From: Thermoproteota archaeon | GTDB lineage: Archaea > Thermoproteota > Thermoprotei_A > Sulfolobales > Ignisphaeraceae | Direction: 5' to 3' | Length of the DNA stretch: 48,925 nt | Assembly: GCA_013154235.1 (NCBI GenBank) | Contig: JAADCV010000082.1 | Location: 1 to 48,925, forward strand | Shown: piece by piece, positions 1 to 48,925 of the stretch | How the letters are laid out: each line of letters opens with the position of its first letter | Numbering within the stretch: the first letter of the stretch is position 1 | Notes under the pieces: model-generated | What the model was told of the DNA's origin: nothing | What the model saw: only the letters and a program-made list of their open reading frames with translations | Databases searched by the model: none | Translations under genes and position numbers: made by a program

Positions 1-140
1 AGGTACCTAGCGAAGAGCCTAACACCATCACCAACAACACACGCCTTAACGCCGCAACCCTCGAGAAAACCCTTGAGGAACCTAGCAACGCTAGACTTAC
101 CAACACCAGGTCCACCCTCCAAAACAACAGCTATAGACAA
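1..140 (-). CDS. P-loop NTPase/kinase-like protein, N-terminal part only (runs off window start)
   Basis: Minus-strand translation from TTG at 140: MSIAVVLEGGPGVGKSSVARFLKGFLEGCGVKACVVGDGVRLFARY; Walker A GGPGVGKSS. Confidence 0.6.
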   Translation of the reverse strand, partial: MSIAVVLEGGPGVGKSSVARFLKGFLEGCGVKACVVGDGVRLFARY

Positions 141-231
141 TGCTCTACACCGAGAGTAACAGCGACACGACTCGAATCATAAGCACTTAGCTAGAGAAGA
201 CACTATCGCTAGTAGAGGCTGGGTAGAGCTC

Positions 232-628
232 GTGAGAGAGGAAGCGCGCCGACTATGGATACAGGCTCTAGAGGATCTAAAGACGTCGGAGATACTGCTG
301 GAGAGCAAGCGCTACCACGCATCTGTATTCTTTGCTGAGCAAGCAGCCGAGAGAGCGCTAGAGGCTCTCTACATCCATCTGAAGAACGATCTTCCCCCCA
401 AGAACGCGCAATCTCTTAGAGCTCCTAAAGGCTCTCGGAGTGGAGCGCGAGGATCTAATTGATGCAGCAATGGATCTCACTCCAGAGTACGTAACTACTC
501 GATATCCAGACGCAGCCAATGGGGTTCCAGCGCATCTATACAACGAGAGAATGGCTAGAGAGCACCTAGAGAAGGCTAAGCTCATAGTCAGCTACTGCAA
601 GAGGTTCCTAGAGCATGAAGGAGGTTAG
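232..628 (+). pseudogene. HEPN-domain protein interrupted by a +1 frameshift in a C6 tract (~394-399)
   Basis: 232-ORF MREEARRLWIQALEDLKTSEILLESKRYHASVFFAEQAAERALEALYIHLKNDLPP continues in another frame as PPRTRNLLELLKALGVEREDLIDAAMDL...; removing one C restores a full HEPN protein. Confidence 0.75.
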
Positions 629-938
629 CGAGGAGATTAAGAGGATAGCTAGCGCCATAAGGAAGCGCCTACCGGACGCAAAGATACTGCTCTTCGGATC
701 GAGAGCTCGCGGAGACTACCTAAGGTCTTCGGACATAGACCTCATAATCGTCTCCAGCAGGTTCAGAGGCATACACTTCACAGACAGAGCGTCTCTCATA
801 CTCAAAATACTTTGGGAAAGCGATACACTTCCTCGCACAGGAATAGACCTACTATGCTATACGCCAGAAGAGTTCGAGAAGAAGAGCAAGGAGATAAGCA
901 TTGTTAGAGAAGCGCTCAAACACGGAATAGAGCTCTAG
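615..938 (+). CDS. MNT-type minimal nucleotidyltransferase (antitoxin of HEPN/MNT pair)
   Basis: LLFGSRARGDYLRSSDIDLIIV matches GSxxRGDxxxxSDxDL; adjacent to HEPN gene. Confidence 0.85.
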   Translation: MKEVSEEIKRIASAIRKRLPDAKILLFGSRARGDYLRSSDIDLIIVSSRFRGIHFTDRASLILKILWESDTLPRTGIDLLCYTPEEFEKKSKEISIVREALKHGIEL

Positions 939-1341
939 AGACTACATTCAAGTACTGCAGACAAAGCTGTAGAAGATGCTCAATAAGGACTAGCTAGCAT
1001 AGCGCCGTAATACGTAAATAAACCTCTACGCTTCTCTAAACGAGATCATCATCCTTGCCGAACTCAACGGAAGTGACAAGCTAGCGCTCTTTAAAGTGGT
1101 GTTTAACGCTGTAGAGCCGAGCACTAGAGGCCTCTATTTCGATCTAGTCCAATGAGTTCGAAACCACTATGTGCAATGGCTAACGGGGTCTCTAAGCTGT
1201 TTATACTTTCAACTACGTTAATTGAGTTACTCGATATTACGATAAGTACGTTGAGATCATCGCTACAACGTTACTGTAAGGAGTGACTTCAAATGAGTAG
1301 AGATAGATTGGAGACCTTTAGGGGACTTCTAATAACTGATC

Positions 1342-1809
1342 CTACTGCTCTTTGTACTGCTTAATGAAATCCTCTTCGAGGATCACAGTCGTAATATCCT
1401 CACCTACCTCCCTTAGAAACTCTGCTAGCTTCTCGTCTCTCGTTAGAAAGCTTAGTCTTCGTGTTTTTGACGTTGTGTACAGAAGGAGATCTATGAGGTC
1501 TTTGAATCCTTTTCTACGCAGCTCTAGCGCCTTCAAGTAGCCCCTGATCGTCGGGTGCGTAACTCTAAACGCTTCTCTAATTGACTTTAACCCTAGTTCA
1601 ACTCTCTTTCTATCGAAGTTCATTCTCGATAACTTACCAAGGATCTCAAGTATGTTGAATGGCGTGTAGAAGATCTCGATATTCCCTAACCTGTGTAGTT
1701 CGCTAAGTACTCTCAGAGGCTTTTCAATGCCTTCTACATCAATTCCTACGATTGGTAGCAGGTAGGTCGTATCTAGCAAAACCCTTAGCTTACTCCCCGA
1801 AGAGCTCAC
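1342..1809 (-). CDS. PIN-domain nuclease (VapC-like toxin)
   Basis: VLLDTTYLLPIVGID N-terminus, central acidic residues, FLTRDEKLAEFLREVG C-terminal PIN motif; overlaps AbrB gene. Confidence 0.75.
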   Translation of the reverse strand: MSSSGSKLRVLLDTTYLLPIVGIDVEGIEKPLRVLSELHRLGNIEIFYTPFNILEILGKLSRMNFDRKRVELGLKSIREAFRVTHPTIRGYLKALELRRKGFKDLIDLLLYTTSKTRRLSFLTRDEKLAEFLREVGEDITTVILEEDFIKQYKEQ

Positions 1810-2038
1810 GCTGCATCTCCTCAGACTCCCTCTCGAACTCCTCGAACCTCACCTTAGCGAACTTTGGGTACTTCAGCGCGAGCTCGAAGGGATCTGGCAC
1901 GACCTCAATAACGATCCTGCTGCCCTTAACCCTAAGCTTAACGACACTACCCTCTTTCAAACCAACGGCTTCAGCAATTGCCTTAGGTATGTAAAGCATG
2001 TTCTTCTTACTAACTCGGGTCTTAATGACTAGACCCAC
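1790..2038 (-). CDS. AbrB/SpoVT-type antitoxin (VapB-like)
   Basis: TRVSKKNMLYIPKAIAEAVGLKEGSVVKLRVKGSRIVIEVV is an AbrB/MazE-like swapped-hairpin motif; 4-codon-scale overlap with downstream PIN gene. Confidence 0.8.
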   Translation of the reverse strand: MGLVIKTRVSKKNMLYIPKAIAEAVGLKEGSVVKLRVKGSRIVIEVVPDPFELALKYPKFAKVRFEEFERESEEMQRELFGE

Positions 2039-2158
2039 TAGCCTCGCCCCAGACCAGAAAAATGGTTTTAGACGCTAAAAACAGTCCTAGACAATGAGAA
2101 CGGGAGGCGGGTCTCTTTCTGTGGCGCTAGGCGGAGTGCAGGGTGTTAGAGCTACGTT

Positions 2159-2570
2159 TTGCTGATTAGGGTGGTGAGGTGTTTTGTTGTTGGGTTAGTG
2201 GTGTTGGTTAGGTTTGTTGATCGTATTGAGGAACGCAATGCCTTGAGTCGTTGGGTGTTTTGTTCTGAGGTTTGTCCTCTATACCTACATACCTATGGTA
2301 CTGGGAGTTGTGATGAGACTAAGTTGGTTAATAAAAGAACTTGTTGTCCGCGTTAAGAAGCTTCTCAGCGGTGATGCTATCGTTATCTATATCAATATTC
2401 TCGTTTTGGATATCGGTAAAGCTATCGGCTTGTACCCATCGATATCAAGGGATTCTGCTAGGTTCGTTCTAGATGCTATCCCTAGTTACTTAGCTAGCCT
2501 AGACCTCGTGTCTAGACATAGATACGTCGGGGTAAGGCTTCTAAGGAGTATGAATAGGGATAGCTTCTAA
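2159..2570 (+). pseudogene. Degraded archaeal ATPase-like remnant
   Basis: RFVDRIEERNALSRW resembles the FVDREEEL start of archaeal ATPases; the expected P-loop is YGTGSCDETKLV (degenerate); the rest continues in another frame (ORF 2295-2570). Confidence 0.4.
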
Positions 2571-2948
2571 GAACTATTCCATGAACTAGGTTCCTCACCA
2601 AGCATAGACTTTGAAACCATATGGAAACTACTCAGAAGTAATCTTGTGAAGCTAGCAACGAGGTTCTAGTGAAGCATCGATGAAATGATCTAATCATACG
2701 CATATCAGAATGATTAAAATAATGTAGGAAACTGCAAATAGAAAAACACCCTTAGTAAACTCCTAGAATTAGCCAAAACATAGCGAGAAAGAGAAAGCAG
2801 GTGAGAGAATAAACGAAGACATAGACTACCTAATTGACAAAATCTGTTAACGTACAGGAAATAGTCGCTACTAACGTAAAATCTTTACATATCGAAGCCT
2901 AAACTCGGAATAGGGAAGAGATATGCATGGTGGGTACCATTGTATAGG

Positions 2949-4016
2949 TTAATTACTCCGAAAGTAGTAGCGCTGACGATTTAGCTCTTGATTAATGAAT
3001 TCAAGACTTAGCTTAGCTAGGCCGTAGCCCCTACTAGTTGCTCCACCTATCAAGATATCGAGATTCTCTAAGTACTTCATCAATGCTTCGAAGAGTTTCT
3101 GAGCGCAATCCAAGGCCTTGCTATACTCGCTGCTAAGCACTGAATCACTATCTTCAGCTTCTGGAGGAGCCGGTGGTAATAACAAGTATGCTAGCCCTTC
3201 TAGAATCGTGCCAGGCTCCATACATTCAATGCTATACAGCTTACCTTCAGCCCTAATACCTCTACTGCGCTCTATGGCTACATGATATCTCCTAGCTAGT
3301 TCGACTCTAAGTCCTGCAGGAAGCAATGCTGTGAATCTTAACGCACTACCACGGAATGGACTTCCGAACAATATGCATATAGGGCATAATGTTGAGGCCC
3401 AGATCTCGAAGAGTTTATCAGCTCCAGCTTCGAGCCCCTGAAGCATGATCGCCAATCTCTCGCTAGGTTTCGCTTTTAGGCTCCTCAAGTATTCCTGAAA
3501 TGCTTTCTTCAAGCTCTCGTCTTTAGGTATCGCAATCCTTAGTCCCTTATCGACCCCTAGCGGAATCCTATCCATAACCCCATTGCGTTCGAGCTCTTCA
3601 AGAGTTTGTATTTCAAAGCCTAGTGTAGCTACATCTCTCATATCGCTGTGCACGGTGTTAATTACGAGTAAATTACTCCTACGCCTAGCGTCTTCCTCAA
3701 AGGGAGTGGGCTGGTGATGGAGTATCGCGAGCTTCTCCGGAATGCTACTACCTGTAAACAAACGCTTTGCGATTTTCTCAGCTATCGACCTTAGGACTCC
3801 CTTGATACTGGTTGGGGGTACTAAAGGCATTAACTTACAGTGCACACTAGCGATAGAGCCCTTACCTAGTTTCACTCGCTCTATAATCATGTCTTTGACG
3901 TGCTCAATGACGTTACCTACCCTTCCTCCCCCGATCAATGTGTAGGCCTTGAGCTCTAAGCGAACCCTAAGAGCGGTCATGAAGCTTGGAGCCCGTGATA
4001 AGCTCAAGGCTTTCAC
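2949..4016 (-). CDS. Type III CRISPR RAMP protein, Cas7-like
   Basis: PPTSIKGVLRSIAEKIAKR, CPICILFGSPFRGSALRF, GGATSRGYGLAKLSLEF Gly-rich loop; in III operon. Confidence 0.8.
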   Translation of the reverse strand: MKALSLSRAPSFMTALRVRLELKAYTLIGGGRVGNVIEHVKDMIIERVKLGKGSIASVHCKLMPLVPPTSIKGVLRSIAEKIAKRLFTGSSIPEKLAILHHQPTPFEEDARRRSNLLVINTVHSDMRDVATLGFEIQTLEELERNGVMDRIPLGVDKGLRIAIPKDESLKKAFQEYLRSLKAKPSERLAIMLQGLEAGADKLFEIWASTLCPICILFGSPFRGSALRFTALLPAGLRVELARRYHVAIERSRGIRAEGKLYSIECMEPGTILEGLAYLLLPPAPPEAEDSDSVLSSEYSKALDCAQKLFEALMKYLENLDILIGGATSRGYGLAKLSLEFINQELNRQRYYFRSN

Positions 4017-5107
4017 CTGAGATCCTTCGTGAGTTGCGGAAGAATTCTCCGGGTCTCCACTAGACTTGGGGGTAGGAGTTCACGTGAATGGATTCTCTCT
4101 GCTTGACCCCATGGAGGCTCTAAGCCTCTAGCCCTAGCCTTCTCTACACTTCCATGCACCCATACTACGACTCCAGGTCTTAACGCTATCACAGAGGCTC
4201 GAGGTTTATCTCTATGCTGAGACCAGCTAGCTAAGACCGTGAATCCCTTATCGCTAGGCGTGAACGCCATTACCTTATTCGATGCTGGTAAGGGTGACCA
4301 AAGCACGAACCACCGTGAATCGCCTTCCTTCAACTCGATTACATTAAAGACTATCCTAGCTCTTCCAAAACCCTTACTACATCCCTTCCCGATACAAATC
4401 TCTAAGGGGTTACGACATAACTTATTAGCTAGCTCATCCGGTATCTCAGCTATACCCCACCACATGTTTCCAGGCGATAGAGCTTCGTAACTGAATAGCA
4501 TGCCTTCTTCAGCACGCCTAGCTAGGGGATTTATCGCTACTGAAGTCCTAACCTCGATCCCTAACTCTGAAACCACATCGATTTCGTCCATAGCTAATAC
4601 GTCTAGATCGCTGAGTCGCGCAGTTCTCAGGGGTACGACGGGTACGGATATCACGGGCTTTACGAGTCCAGCGTAAGCAATACCCTCGCTTATTAGGTAC
4701 TCGTTTAACGCATCCAGGTACTGCTTGAATGCCTCTGCGTATTTATCGGGATCTAGATTCGTAAGACCCTTGACGAAGCACAGCACCGATCCCTCGATTC
4801 TTAGGTTCTTGAGCACCCTACGAACCTTAAGCTTTACGCAAAAGGCGGGTGCTGGCATACTTGGGTATAGGTGACCACCTTCTGCTACACGGATAGGATA
4901 GGCATCGCCTATGACGAATTCGCCTCTTGCAGCACGAATATGGAGTTCGCTAAGACTCAAGTTGAACTCCTTAGCTAGAACTCTCGCTAAAGCTCCGGCT
5001 ATGCTGGATCCGGGTATACGCTCCATTACAGGTCTAGGCCCGGTCTTCGTGTATGTTGACGCTACTAAGAGGGGAGATTCTACCTTGAGTACGTAAGCTA
5101 ATTCCAC
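4013..5107 (-). CDS. Type III CRISPR RAMP protein, Csx10/Cas5-like
   Basis: IPGSSIAGALARVLAKEF, GKGCSKGFGRARIVF Gly-rich loop; overlaps neighbour by 4 nt. Confidence 0.65.
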   Translation of the reverse strand: MELAYVLKVESPLLVASTYTKTGPRPVMERIPGSSIAGALARVLAKEFNLSLSELHIRAARGEFVIGDAYPIRVAEGGHLYPSMPAPAFCVKLKVRRVLKNLRIEGSVLCFVKGLTNLDPDKYAEAFKQYLDALNEYLISEGIAYAGLVKPVISVPVVPLRTARLSDLDVLAMDEIDVVSELGIEVRTSVAINPLARRAEEGMLFSYEALSPGNMWWGIAEIPDELANKLCRNPLEICIGKGCSKGFGRARIVFNVIELKEGDSRWFVLWSPLPASNKVMAFTPSDKGFTVLASWSQHRDKPRASVIALRPGVVVWVHGSVEKARARGLEPPWGQAERIHSRELLPPSLVETRRILPQLTKDLR

Positions 5108-5110
5108 TAG

Positions 5111-5881
5111 CTACCACCTCCATACGCGAGGTGCAGAAAGCTCTTTAAGCAAGTCGAGCTCAGGTTCGGGAGGAAGGTGTAGTTCGCGGTAAAGCTTCAC
5201 GGTTAGCTCAACCTCACTAACGCTTCCATAAGCTTGCGTTAAGGCTTTTCGAAGATCGTTCTCATCTTTAACCTCAAGTTTTTTCTTGCCAATGTCTCTA
5301 AACTCCAAGCTCTCGAGGTACGCTCTCACGATACCTCCTCTTCCCATGCCCACGTACTCGAGTATATACATTGACGATAAGACGAGCGTTAAGTCCACGG
5401 GTCTCTCCATCTCGAGCTCAAGCATGCCTCTAAATAGTGTGCCGGCCGGGACGTAGTCCATTACGTAGAGCGCTCCCTCCTTAGCCCTACCGGTGTAATC
5501 GTCTATCTCGATATGCGTTAGCCTAAGCATAGTTGTTGGGATCCCATCTACAAGCACGAAGTCTGTAACCGAAAGCATACCTCTATGTCCGGGGTAACCC
5601 CAGATCCTACATACATCACATGGCATTCCCATCTTGCTATGTCTATCAACTATCTCGGTAGGCTCTTTAGCCCAGCAACACGTAGCTCCCACAAGCTTAG
5701 CTACATAACATGCAGCAGTTCTAAGTACGCCCTTAACAGTTGATCCAGGAACATACGGCACATAGTTTCTATATGTACGTCTAACTACTATCGTTTCCTC
5801 ATAGCCGAACCGCCCTTCATCGCCACCTACATGAAGGGGGCTTAGGGCTAAGAGGTAGATCCCCATCCTAGCCGTAACCAT
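5111..5881 (-). CDS. Type III RAMP protein, Cas7/Csm3-like
   Basis: LSPLHVGGDE, YVPGSTVKGVLRTAACY, CDVCRIWGYPGHRGMLSVTDFVL, GMGRGGIVRAYLE. Confidence 0.8.
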   Translation of the reverse strand: MVTARMGIYLLALSPLHVGGDEGRFGYEETIVVRRTYRNYVPYVPGSTVKGVLRTAACYVAKLVGATCCWAKEPTEIVDRHSKMGMPCDVCRIWGYPGHRGMLSVTDFVLVDGIPTTMLRLTHIEIDDYTGRAKEGALYVMDYVPAGTLFRGMLELEMERPVDLTLVLSSMYILEYVGMGRGGIVRAYLESLEFRDIGKKKLEVKDENDLRKALTQAYGSVSEVELTVKLYRELHLPPEPELDLLKELSAPRVWRW

Positions 5882-5883
5882 AG

Positions 5884-8856
5884 CTATCCACCCATGAGCT
5901 TCGAGACCGTGTATAGTTCCAAAAGTAGCCTAGGTACGAGCTTGATGTCATTAGCTGATACCTCAATTACTAGCCTGTAGAGCGGATGCCTACCACCATC
6001 TTCCTCGGCTAAGATGAAGGGTAACGCGTATATCGATGGATATATCGTGAGTATTCTATTCAATTCCTTCATATTCTCTAACGCCTTCGTGCTAGAGAGA
6101 CTATTCCTAAGGATATTCGCGAGAAGTTTCTCGAGTTCCTCATCCCTACTAAGAGTCAATGGGAACTCCTGTGGAGATACCTCGAGGCTCATTAATGCTG
6201 CTGCAATGTGTAACAGACATTTCCACTGACGACTGAAAAGCGGTAGGGGCCCTAGCCTTTCTTCGCGTAATTTTCTAATGGCCTTTGTCCAAGTTAGAGC
6301 TCTTCTTGAATAATCGTAGCATAGAGATGCTACGCTCTCGAGTGGACGTACGCTTAGGAGTGAGGTTAGGACTAGCTCTCTAGCATTGGATTTCGCTTCC
6401 TCTAGCAACTTATCAGCTGCTTCATAGAGCCACCAGATCGGTTGATGCCTAGGACCAGCAGCTATACCTACGGATAGACTCGCTAGGAATCCTAGTTCGG
6501 CCGCAAAAGTGTAAGAGAGAAGCATTGCGAAGGGTAGTGCTAGCCCTGCCGGTAGTATTGCTGCAACGTCATCACCACCAGCATATAATAGACTTAGCGT
6601 TAATGTTGAGGCCGCTGCCACGGCTTCTCGTTCGTTTGCTCCGCGTCTAAGCATGGTGTTGAGAATTTCCAAGACTGTCTGTAGTCCACGCCGTAGAGCT
6701 AGATCTACGCGAACGCTCTTCTCGTAATAAGTCGAAGGTGTGATAGAGGCAGACATGAGTACCGACGTTAAGTTCCCATCGGCTTTGAGGAACGCTATGG
6801 AGTCTCGGTATGGTAGTGCTAAAAGCCTTAAGGGGTCCTTGAGGTAGGACCTAAGCCTATCTATAAGCTTGGGATCCACGCTTTCAAGCAAGTGCTCAAG
6901 CCTCCGAAGGCGGTGGTTGTAACCCATGAGTTCAGAAGCCTTATATCTGATGAAGCATGTTAAGCACACTGCATCACTACCTAGACGTAGCTGAGCGGGT
7001 CTCACGTAGCAATATGCGCATGGCTTCGTAAAGCGCTGTAAACCCGCATTCAATCTAAGACCGTTAACTTTCTTCACGCTAATGCGCTCAGCATCGATAG
7101 CGCTATAGGCTCGCGATATAGCGAACGCGTATCCGAATGGTGCATCTAGATCAATATCCGATAACCCGATCCTTATATGTACTCCCGGCAGTACAAGTCC
7201 AAGTAGACCCTCGAGGGCACGCCTTCTAACCCTATCCCCACACGACGAATCAGCATCCGGTCTCACGATAGCGTGAAGGGTACCCCCACCAGCAAAGACT
7301 ATGGATTCGATCGGTGCTCCAAGCACTTCATCTATCGTTAGCGGTATCGCGACATAGGTAAGGTAATCAATTGCTAGACTAATCCCTGCTAATACCCTAA
7401 GCTTTAGGGTTTCTCGAATCGACGTCTGAATACCACCGATATCGACTACTAGGAGCTTAACCCTAGCGGATCCATCACTACTTCGACTGTTAGTTCCTAG
7501 CATCTGTGGGCTAAGCTTGTATAATGCCTTGGCTAAAGCCCTAGATACCTGAGTGAGAAGGTCTTGACGTTGAGCCCATAAGTTTTTCCATAAGCTCCAT
7601 AGGACTTGTCTCTTACCGCGTTCTATTCTACCCCTATACGCTATATCTAAGGCTTGAGGCCCCTCCTTTATCGCTATCCCAATCTTCCTAAGTTCCTCTA
7701 TTATCGCTTGAGCGAGCTCCTTGATCGAGCTAGTTAATTCTAGTTCTTCGAGAATTCGACAAAGAGCTTTGTCTCTCTTACCCGTAGCGCAGTCGTAAGC
7801 ATGCATTACTAAGTCTACAAGCCTATCTACGCTAGCCGAATACCTATCGCCATTGATTACGGCATTACATACAATTCTAGCGTTTCCGTCTAACGCTGAG
7901 CTGAGAGCATCGATGCACTCAAGTTCATTATGATGAGTCTCAATGAGCTTGAATACGATCTCTAAATACCTAGTTATACCTTCTAGCTCTAAGCTAGCAA
8001 GAGGCTCTAGGATTCGCTTTGCATAATTGACGGACTCTTCTACGTGATGCTCATAATCAAATGGCTTACCAACATCATGTAAAAGTGCAGCGAGTCTAAC
8101 GATGGGTCTTAACTCATCATTGCTTCCCATGAAAGCTGAGGCTATCGCTGAAGATAGTAGTAAGTGTAGATTTAGGCTAGAAACGTTTAATCCCGGTCTT
8201 GTATCCGCCGGTATTGTATAGAGGATGTATTCAAGTAGTTGCTGAAGGCTCTTGGCTCCAATTCTTACGCCTGCAAGCTCGCTAATTATCGCGCCAAGCT
8301 CGCTTAGAGCCTTAGTTATTACTTCATCACTTGAACCACAAAGTCTCTCTGCATTGGGTTTAGCATGCATTATCCATTCGTATGCTTGGTGATATATCGT
8401 CAAGCGGTCTTTCTTCTCTACGAAATCCCTACATACTAACCTAAGTAATTTGTAGGCTATAACTCCAATATGAGGCGCGAGAATGTTGGTATGTCTAGCT
8501 CCATAACCATAGAGAGGCCACTTCAATGCATATGCTATAATGTCTGCTGTAGCATCTAGTACAGCGAGGATCTCACTTCTATCCTTACCCATCTTGTTAT
8601 TGCTGATGAGAACCCTCACAGCGCTAGCAAGGTGCTCTAGGAGCCCCCTAAGCCTCTCAAGGAATTCGTTCCAAAGCATCTTGGCATGTGCATCGCTTAG
8701 ACCTACAATCCAGCTCGACTGAATGCTAAAAGCATTACCATCAAGTACGAGAGTCCTTTCAGGCTGGCTAACGCTTAAGACTTCCCTAGATAGTTCAAGT
8801 AGTCTCTTTACTCGAACGGGAATAACATTAGCCTTCACGATCACCATGTTCATCAC
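5884..8856 (-). CDS. cas10: Cas10 large subunit with HD motif, zinc ribbon and GGDD cyclase motif
   Basis: LAALLHDVGKPFDYEHH (HD), CAYCYVRP...CLTCFIRY (two CxxC), LLYAGGDDVAAILPAGLAL (GGDD). Confidence 0.92.
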   Translation of the reverse strand: MMNMVIVKANVIPVRVKRLLELSREVLSVSQPERTLVLDGNAFSIQSSWIVGLSDAHAKMLWNEFLERLRGLLEHLASAVRVLISNNKMGKDRSEILAVLDATADIIAYALKWPLYGYGARHTNILAPHIGVIAYKLLRLVCRDFVEKKDRLTIYHQAYEWIMHAKPNAERLCGSSDEVITKALSELGAIISELAGVRIGAKSLQQLLEYILYTIPADTRPGLNVSSLNLHLLLSSAIASAFMGSNDELRPIVRLAALLHDVGKPFDYEHHVEESVNYAKRILEPLASLELEGITRYLEIVFKLIETHHNELECIDALSSALDGNARIVCNAVINGDRYSASVDRLVDLVMHAYDCATGKRDKALCRILEELELTSSIKELAQAIIEELRKIGIAIKEGPQALDIAYRGRIERGKRQVLWSLWKNLWAQRQDLLTQVSRALAKALYKLSPQMLGTNSRSSDGSARVKLLVVDIGGIQTSIRETLKLRVLAGISLAIDYLTYVAIPLTIDEVLGAPIESIVFAGGGTLHAIVRPDADSSCGDRVRRRALEGLLGLVLPGVHIRIGLSDIDLDAPFGYAFAISRAYSAIDAERISVKKVNGLRLNAGLQRFTKPCAYCYVRPAQLRLGSDAVCLTCFIRYKASELMGYNHRLRRLEHLLESVDPKLIDRLRSYLKDPLRLLALPYRDSIAFLKADGNLTSVLMSASITPSTYYEKSVRVDLALRRGLQTVLEILNTMLRRGANEREAVAAASTLTLSLLYAGGDDVAAILPAGLALPFAMLLSYTFAAELGFLASLSVGIAAGPRHQPIWWLYEAADKLLEEAKSNARELVLTSLLSVRPLESVASLCYDYSRRALTWTKAIRKLREERLGPLPLFSRQWKCLLHIAAALMSLEVSPQEFPLTLSRDEELEKLLANILRNSLSSTKALENMKELNRILTIYPSIYALPFILAEEDGGRHPLYRLVIEVSANDIKLVPRLLLELYTVSKLMGG

Positions 8857-9173
8857 CCCCTACAGACCCTATCAAGATCTTGGTAAAGCCTCGTAGTGTC
8901 ATCGAGGTACCCTAAAAGACTTGAAAGCATAGGGTCGCTAACTAGGAGCTTTAGCTTCTCTGCGTTGCTAAGTACCCTCTCGAGAAACTCTTCGTCACTC
9001 TTGCCTTCAAGCTTCCTTAGTATATCATCGAGCCCTTTAATCTCATCGATATCGTATTCCCGCTGTTCTTCGGGACTTGCTAACTCAATCTCAGTCTCAA
9101 TCTCAGTACCGTTGCATGTTACGTCTAGTAACTTATTTATCGCGAGGACTCGGTGCCCTATTTTCACCTGCAT
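8853..9173 (-). CDS. Small helical protein in type III operon, Cas11/Csm2-like
   Basis: Position between cas10 and RAMP gene, small, acidic/helical. Start at Met 9173 proposed (ORF track 9218) to avoid overlap with upstream gene. Confidence 0.5.
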   Translation of the reverse strand: MQVKIGHRVLAINKLLDVTCNGTEIETEIELASPEEQREYDIDEIKGLDDILRKLEGKSDEEFLERVLSNAEKLKLLVSDPMLSSLLGYLDDTTRLYQDLDRVCRG

Positions 9174-9180
9174 GACTCGG

Positions 9181-10197
9181 TCACACCCTACATGGCTCAA
9201 TAAGTCTCTTCCTTTCAACTTCGTCGAAGCACTTACGTAAACCTGGATAGGTCTCGAGAGCTTTTTCGACGAATTCCTTGATCACTTTACTTACGCTAGA
9301 TGCGCCAAGTAATTGGTTAAGAGTTTCCTTACACCATGGTGCAGGCTCAATGCTTTCAATCTCTACCTTAACCACTCCAAACTCGGCCTTAACACCACCC
9401 TTAGAGACAACAGTCCTGCAGCGATACTTAGAGGCTCCTAATAGCATTAGGGGTTCACGTTTACATAGAAGTTTGTCCTGCGATAAGCCGTAGAGCAGGA
9501 GTCCTAGCTCTGCACTCGATAGACCTAGAACCACTATTTCACCTTCAAATACAGAACCCTTGACTGCAGCCTCTAGCTTTTCGTTGTGATCAAGAACTAG
9601 ATTGTCGAGCTTAACCGACGTACCTAGGAGTGTTCCGAAGTATACTCGCGAACCTATGGCTTGAGCTCCTCTTCCAGCGTACCCGAGCAAGTTCTCGAGG
9701 ACACTATAGCCTTTAAACCTATCTATGCTTCGCACCTCAAATATGCTCTCACACCATATTCTAGCATGCCTCCATCCATGAAAACCCTTCGGCGGTAAGG
9801 AGTTCAGCACGGTATCGCCACCATACGAGAATGTAGCCACAGTTTGCGGACCATGACTAGCTAGCTCTATCCTACTTCGAACAGCGCCCTTTAATGTAGA
9901 ACCTGGTATTGCGGGCCTACCTTCAGCTCTGTAGAACTCCTTGAACTCTTCGACACCCTTAAGTAGTACTGGATTACGATATAGTTCTTCACCACCGTAT
10001 CTCTTAACGGCATCCTCTAGATACGTGTAGCGGATCCTTCCGGAGCCAACGAAGAGATAGTCCGATACCACGGTAATCTTAACGCGTAGCTTAGCACTGA
10101 TCCTATCGGGCTCGGCAACAGCCTTAACCCTATCAATCGGGGATTCAACTAGGACCTCGCTCTTTGTAAGAGTGGGTATGCAGATCTCTCGCTCCAT
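9181..10197 (-). CDS. Type III RAMP protein, Csm5/Cas7-like
   Basis: VTVVSDYLFVGSGRIRY, AIPGSTLKGAVRSRIELA motif. Confidence 0.75.
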   Translation of the reverse strand: MEREICIPTLTKSEVLVESPIDRVKAVAEPDRISAKLRVKITVVSDYLFVGSGRIRYTYLEDAVKRYGGEELYRNPVLLKGVEEFKEFYRAEGRPAIPGSTLKGAVRSRIELASHGPQTVATFSYGGDTVLNSLPPKGFHGWRHARIWCESIFEVRSIDRFKGYSVLENLLGYAGRGAQAIGSRVYFGTLLGTSVKLDNLVLDHNEKLEAAVKGSVFEGEIVVLGLSSAELGLLLYGLSQDKLLCKREPLMLLGASKYRCRTVVSKGGVKAEFGVVKVEIESIEPAPWCKETLNQLLGASSVSKVIKEFVEKALETYPGLRKCFDEVERKRLIEPCRV

Positions 10198-10199
10198 AG

Positions 10200-11189
10200 C
10201 TAACCACCAAATGTTAAGATGCTCACGATTTTCTGGGTAGCCTTGAGGCGCGACTCGTAGATCTCCTTCAGCTTACTACAGTACTTTTCATGCCAAGCGT
10301 TAGCCAAGGTCTCTAAAGCTTTGAAACCCTTAGTACCCTCACATATCAGTGTATCCCCTTGCACTACGCACATGTCCAATGAATGACTCTCATCCATATC
10401 TTTATCAAGGGGCTCGAGAGTATTGCCATTAACAGGGTTTATCGCAATCTTTACGCTTTCCTCAGCGATCTTAACTCTACCCATACCCCTGCTCTTGAAA
10501 CCTCCGAGCTTTAGAAATCCATTATGAATAAGGAGTATGCTCGCTGAGAGCAATGCTAGCATCCAGTTAGTCACGTTTTTAGCCATTATCGTTCCGTGAA
10601 ACCTTGAGCCTGACTCTATGTACTCAACGTTGTACAAATATCCGTGAGCAGCGGTTCCCACTCTCCTATTAATAGCTACACCTGTCTTGATCCCCGTAGC
10701 AATATTACCTCGAGGTGCGAAATCTCCTACAATTACGTGAGAGGCGTAGCTCTTAGTGCCGTAGAGTAGGCATGTAGGGCAGAACCCAAGGATTACCCTT
10801 TTGAGATCGATAATCCTAACACTCTTCCTAATGTTGTCGAAGGTACTTGATGAGCCGCATAGAGCTGTTACGCAATCATCATCTCCAACACCGCTATGCA
10901 CGTTGCTCATTCCGCAAGTTGCAACAAGAAGCATGGATGCAGTCCTTAATACACCCTTGAAGCTCGATCCTGGGATTACGGGAGCTCGAATAATGCCATT
11001 ATCAGTAACGACGTTGTATCTAAGCACGGGAAGATCTACTGGTGAGTAGGGGTCCGTAGTTTTTCCAACTCCTATCCTTAGCGGTTCTAGAATCTCAATA
11101 TCGAATTCTATCTCTACTGATCTACAGATCACTCTATGTCCAAGCCACTCGAGATCTTCTACACATATATTGTGTAAGAGGTTCACCAT
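10200..11189 (-). CDS. Type III RAMP protein, Cas7/Csm3-like with candidate catalytic Asp
   Basis: LRIGVGKTTDPYSPVDLPVLRY...VIPGSSFKGVLRTAS; CPTCLLYGTKSYAS; GGFKSRGMGRVKI. Confidence 0.82.
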   Translation of the reverse strand: MVNLLHNICVEDLEWLGHRVICRSVEIEFDIEILEPLRIGVGKTTDPYSPVDLPVLRYNVVTDNGIIRAPVIPGSSFKGVLRTASMLLVATCGMSNVHSGVGDDDCVTALCGSSSTFDNIRKSVRIIDLKRVILGFCPTCLLYGTKSYASHVIVGDFAPRGNIATGIKTGVAINRRVGTAAHGYLYNVEYIESGSRFHGTIMAKNVTNWMLALLSASILLIHNGFLKLGGFKSRGMGRVKIAEESVKIAINPVNGNTLEPLDKDMDESHSLDMCVVQGDTLICEGTKGFKALETLANAWHEKYCSKLKEIYESRLKATQKIVSILTFGG

Positions 11190-11193
11190 GTGT

Positions 11194-12120
11194 TCACCTC
11201 CTTAGCAACTGGTTAAGGGGCTTGGGCCCCTCAACTACAAGACCTTTGTCTGGTGTAACCCTCACGATTTTGTAAGTGGGTTCGACAAGCTTTACGAGCC
11301 CTAGACCAACACTTCTTCTACCCCCAATCTGAATACCTTCTATGAGAATTTCAAGCATTGACTTTATCAACTCGATCCTAATATCACTACTACCACTCTC
11401 TAGATCCACGTTAACGATCTTCATCTTGAATAGCCACTCAGCTCCAGGTTCAACAGCTTCGAGCGAGTATAGAAGCCCTGGCTTCTGAGTGCCCGTAAAC
11501 CTGTCTATCGCTACCCTTTGCAATACTATCGTTCGAACCTCTGACGTAGGATAGGCATCGAGTATCGTTACGTGGCTAGCTAACCATGGACCACCAAAAA
11601 GCCCTACCACTGGTGAGCATAGACACTTACAGATTAAATCGCTGAGTGTTGCCTCGTCAAGATTCAAAAGGGCGCGCCTAACTTCATCCCTACTAAGTGC
11701 ACTATATGCATCAGATAGACTCTCCCCAGTACACCCGATTTCTATTTCTTGAGATCCTACAATCCTAATCCTTACGTAGGGTTTCATGACTCCTCGTGCA
11801 ATAGCTAAACGTTCAATAAAACCTCTAAGTACACCCCTGAGCGAAGAGCCAGGAATGTAAGGGGTCAAACCTCGTATTTTAACGATAGGCTTATCTATAG
11901 GTGAGTAAGGGTCTTCAGCACTTGTACCAATGTGTGTTGGTGAGAACGTTATGAGTTTACCCTCGATGATATATTCAACCCTATACTCATCGAAATCTGC
12001 ATATCCTAGCTTTCTAAGAGCGGCATGCAGAGCCCTATCGAGCACATTACGAGTAGCTAATTGCTCGTGAAGCGTGTCCTTAAAGGCTCTTATAACCTCA
12101 TCGATACGCACGCTAGACAC
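11194..12120 (-). CDS. Type III RAMP protein, Cas7/Csm3-like with candidate catalytic Asp
   Basis: THIGTSAEDPYSPIDKPIVKIRGLTPYIPGSSLRGVLRGFIE; GGRRSVGLGLVKL. Confidence 0.82.
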   Translation of the reverse strand: MSSVRIDEVIRAFKDTLHEQLATRNVLDRALHAALRKLGYADFDEYRVEYIIEGKLITFSPTHIGTSAEDPYSPIDKPIVKIRGLTPYIPGSSLRGVLRGFIERLAIARGVMKPYVRIRIVGSQEIEIGCTGESLSDAYSALSRDEVRRALLNLDEATLSDLICKCLCSPVVGLFGGPWLASHVTILDAYPTSEVRTIVLQRVAIDRFTGTQKPGLLYSLEAVEPGAEWLFKMKIVNVDLESGSSDIRIELIKSMLEILIEGIQIGGRRSVGLGLVKLVEPTYKIVRVTPDKGLVVEGPKPLNQLLRR

Positions 12121-12130
12121 CTAGACCACC

Positions 12131-12565
12131 TCAAACCCCTAGAACTCGCGAGATCACAGCCTCAACACTAGCGAACTGATTTAGAAGATCGCTGAACATA
12201 GTTCTATCTACGTTGATGCCTCTACAGACGTAACCACGACCACGGCTAATGGCTTGATATACCCACCTAGCCATACCCAATACTTTCAGCAATTCATCTC
12301 TAGATAGCTTTGCGCCCTTCATATTGCTTAACCCCTTTAAGCACTCGATGAACCTACGAGCAACACCATCCCTTACATATCCCCTACCTACTTGGTAAGC
12401 GATGAAAGCTAGCAACATATCGTACGCAACCTCGGGATAAGCACTCACAATCTCAATCAGTTTCTGCACTTGAGACCTCTCGATGTTACCGCATCCCAGT
12501 ACGAATCCTAATACAGCTCCGTAATGATGCAAAATTTCATCATTAAGTACAGCGTGAGAAGCCAA
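12131..12565 (-). CDS. Small helical subunit of type III complex, Cas11 (Csm2/Cmr5)-like
   Basis: 144 aa helical protein (LLKVLGMARWVYQAISRGRG...), first gene of the type III operon. Confidence 0.55.
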   Translation of the reverse strand: MASHAVLNDEILHHYGAVLGFVLGCGNIERSQVQKLIEIVSAYPEVAYDMLLAFIAYQVGRGYVRDGVARRFIECLKGLSNMKGAKLSRDELLKVLGMARWVYQAISRGRGYVCRGINVDRTMFSDLLNQFASVEAVISRVLGV

Positions 12566-12690
12566 GGTACTGCCCCATTATACGAGCGTTGGGAGAAATT
12601 AAAAGGCTTTGGATTAAATGAGTATAAGAAAGGAGCAGGTGCATTAGGAACTAAAGCAATTCTTATTTACGTGTATCGTGAAGGTGAATC

Positions 12691-13407
12691 GTGATGTCAC
12701 GCAATACAGTAGTTGTAATTGTAGATCCTCAAATAATAGAGTGGTTAAGGCGAGCACTCGGAGAGTTTATTTATTACAAAAGTAGGAGGCTTAGCGAGAA
12801 TCATAGCAAAAGCTATAAGTTCTTGAAGGAATTGGCAGATGTAATAAAATTCATTAAGAAAGTATTCGGTGACGTTATATATAAGACCCCGTATTATGGT
12901 GTTATGCGAATACTAGATAGGGATACGAGACTGCAAGACTTCGAGTATATTGCGAAACGAAGGAACCTCGATAAATTCTTTAAGCTCATTCATATCTTAG
13001 GCATAGGACCTTTAGAATATTTATTAACGTCATTAATTAGAAGCGATCCAGTAGTAAATTCGTCAATATTAAAAGTATGTTTAGGAAGTTGTAAAGAGGT
13101 GTTTCGTGGCGTTCAGAATTCTGTGAATTGTTTAGTATGTATTGAGGATTACTTCAAGTCATGGCACAAGGATACTATTGAAGCCTTTAAATATTTAGCT
13201 TGTATTGCACACTGCAACGAGTACATTAAGAAGGTTAGTAAAGGAACTAAACTATGCATGCTTTTAGTGGATTGCTGTGGCTTTAGATGTGCTGAAAACC
13301 TTTGTCATAATAATAATTTCACTATAGAGATATCCTCTGGTGCTTGTGACGTCATGGATTGCGAAGGTGAGGCGTTATTTATTCTGTGTTGCAAGTTCTT
13401 AAAATAG
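12691..13407 (+). CDS. Uncharacterised cysteine-rich protein
   Basis: 238 aa ORF with C-terminal Cys/His cluster (CLGSC..CLVC..CIAHC..CCGFRC..CHNNN..CDVMDC..CC); divergent from type III operon; overlaps next ORF. Confidence 0.65.
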   Translation: MMSRNTVVVIVDPQIIEWLRRALGEFIYYKSRRLSENHSKSYKFLKELADVIKFIKKVFGDVIYKTPYYGVMRILDRDTRLQDFEYIAKRRNLDKFFKLIHILGIGPLEYLLTSLIRSDPVVNSSILKVCLGSCKEVFRGVQNSVNCLVCIEDYFKSWHKDTIEAFKYLACIAHCNEYIKKVSKGTKLCMLLVDCCGFRCAENLCHNNNFTIEISSGACDVMDCEGEALFILCCKFLK

Positions 13408-14462
13408 GTTTTAGGAGTTTAAAAGTTAAAGGCACTGGGTTTAGGTGTAAAGTCATGGTATTGTGCAACATTAAGGGATCTCTTCCTGGTACTACTAAAT
13501 CCCTCATTTTTGAGGGTGCAATAGATGTATGTATAGATGGCACTACAGTGATACTTGGCCCCAATTCAACTTTGAAGAGCATTACTGCTTGTTGCTTAGC
13601 TATTAACTCGGTTAGAGGAGATTATGGCAGTCCTTTGAGGTATCGATGCATCTTAGAGACTAGTTGCGAAGAAAGAATCTTTGACGATTTTTTGTGGATA
13701 GGGCCAGAGAGAGTCATAGCACCGTATCTAGGAGTTCTTCAGAAAGCAGCTGATACGCTGAGAGAAAACAACCTTCCAGGATATGAGGAATTAGAGTACC
13801 TATACCCGTGGGTAAGGCTCTTGCAAGAGAGCGCTAGTGTAGGTTATGGTCTTGAATATGTTGTGCGTATTTCTGAGGATTGTAAGCGAAGAGTTGAGGA
13901 GTTACTTGAGGTTTCGTGGGATTTCGATATTATGCCTCTAGACCTAGTTGTCGTAAAAGACCGTGTAGAATTTGTCGATAAGCGTACACATGCCAGGCTA
14001 AATCCGTTCCTCATAAGTACGGGCATTGCTGCAACGATAGTATATAGAGTCCTTCTAGTAGCAACAATTAATGCATTCGTTAATCGTGATCGTAGATTGC
14101 TAGTAGTTGTTGAAGAGCCCGAAGAGCAAGCTCATCCCTATGCACAATTTGCACTTGGATATTTGCTTGGCTATATACCTTACCGCTTAGCAAGGGATGG
14201 TGCGAAGCTATCTACGCTAGTCACTACACATAGCGAGTACGTATTGACGGGGATATTTGTTGGAGCTAAGGATGGTGGAGCTACGATAAACAATAGACCT
14301 AGAGTGTACGTTATGAAACCTAGTGTAGAAGGACAAGGCATTAAGATATATGCTAAAGCATGGGAACCTGGAGAAAGTATACCAGGATTCTTCGATGAAT
14401 CACTTAAAATGCTTAGCGAGAGATTCGAAGCATATGAATCCCTTTGGGCAGGAACAGAATAG
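13386..14462 (+). CDS. ABC/OLD-type ATPase with degenerate Walker A
   Basis: VILGPNSTLKSITACCLAI (cf. GPNGSGKST), ISTGIAATIVYRVL signature-like, LLVVVEEPEEQAHPYAQFALGYLL (Walker B), LVTTHSEYVLTG (H-loop). Confidence 0.75.
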   Translation: MLQVLKIGFRSLKVKGTGFRCKVMVLCNIKGSLPGTTKSLIFEGAIDVCIDGTTVILGPNSTLKSITACCLAINSVRGDYGSPLRYRCILETSCEERIFDDFLWIGPERVIAPYLGVLQKAADTLRENNLPGYEELEYLYPWVRLLQESASVGYGLEYVVRISEDCKRRVEELLEVSWDFDIMPLDLVVVKDRVEFVDKRTHARLNPFLISTGIAATIVYRVLLVATINAFVNRDRRLLVVVEEPEEQAHPYAQFALGYLLGYIPYRLARDGAKLSTLVTTHSEYVLTGIFVGAKDGGATINNRPRVYVMKPSVEGQGIKIYAKAWEPGESIPGFFDESLKMLSERFEAYESLWAGTE

Positions 14463-14664
14463 ACCATCGAGTATCTTCGCTAGATACGCTTAGCTAAGCT
14501 TTCTGTTCAATAGTGGTGTTAACTGTATCACTAAGCTCATTCACTTCGGCTCTTCATGATACCGTTTTTGAATATTCTTTGCACCGTCTTATCCTAGCAA
14601 TAGTGGTTACATTAACTGAGAAAGGAATTTATTCTTAGGAGTATGCATGTCATGCGTATATCCT

Positions 14665-14756
14665 TTTCAATTCAATTTAGAATTTTCGTACACATTGGGT
14701 TACTCAAAAGGAAGGCTCGAGGTATTTTAAACATTCAATTCCATTTTATTGGATTC
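14665..14756 (-). CRISPR. Vestigial CRISPR: two degenerate repeats, one 45-nt spacer-like segment
   Basis: TTTCAATTCAATTTAGAATTTTC (14665-14687) and CATTCAATTCCATTTTATTGGATTC (from 14732), reverse complements close to GAATCCCATAAATGGAATTGAAA found at 25 kb; period 68. Confidence 0.55.
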
Positions 14757-14917
14757 TGTTTCATGGTCATTTGCTCTAACGTAACTTCTATCGCTCCTAA
14801 TACAAAGGTTAATTTGATACATAGAATTCATACGCTAGTTAAATACTACAAAAATTAACTTTGAAAATAAACTTTTATGCCAAGAACAATGAGAGCTTCC
14901 TCGGAGTGAAACATTAA

Positions 14918-15007
14918 AATACAAAGAATGGAATTGAAAGCTAACAACTAACAGCTTCAGTGCTTTGGGGATGAAAGTAATGAGAAATTCGGAAATTGAA
15001 TTGAAGG
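14918..15007 (+). CRISPR. Vestigial CRISPR in opposite orientation: two degenerate repeats, one 44-nt spacer-like segment
   Basis: AAATACAAAGAATGGAATTGAAA (14918-14940, 18/23 to the 25-kb repeat) and GAAATTCGGAAATTGAATTGAAG (14985-15007, 16/23); period 67. Confidence 0.5.
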
Positions 15008-15267
15008 TTTATAGCTTCCCCTAAGCATATTTGTAATCACGGAATTCTAAGAGTGAATAATGAATATCGAGAGTGTTACCTTAATTGGGTATCTCAATGC
15101 TTAGCTGTAATCTTAGTCCAAGATTAACAGAATTGAGCGTTAATGGGGGTTATATGCGTAACAACTTTAATATGGTTTCGATGAAGAGTATAGAAAGGAG
15201 TAATTGAAGGTTTTGTGAGAATTAAAACCAAAATAAGTTGAGTATGAAGCTAGATATCTTGATGGCT

Positions 15268-17277
15268 TTACGTCAAGTTACGCAATTCCTTTAGCTTCTC
15301 GCGAGGAAATGGTGCAGCTATACAGAATGCACTAGCCTTACACTCCTTTTCACCACTATCTTTCTGTACATTCTTAAATGCTATAGCAACAAATCTGTGT
15401 ACAGCAGTTAACCCAGCGTGCGCTAGTATATTGCGTAGCTCGATCTGTACCTTCATTGGTGTTAAATAGTAATAACCATAATTGTCACTCTTAGTCCTAA
15501 GGATCTGCGAGCATTCATGTTTCCTAAATTTCTCAACTTCTATTTCTATACTAAATACTGGTGGAGCGAAGTACAATACCCTCCCAGTGGCGTTATTTAG
15601 CCATTCTCCTACTTCATTACTCAGAATAACTTTTGCTATGTTCTCGATTACTTCTCGTAAGAAGTCTAGGGTTACTTTACTAATGGCTAATCTCTCGAGA
15701 TCTTGATTGCCATAACCTTTGGGATCGGATCCCGACTTAGTAATTGCATTTACAATTTTCATGAGCTTCTCAAAGTCGTAACACTTAACACGATCATACT
15801 CTATAACCTCATCCCAACAGCTCGATCCATTCGCACTTATAGCTTTGGATACTTCTTCGATGAGATCCCTAGCTAGTGATGTTAGCCAAGCACCAATCTC
15901 TATTTTATCAGCAACTTCGGCTCTCTCTCTATTGCCTATAACACTTAAGTTAATGTGTATTGTGTTATTATCTTTACTCCTAATCGATATACTTAACCAC
16001 TTGGGAGAAATTATATAGTCTCCCTTATACGTATCAAATACGTATAAACCCCATACTACAAGACCGCGACTAATTAGGTACAATGCCTCTAAGTATCGTC
16101 CGAGGCTCTCTAGATCCTTGCTTTCGATGATTCTTCCTTCGAATATCAAATCTTCAATTCTTTTAATCACTTCTCCTATGCTTCCAATCCTTTTGTAGTC
16201 CTCAAGCGTAAAGTAGTAACTAACGTTACTCTCCACGGTGATGTTAAGCGATTCCCAGTTTTGCTTCCTGAGCCCTAGGACTGGATCGCTATTGTATAGA
16301 TACACCTTAATTATCTTCTTGAGGTCTTTACCGTGAGCACTATCCCGATTCGCGAGGGCCTTGTAGAGCTCGAATTTGATTAATGGCAATGTATCTCTAA
16401 GGGCTTGCATAAGCATGGTGGTAGCTATATTTAGCCCGTGGGTGGTATCTATCAGCACTTCGGCTCTATCGACATCACACTTCCTAAAGATATTGCTATG
16501 CACGAACCTTGTTGAGAAGCTAATAGCTCTAATGTAAGCCGCCTTTAGAACATTGTTAAAGACCCTAACATCGGCAACATGCTTCTCTCTAAACAACCCA
16601 ACTATGTTCTTAGCGCCTACTCTCTTGCTATATCTACCCGTTTGCGGAACTAGTGATAGTCCCATATATCCTGAATACTCATGCTCCTTAGAAGAGCAGA
16701 TATCGTGTACAATTAGCTTAATTTTCTTTGCAATTACTCCCGTCTCCTCTCTTCTACCTTCATTCTCATTCTCTACGACTATGCGTTGAGCTACGAGTTC
16801 CGGCTCACTAAGTGAAACCTCGCCGCTGAGTTCCATGGTTACAGCGTGGACCTTTCTGTTGATTTCCTTGCATAGGAGATCGACCTTCTCGCGATTTTCC
16901 TTAATGTACTTCTGTACATCTTCGTAATTACTACGGATGTTATTAACTAATTCCTCACTAACCTTATTTAAGAAAATACGAGGATTAGCGAGAATGTTTT
17001 GAAAATCCTCAAGCGAGTTTGCTATTGCTATTGTTAAGGTCATAGGCGTTACGAACCCCAAGAAGAACTCTGCAACATTTAAACCTGAACTGGTTAGGTA
17101 CACTAGGCGTGCTGCTAAAGGTGCTAAAGGACCTAGATTCGTAGCGACTACTATGGGTACTCGGCTACCATCTTCCTTCTCAACATAGACCCTATAGAAT
17201 ACCGGGCTATACTTAGCGAAATCTCCAAGTGTTGATAAGGACATGACTGCAACCTTATCCAAGGTTACCCCGTACAC
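15268..17277 (-). CDS. Csx1-family CARF-HEPN protein (putative cyclic-oligoadenylate-activated RNase)
   Basis: VLIDTTHGLNIATTMLMQAL (Csx1-type TTHGxN motif) and C-terminal RNILAHAG (HEPN RX4-6H). Confidence 0.85.
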   Translation of the reverse strand: MYGVTLDKVAVMSLSTLGDFAKYSPVFYRVYVEKEDGSRVPIVVATNLGPLAPLAARLVYLTSSGLNVAEFFLGFVTPMTLTIAIANSLEDFQNILANPRIFLNKVSEELVNNIRSNYEDVQKYIKENREKVDLLCKEINRKVHAVTMELSGEVSLSEPELVAQRIVVENENEGRREETGVIAKKIKLIVHDICSSKEHEYSGYMGLSLVPQTGRYSKRVGAKNIVGLFREKHVADVRVFNNVLKAAYIRAISFSTRFVHSNIFRKCDVDRAEVLIDTTHGLNIATTMLMQALRDTLPLIKFELYKALANRDSAHGKDLKKIIKVYLYNSDPVLGLRKQNWESLNITVESNVSYYFTLEDYKRIGSIGEVIKRIEDLIFEGRIIESKDLESLGRYLEALYLISRGLVVWGLYVFDTYKGDYIISPKWLSISIRSKDNNTIHINLSVIGNRERAEVADKIEIGAWLTSLARDLIEEVSKAISANGSSCWDEVIEYDRVKCYDFEKLMKIVNAITKSGSDPKGYGNQDLERLAISKVTLDFLREVIENIAKVILSNEVGEWLNNATGRVLYFAPPVFSIEIEVEKFRKHECSQILRTKSDNYGYYYLTPMKVQIELRNILAHAGLTAVHRFVAIAFKNVQKDSGEKECKASAFCIAAPFPREKLKELRNLT

Positions 17278-18445
17278 TAAAGTAATGACTAGTAACTATA
17301 TAAGATTACTGCTTAATGCGTAGTAATGTAAGCGAGATAATCATATGCAAATAGTACATTCATTGTTCCGCGCAACTTACAGAGCACTCCGGCGAAGAGC
17401 TTTCCTAAGCTTCCTGTCTAAGCTAAGATTTATCCTTAGGATCAGGTTAGGAACGTGTTTTTATACACCTAAGGCCTCAATAGCCTCTCTTCAAAACTCT
17501 CTCTAAATGCAATTCAGTAACATTCTTTTAATTAATACCTATGCTTCTCAATAAGCAAATCCGTCGCAACTCTATTAAAGTTCATGAATTATACCTACGC
17601 TTACCAAAGAAGATTATAGCTAGTTAGTAAATAATTTACTATGGGTTAAACACTATATCCCCAACATTACTAACTTGAACTTCTGATAAAGTAATCATGT
17701 TTTAGACCATTGTTTAGTAACACCTTCATTTTGTTCTTGAAATTTAGCTTGGGACACAGGCTTATCATGCGAATAAAAAGAATTGATTGTAGGGTGAAGG
17801 GTTAGTGAGTAAGTAAAGTAAGGAACAGGTTTCGCAGCACTTGATAGCCTTCCAACACGTTCTTCTTATATCCATATCTGTAAGCAACTATCATCGATGG
17901 AGGCATTGACTCCTCCTTACACCTGATGAATATCTTCTCGTTACAATTTTTCTATAGAGCTCTGTACCTAAACTAAGGATCACATTACTCTCAAGATCTT
18001 ACCTCCACTAAAACCTATACATTTGATGTAACTACCATCTATGCTAAAAACATAAAGTCGTAGAGCAAGTGCGTTAAGGTGATGTGTTTACGCTTTATTG
18101 ATTAATGGTGTTGAGCTTCGGGAGTGATGTGTAGCTCGATATAGAAATGCTAGCCTTTCATCTGTAGGAGCTTGGTAATACCTGCTTTGCTTAGCTCACA
18201 CCCTGCCTGTTGAGTCAGCTATATCGCGAGATGCTAGAGTCGCGTACCCCTTATTCAGCTGTAAGCTGTTGAGTAGTACTGGTGAAAGAGTTGAGGCAAG
18301 AGTCGTGGTGAGATATTCGGTAACGGTCTTCGTATCTCCGTGTGATGTCAATCTACGCGTAGTATTTCTACAATCTATATGTATAGCGCTGAATAAACTA
18401 GGCTTTTTTACTCAGAGCGCAGGTAGATACTACCGGTAGAGCTCC

Positions 18446-18796
18446 ATGGCTAATACATCAGCTGTGCGGCATGTTTCGGTGTGTAGCGAACTTAGAAGGT
18501 TGCGCAGTGATCGAGAGCTCCTTGATAGTGTTGCTGAGTTGATCTATGGCGAGTTCCTTAGGGAGGAGCGTGGTTTTGCTGTAGTTGATAGGCTTGCAAC
18601 GGGTGTGAGTACGCCAGTAGTTAAGTTTGCTCTATACGAGCTTCTGAGAGCTGCTGAGGCAAGGGGAGATTCTCGCATAGAAGAGGTCGTATCTAAGATT
18701 CTCGCTGGTCTAGATTCGGAGGAGTGCCTAGAGCTTGCACTTGAGCTTTCTCGATCCATAGCGGTTCTCGCGCTTGCCAAGAGGTTCAGGGGGTGA
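18446..18796 (+). CDS. csa5: Type I-A small subunit (Csa5/Cas11-like)
   Basis: 116 aa, first gene of the I-A effector operon, immediately upstream of cas7. Confidence 0.7.
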   Translation: MANTSAVRHVSVCSELRRLRSDRELLDSVAELIYGEFLREERGFAVVDRLATGVSTPVVKFALYELLRAAEARGDSRIEEVVSKILAGLDSEECLELALELSRSIAVLALAKRFRG

Positions 18797-19968
18797 TGGC
18801 CGTGGTCCTCCAGAAGAATAGGTTCGTATCCATCGGGCTTCGAATGCTCATAAACGTAGAAGCGCTTAACATGGTTGAGAGCGTAGGTAACGTGGTTAGG
18901 CACCGGGTAGTGCCCTACGTGCTTCGCATTAGGCCAGGTCACTACGTGCTGAGGTGGGTACCGGCGATAAGCGGGGAAGCTCTTGCACACGCGTACCAGC
19001 TTCACCTAGCTGAAGTCGCTAAGAGTAGGGGTCTACCTGTATGCTACTGGTGCTCGCGTGGAGAGTTCGTTAAGCACTTCGATCTGCTGTTCTGGCTGAG
19101 AACCATGGATGCGCTACCCTATAGCGATGAGGAGAAGAGGATAGCTCAGAGCTACGCGTCGAAGCAGCAGTTCTCGCTTAGCGATATACAGGATATAGAG
19201 AGAGCTATCGTTAGTAGCTGCGTAGTTGAAGACGTGTGCGGATTCCTAGTTCAGCAAGGGCCCACGAAGAGGACTTCGAGGTTCTATGCGTCGTTCGCTC
19301 TACCAACGGAGGAGAGCGTGAAGAGCGGTGCCGTTGCTCTAGACAACCAGTTCTTCGTTAGGCACGCTCCAGAGGCTGAGGCCAAGAGAGCAACCATGTC
19401 TGAGGTGCGCGCGGCTGCGCAAGCACCTTACTACGTACAGATCGGCTCCGCGATCTACGGAGTGACCATGAACTTCGAGATCGATGGTATAGGCATTAGC
19501 TCCGTGACTAGCGAGAGTATCGTTAGCGATGACGAGGCTAAGAAGAGGAAGAGCGCTGCTCTCGACGCGCTGAAGGAGATGCTCGATACCAAGATGTTCG
19601 GAGCTAAGCTAACGAGATTCAACCCAGTAATAGACTACGAGATCGCCTTAGCCATTGCTCAGAGGAATGTTTCGCTAACCGTATCTCCGCCGACTAAGAG
19701 ATTCGAGGAGTTCATCGAGCATAGCGTAGTGCGGATATTCCGGGCACTAAAGGATGTAAGTGATGCCAAGGCGAGGGTGTTCCTATGGGCGCCGACCAGC
19801 GACATAGCTAGGGAGGTTGAGAAGATCCTAAACGATGTGGAGAGCAAGCTAGGCGAAGAGTACAAGAAGATGATCGAGAGCGGTAGGCTAGGAATAGAGC
19901 TACTAGTATCGCCATCGATTAGAGACTTCATCGATAGGATCAAGCACAGCCTAGGGCTATCAAGGTAG
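18793..19968 (+). CDS. cas7: Type I-A Cas7 (Csa2/DevR family)
   Basis: ORF shows SIGLRMLINVEALNMVESVGNVVRHR, ...YYVQIGSAIYGVTMNFEIDGIGISSV; operon context. Confidence 0.88.
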   Translation: MMAVVLQKNRFVSIGLRMLINVEALNMVESVGNVVRHRVVPYVLRIRPGHYVLRWVPAISGEALAHAYQLHLAEVAKSRGLPVCYWCSRGEFVKHFDLLFWLRTMDALPYSDEEKRIAQSYASKQQFSLSDIQDIERAIVSSCVVEDVCGFLVQQGPTKRTSRFYASFALPTEESVKSGAVALDNQFFVRHAPEAEAKRATMSEVRAAAQAPYYVQIGSAIYGVTMNFEIDGIGISSVTSESIVSDDEAKKRKSAALDALKEMLDTKMFGAKLTRFNPVIDYEIALAIAQRNVSLTVSPPTKRFEEFIEHSVVRIFRALKDVSDAKARVFLWAPTSDIAREVEKILNDVESKLGEEYKKMIESGRLGIELLVSPSIRDFIDRIKHSLGLSR

Positions 19969-19991
19969 CTCGGTCGCAATGGGCAGGGTCT

Positions 19992-20840
19992 ATGAAGATC
20001 GCTAGGATTGAGCTAGAGCTACACTGGGGTTTCAGCGTAAGGCCCTTCCCCGGCTCCGCTTCCCAACCGAGCTACCTCGTCCCTCCACTAACAACGGTCT
20101 TCGGAGCTCTTGCGAGAGCTTACAGCTGGTGCTTCGAGAAGAGCTTCGCGGAGATACGCCTTGAGAGCGGGAGGGTTGTGAGCGCGACAAAGAAATTCAT
20201 CGATGCTTTCGGGGCTCCCTACGTCGCGATAGGTCTATTCTCTGGAGAGGGGGAAGACGAGGAGGCACCCCCGCTAGTGCGTGTTTCACAGATCGTTAGG
20301 ACGTTTACTGGCCACTACCAAGCTAAGGTAAACATTGATCAGTGGGCTCAGAGAAGAGTCCTATCCGAAGCCTTTGGCCCCTACAGCTTTGGATACACCA
20401 TGTGTAACCATGGAAGGATGTACCTCTACATAGCTCCAGAGAACGGCGTGGAGATCCCTAGGTGCTGCCTATGGTCGTTGACTAGGCTAGGCTCTAAGGA
20501 ATCTATTGTTTCAGTGAACCGCGTGGATACCCTTCAATGCACTGAGCTCGAGGAGGTGGAGAGCGGTACCGTGGAGAACGTCATCGCTTCGTTCTTCCGC
20601 GAATGGTGCGAACCCGTCGATCCGTACTACATCGAGGAGACGACCTTAGCTCCAGAGAGCGTCGATGACTGGATACACCTGCTATCGCTATCGATCGAAA
20701 CGAGGTTCGTACCACCGCAGAAGCTCGTCGTTGTCCCTAGGAAGCCCATAGCCGTCGAGGTGAAGAGGAGAGTTAGGGTCTGTAGGCTCGAAATCGATGG
20801 AAAGATCTTTAGCTTGATTATACCGGGTGAACGATCTTGA
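19992..20840 (+). CDS. cas5: Type I-A Cas5
   Basis: LELHWGFSVRPFPGSASQPSYLVPPLTTVFGALARAYSW; between cas7 and cas8a. Confidence 0.82.
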   Translation: MKIARIELELHWGFSVRPFPGSASQPSYLVPPLTTVFGALARAYSWCFEKSFAEIRLESGRVVSATKKFIDAFGAPYVAIGLFSGEGEDEEAPPLVRVSQIVRTFTGHYQAKVNIDQWAQRRVLSEAFGPYSFGYTMCNHGRMYLYIAPENGVEIPRCCLWSLTRLGSKESIVSVNRVDTLQCTELEEVESGTVENVIASFFREWCEPVDPYYIEETTLAPESVDDWIHLLSLSIETRFVPPQKLVVVPRKPIAVEVKRRVRVCRLEIDGKIFSLIIPGERS

Positions 20841-21997
20841 GCTCCACCGTTCTACGCATAGCGATCCCACCACCAACGCTTCACGCGTTTCGCGATGCGT
20901 ACCTCACAGCGATGATATACCCGTTGACGGCTGTGGTGAACGAGGTTGAGGCGCTGAACTATCTCTACGATCGTAGTAGGGGGATCGAGTACTTAGAGAT
21001 CCGGTTCCAAGATGAGTCAGGCCTCGATAAGTACGTCGATGCTTTGAAGCAGCTCAACCCGCGTATCGATAAGAATACTCTTCAAACCGTGTTCAGCGAT
21101 TGGGAGTTCCACTACGATAGCGTTAGCCATTCCTACATACTTCGATGTGCGCAGAGGAGGTTCCAACGGTTTGTGTATGGCGCGAAACTGGTAGAGGTAT
21201 CGAGGCTCTTCTACTCTAGGGACTGGAAAACCTTCGTTAGGGAGGAAGAGATTTCTAGGGGTACTCCGAGGCGCAGGAAGGGTTTCCTCGACGTATATCT
21301 AAACAGCGTGATAGACTATACTGTGAGTCGTATCCGCGGAATAAGAATCGAGGAAGTCGGTAGGGAAATACTCTTAGTGCTATCATCGGTACCTACCTCG
21401 AAGGATCAGCTAAATTCTCTAGCAGCTATATTCAGCGAACTTTACGCAATGCCTCGAAACAGTATAGAGGTTAGGGATAGGCTACGCAGAGTTCTGGGCA
21501 CGAAGCTAAGCGCTGAGTACCCCGATATCGCTACGCTCTACGTGAAGCTCCGCATGATCGCTGCGCTAAGTAGGCAGGGGATTGACGTTAGCCGAAGCGT
21601 ATTCGAGTTTAGGTTCTACGACATTGAGTATCGTGGGAGGGGAAGGAACGTTGAGTACAAGTACGTCTACGTAGGGGACAGCGTGTCGAGCAGCGATGTG
21701 CACATGCTTAGCGAAGCCATAGCTAGCGCAGCGTTGATGCTTGGCGTGTCAAGCTCGTCACTACGGAGCGCTTTGGAGAGAGTTATCGAGGCCCTAGCTC
21801 AACTATTCGAGAACGGGATGGATAGCGTTGCCGAGAAGCTAATTCAGCCTCTTAGGCTCGTGATAGATTCCGTATCTCGCGGAGCAATAGATCTGGAGGA
21901 CCTCTACAGATTCCTTAGGGTATGCGAGCTCGAGTCGCGCAACCTTCCTCAGGGCATTGCGCAGAACCTAGTAGGTGCATGCGCATCACTCGTCTAG
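20837..21997 (+). CDS. cas8a: Type I-A large subunit Cas8a-like (Csa4)
   Basis: 386 aa ORF between cas5 and cas3' in canonical I-A order; family call by context. Confidence 0.65.
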   Translation: MSSTVLRIAIPPPTLHAFRDAYLTAMIYPLTAVVNEVEALNYLYDRSRGIEYLEIRFQDESGLDKYVDALKQLNPRIDKNTLQTVFSDWEFHYDSVSHSYILRCAQRRFQRFVYGAKLVEVSRLFYSRDWKTFVREEEISRGTPRRRKGFLDVYLNSVIDYTVSRIRGIRIEEVGREILLVLSSVPTSKDQLNSLAAIFSELYAMPRNSIEVRDRLRRVLGTKLSAEYPDIATLYVKLRMIAALSRQGIDVSRSVFEFRFYDIEYRGRGRNVEYKYVYVGDSVSSSDVHMLSEAIASAALMLGVSSSSLRSALERVIEALAQLFENGMDSVAEKLIQPLRLVIDSVSRGAIDLEDLYRFLRVCELESRNLPQGIAQNLVGACASLV

Positions 21998-22012
21998 ATA
22001 GGGCTTGTAGAG

Positions 22013-23875
22013 ATGCAGAGGCTCGCCATAGCTAAGCTACTTGAGGAGCTCGAGCGTAGAAACGTTGTTTTCGCGGTGCTTCCCACGGGCTATGGAAAAT
22101 CGCATCTCGTAGTACACAACCCCTGGCTTCTAGATAGGTTCGGTAGGTTCGTACACGTACTACCTCTGCGCGCGCTAGTTCAGCAGCTCGTTGAAAGAGC
22201 TAGGGAAAGGCTTGGCGATGTATCTTACCAAGCTGGTATGGTTCTTAGCGACGTCGTTAAGACCCCCTTCCTAAGCGGTAGGTATGTAGTTTCTACAGTG
22301 GATAGCTTCTCGCTAAACTTCTTCGGTATACCGGTAGCCGAGCTATGGAGAATGTATTGGCATAGCGATGTTGCTTACCTACTCGCTAGGACTACCAACG
22401 TCGTTCTCGATGAGGTTCACCTCGTCGTGAATCCCGATGCTGGTGATAGCGACGGTGTTGAGTTCGAGGAGGTTGCTAAGGTTGTAGAGTTCGTTAGGAG
22501 GATCGCTTCGTGGTGTTGTAGGTACGGTACGAAGCTCGTAACCGTATCCGCGACCCTGTGCCCATCGATGATCAAGGTCGTTGCTGAGGGGCTCGGTGAT
22601 TACGGTGTTGTCGTGTATGCGCCTCCGAACCATCGATACGTAGAGAAGCTGAGGAACGATCTCGGTAGCGATAAGGTCGTTACCGTGTGGAGCGATGGTT
22701 GGTTAGCGAATGCTTCTAGGCTATGCATAGACCTCGAGATTGTTGAAGACGAGGACCTAGCTCATGTAGTTAATCGGGAGCTCGAGGAATCGTGGCATAG
22801 CCTAGCCGTATTCCTCAATAGCGCTCGAAGAGCTGTAGAGCTCTATCAGCACTTGCGCAGGTACGTCTCGAAGGGAGACATCGATCTATTCCTTCTACAC
22901 GGTAGGATGCCTAGGGATACGAGATCGAGTCTCGTGGCTCGCATGCTTCGCTCTCTAGAGAGCGGTAGGAAGGTGATTCTCGTAGCTACTCAGGTAGTTG
23001 AAGCTGGTATCGATGTTTCGTTCGATGTAGCGATCACCGAGATCGCTTCTCCTCTATCTATCGTTCAGCGCTGCGGTAGGGTTGCTAGGTACTTCGAGAG
23101 GTGCGGGAGGTTCGTAACCGTCGCGAAGGATTTGAATGAGATGATTAGGGGTATCTACGATCCAGAGATCGTTAGTAGGGGTCTCGAAGTACTGAAGAGG
23201 ATCTCCTCTCGCGGTAGGTGTAGCGGTAACCGTTTAAGGGTTCCGCACGCCGATGGCGATGACTACCTAGAGCTCCTTCTAAGCATAGACGATTGCGTAG
23301 AGGCTCGCCTAAGGAGATTCGTACCAGAGGTTAGTCGTAAGCTCAGCGTTCTCGAGAACACCGTTGGCACGTCTAGAGTAGCTCTAAGGATTCTAGATGA
23401 TCTCGGTGGTTCGATAGTTAGGAGAACCTCGCTGCTTAGCGTCGTTCCGCGCGAGCGCATCGCTAGCTACATCGATGCGGATGCTGATCACTGCTGCAGC
23501 GATTACCTAGATCATCACCTCATCAACTCTATCCTTGAAAGCGTTGTGGAAGTGGATACGCTATTCATCGAGAGGTACAGGAGTAGGGTTCTCGAAGTAC
23601 CTCTCAAGGTGGTGTACCTCTACGAGGATGAGAATGGCGTTCGTCTATGCGTATCGAAGACCTCGCTCGACGACGTGTCTAAGCTTCGTAGGAAACCGCT
23701 GACGAGCCTGAGGAGGGTTCTTCACGAAGTAGTTGCTTCGATAGGTATGGAGCTCGAGGAGGCGTCGGAGCGCTTCGCGCATAGAAGTGTTTCACTAGCA
23801 GGATTCCTATCGAGGTACAGCGCCTTCGCTAGGCTTGGAGATGTTCAGGGCGTCGAGATCCTTAGCCTAAGGTGA
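22013..23875 (+). CDS. cas3: Cas3' helicase
   Basis: AVLPTGYGKSHLVVHNPW (Walker A), VVLDEVHLV (DEVH box), VSATL, ATQVVEAGIDVSFD...QRCGRVARYFERCG (motifs V/VI). Confidence 0.92.
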   Translation: MQRLAIAKLLEELERRNVVFAVLPTGYGKSHLVVHNPWLLDRFGRFVHVLPLRALVQQLVERARERLGDVSYQAGMVLSDVVKTPFLSGRYVVSTVDSFSLNFFGIPVAELWRMYWHSDVAYLLARTTNVVLDEVHLVVNPDAGDSDGVEFEEVAKVVEFVRRIASWCCRYGTKLVTVSATLCPSMIKVVAEGLGDYGVVVYAPPNHRYVEKLRNDLGSDKVVTVWSDGWLANASRLCIDLEIVEDEDLAHVVNRELEESWHSLAVFLNSARRAVELYQHLRRYVSKGDIDLFLLHGRMPRDTRSSLVARMLRSLESGRKVILVATQVVEAGIDVSFDVAITEIASPLSIVQRCGRVARYFERCGRFVTVAKDLNEMIRGIYDPEIVSRGLEVLKRISSRGRCSGNRLRVPHADGDDYLELLLSIDDCVEARLRRFVPEVSRKLSVLENTVGTSRVALRILDDLGGSIVRRTSLLSVVPRERIASYIDADADHCCSDYLDHHLINSILESVVEVDTLFIERYRSRVLEVPLKVVYLYEDENGVRLCVSKTSLDDVSKLRRKPLTSLRRVLHEVVASIGMELEEASERFAHRSVSLAGFLSRYSAFARLGDVQGVEILSLR

Positions 23876-24822
23876 TGGTCTTGATTTGGTCTAGATACGA
23901 ACGCTACGGAGTCAAGGAGCTTCTACACGTACATCTCTTCTTAGCGACGTGCTGCTCCTACGCTATCTCTAGAAACTTGCTGAAAGGCTTGGATTTGCGG
24001 ATCGCTAAGTTCGTAGGATTTGTATCGATCCTAGCCTCAGCACTGCACGATGTTGGCAAGTCATGTAGTTTCTACCAGCGTCAGAGAGCAGAGGTTGATG
24101 AAGGTCTTCGTCAACGCATGTCTTTCTCCGATCCCCCGCACGAAATCGTATCGACATTGTTGACTGAGCAACTCTTCAGAACTGTTTCGAGCTCTAGAGA
24201 AACCTTCGAGTCGTGGAAACAGTTGAAGAGGCATGTTAGTGAGGCTCTAGGGATTGATCTAGAGCTCATCAAGAGATTCGTTCTAGCCTCAATAGCATCG
24301 CATCACCAAGGTCTTCGATGGTGGCTTAACATCTACGAGCTTAGGGATAGAGTTGCTCGTAGCCCTAAGTTCGTTGGGGTGGAAGATCTTAGATCCCTAG
24401 GTGAAGAACTTCGAAGCCTAGCTACGTTGCTAGGGCGTCTAGACGTACCAGAGCTTCGCACAGTTGCGAACATCGTCGAGATTCTTAGTCGTGGAACCGA
24501 GGTGCTTGCACAACGAGGTTCTAGAGTTGACGTCTGCAACGTTCATAGCTTTGCGAGGGTGTTCGAGCTACCCGACATATCTAAGTACCTTCCTCAGGTA
24601 AATGAGCGAGAGATCAAGCGCTTAGCGAGCGGAATCGTCATGGCGAGCGACATCATCGCGGTAGACCTGTACGTAGAGAAAGTATGCGCCCTACACACCC
24701 ATGCAACGCATAGATCTAGGTACAGAGCCGAGATGCAGAAGCTCATTACAGACCTAGGCATCGAAAACGAACTAACTAAATACCTAGAGAAAGTTGCTAA
24801 TAAGATCACCTGCGTAAAGTAA
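23872..24822 (+). CDS. Cas3'' HD nuclease
   Basis: LASALHDVGKSCSFYQRQ and ASIASHHQGLRWW HD motifs; 4-nt overlap with cas3'. Confidence 0.88.
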   Translation: MMVLIWSRYERYGVKELLHVHLFLATCCSYAISRNLLKGLDLRIAKFVGFVSILASALHDVGKSCSFYQRQRAEVDEGLRQRMSFSDPPHEIVSTLLTEQLFRTVSSSRETFESWKQLKRHVSEALGIDLELIKRFVLASIASHHQGLRWWLNIYELRDRVARSPKFVGVEDLRSLGEELRSLATLLGRLDVPELRTVANIVEILSRGTEVLAQRGSRVDVCNVHSFARVFELPDISKYLPQVNEREIKRLASGIVMASDIIAVDLYVEKVCALHTHATHRSRYRAEMQKLITDLGIENELTKYLEKVANKITCVK

Positions 24823-24962
24823 CGAACACAAATCTTCACATTAATTTCGGCGACAATAAATTGCCTATTCATAGCTAGCTACGAAAACTGTAAGAAACTA
24901 GCAATTCATGAAAGTCCATAGCAAAGGCACCGGCCTACCGCATCGAAACAATCAAGAGGCTC

Positions 24963-25130
24963 TCTTAATTCCATTCTTTTGATCTCCGATTAGTCCCTAC
25001 ATGTATTCACGATACATACTGACAATAACATTTCAATTCCATTTATGGGATTCCTGAATATCGTAGCGCACATTACCCACCCTCAGCACCAAGTAGCTGT
25101 TATAATATTTCAATTCCATTTATGGGATTC
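24963..25130 (-). CRISPR. Mini CRISPR array: three repeats (one degenerate), two spacers of 45 and ~48-54 nt
   Basis: TTTCAATTCCATTTATGGGATTC exactly at 25031-25053 and 25108-25130 (extends 6 nt upstream with one mismatch), degenerate TCTTAATTCCATTCTTTTGATCT at 24963-24985; next to I-A cas genes. Confidence 0.7.
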
Positions 25131-25461
25131 TGCTTCATGGTGCTGCTTTCCGGGGTTCTTCATAGTGTTGCTCATATATAAATTGATTTGGTTCATCAAC
25201 ACTCTTAAGCAGGTTTCTGTCCATAGCCATCTAATGATAATCACACCTTGGGGAGCTAAGGATTCATCAGGTCATTTAGCTACCTGCTAAGAAGTTACTA
25301 CGAGACATGGAGAAAACTCAAGAAGATCATCGATAGTCAATGGTTCATAACCATCGAGCGAAAACCTCTTAAAGTACTGAATATGTTGGCAGGAGAGGTC
25401 TTGCCCTGTGTTTCTATGTGGTTTTTAGGGGTGTGGATGTTTTCTTTGGTTGGTGTTGTGT

Positions 25462-26331
25462 ATGGGTTATCGGAATGTTGTTGTTAGTCCTGTTGGTACT
25501 TCGCTTCTCGGTAATTTTGTTGGTGCTGCTAGGTCTGGTCGTTGTGGTTACTGTTTGGAGGTTGTTGAGAGGTTCGAGGGTTTGGGTATTGATGGGTGGG
25601 CTAGGCTTGGTCTAGATGATGAGAGGAATAGGTATCCGGATGGTTTGCTGTGTGGTTTTGTTGAGGGTAGTGATGTTGTTGAGGCTCTAGCTAGGTTTGT
25701 TGAGGAGTGGGGTGCTAGATCCTGTGCTGAGGTTAGTGGTATTGAGGCTATTCGAAGTATGTACTCTATCAATCCGAGCGAAACGCTAGTTGTGCTGCTC
25801 CCCACGAAGACCTGTAACTCTCTGCTTTGTTCGCGAGCTATCGAGAGGTTCCTAAGGGCTAGGTACGTCGGTGTCGAAACGGTTCCTCTTAGATACGTTG
25901 GTAGCGAAGACGATTTCGATGAGTTTGCGCTCGAGGTTCTAGACAAGGTTGTCAAGCGTGTTAAGAGTGAGAGAGCTAGGGGTAGGAGGGTGTTCGTAAA
26001 CGCTGCTCCCGGATTCAAGGCTGAGGTATCGTTCCTCGTGCTAGCCTCCATTCTAGCGGGTGCCAACGCTGTGGTTTATATCCACGAGGCGTTTAGGGTT
26101 GGTGTATCGCTACCGATACCACCCATAGCAATAGATAGGAACTACCTATCTAGGATAGCGAAGGCGTTTAGTGATAGGCAATGCATAGATCTAGGCATAG
26201 CCATGCAGATCCTAAGCGAGGAAGAGATCGTCGAAGCAATCGATAGAGGGATACTCAGGAAGAAGCACGGCGAGATATGCATAAGGAACTGGATCAAGTA
26301 CCTACTCAGAGAAGTAGAGACAGGTGGATAG
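25462..26331 (+). CDS. CRISPR-associated CARF protein, APE2256 family (putative ring nuclease)
   Basis: MGYRNVVVSPVGTSLLGNF, NPSETLVVLLPTKT, VFVNAAPGFKAEVSFLVLASILAGANAVVYIHEAF. Start set to ATG 25462. Confidence 0.78.
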   Translation: MGYRNVVVSPVGTSLLGNFVGAARSGRCGYCLEVVERFEGLGIDGWARLGLDDERNRYPDGLLCGFVEGSDVVEALARFVEEWGARSCAEVSGIEAIRSMYSINPSETLVVLLPTKTCNSLLCSRAIERFLRARYVGVETVPLRYVGSEDDFDEFALEVLDKVVKRVKSERARGRRVFVNAAPGFKAEVSFLVLASILAGANAVVYIHEAFRVGVSLPIPPIAIDRNYLSRIAKAFSDRQCIDLGIAMQILSEEEIVEAIDRGILRKKHGEICIRNWIKYLLREVETGG

Positions 26332-26364
26332 ACGTAGCGAAGAAGTTTAGCTTACACAACTCAG

Positions 26365-26532
26365 TCAAGACATGAACAGGACGATTATTATCACCACGAG
26401 GATAGTCATAGCGATTATCACCATCCGCAAAATCCTTAACTTTCTCTTTAACTCCCGCACAAGTTCCTCTAGTTCCCTTTCCAGTTCTTCCAGCTCTTCC
26501 CGCAACTCTTTCAACGATCGTTTTAGCCCCAT
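26365..26532 (-). CDS. 55-aa coiled-coil plus single TM helix protein (below ORF-track cutoff)
   Basis: MGLKRSLKELREELEELERELEELVRELKRKLRILRMVIIAMTILVVIIIVLFMS*. Confidence 0.6.
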   Translation of the reverse strand: MGLKRSLKELREELEELERELEELVRELKRKLRILRMVIIAMTILVVIIIVLFMS

Positions 26533-26858
26533 AACGTCTCCCTGAAGCCCCAGAGGTTCGTAACTGTGAAATCCTCTTCGATGTTCTCTACCTCTCCCTT
26601 CGAATCTCGAGAATCATCTCGATTCAAGAGCTTCCCCACGTAGGTGGGTTCTACGGAGTTTATGTATCTCGCTTTACCCTAGCTACATAGAGCTAGGTTT
26701 TGGGTTTGGACACAGGTAGCTTACCGTGCTCCCCGCTTCCACAGGGATTCCAAGGTTCTTGCTCGGCGGAAATCTGTGAGGGGATCTAGGTGAGGTAGCA
26801 CCTTCTTACTAAAGGAATTAGTGTGCGTGGGTAGCTAATTCTCTAGCTACTCTTCTGG

Positions 26859-26990
26859 CTACTCTTCTGGAATGTGCTCAACGATGAATGCCTTTCCTAT
26901 CTCTATTCGGCCCACTTCACGCTTCACGTTGATGATAGTAGAGCCGTCTCTATGTATGTAATGAAGATCCCTTTGCGCGTTTGGGGTCAT
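26859..26990 (-). CDS. Possible 43-aa small ORF
   Basis: MTPNAQRDLHYIHRDGSTIINVKREVGRIEIGKAFIVEHIPEE*; coherent composition only. Confidence 0.3.
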   Translation of the reverse strand: MTPNAQRDLHYIHRDGSTIINVKREVGRIEIGKAFIVEHIPEE

Positions 26991-27017
26991 GCATGTCTAG
27001 ACGAGGGGTCTATGTAT

Positions 27018-28124
27018 TCATGTCACTACTTTGTGTAGGGCGTTCTTCTCTATGGCTATTCTGATTTCTCGTGCTATTCTTCTTCCGACCGACATTGGCT
27101 CGTTCCAGTAGAGGTGCGTGTAGGGGCTTCCCGCTACGTATAGGTTTGTTCCTGCTACTATTCTTCCGGAGAACTCGAATACTACGATCTCTAGGTTTGG
27201 TGTTGCTATTGCTTCTAGGCAGTATGGGCCTATGATTCCCGGGGGTAGCTTTCGTTTCGTTGCTTCAGCGAATCTCCTGCCGTAGTCTAGGGCTTTAACC
27301 AGCATGCTCTCTCTGAGAACCACCGGTATGTTTCCTACGACTACGAAGCTTGGCTCGATCCCTATCTCCTCGAGTATGCGTGGGGGTAGTCTTCGTAGTC
27401 CATCGACGTTCGTCTCGTACCTTATGTCTGCCCCGGTTATCTCGACTCTATCTAGGGTCGGGCTGTAGAAGTAGTGGATGTATATCGGGACCCCAACGAT
27501 GTACTTCTGGATGAGGGCCTCCCTAGGATCCTTGATCAGCCCCCTCTCGACGAGCTCTCTAAGCCTCTGCCTAACTTCTCGAGAGCTCATGGCTATGAAG
27601 TACCCCTTCCCACCCTTAGCGCCAGGGAGCTTAACTATGACTAGGTCCTCGAAGTCCTCGTCGATGCTGTAGCTAGGTGGCGTTGGTATACCAGCGTCTC
27701 TAAGGAGCTCCATCTTCTCTCGCTGGCTAGCCTCTACGCGGAAGAGTGTGCGGAGGCCGAAGATGGGGAGCTCTATGTTTTCGGCGCACTCGTGCCCAAC
27801 GTACTCCACGAGGCTCCCGTGGGGGACGAGGATCGCGTTGCTCTCCCTAAGCCTCTTCACCACGTCCTGCCTGCAGAGGTCCCTCCACCTATCCACCACC
27901 ACTATCTCGTCGATTATGTGGCTGAACTCGCGGTATAGGGGGAGCCTCTCCCTAGTGGATACGAGTAGGGTGCGGAGGCCCTCAGCCTTAGCCCCGTGCA
28001 TTATCTGGAGGGCGCTGTGGCTAGCTAGGGTGGCTATGGAGAGCCTATCTAGGTCGTAGCTAGACGCAACATCCCTCCCTATCATGGCTAGCCCCGCTGC
28101 GCACAGCTGTTTAAACTGGGGCAA
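27018..28124 (-). CDS. purP: PurP, formate-dependent FAICAR synthetase (copy 1)
   Basis: [27 protein letters not shown]..., [18 protein letters not shown]-grasp, [12 protein letters not shown]; divergent from purC. ATG at 28082 is an alternative start. Confidence 0.9.
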
Positions 28125-28169
28125 AAAGCCTTTGACCAGCCATTCATCTCTAAAAAGATGTTTTTAGAC

Positions 28170-28230
28170 AGCTATGTATATTTAGCTGGCCGTGGAAAAA
28201 GAGGGTTAAATACCGGGGATATACATAGCT
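28170..28230. promoter_or_regulatory. Divergent purP/purC promoter with a perfect 12-bp inverted repeat
   Basis: AGCTATGTATAT (28170-28181) and ATATACATAGCT (28219-28230); each reads ATATACATAGCT toward its gene. Confidence 0.6.
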
Positions 28231-28254
28231 CAAGCTCTGGAGGTCGAGGAGATA

Positions 28255-28992
28255 ATGAGGCTCGTGGCCGAGGGAAAGAGTAAGCTCGTTTATGAAAAAG
28301 ACGGTGAGCTCGTGCTCGAGTTCAAGGACGAGGTAACGGCTATGGATGGAGCCGTGAGAGCCACAGCCCCCGGAAAAGGCGTTCTCAACGCTAGGATCTC
28401 AGCCTACCTCTTCTCCCAGCTCGAGAAGCGGGGCATCGAGACCCACTTCATAGAGTACGACGGCGGTAGGAGGCTGAGGGTTAGGAAGCTCAGGATGATA
28501 CCCCTAGAGGTCATAGTTAGGAACTACGCCTACGGATCCCTACTGAGGAGGATGCCGCTCATAGAGAGGCTAGCACCCCTATCCCCACCCATAGTCGAGT
28601 TCCACCTCAAGAACGACGAGCTTCACGACCCCCTCGTGCTGAGGGAGGACATCCTAGCAGCGAAGCTCCTAACACCCCAGCAGCTAGACGAGGTTGTCTC
28701 CATAGCCATACGCGTGGACGACGTGCTGACCGAGGTCTTCAGGAGCAGGGGGCTGAAGCTCATAGACATGAAGCTGGAGATGGGGTTCGACCCCAGCGGA
28801 AGGATACTGGTAGCTGACGAGATATCGGGGGACACGATCAGGGTGATGGACGAGAGGGGGAGGCACCTAGACAAGGAGGTGTTTAGGAGGAGCGGCGACC
28901 CGAAGCTCCTCATCGAGGCCTACACCGAGCTAGCTAGAAGGCTAGGGCTCGAGGTGAGCGACGTCGCTCGAGGTAGAGGTGGTGATAACTAG
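28255..28992 (+). CDS. purC: SAICAR synthetase
   Basis: VAEGKSKLVYE, FKDEVTAMDG, EVIVRNYAYGSLLRR, ISGDTIRVMD. Confidence 0.95.
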   Translation: MRLVAEGKSKLVYEKDGELVLEFKDEVTAMDGAVRATAPGKGVLNARISAYLFSQLEKRGIETHFIEYDGGRRLRVRKLRMIPLEVIVRNYAYGSLLRRMPLIERLAPLSPPIVEFHLKNDELHDPLVLREDILAAKLLTPQQLDEVVSIAIRVDDVLTEVFRSRGLKLIDMKLEMGFDPSGRILVADEISGDTIRVMDERGRHLDKEVFRRSGDPKLLIEAYTELARRLGLEVSDVARGRGGDN

Positions 28993-29215
28993 CAAGAAGG
29001 GGGTTAGGGACCCGGAGGGCGAGGCTATCCACAGGCAGCTCGTGCTGAAGAAGGGGTACGACAGGGTTAAGGGGGTTAGGGCTGGCAAGTACCTCCTGTT
29101 CCTAGTCGATGAGGAGGATCCCCAGCGAGCCCTAAGCTACGTGAGGGAGCTCTGCGAGAAGCTCCGGATCTACAACCCGGTGGTGCACGACATCGAGGTG
29201 AGGATCCATAGCTAG
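28979..29215 (+). CDS. purS: FGAM synthetase PurS subunit
   Basis: KKGVRDPEGEAIHRQLVLKKGYDRVKGVRAGKYLLF; between purC and purQ. Confidence 0.93.
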   Translation: MVITSKKGVRDPEGEAIHRQLVLKKGYDRVKGVRAGKYLLFLVDEEDPQRALSYVRELCEKLRIYNPVVHDIEVRIHS

Positions 29216-29885
29216 GGTAGCCATAGTCAAGTTCCCGGGGACGAACTGCGACGAGGATGTTCTCTACGCAGCTAGGAGCGTAGGGCTAGACGCTAGGATC
29301 GTGTGGCACCGAGACTTCGACCCTAGGGGCTGGGACGCGGTGATAATCCCCGGGGGGTTCAGCTACGGGGACTGGCTAAGGGCTGGAGCCATAGCTGCTA
29401 GAACCGAGGCTGTCGAGAGGATCGCTGACTGCATCGATAGGGGGATACCCGTTCTAGGCATATGCAACGGGTTCCAGATACTCGTTGAGGCAGGGCTCCT
29501 ACCCGGGGCCCTCCTACCGAACGAGAGCGGTAGGTTCGTCTGCAGATGGGTTAAGCTCGTAGCTAGAGACCCTAGGGGCCCATGGCTAAAGCTCGTTGAG
29601 GACGGGCAGGTTCTGACCATGCCTGTAGCGCACGCTGAGGGTAGGTACGTAGCTGCCGACCCCAGAGGGATCGAGGGGGCTCCTAGGATACACTACCTAG
29701 ATGGCTGGAACCCCAACGGGAGCGAGATGAACATCGCTGGCGTTGGCTCTAGAAACGGCGAGGTTCTTGGGCTGATGCCCCACCCAGAGAGGGCTGTGGA
29801 CAGGGTTCTGTGCCCAAGGGGGTTCGAGCCTAGCGGGAGGATCATCTTCGAGAGCCTAGCGTCCTCACTTCGCGAGGGGTGGTGA
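29208..29885 (+). CDS. purQ: FGAM synthetase glutaminase subunit PurQ, apparent AUA start
   Basis: (ATA)ARVAIVKFPGTNCDEDVLYAARS...IIPGGFSYGDWLRAG...VLGICNGFQILVEAG; in-frame stop TGA at 29199, no ATG/GTG/TTG before GTG 29301. Confidence 0.88.
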   Translation: MARVAIVKFPGTNCDEDVLYAARSVGLDARIVWHRDFDPRGWDAVIIPGGFSYGDWLRAGAIAARTEAVERIADCIDRGIPVLGICNGFQILVEAGLLPGALLPNESGRFVCRWVKLVARDPRGPWLKLVEDGQVLTMPVAHAEGRYVAADPRGIEGAPRIHYLDGWNPNGSEMNIAGVGSRNGEVLGLMPHPERAVDRVLCPRGFEPSGRIIFESLASSLREGW

Positions 29886-29889
29886 GGAG

Positions 29890-32091
29890 GTGCCGCTGAG
29901 CAGGGAGGACATCGAGGAGATCAGGAGGATTCTGGGTAGGGAGCCGACTAGGGAGGAGCTAGCGATGTTCGAGGCGCAGTGGAGCGAGCACTGCTCGTAT
30001 AGGAGTAGCAGAAGGCTGCTGAAGCTCCTACCCGAGGAGGGGTCTAGGACTAGGGTTCTCGTCGGTAGGGGTAGGGATGCTCCAGCCATCGAGCTGTTTC
30101 CCGGGGTAGCCATAGTCTTCAAGATCGAGAGCCACAACCACCCATCAGCTGTAGACCCCTACAACGGGGCTGCTACGGGCATAGGTGGGATAGTTAGGGA
30201 TGTTCTCACGCTAGGAGCTAAACCCATTGCCCTCCTAGACATGCTCTACCTAGGCGACCCGAGGAACCCCCACGCAAACTGGATAGCGAGAGGCGTCGTG
30301 AAGGGGATCAGCGACTACGGTAATAGGATAGGTGTTCCCACAGTAGCTGGAGACACGTGGTTCGACCCAGCCTTCAACAAGCAGCCGCTGGTCAACGTCG
30401 CGTGCGTAGGCATAGTGGATACGAAGACCCTCGCCTCGGTTCTCCGAGGGCCTAGGGAAGGGGATCTCGTGCTCATAGCTGGAAACCCAACGGGTAGGGA
30501 CGGGCTTCTAGGAAGCAGCTTCGCCTCGAAGCCCCTCGAGGATAGCGATAGCGACATCGCTGCTGTGCAGGTTGGGGACCCGCTAATGGAGAAGCTCCTC
30601 ATAGACGCAGTCACGGAGATCGCTAGGAGGGGGCTAGCGAAGCTCATCAAGGACCTTGGGGGCGGCGGGCTAACGACAGCGATATCGGAGGTGGCTGCTG
30701 ACCACAACCTAGGTGTTGAGCTCCACCTAGACGCTCTGCACACGAGGCAGGAGCTAACTCCCCTAGAGATCCTCGTTTCGGAGAGCCAGGAGAGGATGCT
30801 TCTTGTAGTCGACGAGAGCTCGCTTCCAGAGGTCGAGAAGATCCTTAGGAGGTACGAGGTTCCCTACAGCATCATCGGGCGCTTCGATGGGAGCGGGAGG
30901 ATAAGGGCGTTCTTTAAGGGTAGGCTGGTTGCTGATGTTCCAGCTAGGGAGCTAGCTAAGCCTAGAACCCTCTATAGGGAGGCTAGGCCACCTATAGAGG
31001 CTCTCAAGGGAATAGCTCCCCCGCCACCCGTTAGGGAGCCAGAGGATCTCGCTAAGGCTGCTCTAAAGGTTCTTAGCTCCCCCAACATCGCCTCGAAGAG
31101 GTGGATCTACGAGCAGTACGACCACGAGGTTGGGATCAGAACTGTTCTCAAGCCGGGGTACGGAGACGCTGCTGTCCTAAGGCTCCTAGACGGCTCTGGC
31201 AGAGGGCTAGCCGTTAAGGGCGATGCTAACCCGAGGTACACGTCCCTCAACCCCTTCAGCGGAGCTGCTAACTCTGTAGCTGAGTGCTTTAGGAACCTCG
31301 TGGCTACCGGGGCTCAGCCCCTAGCCATAGTGGACGAGATAAACGCTGGCAACCCCGAGAAGCCGCACCACTACTGGTTCTTCGACCAGATGGTTAAGGG
31401 GGTTGCGTGGATGGCTAGCGAGCTCGACCTCCCCGTGGTGGGGGGCAAGGTCAGCTTCTACAACGAGGATGCTAGCGGCAGGCAGGTGAAGCCAACAGCG
31501 ACCATAGTGGGCGTTGGGAGGATCGATAACGTTGAGAGAGCCCTACCAGCGTGCTTCTCCCAGCCCCGCAACCTCATAGCTATCGTTGGAGTGACCTACC
31601 CGGAGCTCGGCGGCTCGGAGTACCTCTACGCTGTCCACGGTATCGAGGCTGGCGAGGTTCCTAGGCCTAGGCCAGCCTCAGAGCTTAGGGCAGCATCCCT
31701 AGTGCTGGACCTAGCCTCTCGGGGAGCGATAGCCTCCGCCCACGATATTGGTAGCGGCGGGCTAGCAACAGCAATCCTCGAGGCCTGCGTTTGCAGCGGT
31801 CTAGGAGCCTCTGTAGACCTAGACATGGTTCCGAGCCGAGGCATCGAGAGGCTTGACCAGCTCCTCTTCTCCGAGACCCAGGCTAGGTACATCATCGAGG
31901 TTCCGAGAGAGGCTCTGCCAACCCTCGAGAGGCTAGCTAGGGAGCGCGGCGCTAGGGTGGCTGTGATTGGAGAGGTGAGGGACAGCGGCGAGGTGGAGCT
32001 GCGCTCGGGCGGAAAGAGGATCGCCTCGATAGGGCTCGAGGAGGCTAGGGAGGCCTACGAGTCGTCTCTCCCTAGAGCCCTCGAGTGGTGA
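29890..32091 (+). CDS. purL: FGAM synthetase large subunit
   Basis: FEAQWSEHCSYRSSRRLL, KIESHNHPSAVDPYNGAATGIGGIVRD, GGGLTTAISE. Confidence 0.96.
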   Translation: MPLSREDIEEIRRILGREPTREELAMFEAQWSEHCSYRSSRRLLKLLPEEGSRTRVLVGRGRDAPAIELFPGVAIVFKIESHNHPSAVDPYNGAATGIGGIVRDVLTLGAKPIALLDMLYLGDPRNPHANWIARGVVKGISDYGNRIGVPTVAGDTWFDPAFNKQPLVNVACVGIVDTKTLASVLRGPREGDLVLIAGNPTGRDGLLGSSFASKPLEDSDSDIAAVQVGDPLMEKLLIDAVTEIARRGLAKLIKDLGGGGLTTAISEVAADHNLGVELHLDALHTRQELTPLEILVSESQERMLLVVDESSLPEVEKILRRYEVPYSIIGRFDGSGRIRAFFKGRLVADVPARELAKPRTLYREARPPIEALKGIAPPPPVREPEDLAKAALKVLSSPNIASKRWIYEQYDHEVGIRTVLKPGYGDAAVLRLLDGSGRGLAVKGDANPRYTSLNPFSGAANSVAECFRNLVATGAQPLAIVDEINAGNPEKPHHYWFFDQMVKGVAWMASELDLPVVGGKVSFYNEDASGRQVKPTATIVGVGRIDNVERALPACFSQPRNLIAIVGVTYPELGGSEYLYAVHGIEAGEVPRPRPASELRAASLVLDLASRGAIASAHDIGSGGLATAILEACVCSGLGASVDLDMVPSRGIERLDQLLFSETQARYIIEVPREALPTLERLARERGARVAVIGEVRDSGEVELRSGGKRIASIGLEEAREAYESSLPRALEW

Positions 32092-32098
32092 TAGCGGG

Positions 32099-33484
32099 TT
32101 GTGCGGGATAGCAGCTGCCTACCCCGTTGACAGCAGGGGGGTTGTGGAGTCCCTAGCATCCATACTACTAGAGCTCCAGCATAGGGGGCAGGAGGCTGCC
32201 GGGATAGCTGTGGTAACTAGGGATGGAAGGCTCAAGCTCCTAAGGGGCCCAGGAACCATCTTCGAGGCGATGCCCATCGAGAGGCTCCGCGAGCTAGCTT
32301 CTGAGGAGCCTGTGTGCGGCATCGGACACGTGAGGTACTCGACGAGCGGTGGATACATGGAGTACGGCGCTCAGCCCATCGTCGCTGGGAAGAGGCCTAG
32401 GATAGCCCTAGCGTTCAACGGAAACATAGTTAACTACGCCGAGATAGCGAGGATAGCTGGCCTAACCCACGTCCCTAGCGATGCCTACGCCCTAGCTGGG
32501 CTCGTGAGCTACCTAGCTACTGAGCACGGTGGGGACGTTATAGAGGCGCTGAGGGAGCTACCTAGCTACGTTGTCGGTAGCTACAGCCTAGCCATACTAA
32601 CTGACGAGCCTAGGATCGTGGTCGCTAGGGACCCCATAGGCTTCAGACCCCTATCGATATCGCTAGGCCCCGGGCTCTACGCAGCCTCCGAGAACCCAGC
32701 TCTCGAGGCTATAGGGCTAGAGCGGTGGAGAGAGGTCGAGCCCGGGGAGATAGTCTCCTTCGACGGCTCTTCGCTAGAGGTTACTAGGGCTAGGGGCGGC
32801 TCGGGAAGGGTAGCTCCCTGCATCTTCGAGTACGTCTACTTCTCGAGGCCGGACTCCGTGTTCAACGGCGTCGAGGTGTACAGCGCTAGGCTGAGGATGG
32901 GTATGGAGCTAGGCCGCAACGCTCCCGCCGAGGCAGACATAGTTATCCCGGTTCCAGACAGCGGTAGACCAGCAGCCATAGGCTTCAGCAGGGTTACTGG
33001 GATACCCATCGGGGAGGGCTTCGCTATAAACAAGTACCTTGGAAGGGGCTTCATATCGCCCCCATCGATTAGGGGAGCTGTAACGAGGCTGAAGTACGGC
33101 GTTATAAGGAGCGAGGTGAGGGGGAGGAGGGTTGTTCTCGTCGACGACTCGATAGTTAGGGGAACTACGATAAGGGCTCTCGCCTCTAGGATCTACCGAG
33201 CTGGAGCTAGGGAGGTTCACGTTAGGGTTGCCTCACCTCCCTTCCGCTACCCGTGCTTCATGGGTATAGACGTTCCGGTTAGGAGGGAGCTAGCTGCGTG
33301 GAGGAAGAGCCTAGGGGAGCTAGCGAAGGATCTCGGAGTGGATAGCGTTGCCTACAACACGCTCGAGAGCGTGGTTAAGGCAGTTGGGCTCCCGAGCGTG
33401 TGCCACGCCTGCTTTTCTGGGCTCTACCCCCTTCCCGGGATAGACCTTGAGGAGGTTGAGAGGGTTCTCGGGGTGAGGAGATGA
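32099..33484 (+). CDS. purF: Amidophosphoribosyltransferase
   Basis: MCGIAAAYPV (N-terminal Cys), GHVRYSTSGG, FNGNIVNY, VVLVDDSIVRGTT PRPP motif. Confidence 0.95.
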   Translation: MCGIAAAYPVDSRGVVESLASILLELQHRGQEAAGIAVVTRDGRLKLLRGPGTIFEAMPIERLRELASEEPVCGIGHVRYSTSGGYMEYGAQPIVAGKRPRIALAFNGNIVNYAEIARIAGLTHVPSDAYALAGLVSYLATEHGGDVIEALRELPSYVVGSYSLAILTDEPRIVVARDPIGFRPLSISLGPGLYAASENPALEAIGLERWREVEPGEIVSFDGSSLEVTRARGGSGRVAPCIFEYVYFSRPDSVFNGVEVYSARLRMGMELGRNAPAEADIVIPVPDSGRPAAIGFSRVTGIPIGEGFAINKYLGRGFISPPSIRGAVTRLKYGVIRSEVRGRRVVLVDDSIVRGTTIRALASRIYRAGAREVHVRVASPPFRYPCFMGIDVPVRRELAAWRKSLGELAKDLGVDSVAYNTLESVVKAVGLPSVCHACFSGLYPLPGIDLEEVERVLGVRR

Positions 33485-34737
33485 GCGGTCTCCTAGCTAT
33501 AGCCTCGTTCAGCGAGGACGCTCCGGTTGGTAGGAGGGCTCTCTACGCGCTGAGGGCTCTCGAGCATAGGGGAGGGTCTAGAGCTGTAGCGTGCTTCGCT
33601 ACCGAGAAGGGGATCGAGTGCTCGTCCGGCGAGAGCGTGAGGGCATTGAGCGTGAGCCCCGGGGCTAGAGCTGTAGTGGCGGCTGTCTACAGCTCTCCGA
33701 GCGACTGCAGCGTCACTAGGATAGAGGCTGGTGGCGAGGAGGCTATAGCCCTCTGCTCAAGACCCTGCCCTGGCGCTAGGAGGGCTATCGAGGAGGCTGT
33801 TAGCGAGGCGCTTAGGGGGAGGAACCCGGTTATAGACACCGAGATACCGTCCTTCGTCGCCCTAACCAGCAGCGGGAGCATAGTTGCTGTTAGGGATAGC
33901 GCTGGCCTAACCCCCCTATCCGTAGGTGGGCTAGGGTTCGACGCTGCCGTGATAGCCTCGGAGACCCCAGCTATCGAGGTCAGCGGAGCTAGCCCAAGGG
34001 ACTGGCTGAGGCCTGGCGAAGGAGTTGTGGTCTCTAGGCATCTAGCTAAGAGGGTGGAGGTTAGGGGTGCTGCTAGGCGGGGCCACGCTCTATGCAGCTT
34101 CGAGCTCCTCTACATCGCTAGGCACGACGCTATCGTCGACGGTGTCCCGGTCTACAGCTTCAGGAAGATGCTTGGGTACGAGCTGGGTAGGGTCGCTAAG
34201 CTAAGCAGCATAGATGTGGTTACCGGTATTCCGGAGACAGCCATACCCTACGCGATAGGCCTATCGCAGGCTATAGGAAAGCCCTTCGAGATAGGGTTCG
34301 TTCCAACAGGTGGTGAGAGGATCCGGGCAGCGCTGCAGGGTGATCCGCTAGCTAGGCTTGTAGCGATACACATGAAGATGAATCCCGTTGCAAAGGCTCT
34401 GGAGGGCAAGAGCGTTGCGCTCGTCGACGACAGCATGGTTACCGGGGCTACGGCGAAGACCGTTTCGCAGATCCTTAGGTACCGCGTCGGCGTTAGGGAG
34501 CTCCACCTATTCATAGCTAGCCCGCCGCTCGTGAGCGACTGCCCCCACGGCGTGCTCAGCTACGATAGGGGGAGCCTCCTAGCGGCGAACATGAGCGCTA
34601 GGGACGCTGCTAGGTACCTAGAGGTGGATAGCCTCCACTGGGTCGATAGATCGTCGCTAGAGCTAGCCGCTAGAGTCTTTGGCGTGCCCCTCTGCGCGAA
34701 GTGCTTCGGCATCGGTGTAGTGGGTGGGTCTAGATGA
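33481..34737 (+). CDS. PurF paralog lacking the catalytic Cys (glutaminase-dead)
   Basis: MSGLLAIASFSEDAP (Ser where PurF has Cys), no HVRYSTSG or FNGNI motifs, PRTase VALVDDSMVTGATAKT retained. Confidence 0.88.
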   Translation: MSGLLAIASFSEDAPVGRRALYALRALEHRGGSRAVACFATEKGIECSSGESVRALSVSPGARAVVAAVYSSPSDCSVTRIEAGGEEAIALCSRPCPGARRAIEEAVSEALRGRNPVIDTEIPSFVALTSSGSIVAVRDSAGLTPLSVGGLGFDAAVIASETPAIEVSGASPRDWLRPGEGVVVSRHLAKRVEVRGAARRGHALCSFELLYIARHDAIVDGVPVYSFRKMLGYELGRVAKLSSIDVVTGIPETAIPYAIGLSQAIGKPFEIGFVPTGGERIRAALQGDPLARLVAIHMKMNPVAKALEGKSVALVDDSMVTGATAKTVSQILRYRVGVRELHLFIASPPLVSDCPHGVLSYDRGSLLAANMSARDAARYLEVDSLHWVDRSSLELAARVFGVPLCAKCFGIGVVGGSR

Positions 34738-36227
34738 AGGTGCTTATCGTTGGCTCTGGAGCTAGGGAGCACGCTCTAGCCCTCATGATGGCTAGGAGCA
34801 GCAGCGAGCCGAGGATCTACGTGGCTTCAGACTACGCTAACCCAGGGCTCAGCAGGGTTGCTGAGGAGAGCGGCGGCAAGCTCATGATCGCTAGGAGCAG
34901 CGATCCCGAGGCTGTCGCTAGGGTAGCTGAGGCAGTGTCGCCAGACCTCGTGGTCATAGGCCCTGAGGAGCCCCAGTTCGCTGGGGTTGCTGACGAGCTT
35001 AGGCGCAGGGGCTTCACCGTGTTCGGGGCTGGGAGGAGGTGCGCTGAGATCGAGAGGAGCAAGGTGTTTGCGAGGGAGCTCATGTGGAGGCACTCGATAC
35101 CGGGGAGGCTGTACTTCGCCGCCTTTAGGAGCGTTGAGGAGGCTCGCGAGTTCTCTAGGTTCGCTGGAGAGGTTGTTATCAAGCCAGCTAGGCAGGCGGG
35201 TGGCAAGGGAGTTAGGGTTCTCAGCGGGTACCGAGCCTACCTGCACGAGGACTACGAGGAGATGGCTAGGAGATCGATCGAGAGCGTTGCTAGCGGCGTG
35301 ATGAAGAGCTACAGCGACACGAAGTACACGGTGCTCGTGGAGCAGCTCGTCGAGGGAGTAGAGTACACAGCCACGCTGATCACCGACGGCAGCTACCACC
35401 TACCCCTACCGCTAGCCCAGGACCATCCCCACGCCTTCGACTTCGACATAGGTCCCGAGACAGGGGGCATGGGAAGCATCTCGGGGCCAGGGTGGCTCCT
35501 CCCGTTCATAGAGAGGGGTGAGTTCGAGAGGAGCGTCGAGATAGTGAGGAGAGCTGTTGAGGCTCTGCAGAGCGAGGTTGGGGAGAGGTACGTGGGGGCC
35601 ATAGCCGGGCAGATGATGCTCACAGGCCTCTGGGGGCCGACCGTGATAGAGTTCTACAGCAGGTTCGGCGATCCGGAGATAGCTAACCTCCTTCCAGTGG
35701 TCGAGAGCGACATGCTGGAGATACTCGATGCTGCTGCTAGCGGTAGGCTAGCATCGAAGAAGCTCGAGATCGACGAGACTCGGGCTGTCGTGGTGAAGGC
35801 TGTTGCTCCAGCGGGGTACCCGCTTAGGAAGAGCTTGGGTAAGGGGCACCCGATAGCTGTTGACGAGGCTAGGGCTAGGGAGCTCGGGTGCGTGGTTCTC
35901 TACGGAAGCGTCGAGATGAGGGGGAGCGAGATGGTTACGAGGGGCTCTAGAGCTATAGAGATCGTGTGCACAGCTAGCTCCCACGAGGAGGCTGCTAGGC
36001 TAGCTAATAGGGTGGCTGCGGAGTGCGTTAGGAGCCTCGACGGCTGGCCACTGTTCTTCAGGAGCGATATAGGGACCTCTAGGCTGCTCTCGAAGAGGGT
36101 TGAGCTAGCTCAGCGCGTTAGGAGAGTGTATAGGTCTAAGGAGGCTGCTGGAACCCTCGGAGAGTTCTACGTGTGGGTACCTGGAAAGGGATTCTTCTCG
36201 AACCCCATACTCGCTCGAGGGAGGTGA
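34734..36227 (+). CDS. purD: Phosphoribosylamine-glycine ligase
   Basis: KVLIVGSGAREHALALMMARS, VVIGPEEPQFAGVADELR, FDFDIGPETGGMGS. Confidence 0.95.
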   Translation: MKVLIVGSGAREHALALMMARSSSEPRIYVASDYANPGLSRVAEESGGKLMIARSSDPEAVARVAEAVSPDLVVIGPEEPQFAGVADELRRRGFTVFGAGRRCAEIERSKVFARELMWRHSIPGRLYFAAFRSVEEAREFSRFAGEVVIKPARQAGGKGVRVLSGYRAYLHEDYEEMARRSIESVASGVMKSYSDTKYTVLVEQLVEGVEYTATLITDGSYHLPLPLAQDHPHAFDFDIGPETGGMGSISGPGWLLPFIERGEFERSVEIVRRAVEALQSEVGERYVGAIAGQMMLTGLWGPTVIEFYSRFGDPEIANLLPVVESDMLEILDAAASGRLASKKLEIDETRAVVVKAVAPAGYPLRKSLGKGHPIAVDEARARELGCVVLYGSVEMRGSEMVTRGSRAIEIVCTASSHEEAARLANRVAAECVRSLDGWPLFFRSDIGTSRLLSKRVELAQRVRRVYRSKEAAGTLGEFYVWVPGKGFFSNPILARGR

Positions 36228-37444
36228 TGCGCGTGGTTAGCTGGACTAGCCCAATGGTTGGGAGCCCCGCTAAGATACTGCTGCTGGGATCCGGCGAGCT
36301 CGGGAAGGAGGTTGCTATCGAGGCGCAGAGGCTAGGCGTTGAGGTGGTTGCGGTAGATAGGTACGACTGGGCTCCAGCGATGCACGTAGCTCACAGGAGG
36401 TACGTTATCGACATGATGAATCCCAGGGCTGTTAGGGCTGTTGTCGAGAGGGAGAGGCCGACAGCGATAGTGCCGGAGATCGAGGCTGTGAGCACCGAGG
36501 CCCTCGAGGAGCTCGAGGCTGAGGGCTACAGGGTTGTGCCTAACGCTAGAGCCGTGAAGATAGCTATGAATAGGATAGAGCTGAGGAGGTTCGCAGCTGA
36601 GCAGCTTGGGCTCCCAACAACTAGGTACGCCTTCGCATCGAGCGCTGAGGAGGCCTACGAGGCTTGCGAGAAGGTTGGGTACCCATGCCTGCTGAAGCCA
36701 GAGATGAGCAGCAGCGGACATGGACACGCGCTGGTGAGAGAGCCCAGTAGGGAGGGGGTTGAGGAGGCTTACCGCTACGCTGTTACCCACGCTAGGGGGA
36801 GGAGCGGCAGGGTAATCGTGGAGGAGTTCGTTAAGCTGAGATCCGAGCTTACGGTGCTAGCCTACAGAGCTGTGGATCAAGATGGCGCTGTGCGAACCGA
36901 GGCCTGCGAACCTGTTGAGCACTGGAGGTACGGAAGGTTCCACTACGTGGAGTCGTGGCAGCCAGCAACACTTCCGCAGGATGTTCTGAGGAGGGCTGAG
37001 GAGATGGGTAAGAGGGTTGCTGAGGCCCTAGGGGGCTTGGGGATCTTCGGCGTCGAGATCCTCTACACCGAGGATGGTAGGGTGCTCTTCAGCGAGGTTG
37101 CTCCTAGACCCCACGACACGGGGCTCGTGACCATAGCTAGCCAGGAGATCAGCGAGTTCGCTATACACGTTAGGGCAGCGCTAGAGCTCCCCGTGCCCAA
37201 GCCAAGGATAGTGTCTCCAGCAGCTAGCTACGCTATCTACGCTGAGGAGGATGGTGTCTGGGCTCCTAGGATCGAGGGCTTGGAGAGAGCGCTATCCATA
37301 CCCGGGGTCACGGTGCTCGTCTTCGGAAAGCCGTTCACCTACCGCGGCAGGAGGATGGCTGTGGTGATAGCTAGGGGGATGAGCGTGGACGATGCTAGGA
37401 GGAGGGCTAGGGAGGCAGCTGAGCGAATCTCGATTGTTGGGTGA
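36227..37444 (+). CDS. purT: Formate-dependent GAR transformylase
   Basis: [61 protein letters not shown] at 36227 overlaps purD stop (TGATG). Confidence 0.94.
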
Positions 37445-37449
37445 TCCCC

Positions 37450-37857
37450 ATGGCGTGCAGGGGTAAGGTGGCTATAGTCGTGGGTAGCCAAAGGGATCTC
37501 GAGTTTGCTGAGAGAGCAGCTAAGATACTCGTGGAGCACGGGGTGGACGTCGATATACAGGTGCTTAGCGCTCATAGGAACCCTAGGGAGCTCGAGAAGT
37601 ACATTGCTGAGAGCGACGCCGACGTGTTCATAGCTATGGCTGGGCTAGCAGCCCACCTACCGGGGTTCATAGCCTCTAGAACCAAGAAGCCCGTCATCGG
37701 CGTCCCCCTAAACGTTGCCCTAGGGGGCCTAGACGCGCTGCTGAGCATAGTCCAGATGCCTAGGGGAGTCCCCGTAGCAACCGTAGGCATAAACAACGCT
37801 GAGAACGCAGCTCACCTAGCCCTAAGGATCCTATCGCTGTGCAGGGAAGAGCGTTGA
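37450..37857 (+). CDS. purE: N5-CAIR mutase PurE
   Basis: [50 protein letters not shown]. Confidence 0.95.
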
Positions 37858-38873
37858 GCAGCTGGACCTATGCCAAGGCTGGGCTAGACCTCTCGAAGCA
37901 CTGGGAGATGCATAGGTACGCTAGGCAGCTAGCTGAGGAGATAGCTAGGGAGCTAGGGATCGAGGTTAGGGAGAGCGGTGGCTATGCCACAAGCATAAGG
38001 GTTGGGGACCTAGAGCTGTGCCTACACATAGACGGTGTCGGGACCAAGACTCTCGTCCTCGAGAAGCTGGGGAAGCTGGAGGTAGCTGGGTGGGACTGCG
38101 TAGCTATGAACGTCAACGACGTTGCGTGCGGAGGCTTTAGGCCAGTAGCTCTCGTAGACTACGTTGCTCTGCCTAGCGACGATGTCGAGACCTTCTCCAA
38201 GGTGATGCACGGCGTCGCAGCTGCAGCTAGGGAGAGCAGGGTCGTTATTCTAGGTGGTGAGACAGCTGTGCTTCGAGACCTAGCTAGCGGTGTTGATGCT
38301 GCGTGCGCAGTGCTAGGCACGAAGATCCGCAAAGACTTCGAGAACCGCGCTAGGGATGGAGACCTTGTTATAGGTGTCGAGAGCTGGGGGCTACACGCGA
38401 ATGGATACACCCTAGTTAGGAGAGTTCTCGAGAGCCGCGGAATAGGGTATAGAAGCGTTGTTGAAGGCGTTGACCTAGGGGAGGAGCTGTGCAAGCCAAC
38501 AGCTATCTACTCGAACCTCCTCGTCGACGCGATTAGGAGGGGGCTACTAACCTCAGCTGCCCACATAACCGGGGGCGCCTTCACCAAGGTTAGGAGGGTT
38601 CTTGGAAGCGAGCTAGATGCTAAGCTAAGCATGCCTGAGCCCCCACCTATCTTCAAGGTGGTTCAGGAGCTTGGGAGAATCCCGACGAGCGAGATGTACA
38701 GGGTTTTCAACATGGGTGTAGGGCTCGTTCTAACAGCTCCCCCCGCTAGCGTTGAGGAGCTGGGTAAGCTCATCGAGAGCTACGGCTTCAGGTGGTGGGT
38801 TCTAGGAAGGGTTTTTCGAGGCTCTGGACGCGTCCTGTTAAAGACTTTCGATGGTGAGAGGATTGAGTTCTAG
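37854..38873 (+). CDS. purM: AIR synthetase
   Basis: [44 protein letters not shown] start overlaps purE stop (TTGA). Confidence 0.95.
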
Positions 38874-39981
38874 GCCCATAGACGTAGAGTCCATTCTAAG
38901 GGGATACGATCTATCGCCTAGGAGCGTGACCGTAGCTGCTATAGCTAGCCACTCAGCTCTAGACGTGTTCGACGGAGCTAAGGACGAGGGTCTTAGGACG
39001 CTAGCTATCTGCAGAAGGGATAGGGTTAGGGCCTACAGGGAGTTCTCGAGGGTTGTCGACGAGCTGATGGTTCTCGATAGCTACGCTGACATCGTTAGGG
39101 AGGAGAACGCTGAGAAGCTGAGGAGGATGAACGCTATACTTGTCCCCAACAGGAGCTTCTCGGTCTACGTTGGGTACGACGCTATAGAGACTAGGCTGCG
39201 CGTACCGGTGTTCGGCAACAGGTACCTCCTTAGGTACGAGGAGAGGCACGGGGAGAGGAGCTACTATAGGCTGCTGGACGAGGCTGGGATTAGGAGGCCT
39301 AAGACGTTCTCGTCTCCAGACGAGATAGATAGGCCAGTAATGGTGAAGATGCCCCACGCTAGGAAGAGGGTCGAGAGAGGATTCTTCGTCGCTGTCGATA
39401 GGGATGACTTCTGGAGGAAGTTCAGGAAGCTTGTTAGCGACGGCGTTGTTAGGGAGGAGGATCTGCCTAGAGCATCCATCGAGGAGCTGGTGCTAGGGGC
39501 TCACTTCAACGTCAACTACTTCCGCAGCATTGCTAGGGATAGAATAGAGCTCCTCAGCATCGATAGGAGGATCCAGACAAACCTAGACGGCGTGCTCAAG
39601 CTCCCAGCCCCGATCCAGCAGGAGGTTCTGGAGGTCTTCGACGTCGAGATGATCGAGATAGGGCACGAGGCTGCGACCATTAGGGAGAGCATGCTCCACA
39701 AGCTCTTCGACGTCGGCGAGGCGTTCGTTAGAGCTAGCGAAAGGATAGAGCCCCCTGGGGTCATAGGGCCATTCACACTGCAGCTCATGGTGACCCCGGA
39801 CCTCGATATCGTGGTGTTCGACGTCGCGCTGAGGATAGGGGGTGGGACCAACATATACATGGGTGTAGGGAGCCAGTACAGCAAGCTGTACTTCGGCAAG
39901 CCCATCAGCATGGGTAGGAGGATCGCTATGGAGATCCGGGAGTGCCTAGAGTCGAGCTGCATCGACAGGATCGTTACCTAG
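38863..39981 (+). CDS. purP: PurP paralog (copy 2), FAICAR synthetase-like
   Basis: AAIASHSALDVFDGAKDEGLRTLAI, VMVKMPHARKRVERGFFVA, GAHFNVNYF; TTG start overlapping purM stop proposed. Confidence 0.9.
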   Translation: MSSRPIDVESILRGYDLSPRSVTVAAIASHSALDVFDGAKDEGLRTLAICRRDRVRAYREFSRVVDELMVLDSYADIVREENAEKLRRMNAILVPNRSFSVYVGYDAIETRLRVPVFGNRYLLRYEERHGERSYYRLLDEAGIRRPKTFSSPDEIDRPVMVKMPHARKRVERGFFVAVDRDDFWRKFRKLVSDGVVREEDLPRASIEELVLGAHFNVNYFRSIARDRIELLSIDRRIQTNLDGVLKLPAPIQQEVLEVFDVEMIEIGHEAATIRESMLHKLFDVGEAFVRASERIEPPGVIGPFTLQLMVTPDLDIVVFDVALRIGGGTNIYMGVGSQYSKLYFGKPISMGRRIAMEIRECLESSCIDRIVT

Positions 39982-40002
39982 GCCTAGAGGTGCTCTAACG
40001 CT

Positions 40003-41346
40003 ATGGAGCTACCCTTCGTGTGCCCCCTAGACTGGAGGTACGGATCCGAGGAGATGAGGAGGCTCTTCACCCTAGACGCTATGGTTAGGAGGCTGGTCGA
40101 GGTCGAGAAGGCTATCTACCTAGGGCTCGTCGAGGCTGGGATAGCTCCTAGGAGCTGCCTAGAGGTCGTAGAGAAGTGCTTCAGCGTCGATCCTAGGGAG
40201 GTGTACGAGCTCGAGAAGAGGATCGGGCACGACGTTGCCTCGCTCACCTACATCCTAGGCGAGAGGTGCGGGGAGTGCGGCAACTACGTGCATCTAGGGG
40301 CTACGAGCTACGACGTTGTCGACACAGCGTGGGCTCTAGCGATACGCGACGCCCTAGCGATAATCAAGGAGAGGCTCCGCAGAGTGGTTAAGCTCCTCGA
40401 GGATGCTGCTAGGAGGTACATCGACCTTGTCATGGTTGGGAGAACCCATGGTCAGCACGCGCTTCCCATAACCCTAGGCTTCAAGTTCGCTAACTACGTC
40501 TACGAGCTCTCTAGGAGCTACGAGAGGCTGTGCTGCGCTGAGGAGAGGGTTGCTAAGGGCAAGGTCTCTGGAGCTGTTGGAACGATGGCTGGGTGGATGG
40601 GTAGGGGGCTAGCTGTGGAGGCTGCTGTCTCTAGAGCTCTTGGGCTACCGATGCACGAGATATCGACTCAGGTAGCTCCTAGGGATGGGTTTGCCGAGCT
40701 CGTAGCTGCTCTAGCTATCTTAGGGAGCTCCCTGGATAGGCTAGCTCTAGAGGTTAGAGAGCTGAGCAGGCCGGAGATACACGAGGTTGTGGAGGTTCAT
40801 GGAGGTGTGGGCAGCAGCACGATGCCCCACAAGATGAATCCGGTTATAGCTGAGAGGGTGAGCGGGCTAGCTAAGGTTCTTCGAGGGCTCGTGATCACGG
40901 CGCTCGAGAACGTTCCGCTTATGCACGAGAGGGATCTGACGAATAGCAGTAGCGAGAGGATACTGATTCCCCACGCCCTCCTCGTAGCGGATCAGATGCT
41001 CATAGACTGCGAGAGGATGCTTAGGAGCCTCCGAATCGATGAGGATGCTATCGATAGGAACCTTAAGCTCTCTAGGGGTTGGAACATGGTTGAGTGCATC
41101 ATGGTTAAGCTGGTTGAGAAGGGCGTTCCTAGGCACGAGGCTCATAGGCACCTAGCTAAGCTAGCTAGGGAGCTCAGCGGGGAGAGGAGCGCGCTAGAGG
41201 CTCTATCTAGCGACCCGCTAGTATCCCAGAAGCTGAGCCCCGAGGAGATTAGGTGGTGTCTCGAGCCCCGGAACTACCTAGGTAACTACCGGGAGCTTGT
41301 TGAGAGGGCTCTGAGCTACGCGGAGAGGGCTCTCTCGAGGTGCTAG
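40003..41346 (+). CDS. purB: Adenylosuccinate lyase
   Basis: LGATSYDVVDTA, GRTHGQHALPITLG, GSSTMPHKMNPVIAER signature. Confidence 0.96.
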   Translation: MELPFVCPLDWRYGSEEMRRLFTLDAMVRRLVEVEKAIYLGLVEAGIAPRSCLEVVEKCFSVDPREVYELEKRIGHDVASLTYILGERCGECGNYVHLGATSYDVVDTAWALAIRDALAIIKERLRRVVKLLEDAARRYIDLVMVGRTHGQHALPITLGFKFANYVYELSRSYERLCCAEERVAKGKVSGAVGTMAGWMGRGLAVEAAVSRALGLPMHEISTQVAPRDGFAELVAALAILGSSLDRLALEVRELSRPEIHEVVEVHGGVGSSTMPHKMNPVIAERVSGLAKVLRGLVITALENVPLMHERDLTNSSSERILIPHALLVADQMLIDCERMLRSLRIDEDAIDRNLKLSRGWNMVECIMVKLVEKGVPRHEAHRHLAKLARELSGERSALEALSSDPLVSQKLSPEEIRWCLEPRNYLGNYRELVERALSYAERALSRC

Positions 41347-41350
41347 CTAG

Positions 41351-42370
41351 ATGACCGTGTCGATAATAGTGGGTGGGTTCTTCGGCGACGAGGGTAAGGG
41401 GAAGATAGCGTCGTTCCTAGCCCTAAGGGATAGGCCCTCCATAGCGGTTAGGTGCGGAGCTGTTAACGCTGGGCACACGGTGGTGATGGGAGACAGGGTG
41501 TATAAGCTGAGGATAGTTCCCTCCGCCTTCGTCTCGAAGAGCACTAGGCTACTCATAGCCCCCGGGGCTCTAGCTAGGCTAGACGTGCTGTTCCGAGAGA
41601 TGAGCGCTACCGAGACGCGGGGAAGGCTCTTCATAGACGAGAGGACGGGGATAATCGAGGAGAGGCACGTTGAGGAGGAGCGCAGGAGCGCCCACCTAAG
41701 CAAGAAGATAGGGTCTACTCTCCAGGGGGTTGGGGCTGCGATGGCTGATAGGGTTCTCAGGAGGCTTAGGCTTGCCCGCGACTTCGAGGAGCTTAGGGGG
41801 ATGCTAACGGATGTGGCTGCCGAGGTTAACGAGGCTGCTGACCGAGGGGAGGTAGTTCACGTTGAGGGTACGCAGGGGACGTTCCTAAGCCTCTACCACG
41901 GCACGTACCCCTACGTTACGAGCAGGGACACGACAGCATCGGCATTCGCCTCAGAGGTTGGTCTAGGGCCTAGGAAGGTGGATCACGTCATTGTGGTGTT
42001 CAAGGCGTACGTAACTAGGGTTGGGGCTGGGCCCCTACCAGGGGAGCTGAGCGACGACGAGGCTGAGAGGATGGGTCTCGTGGAGTACGCTACGGTTACC
42101 GGGAGGCGGAGGAGGGTAGCGCCGTTCAACATGGAGCTAGCTAGGAGGGCGATAATGCTGAACTCAGCTACCCAGATAGCCATAACTAGGATAGACGCCC
42201 TCTTCCCCGAGGCTAGAAACGTTAGGGAGTGGAGCAAGCTTCCGCTAGAGGCCCGCAGGTGGATAGAGAGGATCGAGAGCGAGCTCCGGGTTCCGGTAAC
42301 CATAGTTAGCACGGGAGAGGATGTGGAGGTAGCTATAGATAGGAGGAGGGAGCTAGGTGTAGAGCCTTGA
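41351..42370 (+). CDS. purA: Adenylosuccinate synthetase (short archaeal form)
   Basis: GGFFGDEGKGKIASFLAL, AVNAGHTV, EGTQGTFLSLYHGTYPYVTSRDTTAS. Confidence 0.95.
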   Translation: MTVSIIVGGFFGDEGKGKIASFLALRDRPSIAVRCGAVNAGHTVVMGDRVYKLRIVPSAFVSKSTRLLIAPGALARLDVLFREMSATETRGRLFIDERTGIIEERHVEEERRSAHLSKKIGSTLQGVGAAMADRVLRRLRLARDFEELRGMLTDVAAEVNEAADRGEVVHVEGTQGTFLSLYHGTYPYVTSRDTTASAFASEVGLGPRKVDHVIVVFKAYVTRVGAGPLPGELSDDEAERMGLVEYATVTGRRRRVAPFNMELARRAIMLNSATQIAITRIDALFPEARNVREWSKLPLEARRWIERIESELRVPVTIVSTGEDVEVAIDRRRELGVEP

Positions 42371-43788
42371 CAGAGCTGGACGTAGCTATCGTTGGGGCTG
42401 GGCCAGCTGGGCTATTCGCAGCCTACGAGCTATCTAGCTACGTAGCTAAGGGAGCGATAAGGGTCGCTGTCATAGACAAGGGTAGGCACGTGGATAAGCG
42501 TAGGTGCCCGCTATTCAACCAGAGGAGGAAGGTTAGGGAGGGAACGTGCAACTCCTGCAACCCGTGCAACATCCTCTACGGCTTGGGCGGCGCTGGCGCT
42601 CTAAGTAGCGGAACCATAAACCTGAGGCCAGATGTTGGCGGAGATCTGGATAAGCTTGTTGGGAGCTGGGAGGAGGCTGAGGAGCTCATTAGGTACATCG
42701 ACAGCGTCTTCGTGAAGTTCGGTGCTCCAAACAACGTGTTTAGGATAGATAGCTCAGCAGCTTCAGAGCTAGAGAGGCTAGCTGCTAAGGCTGGGGCTAA
42801 GTTCGTTCCAACGCCTCAGAGATACATGGGTTCAGACAACACGCCTAGAGTCATAAAGAACATGTACGACCACCTCGTTAGGTGCGGGATAAGGTTCTAC
42901 CTAGAGACAGAGGTTCTCGACATAGCTAGGGCTAGCGACGGCCTCTACGAGCTTAAGACGAGTAGAGGCGTTCTGAGGGCTAGGTACCTAATACTGGCTC
43001 CCGGTAGGGGAGGAGCTCCGTGGTTCTCAGAGGTTGCTAGGAGGCTAGGCATAGAGGTTGAGCCTGGGCCTCTAGACATCGGTGTTAGGGTGGAGGTCCC
43101 AGCGTACATAACCGAGCCGGTTACGAGCATCGTTAGGGATCCGAAGATAATTATGTACACGCGTGTCTACGACGATAAGGTTAGGACCTTCTGCACCAAT
43201 CCAAACGGCTTCGTGGTTAAGGAGCTGTACAGCGACGGAACCACCGGGGTCAACGGGGAGAGCTACGAGACCATAAAGTCAAAGAACACTAACTTCGCCC
43301 TCCTAGTAACGATAAAGCTCACAGACCCCCTAGAGGATACGATAGCCTACGGCAAGTACATAGCTGGGCTAGCAACCAAGCTAGGGGGTGGAAAACCGAT
43401 AATCCAGCGCTTTGGCGATCTAGAGGCTGGTAGGAGAAGCACATGGAGTAGGGTTGAGAGGAGCTCGGTAGAGCCCACGCTAAAGGACGTTACCCCTGGA
43501 GACATAGGGATGGCCTACCCCTACAGGGTTATAGCCAACATCATAGAGGCTATGAAGAGGCTCGACACGATAATGCCTGGAGTAGCATCACAGCAAACGC
43601 TTCTCTACGCACCCGAGATCAAGTTCTACAGCGTTAGAGCAGTGGTGAATAGGGATCTAGAGACAACAGCTAGCAACGTGTTTGCAGCTGGCGACGGAGC
43701 TGGGCTATCAAGAGGAATCAACGTGGCTGCAGCAACGGGAGTGATAGCAGCTAGGGGAGTGCTCAAGAAGATGGGTCTATCAAGCTAA
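42367..43788 (+). CDS. FAD-dependent dehydrogenase (COG2509-like)
   Basis: DVAIVGAGPAGLFAAYEL, CPLFNQRRKVREGTCNSCNPCNILYGLGGAGALSSGTINL, VFAAGDGAGLSRGINVAAATG; overlaps purA stop. Confidence 0.85.
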   Translation: MTELDVAIVGAGPAGLFAAYELSSYVAKGAIRVAVIDKGRHVDKRRCPLFNQRRKVREGTCNSCNPCNILYGLGGAGALSSGTINLRPDVGGDLDKLVGSWEEAEELIRYIDSVFVKFGAPNNVFRIDSSAASELERLAAKAGAKFVPTPQRYMGSDNTPRVIKNMYDHLVRCGIRFYLETEVLDIARASDGLYELKTSRGVLRARYLILAPGRGGAPWFSEVARRLGIEVEPGPLDIGVRVEVPAYITEPVTSIVRDPKIIMYTRVYDDKVRTFCTNPNGFVVKELYSDGTTGVNGESYETIKSKNTNFALLVTIKLTDPLEDTIAYGKYIAGLATKLGGGKPIIQRFGDLEAGRRSTWSRVERSSVEPTLKDVTPGDIGMAYPYRVIANIIEAMKRLDTIMPGVASQQTLLYAPEIKFYSVRAVVNRDLETTASNVFAAGDGAGLSRGINVAAATGVIAARGVLKKMGLSS

Positions 43789-43810
43789 AACCGCTTTCTA
43801 CCCTCTACCG

Positions 43811-43993
43811 CTACACCGCAGCGCAGTGAAGATTCCTAACCCATTTAGGCAGGGCCCTATCCTCTTTCTTCTCCTGCTCTTCATCCTCTTCCTTAAGCAC
43901 CTCATCGACTGGAACCCTCATAGCGATCACAACCCAGTAGTACCCACCGAACTTCCTAGCAATGCTATTAGTATTGAGAACCCACGTCGCCAT
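43811..43993 (-). CDS. Small acidic hypothetical protein
   Basis: MATWVLNTNSIARKFGGYYWVVIAMRVPVDEVLKEEDEEQEKKEDRALPKWVRNLHCAAV; TATA-like CATAAAG upstream on the minus strand; preferred over the plus ORF 43826-44053. Confidence 0.5.
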   Translation of the reverse strand: MATWVLNTNSIARKFGGYYWVVIAMRVPVDEVLKEEDEEQEKKEDRALPKWVRNLHCAAV

Positions 43994-44056
43994 AATCACT
44001 TAGCCAAAGCGCTTTATGCTTGCATTCAGTATAGACTATCCAGAGGTTTTTAAATT

Positions 44057-45171
44057 ATGTGGGTCAAGAAGCTTTGCCTCTCTGGATTCAGGGGCTCGAT
44101 GGATGTGTCGAGCTAGGGCCGGGACTGAATATAGTAGCTGGACCTAACTGCTCGGGCAAAACAGCCATAGTTGAAGCTCTAGCGTACCTGCTAGCGCTAA
44201 GCTACTCTAACCTTAGGGAAGCTCACGGATACCTAGCGCTACTGCACGCCGCTAGAGGAAGTTCTCCGCACTCAATAGCGTCGCTTGTTCAAGATAAAGG
44301 AAGCGTTAAGGGGATTGTGCAAACGAGGGATAGAGAAGAGGTTGTAGAGCTAGAGCTTGAGAGAGAGGTGTCCTACGAAGCTGTTGGATCTACCATAAGA
44401 CCTGTGGTAGAGGTAAAGATGGTTTCTAAGCCTCGAGGCTGCGAAATTGTTTACAGACTTCTAAGTAATGGCCATGTAAATCTAGGGATGCATGCTAGGT
44501 GCGTAGAAGGGTCACGTGTGTCCGTAGCGGTTGTAACACCGGGTATGTATCCCTACGACTTCTTCGACAAGCTCGTAGGAATGGCTAAGAGGAACAGAGA
44601 CAGAGTCTGGAGTACGTTATCTAAAGGCATAGAAATCGATGGAACTACTTACGCAGTTGACGTAGCTTCAGATGATTGGGGGCAGCTAGCAGCGTACGTA
44701 ATAGAGCACGGACAGCCAGTAACGTTTTACGCGGTAGGTCGTGGACTTCAGAGAGCGCTTATCATGCTAGCAGCTCTTGAGTACGCTGATATAGTTATGA
44801 TAGATGAAATCGAGTCGGCAATGCACCCAGAACTGCTTATGAACGTAGCTGAGAGAATAGCTCGCATAGCTAGGAATAGTAAGCAGGTTATTGTAACAAC
44901 GCAGTCGCTTGAAGCCGCGCGATCTCTAGCTGCTGCATCTATGGGGCTACACAGATCCGAGTGGCGCCAGCTATCGAGACTTGCTGAAAGGCTAGAGCAA
45001 GTGTGTAAAGAGAACGAAGAGCAGAATTACGAAGGTGATTTAAGGATATCTCTAGTGTCATTGAAGAAGGAGAAGAGGCGTCTGAAATCCGTTACCATGC
45101 ATGGGTGTAGCGCGCTACGCGAAATTGTTGCTGGTGAAGACATGAGGTTGATCTACACACTAATATCTTAG
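44057..45171 (+). pseudogene. RecF/OLD-like AAA ATPase with an apparent frameshift near 44100
   Basis: ATG 44057 frame gives MWVKKLCLSGFRGS (typical N-terminal strand) then stops; shifted frame gives DGCVELGPGLNIVAGPNCSGKTAIVEALAYLL...; Walker B IVMIDEIESAMHPEL. Confidence 0.65.
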
Positions 45172-45203
45172 ACCACGAAACGTGTACTCCTTAGACGTAT
45201 TGA

Positions 45204-45913
45204 ATGGAGCTCAAACCTCACACCGCGGTAGAGGGTGTAGGTAATGAGTTTACGCAGGAGAGTAAGAATCCATGTCGAGGTTGTCTCGACGCCGTACCTG
45301 TTTCAGTTCTTCTAGAGGATTTAGGAATTCGTAGAGAGCTATGCGAAATCCCTATGCCTAGTGGGGGATGGCGCGGATCACTACGAAGGTTAAGAAATGA
45401 CCTAGATAAGGGGATTAGAGCTATAGCTTTTATAGACGCAGATCAGAGCGTAGAGGACGCCCTAGCCGTGTTGCTAGAGAGCTAGGTAATGTTACACCCG
45501 AGCTTAACTTGAGCCCAGCACCGTATGTACTGATAAAGAGGGATAACGTAGTAGTGTCAGCAGTAGTTGTATGGGCTGCTCCTCCAGACTTCTCGAGAGG
45601 AACAATAGAGGATCTCGTATGTGAAGCAGTGGGAGCTGACATATGCTCGGAAGCTGAAGCAAGGCTTAGTCAGCTCGCATCAGTGATGCTGCAATCAAGG
45701 CTCTCGAAGAAGACCGAGCGCTGGATTAAGAAGATTGCACCCTTGCTAATACCGGCTTTAGAAATGGGTGGTGGCACAATAGTTTGGTCGCCCGGCTACG
45801 ATAGGTGCGGTATAGATCTAGCTCCAGTACTGCGAAGGTGTCTCGGTAGAGAATGCATGCAGATGTACAAGGGGGTTCTCGATAGATGCCTTAGGCTCAT
45901 CGGCTTTCTCTAG
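45204..45913 (+). pseudogene. TOPRIM-like protein split by an apparent frameshift near 45470
   Basis: Frame 1 ends IAFIDADQSVEDALAVLLES*; other frame continues ARELGNVTPELNLSPAPYVLIKRDNVVVSAVVV...; VEGVGNE and DAD resemble TOPRIM motifs. Confidence 0.55.
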
Positions 45914-46889
45914 CTCTTAGCCTCTGCTGCACGAGTTTTACGTAGCTCATCGCTATTATTGGCTGTATTACTGGGGCTAGGGCTGGTGCTAGGGATGCTG
46001 CTCCTCCGGCAGCTGTTACGGCTATGGCTGCTGCCACGCTCTGGTTCTTCGTTGCTGACAGTATTGATATCGCTACCCTTCTTCTTGGGCATAGCCTAGC
46101 TGCTCTGGACAGAGCCTCTGCTAGCGCTAGTGCTGCAGCTATCGATGCTCCTAGGAGCCCAGCTATCTCTGCTGCCTGGGCTGGGTCTGCCGCTAGTGCT
46201 CTAGCTCTCGATGCTACTAGGGTTGCTACGAGGGCTAGGATGCTGCTAACCGCGATTAGCTGGAGTGCTGGCCTCGCTCTCTCTAGCGCTCTTCTGCGCA
46301 GTAGCAGCGCTCTAGCCCCCTGCCCTAGGGCTAGGGGTAGGAGCATTGTTAGTGCTAGGGATCTGGCTATGGCTGCTAGCGGCACGCTCAGCGATACTAT
46401 GGAGGAGTAGAGCTCGATGTAGCTGGGCACGGCTATCGCTGCTATAGCTATGCTGAGCATCGCTAGGGCTGTGGCTAGCTCTAGGTCTCCGCCAGCTATC
46501 ATTACGTATGCTAGGGAGGCGCTGCTAGCTGGAACAACGCTCGATAGCACGAAGCCTAGGGCTAGGAGCTTGTCTCTTATCGCTGTCGATAGAGCTATGG
46601 ATATCGCTGGGGCTGCTACGAATGTTAGCGCTAGGCCTAGAGCTACCTCTCTACCCCTTCTAGACGCCTCTAGGATTCCGCGGGCGCTCACCAGGGTCAT
46701 CGATGGGGTTACCGCTGCTATTGCTAGGCACGTAACCGCTATCCTAAGCGCGCTCTCGCTAAGGTGGGTGCGCTGGCCGACCGCAGCCCCTATGGCTATG
46801 GCTAACGCTACTAGGTACAGCATGTTGCTTCTAGCTAGCTTAGCTACCCGCTGAAGCACTTTGACCGACCGGTTAAAGGTTGTCCCCAA
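45897..46889 (-). CDS. Bile acid:Na+ symporter (BASS)-type membrane transporter
   Basis: About ten hydrophobic segments, AAVTPSMTLVSARGI, SVVPASSASLAYVMIAGGDLELA, ATKNQSVAAAIAVTA. True start is probably a GTG further in (~46858). Confidence 0.75.
   Translation of the reverse strand: MGTTFNRSVKVLQRVAKLARSNMLYLVALAIAIGAAVGQRTHLSESALRIAVTCLAIAAVTPSMTLVSARGILEASRRGREVALGLALTFVAAPAISIALSTAIRDKLLALGFVLSSVVPASSASLAYVMIAGGDLELATALAMLSIAIAAIAVPSYIELYSSIVSLSVPLAAIARSLALTMLLPLALGQGARALLLRRRALERARPALQLIAVSSILALVATLVASRARALAADPAQAAEIAGLLGASIAAALALAEALSRAARLCPRRRVAISILSATKNQSVAAAIAVTAAGGAASLAPALAPVIQPIIAMSYVKLVQQRLRARESR
46860..46877. promoter_or_regulatory. Candidate TetR operator
   Basis: TTTGACCGACCGGTTAAA: imperfect palindrome TTTnACCG-nn-CGGTnAAA between divergent transporter and TetR genes. 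Confidence 0.5.
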
Positions 46890-47461
46890 GCGATATTAAC
46901 CCAGCGGTCGAGAACCCCGAAGGAGCGGCCGTGGACACAGCGCAGAGGATCCTAGAGGCAGCTAGGAGGGTGTTTGCCGAGAAGGGGTTCGAGGCAGCTA
47001 GCCTAAGGGAGATCGCTGAGGAGGCGAGGGTCTCGAAAGCGCTCGTGCTCTGGTACTTCAAGAGCAAGGAGGAGCTCGTCAAGAGGATCGCTATGGAGTC
47101 TCTTCCAACAGGTGTAGCGGCAGCATGCATCGATAGGGGTTTGAGGGGCTCTGAGCTGGTGGCGTGCATCATAGACACGTTTCTCGATAGGTACCGCAGC
47201 GAGACCCAGAGGAGGCTCCTTATCCACAGCCTATCCCTAGCGCTCCGAAGCCCGGAGATCGCTAGGGAGCTTAGGGAGCTCTGCAGGAGGATGACTATAG
47301 AGGTGGCTGAGAGAGCCTACGGCTCTCGCACGCCTCGAGACATGGCTAGAGCTAGGAGCTTGTTCGGGGCTCTGCTTTGCCACGCGATAAGCCCAGTGGA
47401 GGAGATGGGTGTGGAGGAGCTTAGGAGAGCTCTCGTAGAGCTCTTCTCGCCAGCTACCTAG
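46880..47461 (+). CDS. TetR/AcrR family regulator
   Basis: RILEAARRVFAEKGFEAASLREIAEEARVSKALVLWYFKSKEELVKRI; GTG at 46931 is an alternative start. Confidence 0.9.
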   Translation: MSPSDINPAVENPEGAAVDTAQRILEAARRVFAEKGFEAASLREIAEEARVSKALVLWYFKSKEELVKRIAMESLPTGVAAACIDRGLRGSELVACIIDTFLDRYRSETQRRLLIHSLSLALRSPEIARELRELCRRMTIEVAERAYGSRTPRDMARARSLFGALLCHAISPVEEMGVEELRRALVELFSPAT

Positions 47462-48558
47462 AGAAGCTCTCTAGCTACGTACCTAACCATGGGGTCAGGG
47501 ATCTCGTAGCGCGTACCCCTCTTCTCTAGGTAGCCGTACCTAACGAGGTTCTTTATGAGTGTACTGAGCCTCTTGTCGCTTATGGGCCCAGCTCTAGCCA
47601 CGACAAACGCCTTAATGCTGCTCCAGCTAGACGCCCCTAGCGCAACAGCCTTGAGTATAGCTGCGTACCTAGCTCTGGAGGGGGCTATCACGCGCTCTAG
47701 CTCAGCTAGCACGAGCCTAGCGCCCTCCTCAACAACCCTCTCCAGAGCCTCCCTATGACCAAGCCTCTGAACAGCCCTGTAGTAGCCGTAGAGCGTTAGC
47801 CATCCCGGAACCCCGTCTAGAACGCTAACAGCCTCAGAGATCTCCTCGCGGCTCGCTGGAACCCTAGCCTCCTCCATCCCCCTACGCAGAAACTCCTCGC
47901 TTTGCTCCACGCTAAACCTCTCAAGCCCTATCTCCCTCCTAGCCCTCCCGAAGAGAGGCGCCTCCGGATCCTCAAGCCTTAGAAAGTCCCTTAGGACCCC
48001 CACCTCGCTACCAGTCAAAACAATCGTGACCCTATCTAGGTTATCCACAGCCCAGGCAATCAAGCCGTCGTACCTAGCGTTCGAGAACCTAGCGTACTGA
48101 GCCTCGTCTAGAACAAGAACGAACCTCGTACCCTTCTTAGAGCAAAGCGCGCTGAGCTGCCTCAGCAGGTCCACGAACCTGAGCCTCCTAGCTATAGATA
48201 GGTCTACCTCTACAAGCGGGAGCGATATCCTCAAGCCCTTAGCAACCTCCCTTACCGCTAGCCCAAGCCTCTCGAGAAGGCTAGCTCTAGACGCAACATC
48301 CCTAAGGATCGCTCTCACGAGAGAGCTCTCCTTAACGACACCCTCCGAGAAGTAGAGCTCCCTAACATCCACTAGAGCAAATGGCTTGCCGCAGAGCCGT
48401 AGAGCAACCCTAACAAGGCTAGACTTCCCCACTCTGCGAACGCCATAGACTATGATGAGCCTCTCGCCAGCCTCAATAGAGTCTAGGAGCTCCCTAAGCT
48501 CGCGCTCCCTATCGAAGAAGTCCCTAGGATCCTCCTTGGGCGCAGGGTCGAACAGCAT
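47458..48558 (-). CDS. Archaeal P-loop ATPase (ATPase_2/PF01637-like)
   Basis: FFDRERELRELLDSIEAGERLIIVYGVRRVGKSSLVRVAL, FVLVLDEAQYARF, IVLTGSEVG. Confidence 0.88.
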   Translation of the reverse strand: MLFDPAPKEDPRDFFDRERELRELLDSIEAGERLIIVYGVRRVGKSSLVRVALRLCGKPFALVDVRELYFSEGVVKESSLVRAILRDVASRASLLERLGLAVREVAKGLRISLPLVEVDLSIARRLRFVDLLRQLSALCSKKGTRFVLVLDEAQYARFSNARYDGLIAWAVDNLDRVTIVLTGSEVGVLRDFLRLEDPEAPLFGRARREIGLERFSVEQSEEFLRRGMEEARVPASREEISEAVSVLDGVPGWLTLYGYYRAVQRLGHREALERVVEEGARLVLAELERVIAPSRARYAAILKAVALGASSWSSIKAFVVARAGPISDKRLSTLIKNLVRYGYLEKRGTRYEIPDPMVRYVARELL

Positions 48559-48925
48559 TACTGGCTCCCCCCGCTAGCAGCTAGCTCCCCCCGCCAGTAA
48601 ATACCTTCGCACCTAACATCCCCTCAACTACATCACCTAAGAGAACCAGCACCGCGAACCGCACAGCTCACGCTCCTCTACACCCATTGTTTTCCACGGG
48701 CACCGAAAGAGCCCTTCATCTAGCCCAACCCGGGTTCTTGGGTTTGGAGGGTGCGCAGAGCGGTACTGATGAAATTGAATAGAGTGCCTCGATCTTCGCC
48801 GATGGCGTTGCAGGCCATCGCTGGACTTACCCCCGGTACTTATAGGGGGGTGTATATCTGCGCTGCGCTGCGGGGTTTCCTCGCTGGATTGGGTACTGGT
48901 CGTGGTGGGTACGGGGATTTAAAAG

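Follow-up and report, generated by a model that had tools for sequence, protein, structure and literature searches.

The OLD, PtuA, AriA and GajA systems all place an effector domain or subunit under the control of an ATPase. Most known effectors of type III CRISPR systems sense second messengers via CARF or related domains, and Shah et al. reportedly described 39 type III accessory families in 2019. The OLD family comprises classes 1 to 5, the archaeal Cran1 included; this ATPase-nickase of Sulfolobales has links to the cell cycle and to a gene for a membrane protein (PMC12796447). Type III ancillary effectors include Csx1/Csm6, Card1, Can1 and others (PMC12669027), and in the passages of the 2025 classification that were covered, STAND ATPases are the only ones named for type III variants. 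Here we analyzed a pair of adjacent genes, one for a small Cys-rich protein (ORF1) and one for an ATPase, which lies next to a type III operon. We consider it moderately probable that the pair is a type III ancillary, PARIS/Septu-like defense module, with the partner under the control of a nucleotide-sensing ATPase. Both kinds, the type III ancillary module and the ATPase-partner defense module, are known; within the literature covered, their combination looks new or at least uncharacterized. That literature contained no description of the module; an earlier listing of the ATPase among the families of Shah et al. is possible.

One of the closest known systems is the OLD family, with which the pair shares an ABC-type ATPase, an EEPE Walker B region and a THS H-loop. 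When the ATPase family profile was compared with the PDB, OLD (6p74) was the best match (2e-5), and PtuA was found as well. Unlike OLD proteins, the module ATPases are only 300 to 393 aa long and have no C-terminal TOPRIM nuclease; their partner is a separate protein, the pair being encoded next to type III CRISPR genes, and their Walker A motif is altered in two lineages. PARIS (AriA plus AriB, OLD class 4) likewise encodes its ATPase and small partner as separate genes, and AriA profiles were among the top PADLOC matches of several relatives (e.g., L068, 7.7e-13; L055, 5.8e-12). However, neither ORF1 nor the other partners tested matched AriB or any other PADLOC profile, and the similarity of the window ATPase to AriA is partial. 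PARIS is not known to be linked to type III loci.

Septu (PtuA plus the HNH nuclease PtuB) also joins an ATPase to a Cys/His-containing partner, and PtuA was matched both by profile and in the PDB. In Septu, however, the partner is an HNH protein, whereas the module partners lack an HNH or PtuB match (Pfam, PADLOC and other profile scans in the case of ORF1), and the module ATPases are shorter than the PtuA chains in the PDB (550 aa). Gabija (the TOPRIM protein GajA plus the helicase GajB) differs from the pair: the module has no TOPRIM domain, and no recognized helicase gene lies by the pair in the window or in the related locus L047. Given these absences and the conserved place by type III genes, the suggestion in the preliminary description of an independent Gabija-like module is not supported. 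Like type III ancillary effectors, the pair lies beside type III operons, is patchily distributed and often occurs with Csx1, but it differs from them in having no recognized CARF domain or other second-messenger sensor and in consisting of a P-loop ATPase and a separate partner.

The window, i.e., the whole stretch of 48,925 nucleotides that was analyzed, carries the pair between a type III-D-like operon and a Csx1-like gene (Table 1), beyond which lies a gene set resembling type I-A. The GC content of the block that holds the pair was 0.35 to 0.43, compared with approximately 0.45 in the type III-D operon and 0.53 past 18.5 kb. This bears out the earlier claim of an AT-richer block; the AT richness of the pair is not constant at other loci. 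No RNA element was found between positions 11000 and 18500, and scans for sigma-70 promoters and for terminators, with models not meant for archaea, stayed at chance level.

Table 1. Features of the window around the ORF1-ATPase pair
Feature	Position	Strand	Remarks
Type III-D-like operon	2949..12565	-	Csm2, several RAMPs, Cas10 with GGDD and HD, Csx10-like
csm2-like small subunit, first operon gene	12131..12565	-	PADLOC Csm2, 8.6e-9
Divergent intergenic region, csm2-like/ORF1	12566..12690		125 bp; possible BRE/TATA GAGAAATTAAAAGG on the + strand (sequence only)
ORF1, partner gene	12691..13407	+	238 aa; GTG start, ATG at 12694 also possible
Longest ATPase ORF	13386..14462	+	358 aa, GTG start
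ATPase, ABC/OLD-type, without TOPRIM	13455..14462	+	335 aa from the likely ATG
Walker A, GPNSTLKS	13557..13580	+	Leu replaces the usual P-loop Gly; K and S kept
Walker B region, EEPE	14112..14123	+	E243-E246 invariant in 9 aligned relatives
H-loop, TTHS	14223..14234	+	T281, H282 and S283 invariant in 9 aligned relatives
Csx1-like CARF-HEPN protein	15268..17277	-	669 aa; PADLOC Csx1/Csm6, 7e-15; Pfam Csx1_CARF, 4.4e-5

If translation of the ATPase started at the GTG of the longest ORF, 57 residues would precede Walker A. In most relatives this spacing is about 30 to 45 residues, and the in-frame ATG at 13455 has an AGGTG just upstream. For these two reasons the ATG is preferred and is probably the start, which leaves a 47-nt gap after ORF1. 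Thus, the two ORFs occupy the intervals first reported for them, but the 22-nt overlap between the genes hangs on the GTG at 13386 and is doubtful. The Walker B region and the H-loop, both as originally described, identify an OLD-family ABC-type ATPase core; most relatives have a canonical Walker A, whereas in the window Leu replaces Gly. Only about 75 residues follow the H-loop of the window protein, which contains no TOPRIM domain. Its own matches were weak: AAA_15 and AAA_21 in Pfam and, partially, NsnB in PADLOC, a name for which the literature search returned nothing relevant. Individual relatives matched AriA, GajA and PtuA in PADLOC. Neither window protein matched CARF or SAVED in Pfam or PADLOC, and a diverged ligand site is possible. 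The predicted structures of the ATPase (pLDDT 39) and of ORF1 (pLDDT 33) were too poor for a fold search.

For ORF1, the coordinates, strand, length, Cys density and absence of a family match given in the preliminary description were all reproduced. Its 15 cysteines make up 6.3% of the residues, the highest share among the 39 ORFs of 110 aa or more in the window (median, 1.4%). An N-terminal strand ends in VDP, and a Cys/His cluster occupies the C-terminal part. ORF1 had zero matches in Pfam, PADLOC, NCBIfam and PHROGs, and no TOPRIM match was obtained for it or for 10 partners from 10 other loci (Pfam at E ≤ 1). The only recognizable homologue is the partner at the equivalent position in L047: the score of the local alignment had a z of 3.8 (2 of 600 shuffles), and the identity was 27% after anchoring on VDP. 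Given this positional, weakly similar counterpart, we rejected a chance ORF or a wrong frame, a reading that is also countered by the partners at other loci, which are separated from the ATPase gene by no more than a few dozen nucleotides. The concern that the 238-aa ORF might be absent from all relatives was therefore settled for the nearest one, L047; elsewhere, the counterparts are positional only.

We then considered the genomic context of the relatives. The sole full-length ATPase relative found in the window's order came from a Pyrodictium delaneyi MAG (G123), contig DQVR01000092.1 (L047; also L003). There, a 250-aa protein with 18 cysteines is followed by the ATPase, as in the window, and genes for Cas10 (GGDD), a RAMP, a Csx10-like protein and another RAMP lie upstream on the same strand; the Cas10, Csx10-like and RAMP genes of the window operon have homologues at this locus. 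Type III neighbors also surround the relatives at L048, L055, L058, L065 and L068, and wider profile searches added L096, L097, L102, L155 to L165 and L167. In total, ATPases of the short clade (300 to 393 aa, no TOPRIM) adjoin csm or cas10 at 22 of 24 Thermoproteota loci. The two exceptions are L166, where csm genes are absent within about 9 kb, and L056, a 150-aa fragment near type I-A genes. Counted by ORF, type III genes were present within 3 kb of 24/26 short-clade ATPases as opposed to 0/21 long OLD-like ones (Fisher p=2e-11, a value that overstates independence because several loci, e.g., L156 to L158, are closely related).

The loci cover eight families (f1, f4, f7, f9, f11, f25, f34 and f38), and near-complete genomes of family f11 carry the module (L156 and L157). 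The ATPase also co-occurs with csm3 across genomes. In the order of G237, it was found in 10/13 genomes with the matching csm3 type compared with 1/32 without it (p=9e-7); in the window's order, the respective numbers were 8/20 and 4/188 (p=7e-7). The association of the ATPase-partner pair with type III genes is thus well supported. At the level of linkage, these data strongly favor one of the options raised initially, a type III ancillary; a random genomic context, named initially as a refuting observation, was not seen.

The arrangement of the genes is similarly regular. Most intact ATPase copies adjoin a small protein, often Cys-rich, and the ATPase-partner spacing ranged from -47 to +47 nt across the measured loci. 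At 11 of the 14 loci measured, the ATPase is divergent from csm2, with a gap of 7 to 189 bp in ten of them. The window differs in that ORF1 sits between the csm2-like gene and the ATPase: the partner is downstream of the ATPase at most loci and upstream in the window and L047. Such proximity to csm2 suggests that the module is expressed together with the type III complex or acts jointly with it.

The Gly-to-Leu change in Walker A is not confined to the window. The xLKS form occurs in six ATPases (the window, L055, L058, L065, L096 and L155), all of which retain Walker B (EEPE) and the H-loop as well as the K and S of Walker A. In the trees, the window ATPase was sister to that of L047 (99/97; 99/98 after masking of the Walker A columns), and with these columns masked the ATPases of L055, L058, L065, L096 and L155 formed a branch apart from it, the exact placements being unsure because the branches are long. 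A single clade of all xLKS ATPases was rejected (AU test, p=3.8e-5); therefore, xLKS has two or more origins, or else a single origin followed by several losses. Decay of the motif through a broken gene or a sequencing error was dismissed, since five further ATPases have xLKS and a deep clade has preserved it. Hence, the Walker A termed degenerate at first is indeed atypical, but it is conserved and recurrent rather than degenerating. Retention of K, S, Walker B and the H-loop speaks for nucleotide handling that would be kept in an altered form. The recurrence raises a biochemical question: does such a P-loop bind, hydrolyze or merely sense nucleotides?

T-group partners (L097, L157, L160, L161 and L163 to L165, with pieces in L102, L156, L159 and L167) have 12 to 16 cysteines and, around an HE motif, C, H and C at invariant positions; S-group partners (L055, L058, L065, L096 and L155) have 3 to 6 cysteines. 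In most partners, the first element is a hydrophobic strand whose last residue is D (or N). Profile comparisons and shuffles gave no significant similarity between the T group, the S group, the window with L047, L048 and L068; in the shuffle tests, only window-L047 was above chance and L047-L164 was marginal. A single universal partner family is thus not supported. No nuclease or other catalytic domain was recognized in any partner. The L065 partner had a subthreshold match to an NYN RNase (E=0.0012), and the only match of the L047 partner was to LHH in Pfam (E=0.076). It is possible that the partner is a PIN/NYN-like nuclease.

By analogy with the OLD, PtuA, AriA and GajA ATPases, which control effectors, we infer that the module ATPase gates the small partner. 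The ATPase would dimerize like other ABC, OLD and PtuA ATPases and serve as a switch, gated by nucleotides, by which the partner is held or activated. This smaller protein would be the effector, most likely a nuclease; its first strand ends in a conserved acidic residue, and T-group members have a putative Cys/His site as well. Such a module would be co-expressed with the type III complex, be triggered alongside it and supplement the CARF effector Csx1 with an arm that causes damage or dormancy. In copies with the Leu-type Walker A, we expect the working step to be nucleotide binding or sensing, not fast ATP turnover. A bolder version, which we regard as unlikely in its entirety, is a CARF-independent branch of type III immunity: the P-loop ATPase, with its repeated Gly-to-Leu exchange, would be a nucleotide sensor without the usual kind of ATP turnover, and Cas10 activation, by way of ATP consumption, cyclic oligoadenylate or complex binding, would release or activate a Cys-rich effector of a new fold.

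Could the pair instead be an independent PARIS/Septu-like abortive-infection module, one that merely shares the defense neighborhood of type III CRISPR, answers to a viral cue of its own and has no interaction with the type III complex? We find this possible, though on the improbable side. The kinship of the ATPase to AriA, GajA and PtuA and the two-gene modular layout fit such a module, as do the copy without csm genes (L166) and the lack of a recognized CARF domain. The ATPase is also interrupted or split at L160, L167, L158 and L102. Two of these, L160 and L167, are in near-complete genomes where csm and cas10 are intact and the ATPase is broken; type III loci therefore do not need it, and loss of the module while cas10 stays is what independence would allow. 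However, the csm-side position is conserved over many lineages, and none of the longer related ATPases shares it. An independent module would also be expected by other systems or on mobile elements, whereas viral contigs, plasmids and phages contained no relatives. The same searches led us to reject a mobile or viral origin. We favor the type III ancillary reading. A module without a recognized sensor that recurs at the csm2 side across Thermoproteota, with broken copies by intact cas10, points to an additional arm of type III immunity or to a safeguard of it.

In a guard or addiction module, the partner would be a putative toxin that the ATPase, or else the intact complex, keeps in check and that is freed upon inhibition or loss of the type III system. 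The divergent, tightly spaced genes beside csm2, the frequently broken ATPase or partner and the richness of the loci in other defense genes agree with this scheme, which we nevertheless judge very unlikely, as many type III loci have no module (12 of the 20 genomes of the window's order that have this csm3 type). Least probable is a non-effector helper of the type III complex (e.g., in assembly, crRNA handling or spacer acquisition) with a metal-binding adaptor as the partner: close linkage to the small-subunit gene csm2 and retention at L096 favor it, but patchy presence and the broken copies at L160 and L167 oppose an essential role, and the ATPase's relatives in known systems gate effectors. 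The type III-A Cas10 of L096 (2700-5528) has AGDD for GGDD and LLYEAG for the HD motif LLHDIGK, leaving no recognizable HD motif, while csm genes and the module are kept. Under the preferred type III ancillary reading, this persistence means that second-messenger signaling may not be needed.

Several other features were observed at these loci. The xLKS ATPases outside the window are accompanied by a third small protein at L055 (8011-8526), L058 (1994-2464), L096 (10446-10898) and L155 (1-309), with a possible relative at L048 (2156-2677) whereas none was found in L047 or in the window. Neither the L055 nor the L058 copy had a PADLOC or NCBIfam match. Also at L048, adjacent 416- and 477-aa proteins by the type III genes (5040-7739) had zero PADLOC matches and are possibly diverged CARF-type proteins.

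In the window, the 805-bp gap between the ATPase and Csx1-like genes contains degenerate CRISPR-repeat-like sequences on both strands (14661-15010), which are possible remains of an array. The copy at 14732-14757 reads CATTCAATTCCATTTTATTGGATTC, and its flank CTGYTTCATGGT is common to the copy at 25108. Two CRISPR repeats, TTTCAATTCCATTTATGGGATTC, 77 bp apart, form an isolated one-spacer mini-array at 25025-25130; a near-identical repeat, TTTCAATTCCATTAATGGGATTC, is found in arrays on contigs C18, C89 and C106 of the window's genome. Judging from translations, the purine cluster includes a tandem PurF-like pair (32099-34737), the second member of which starts with MSGLLAIAS and is without the Cys2 of the first (MCGIAAAY), so that its glutaminase site may be dead. 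Similar-looking PurP-like genes, also recognized from their translations, lie on either side of this cluster (27018-28124 and 38851-39981).
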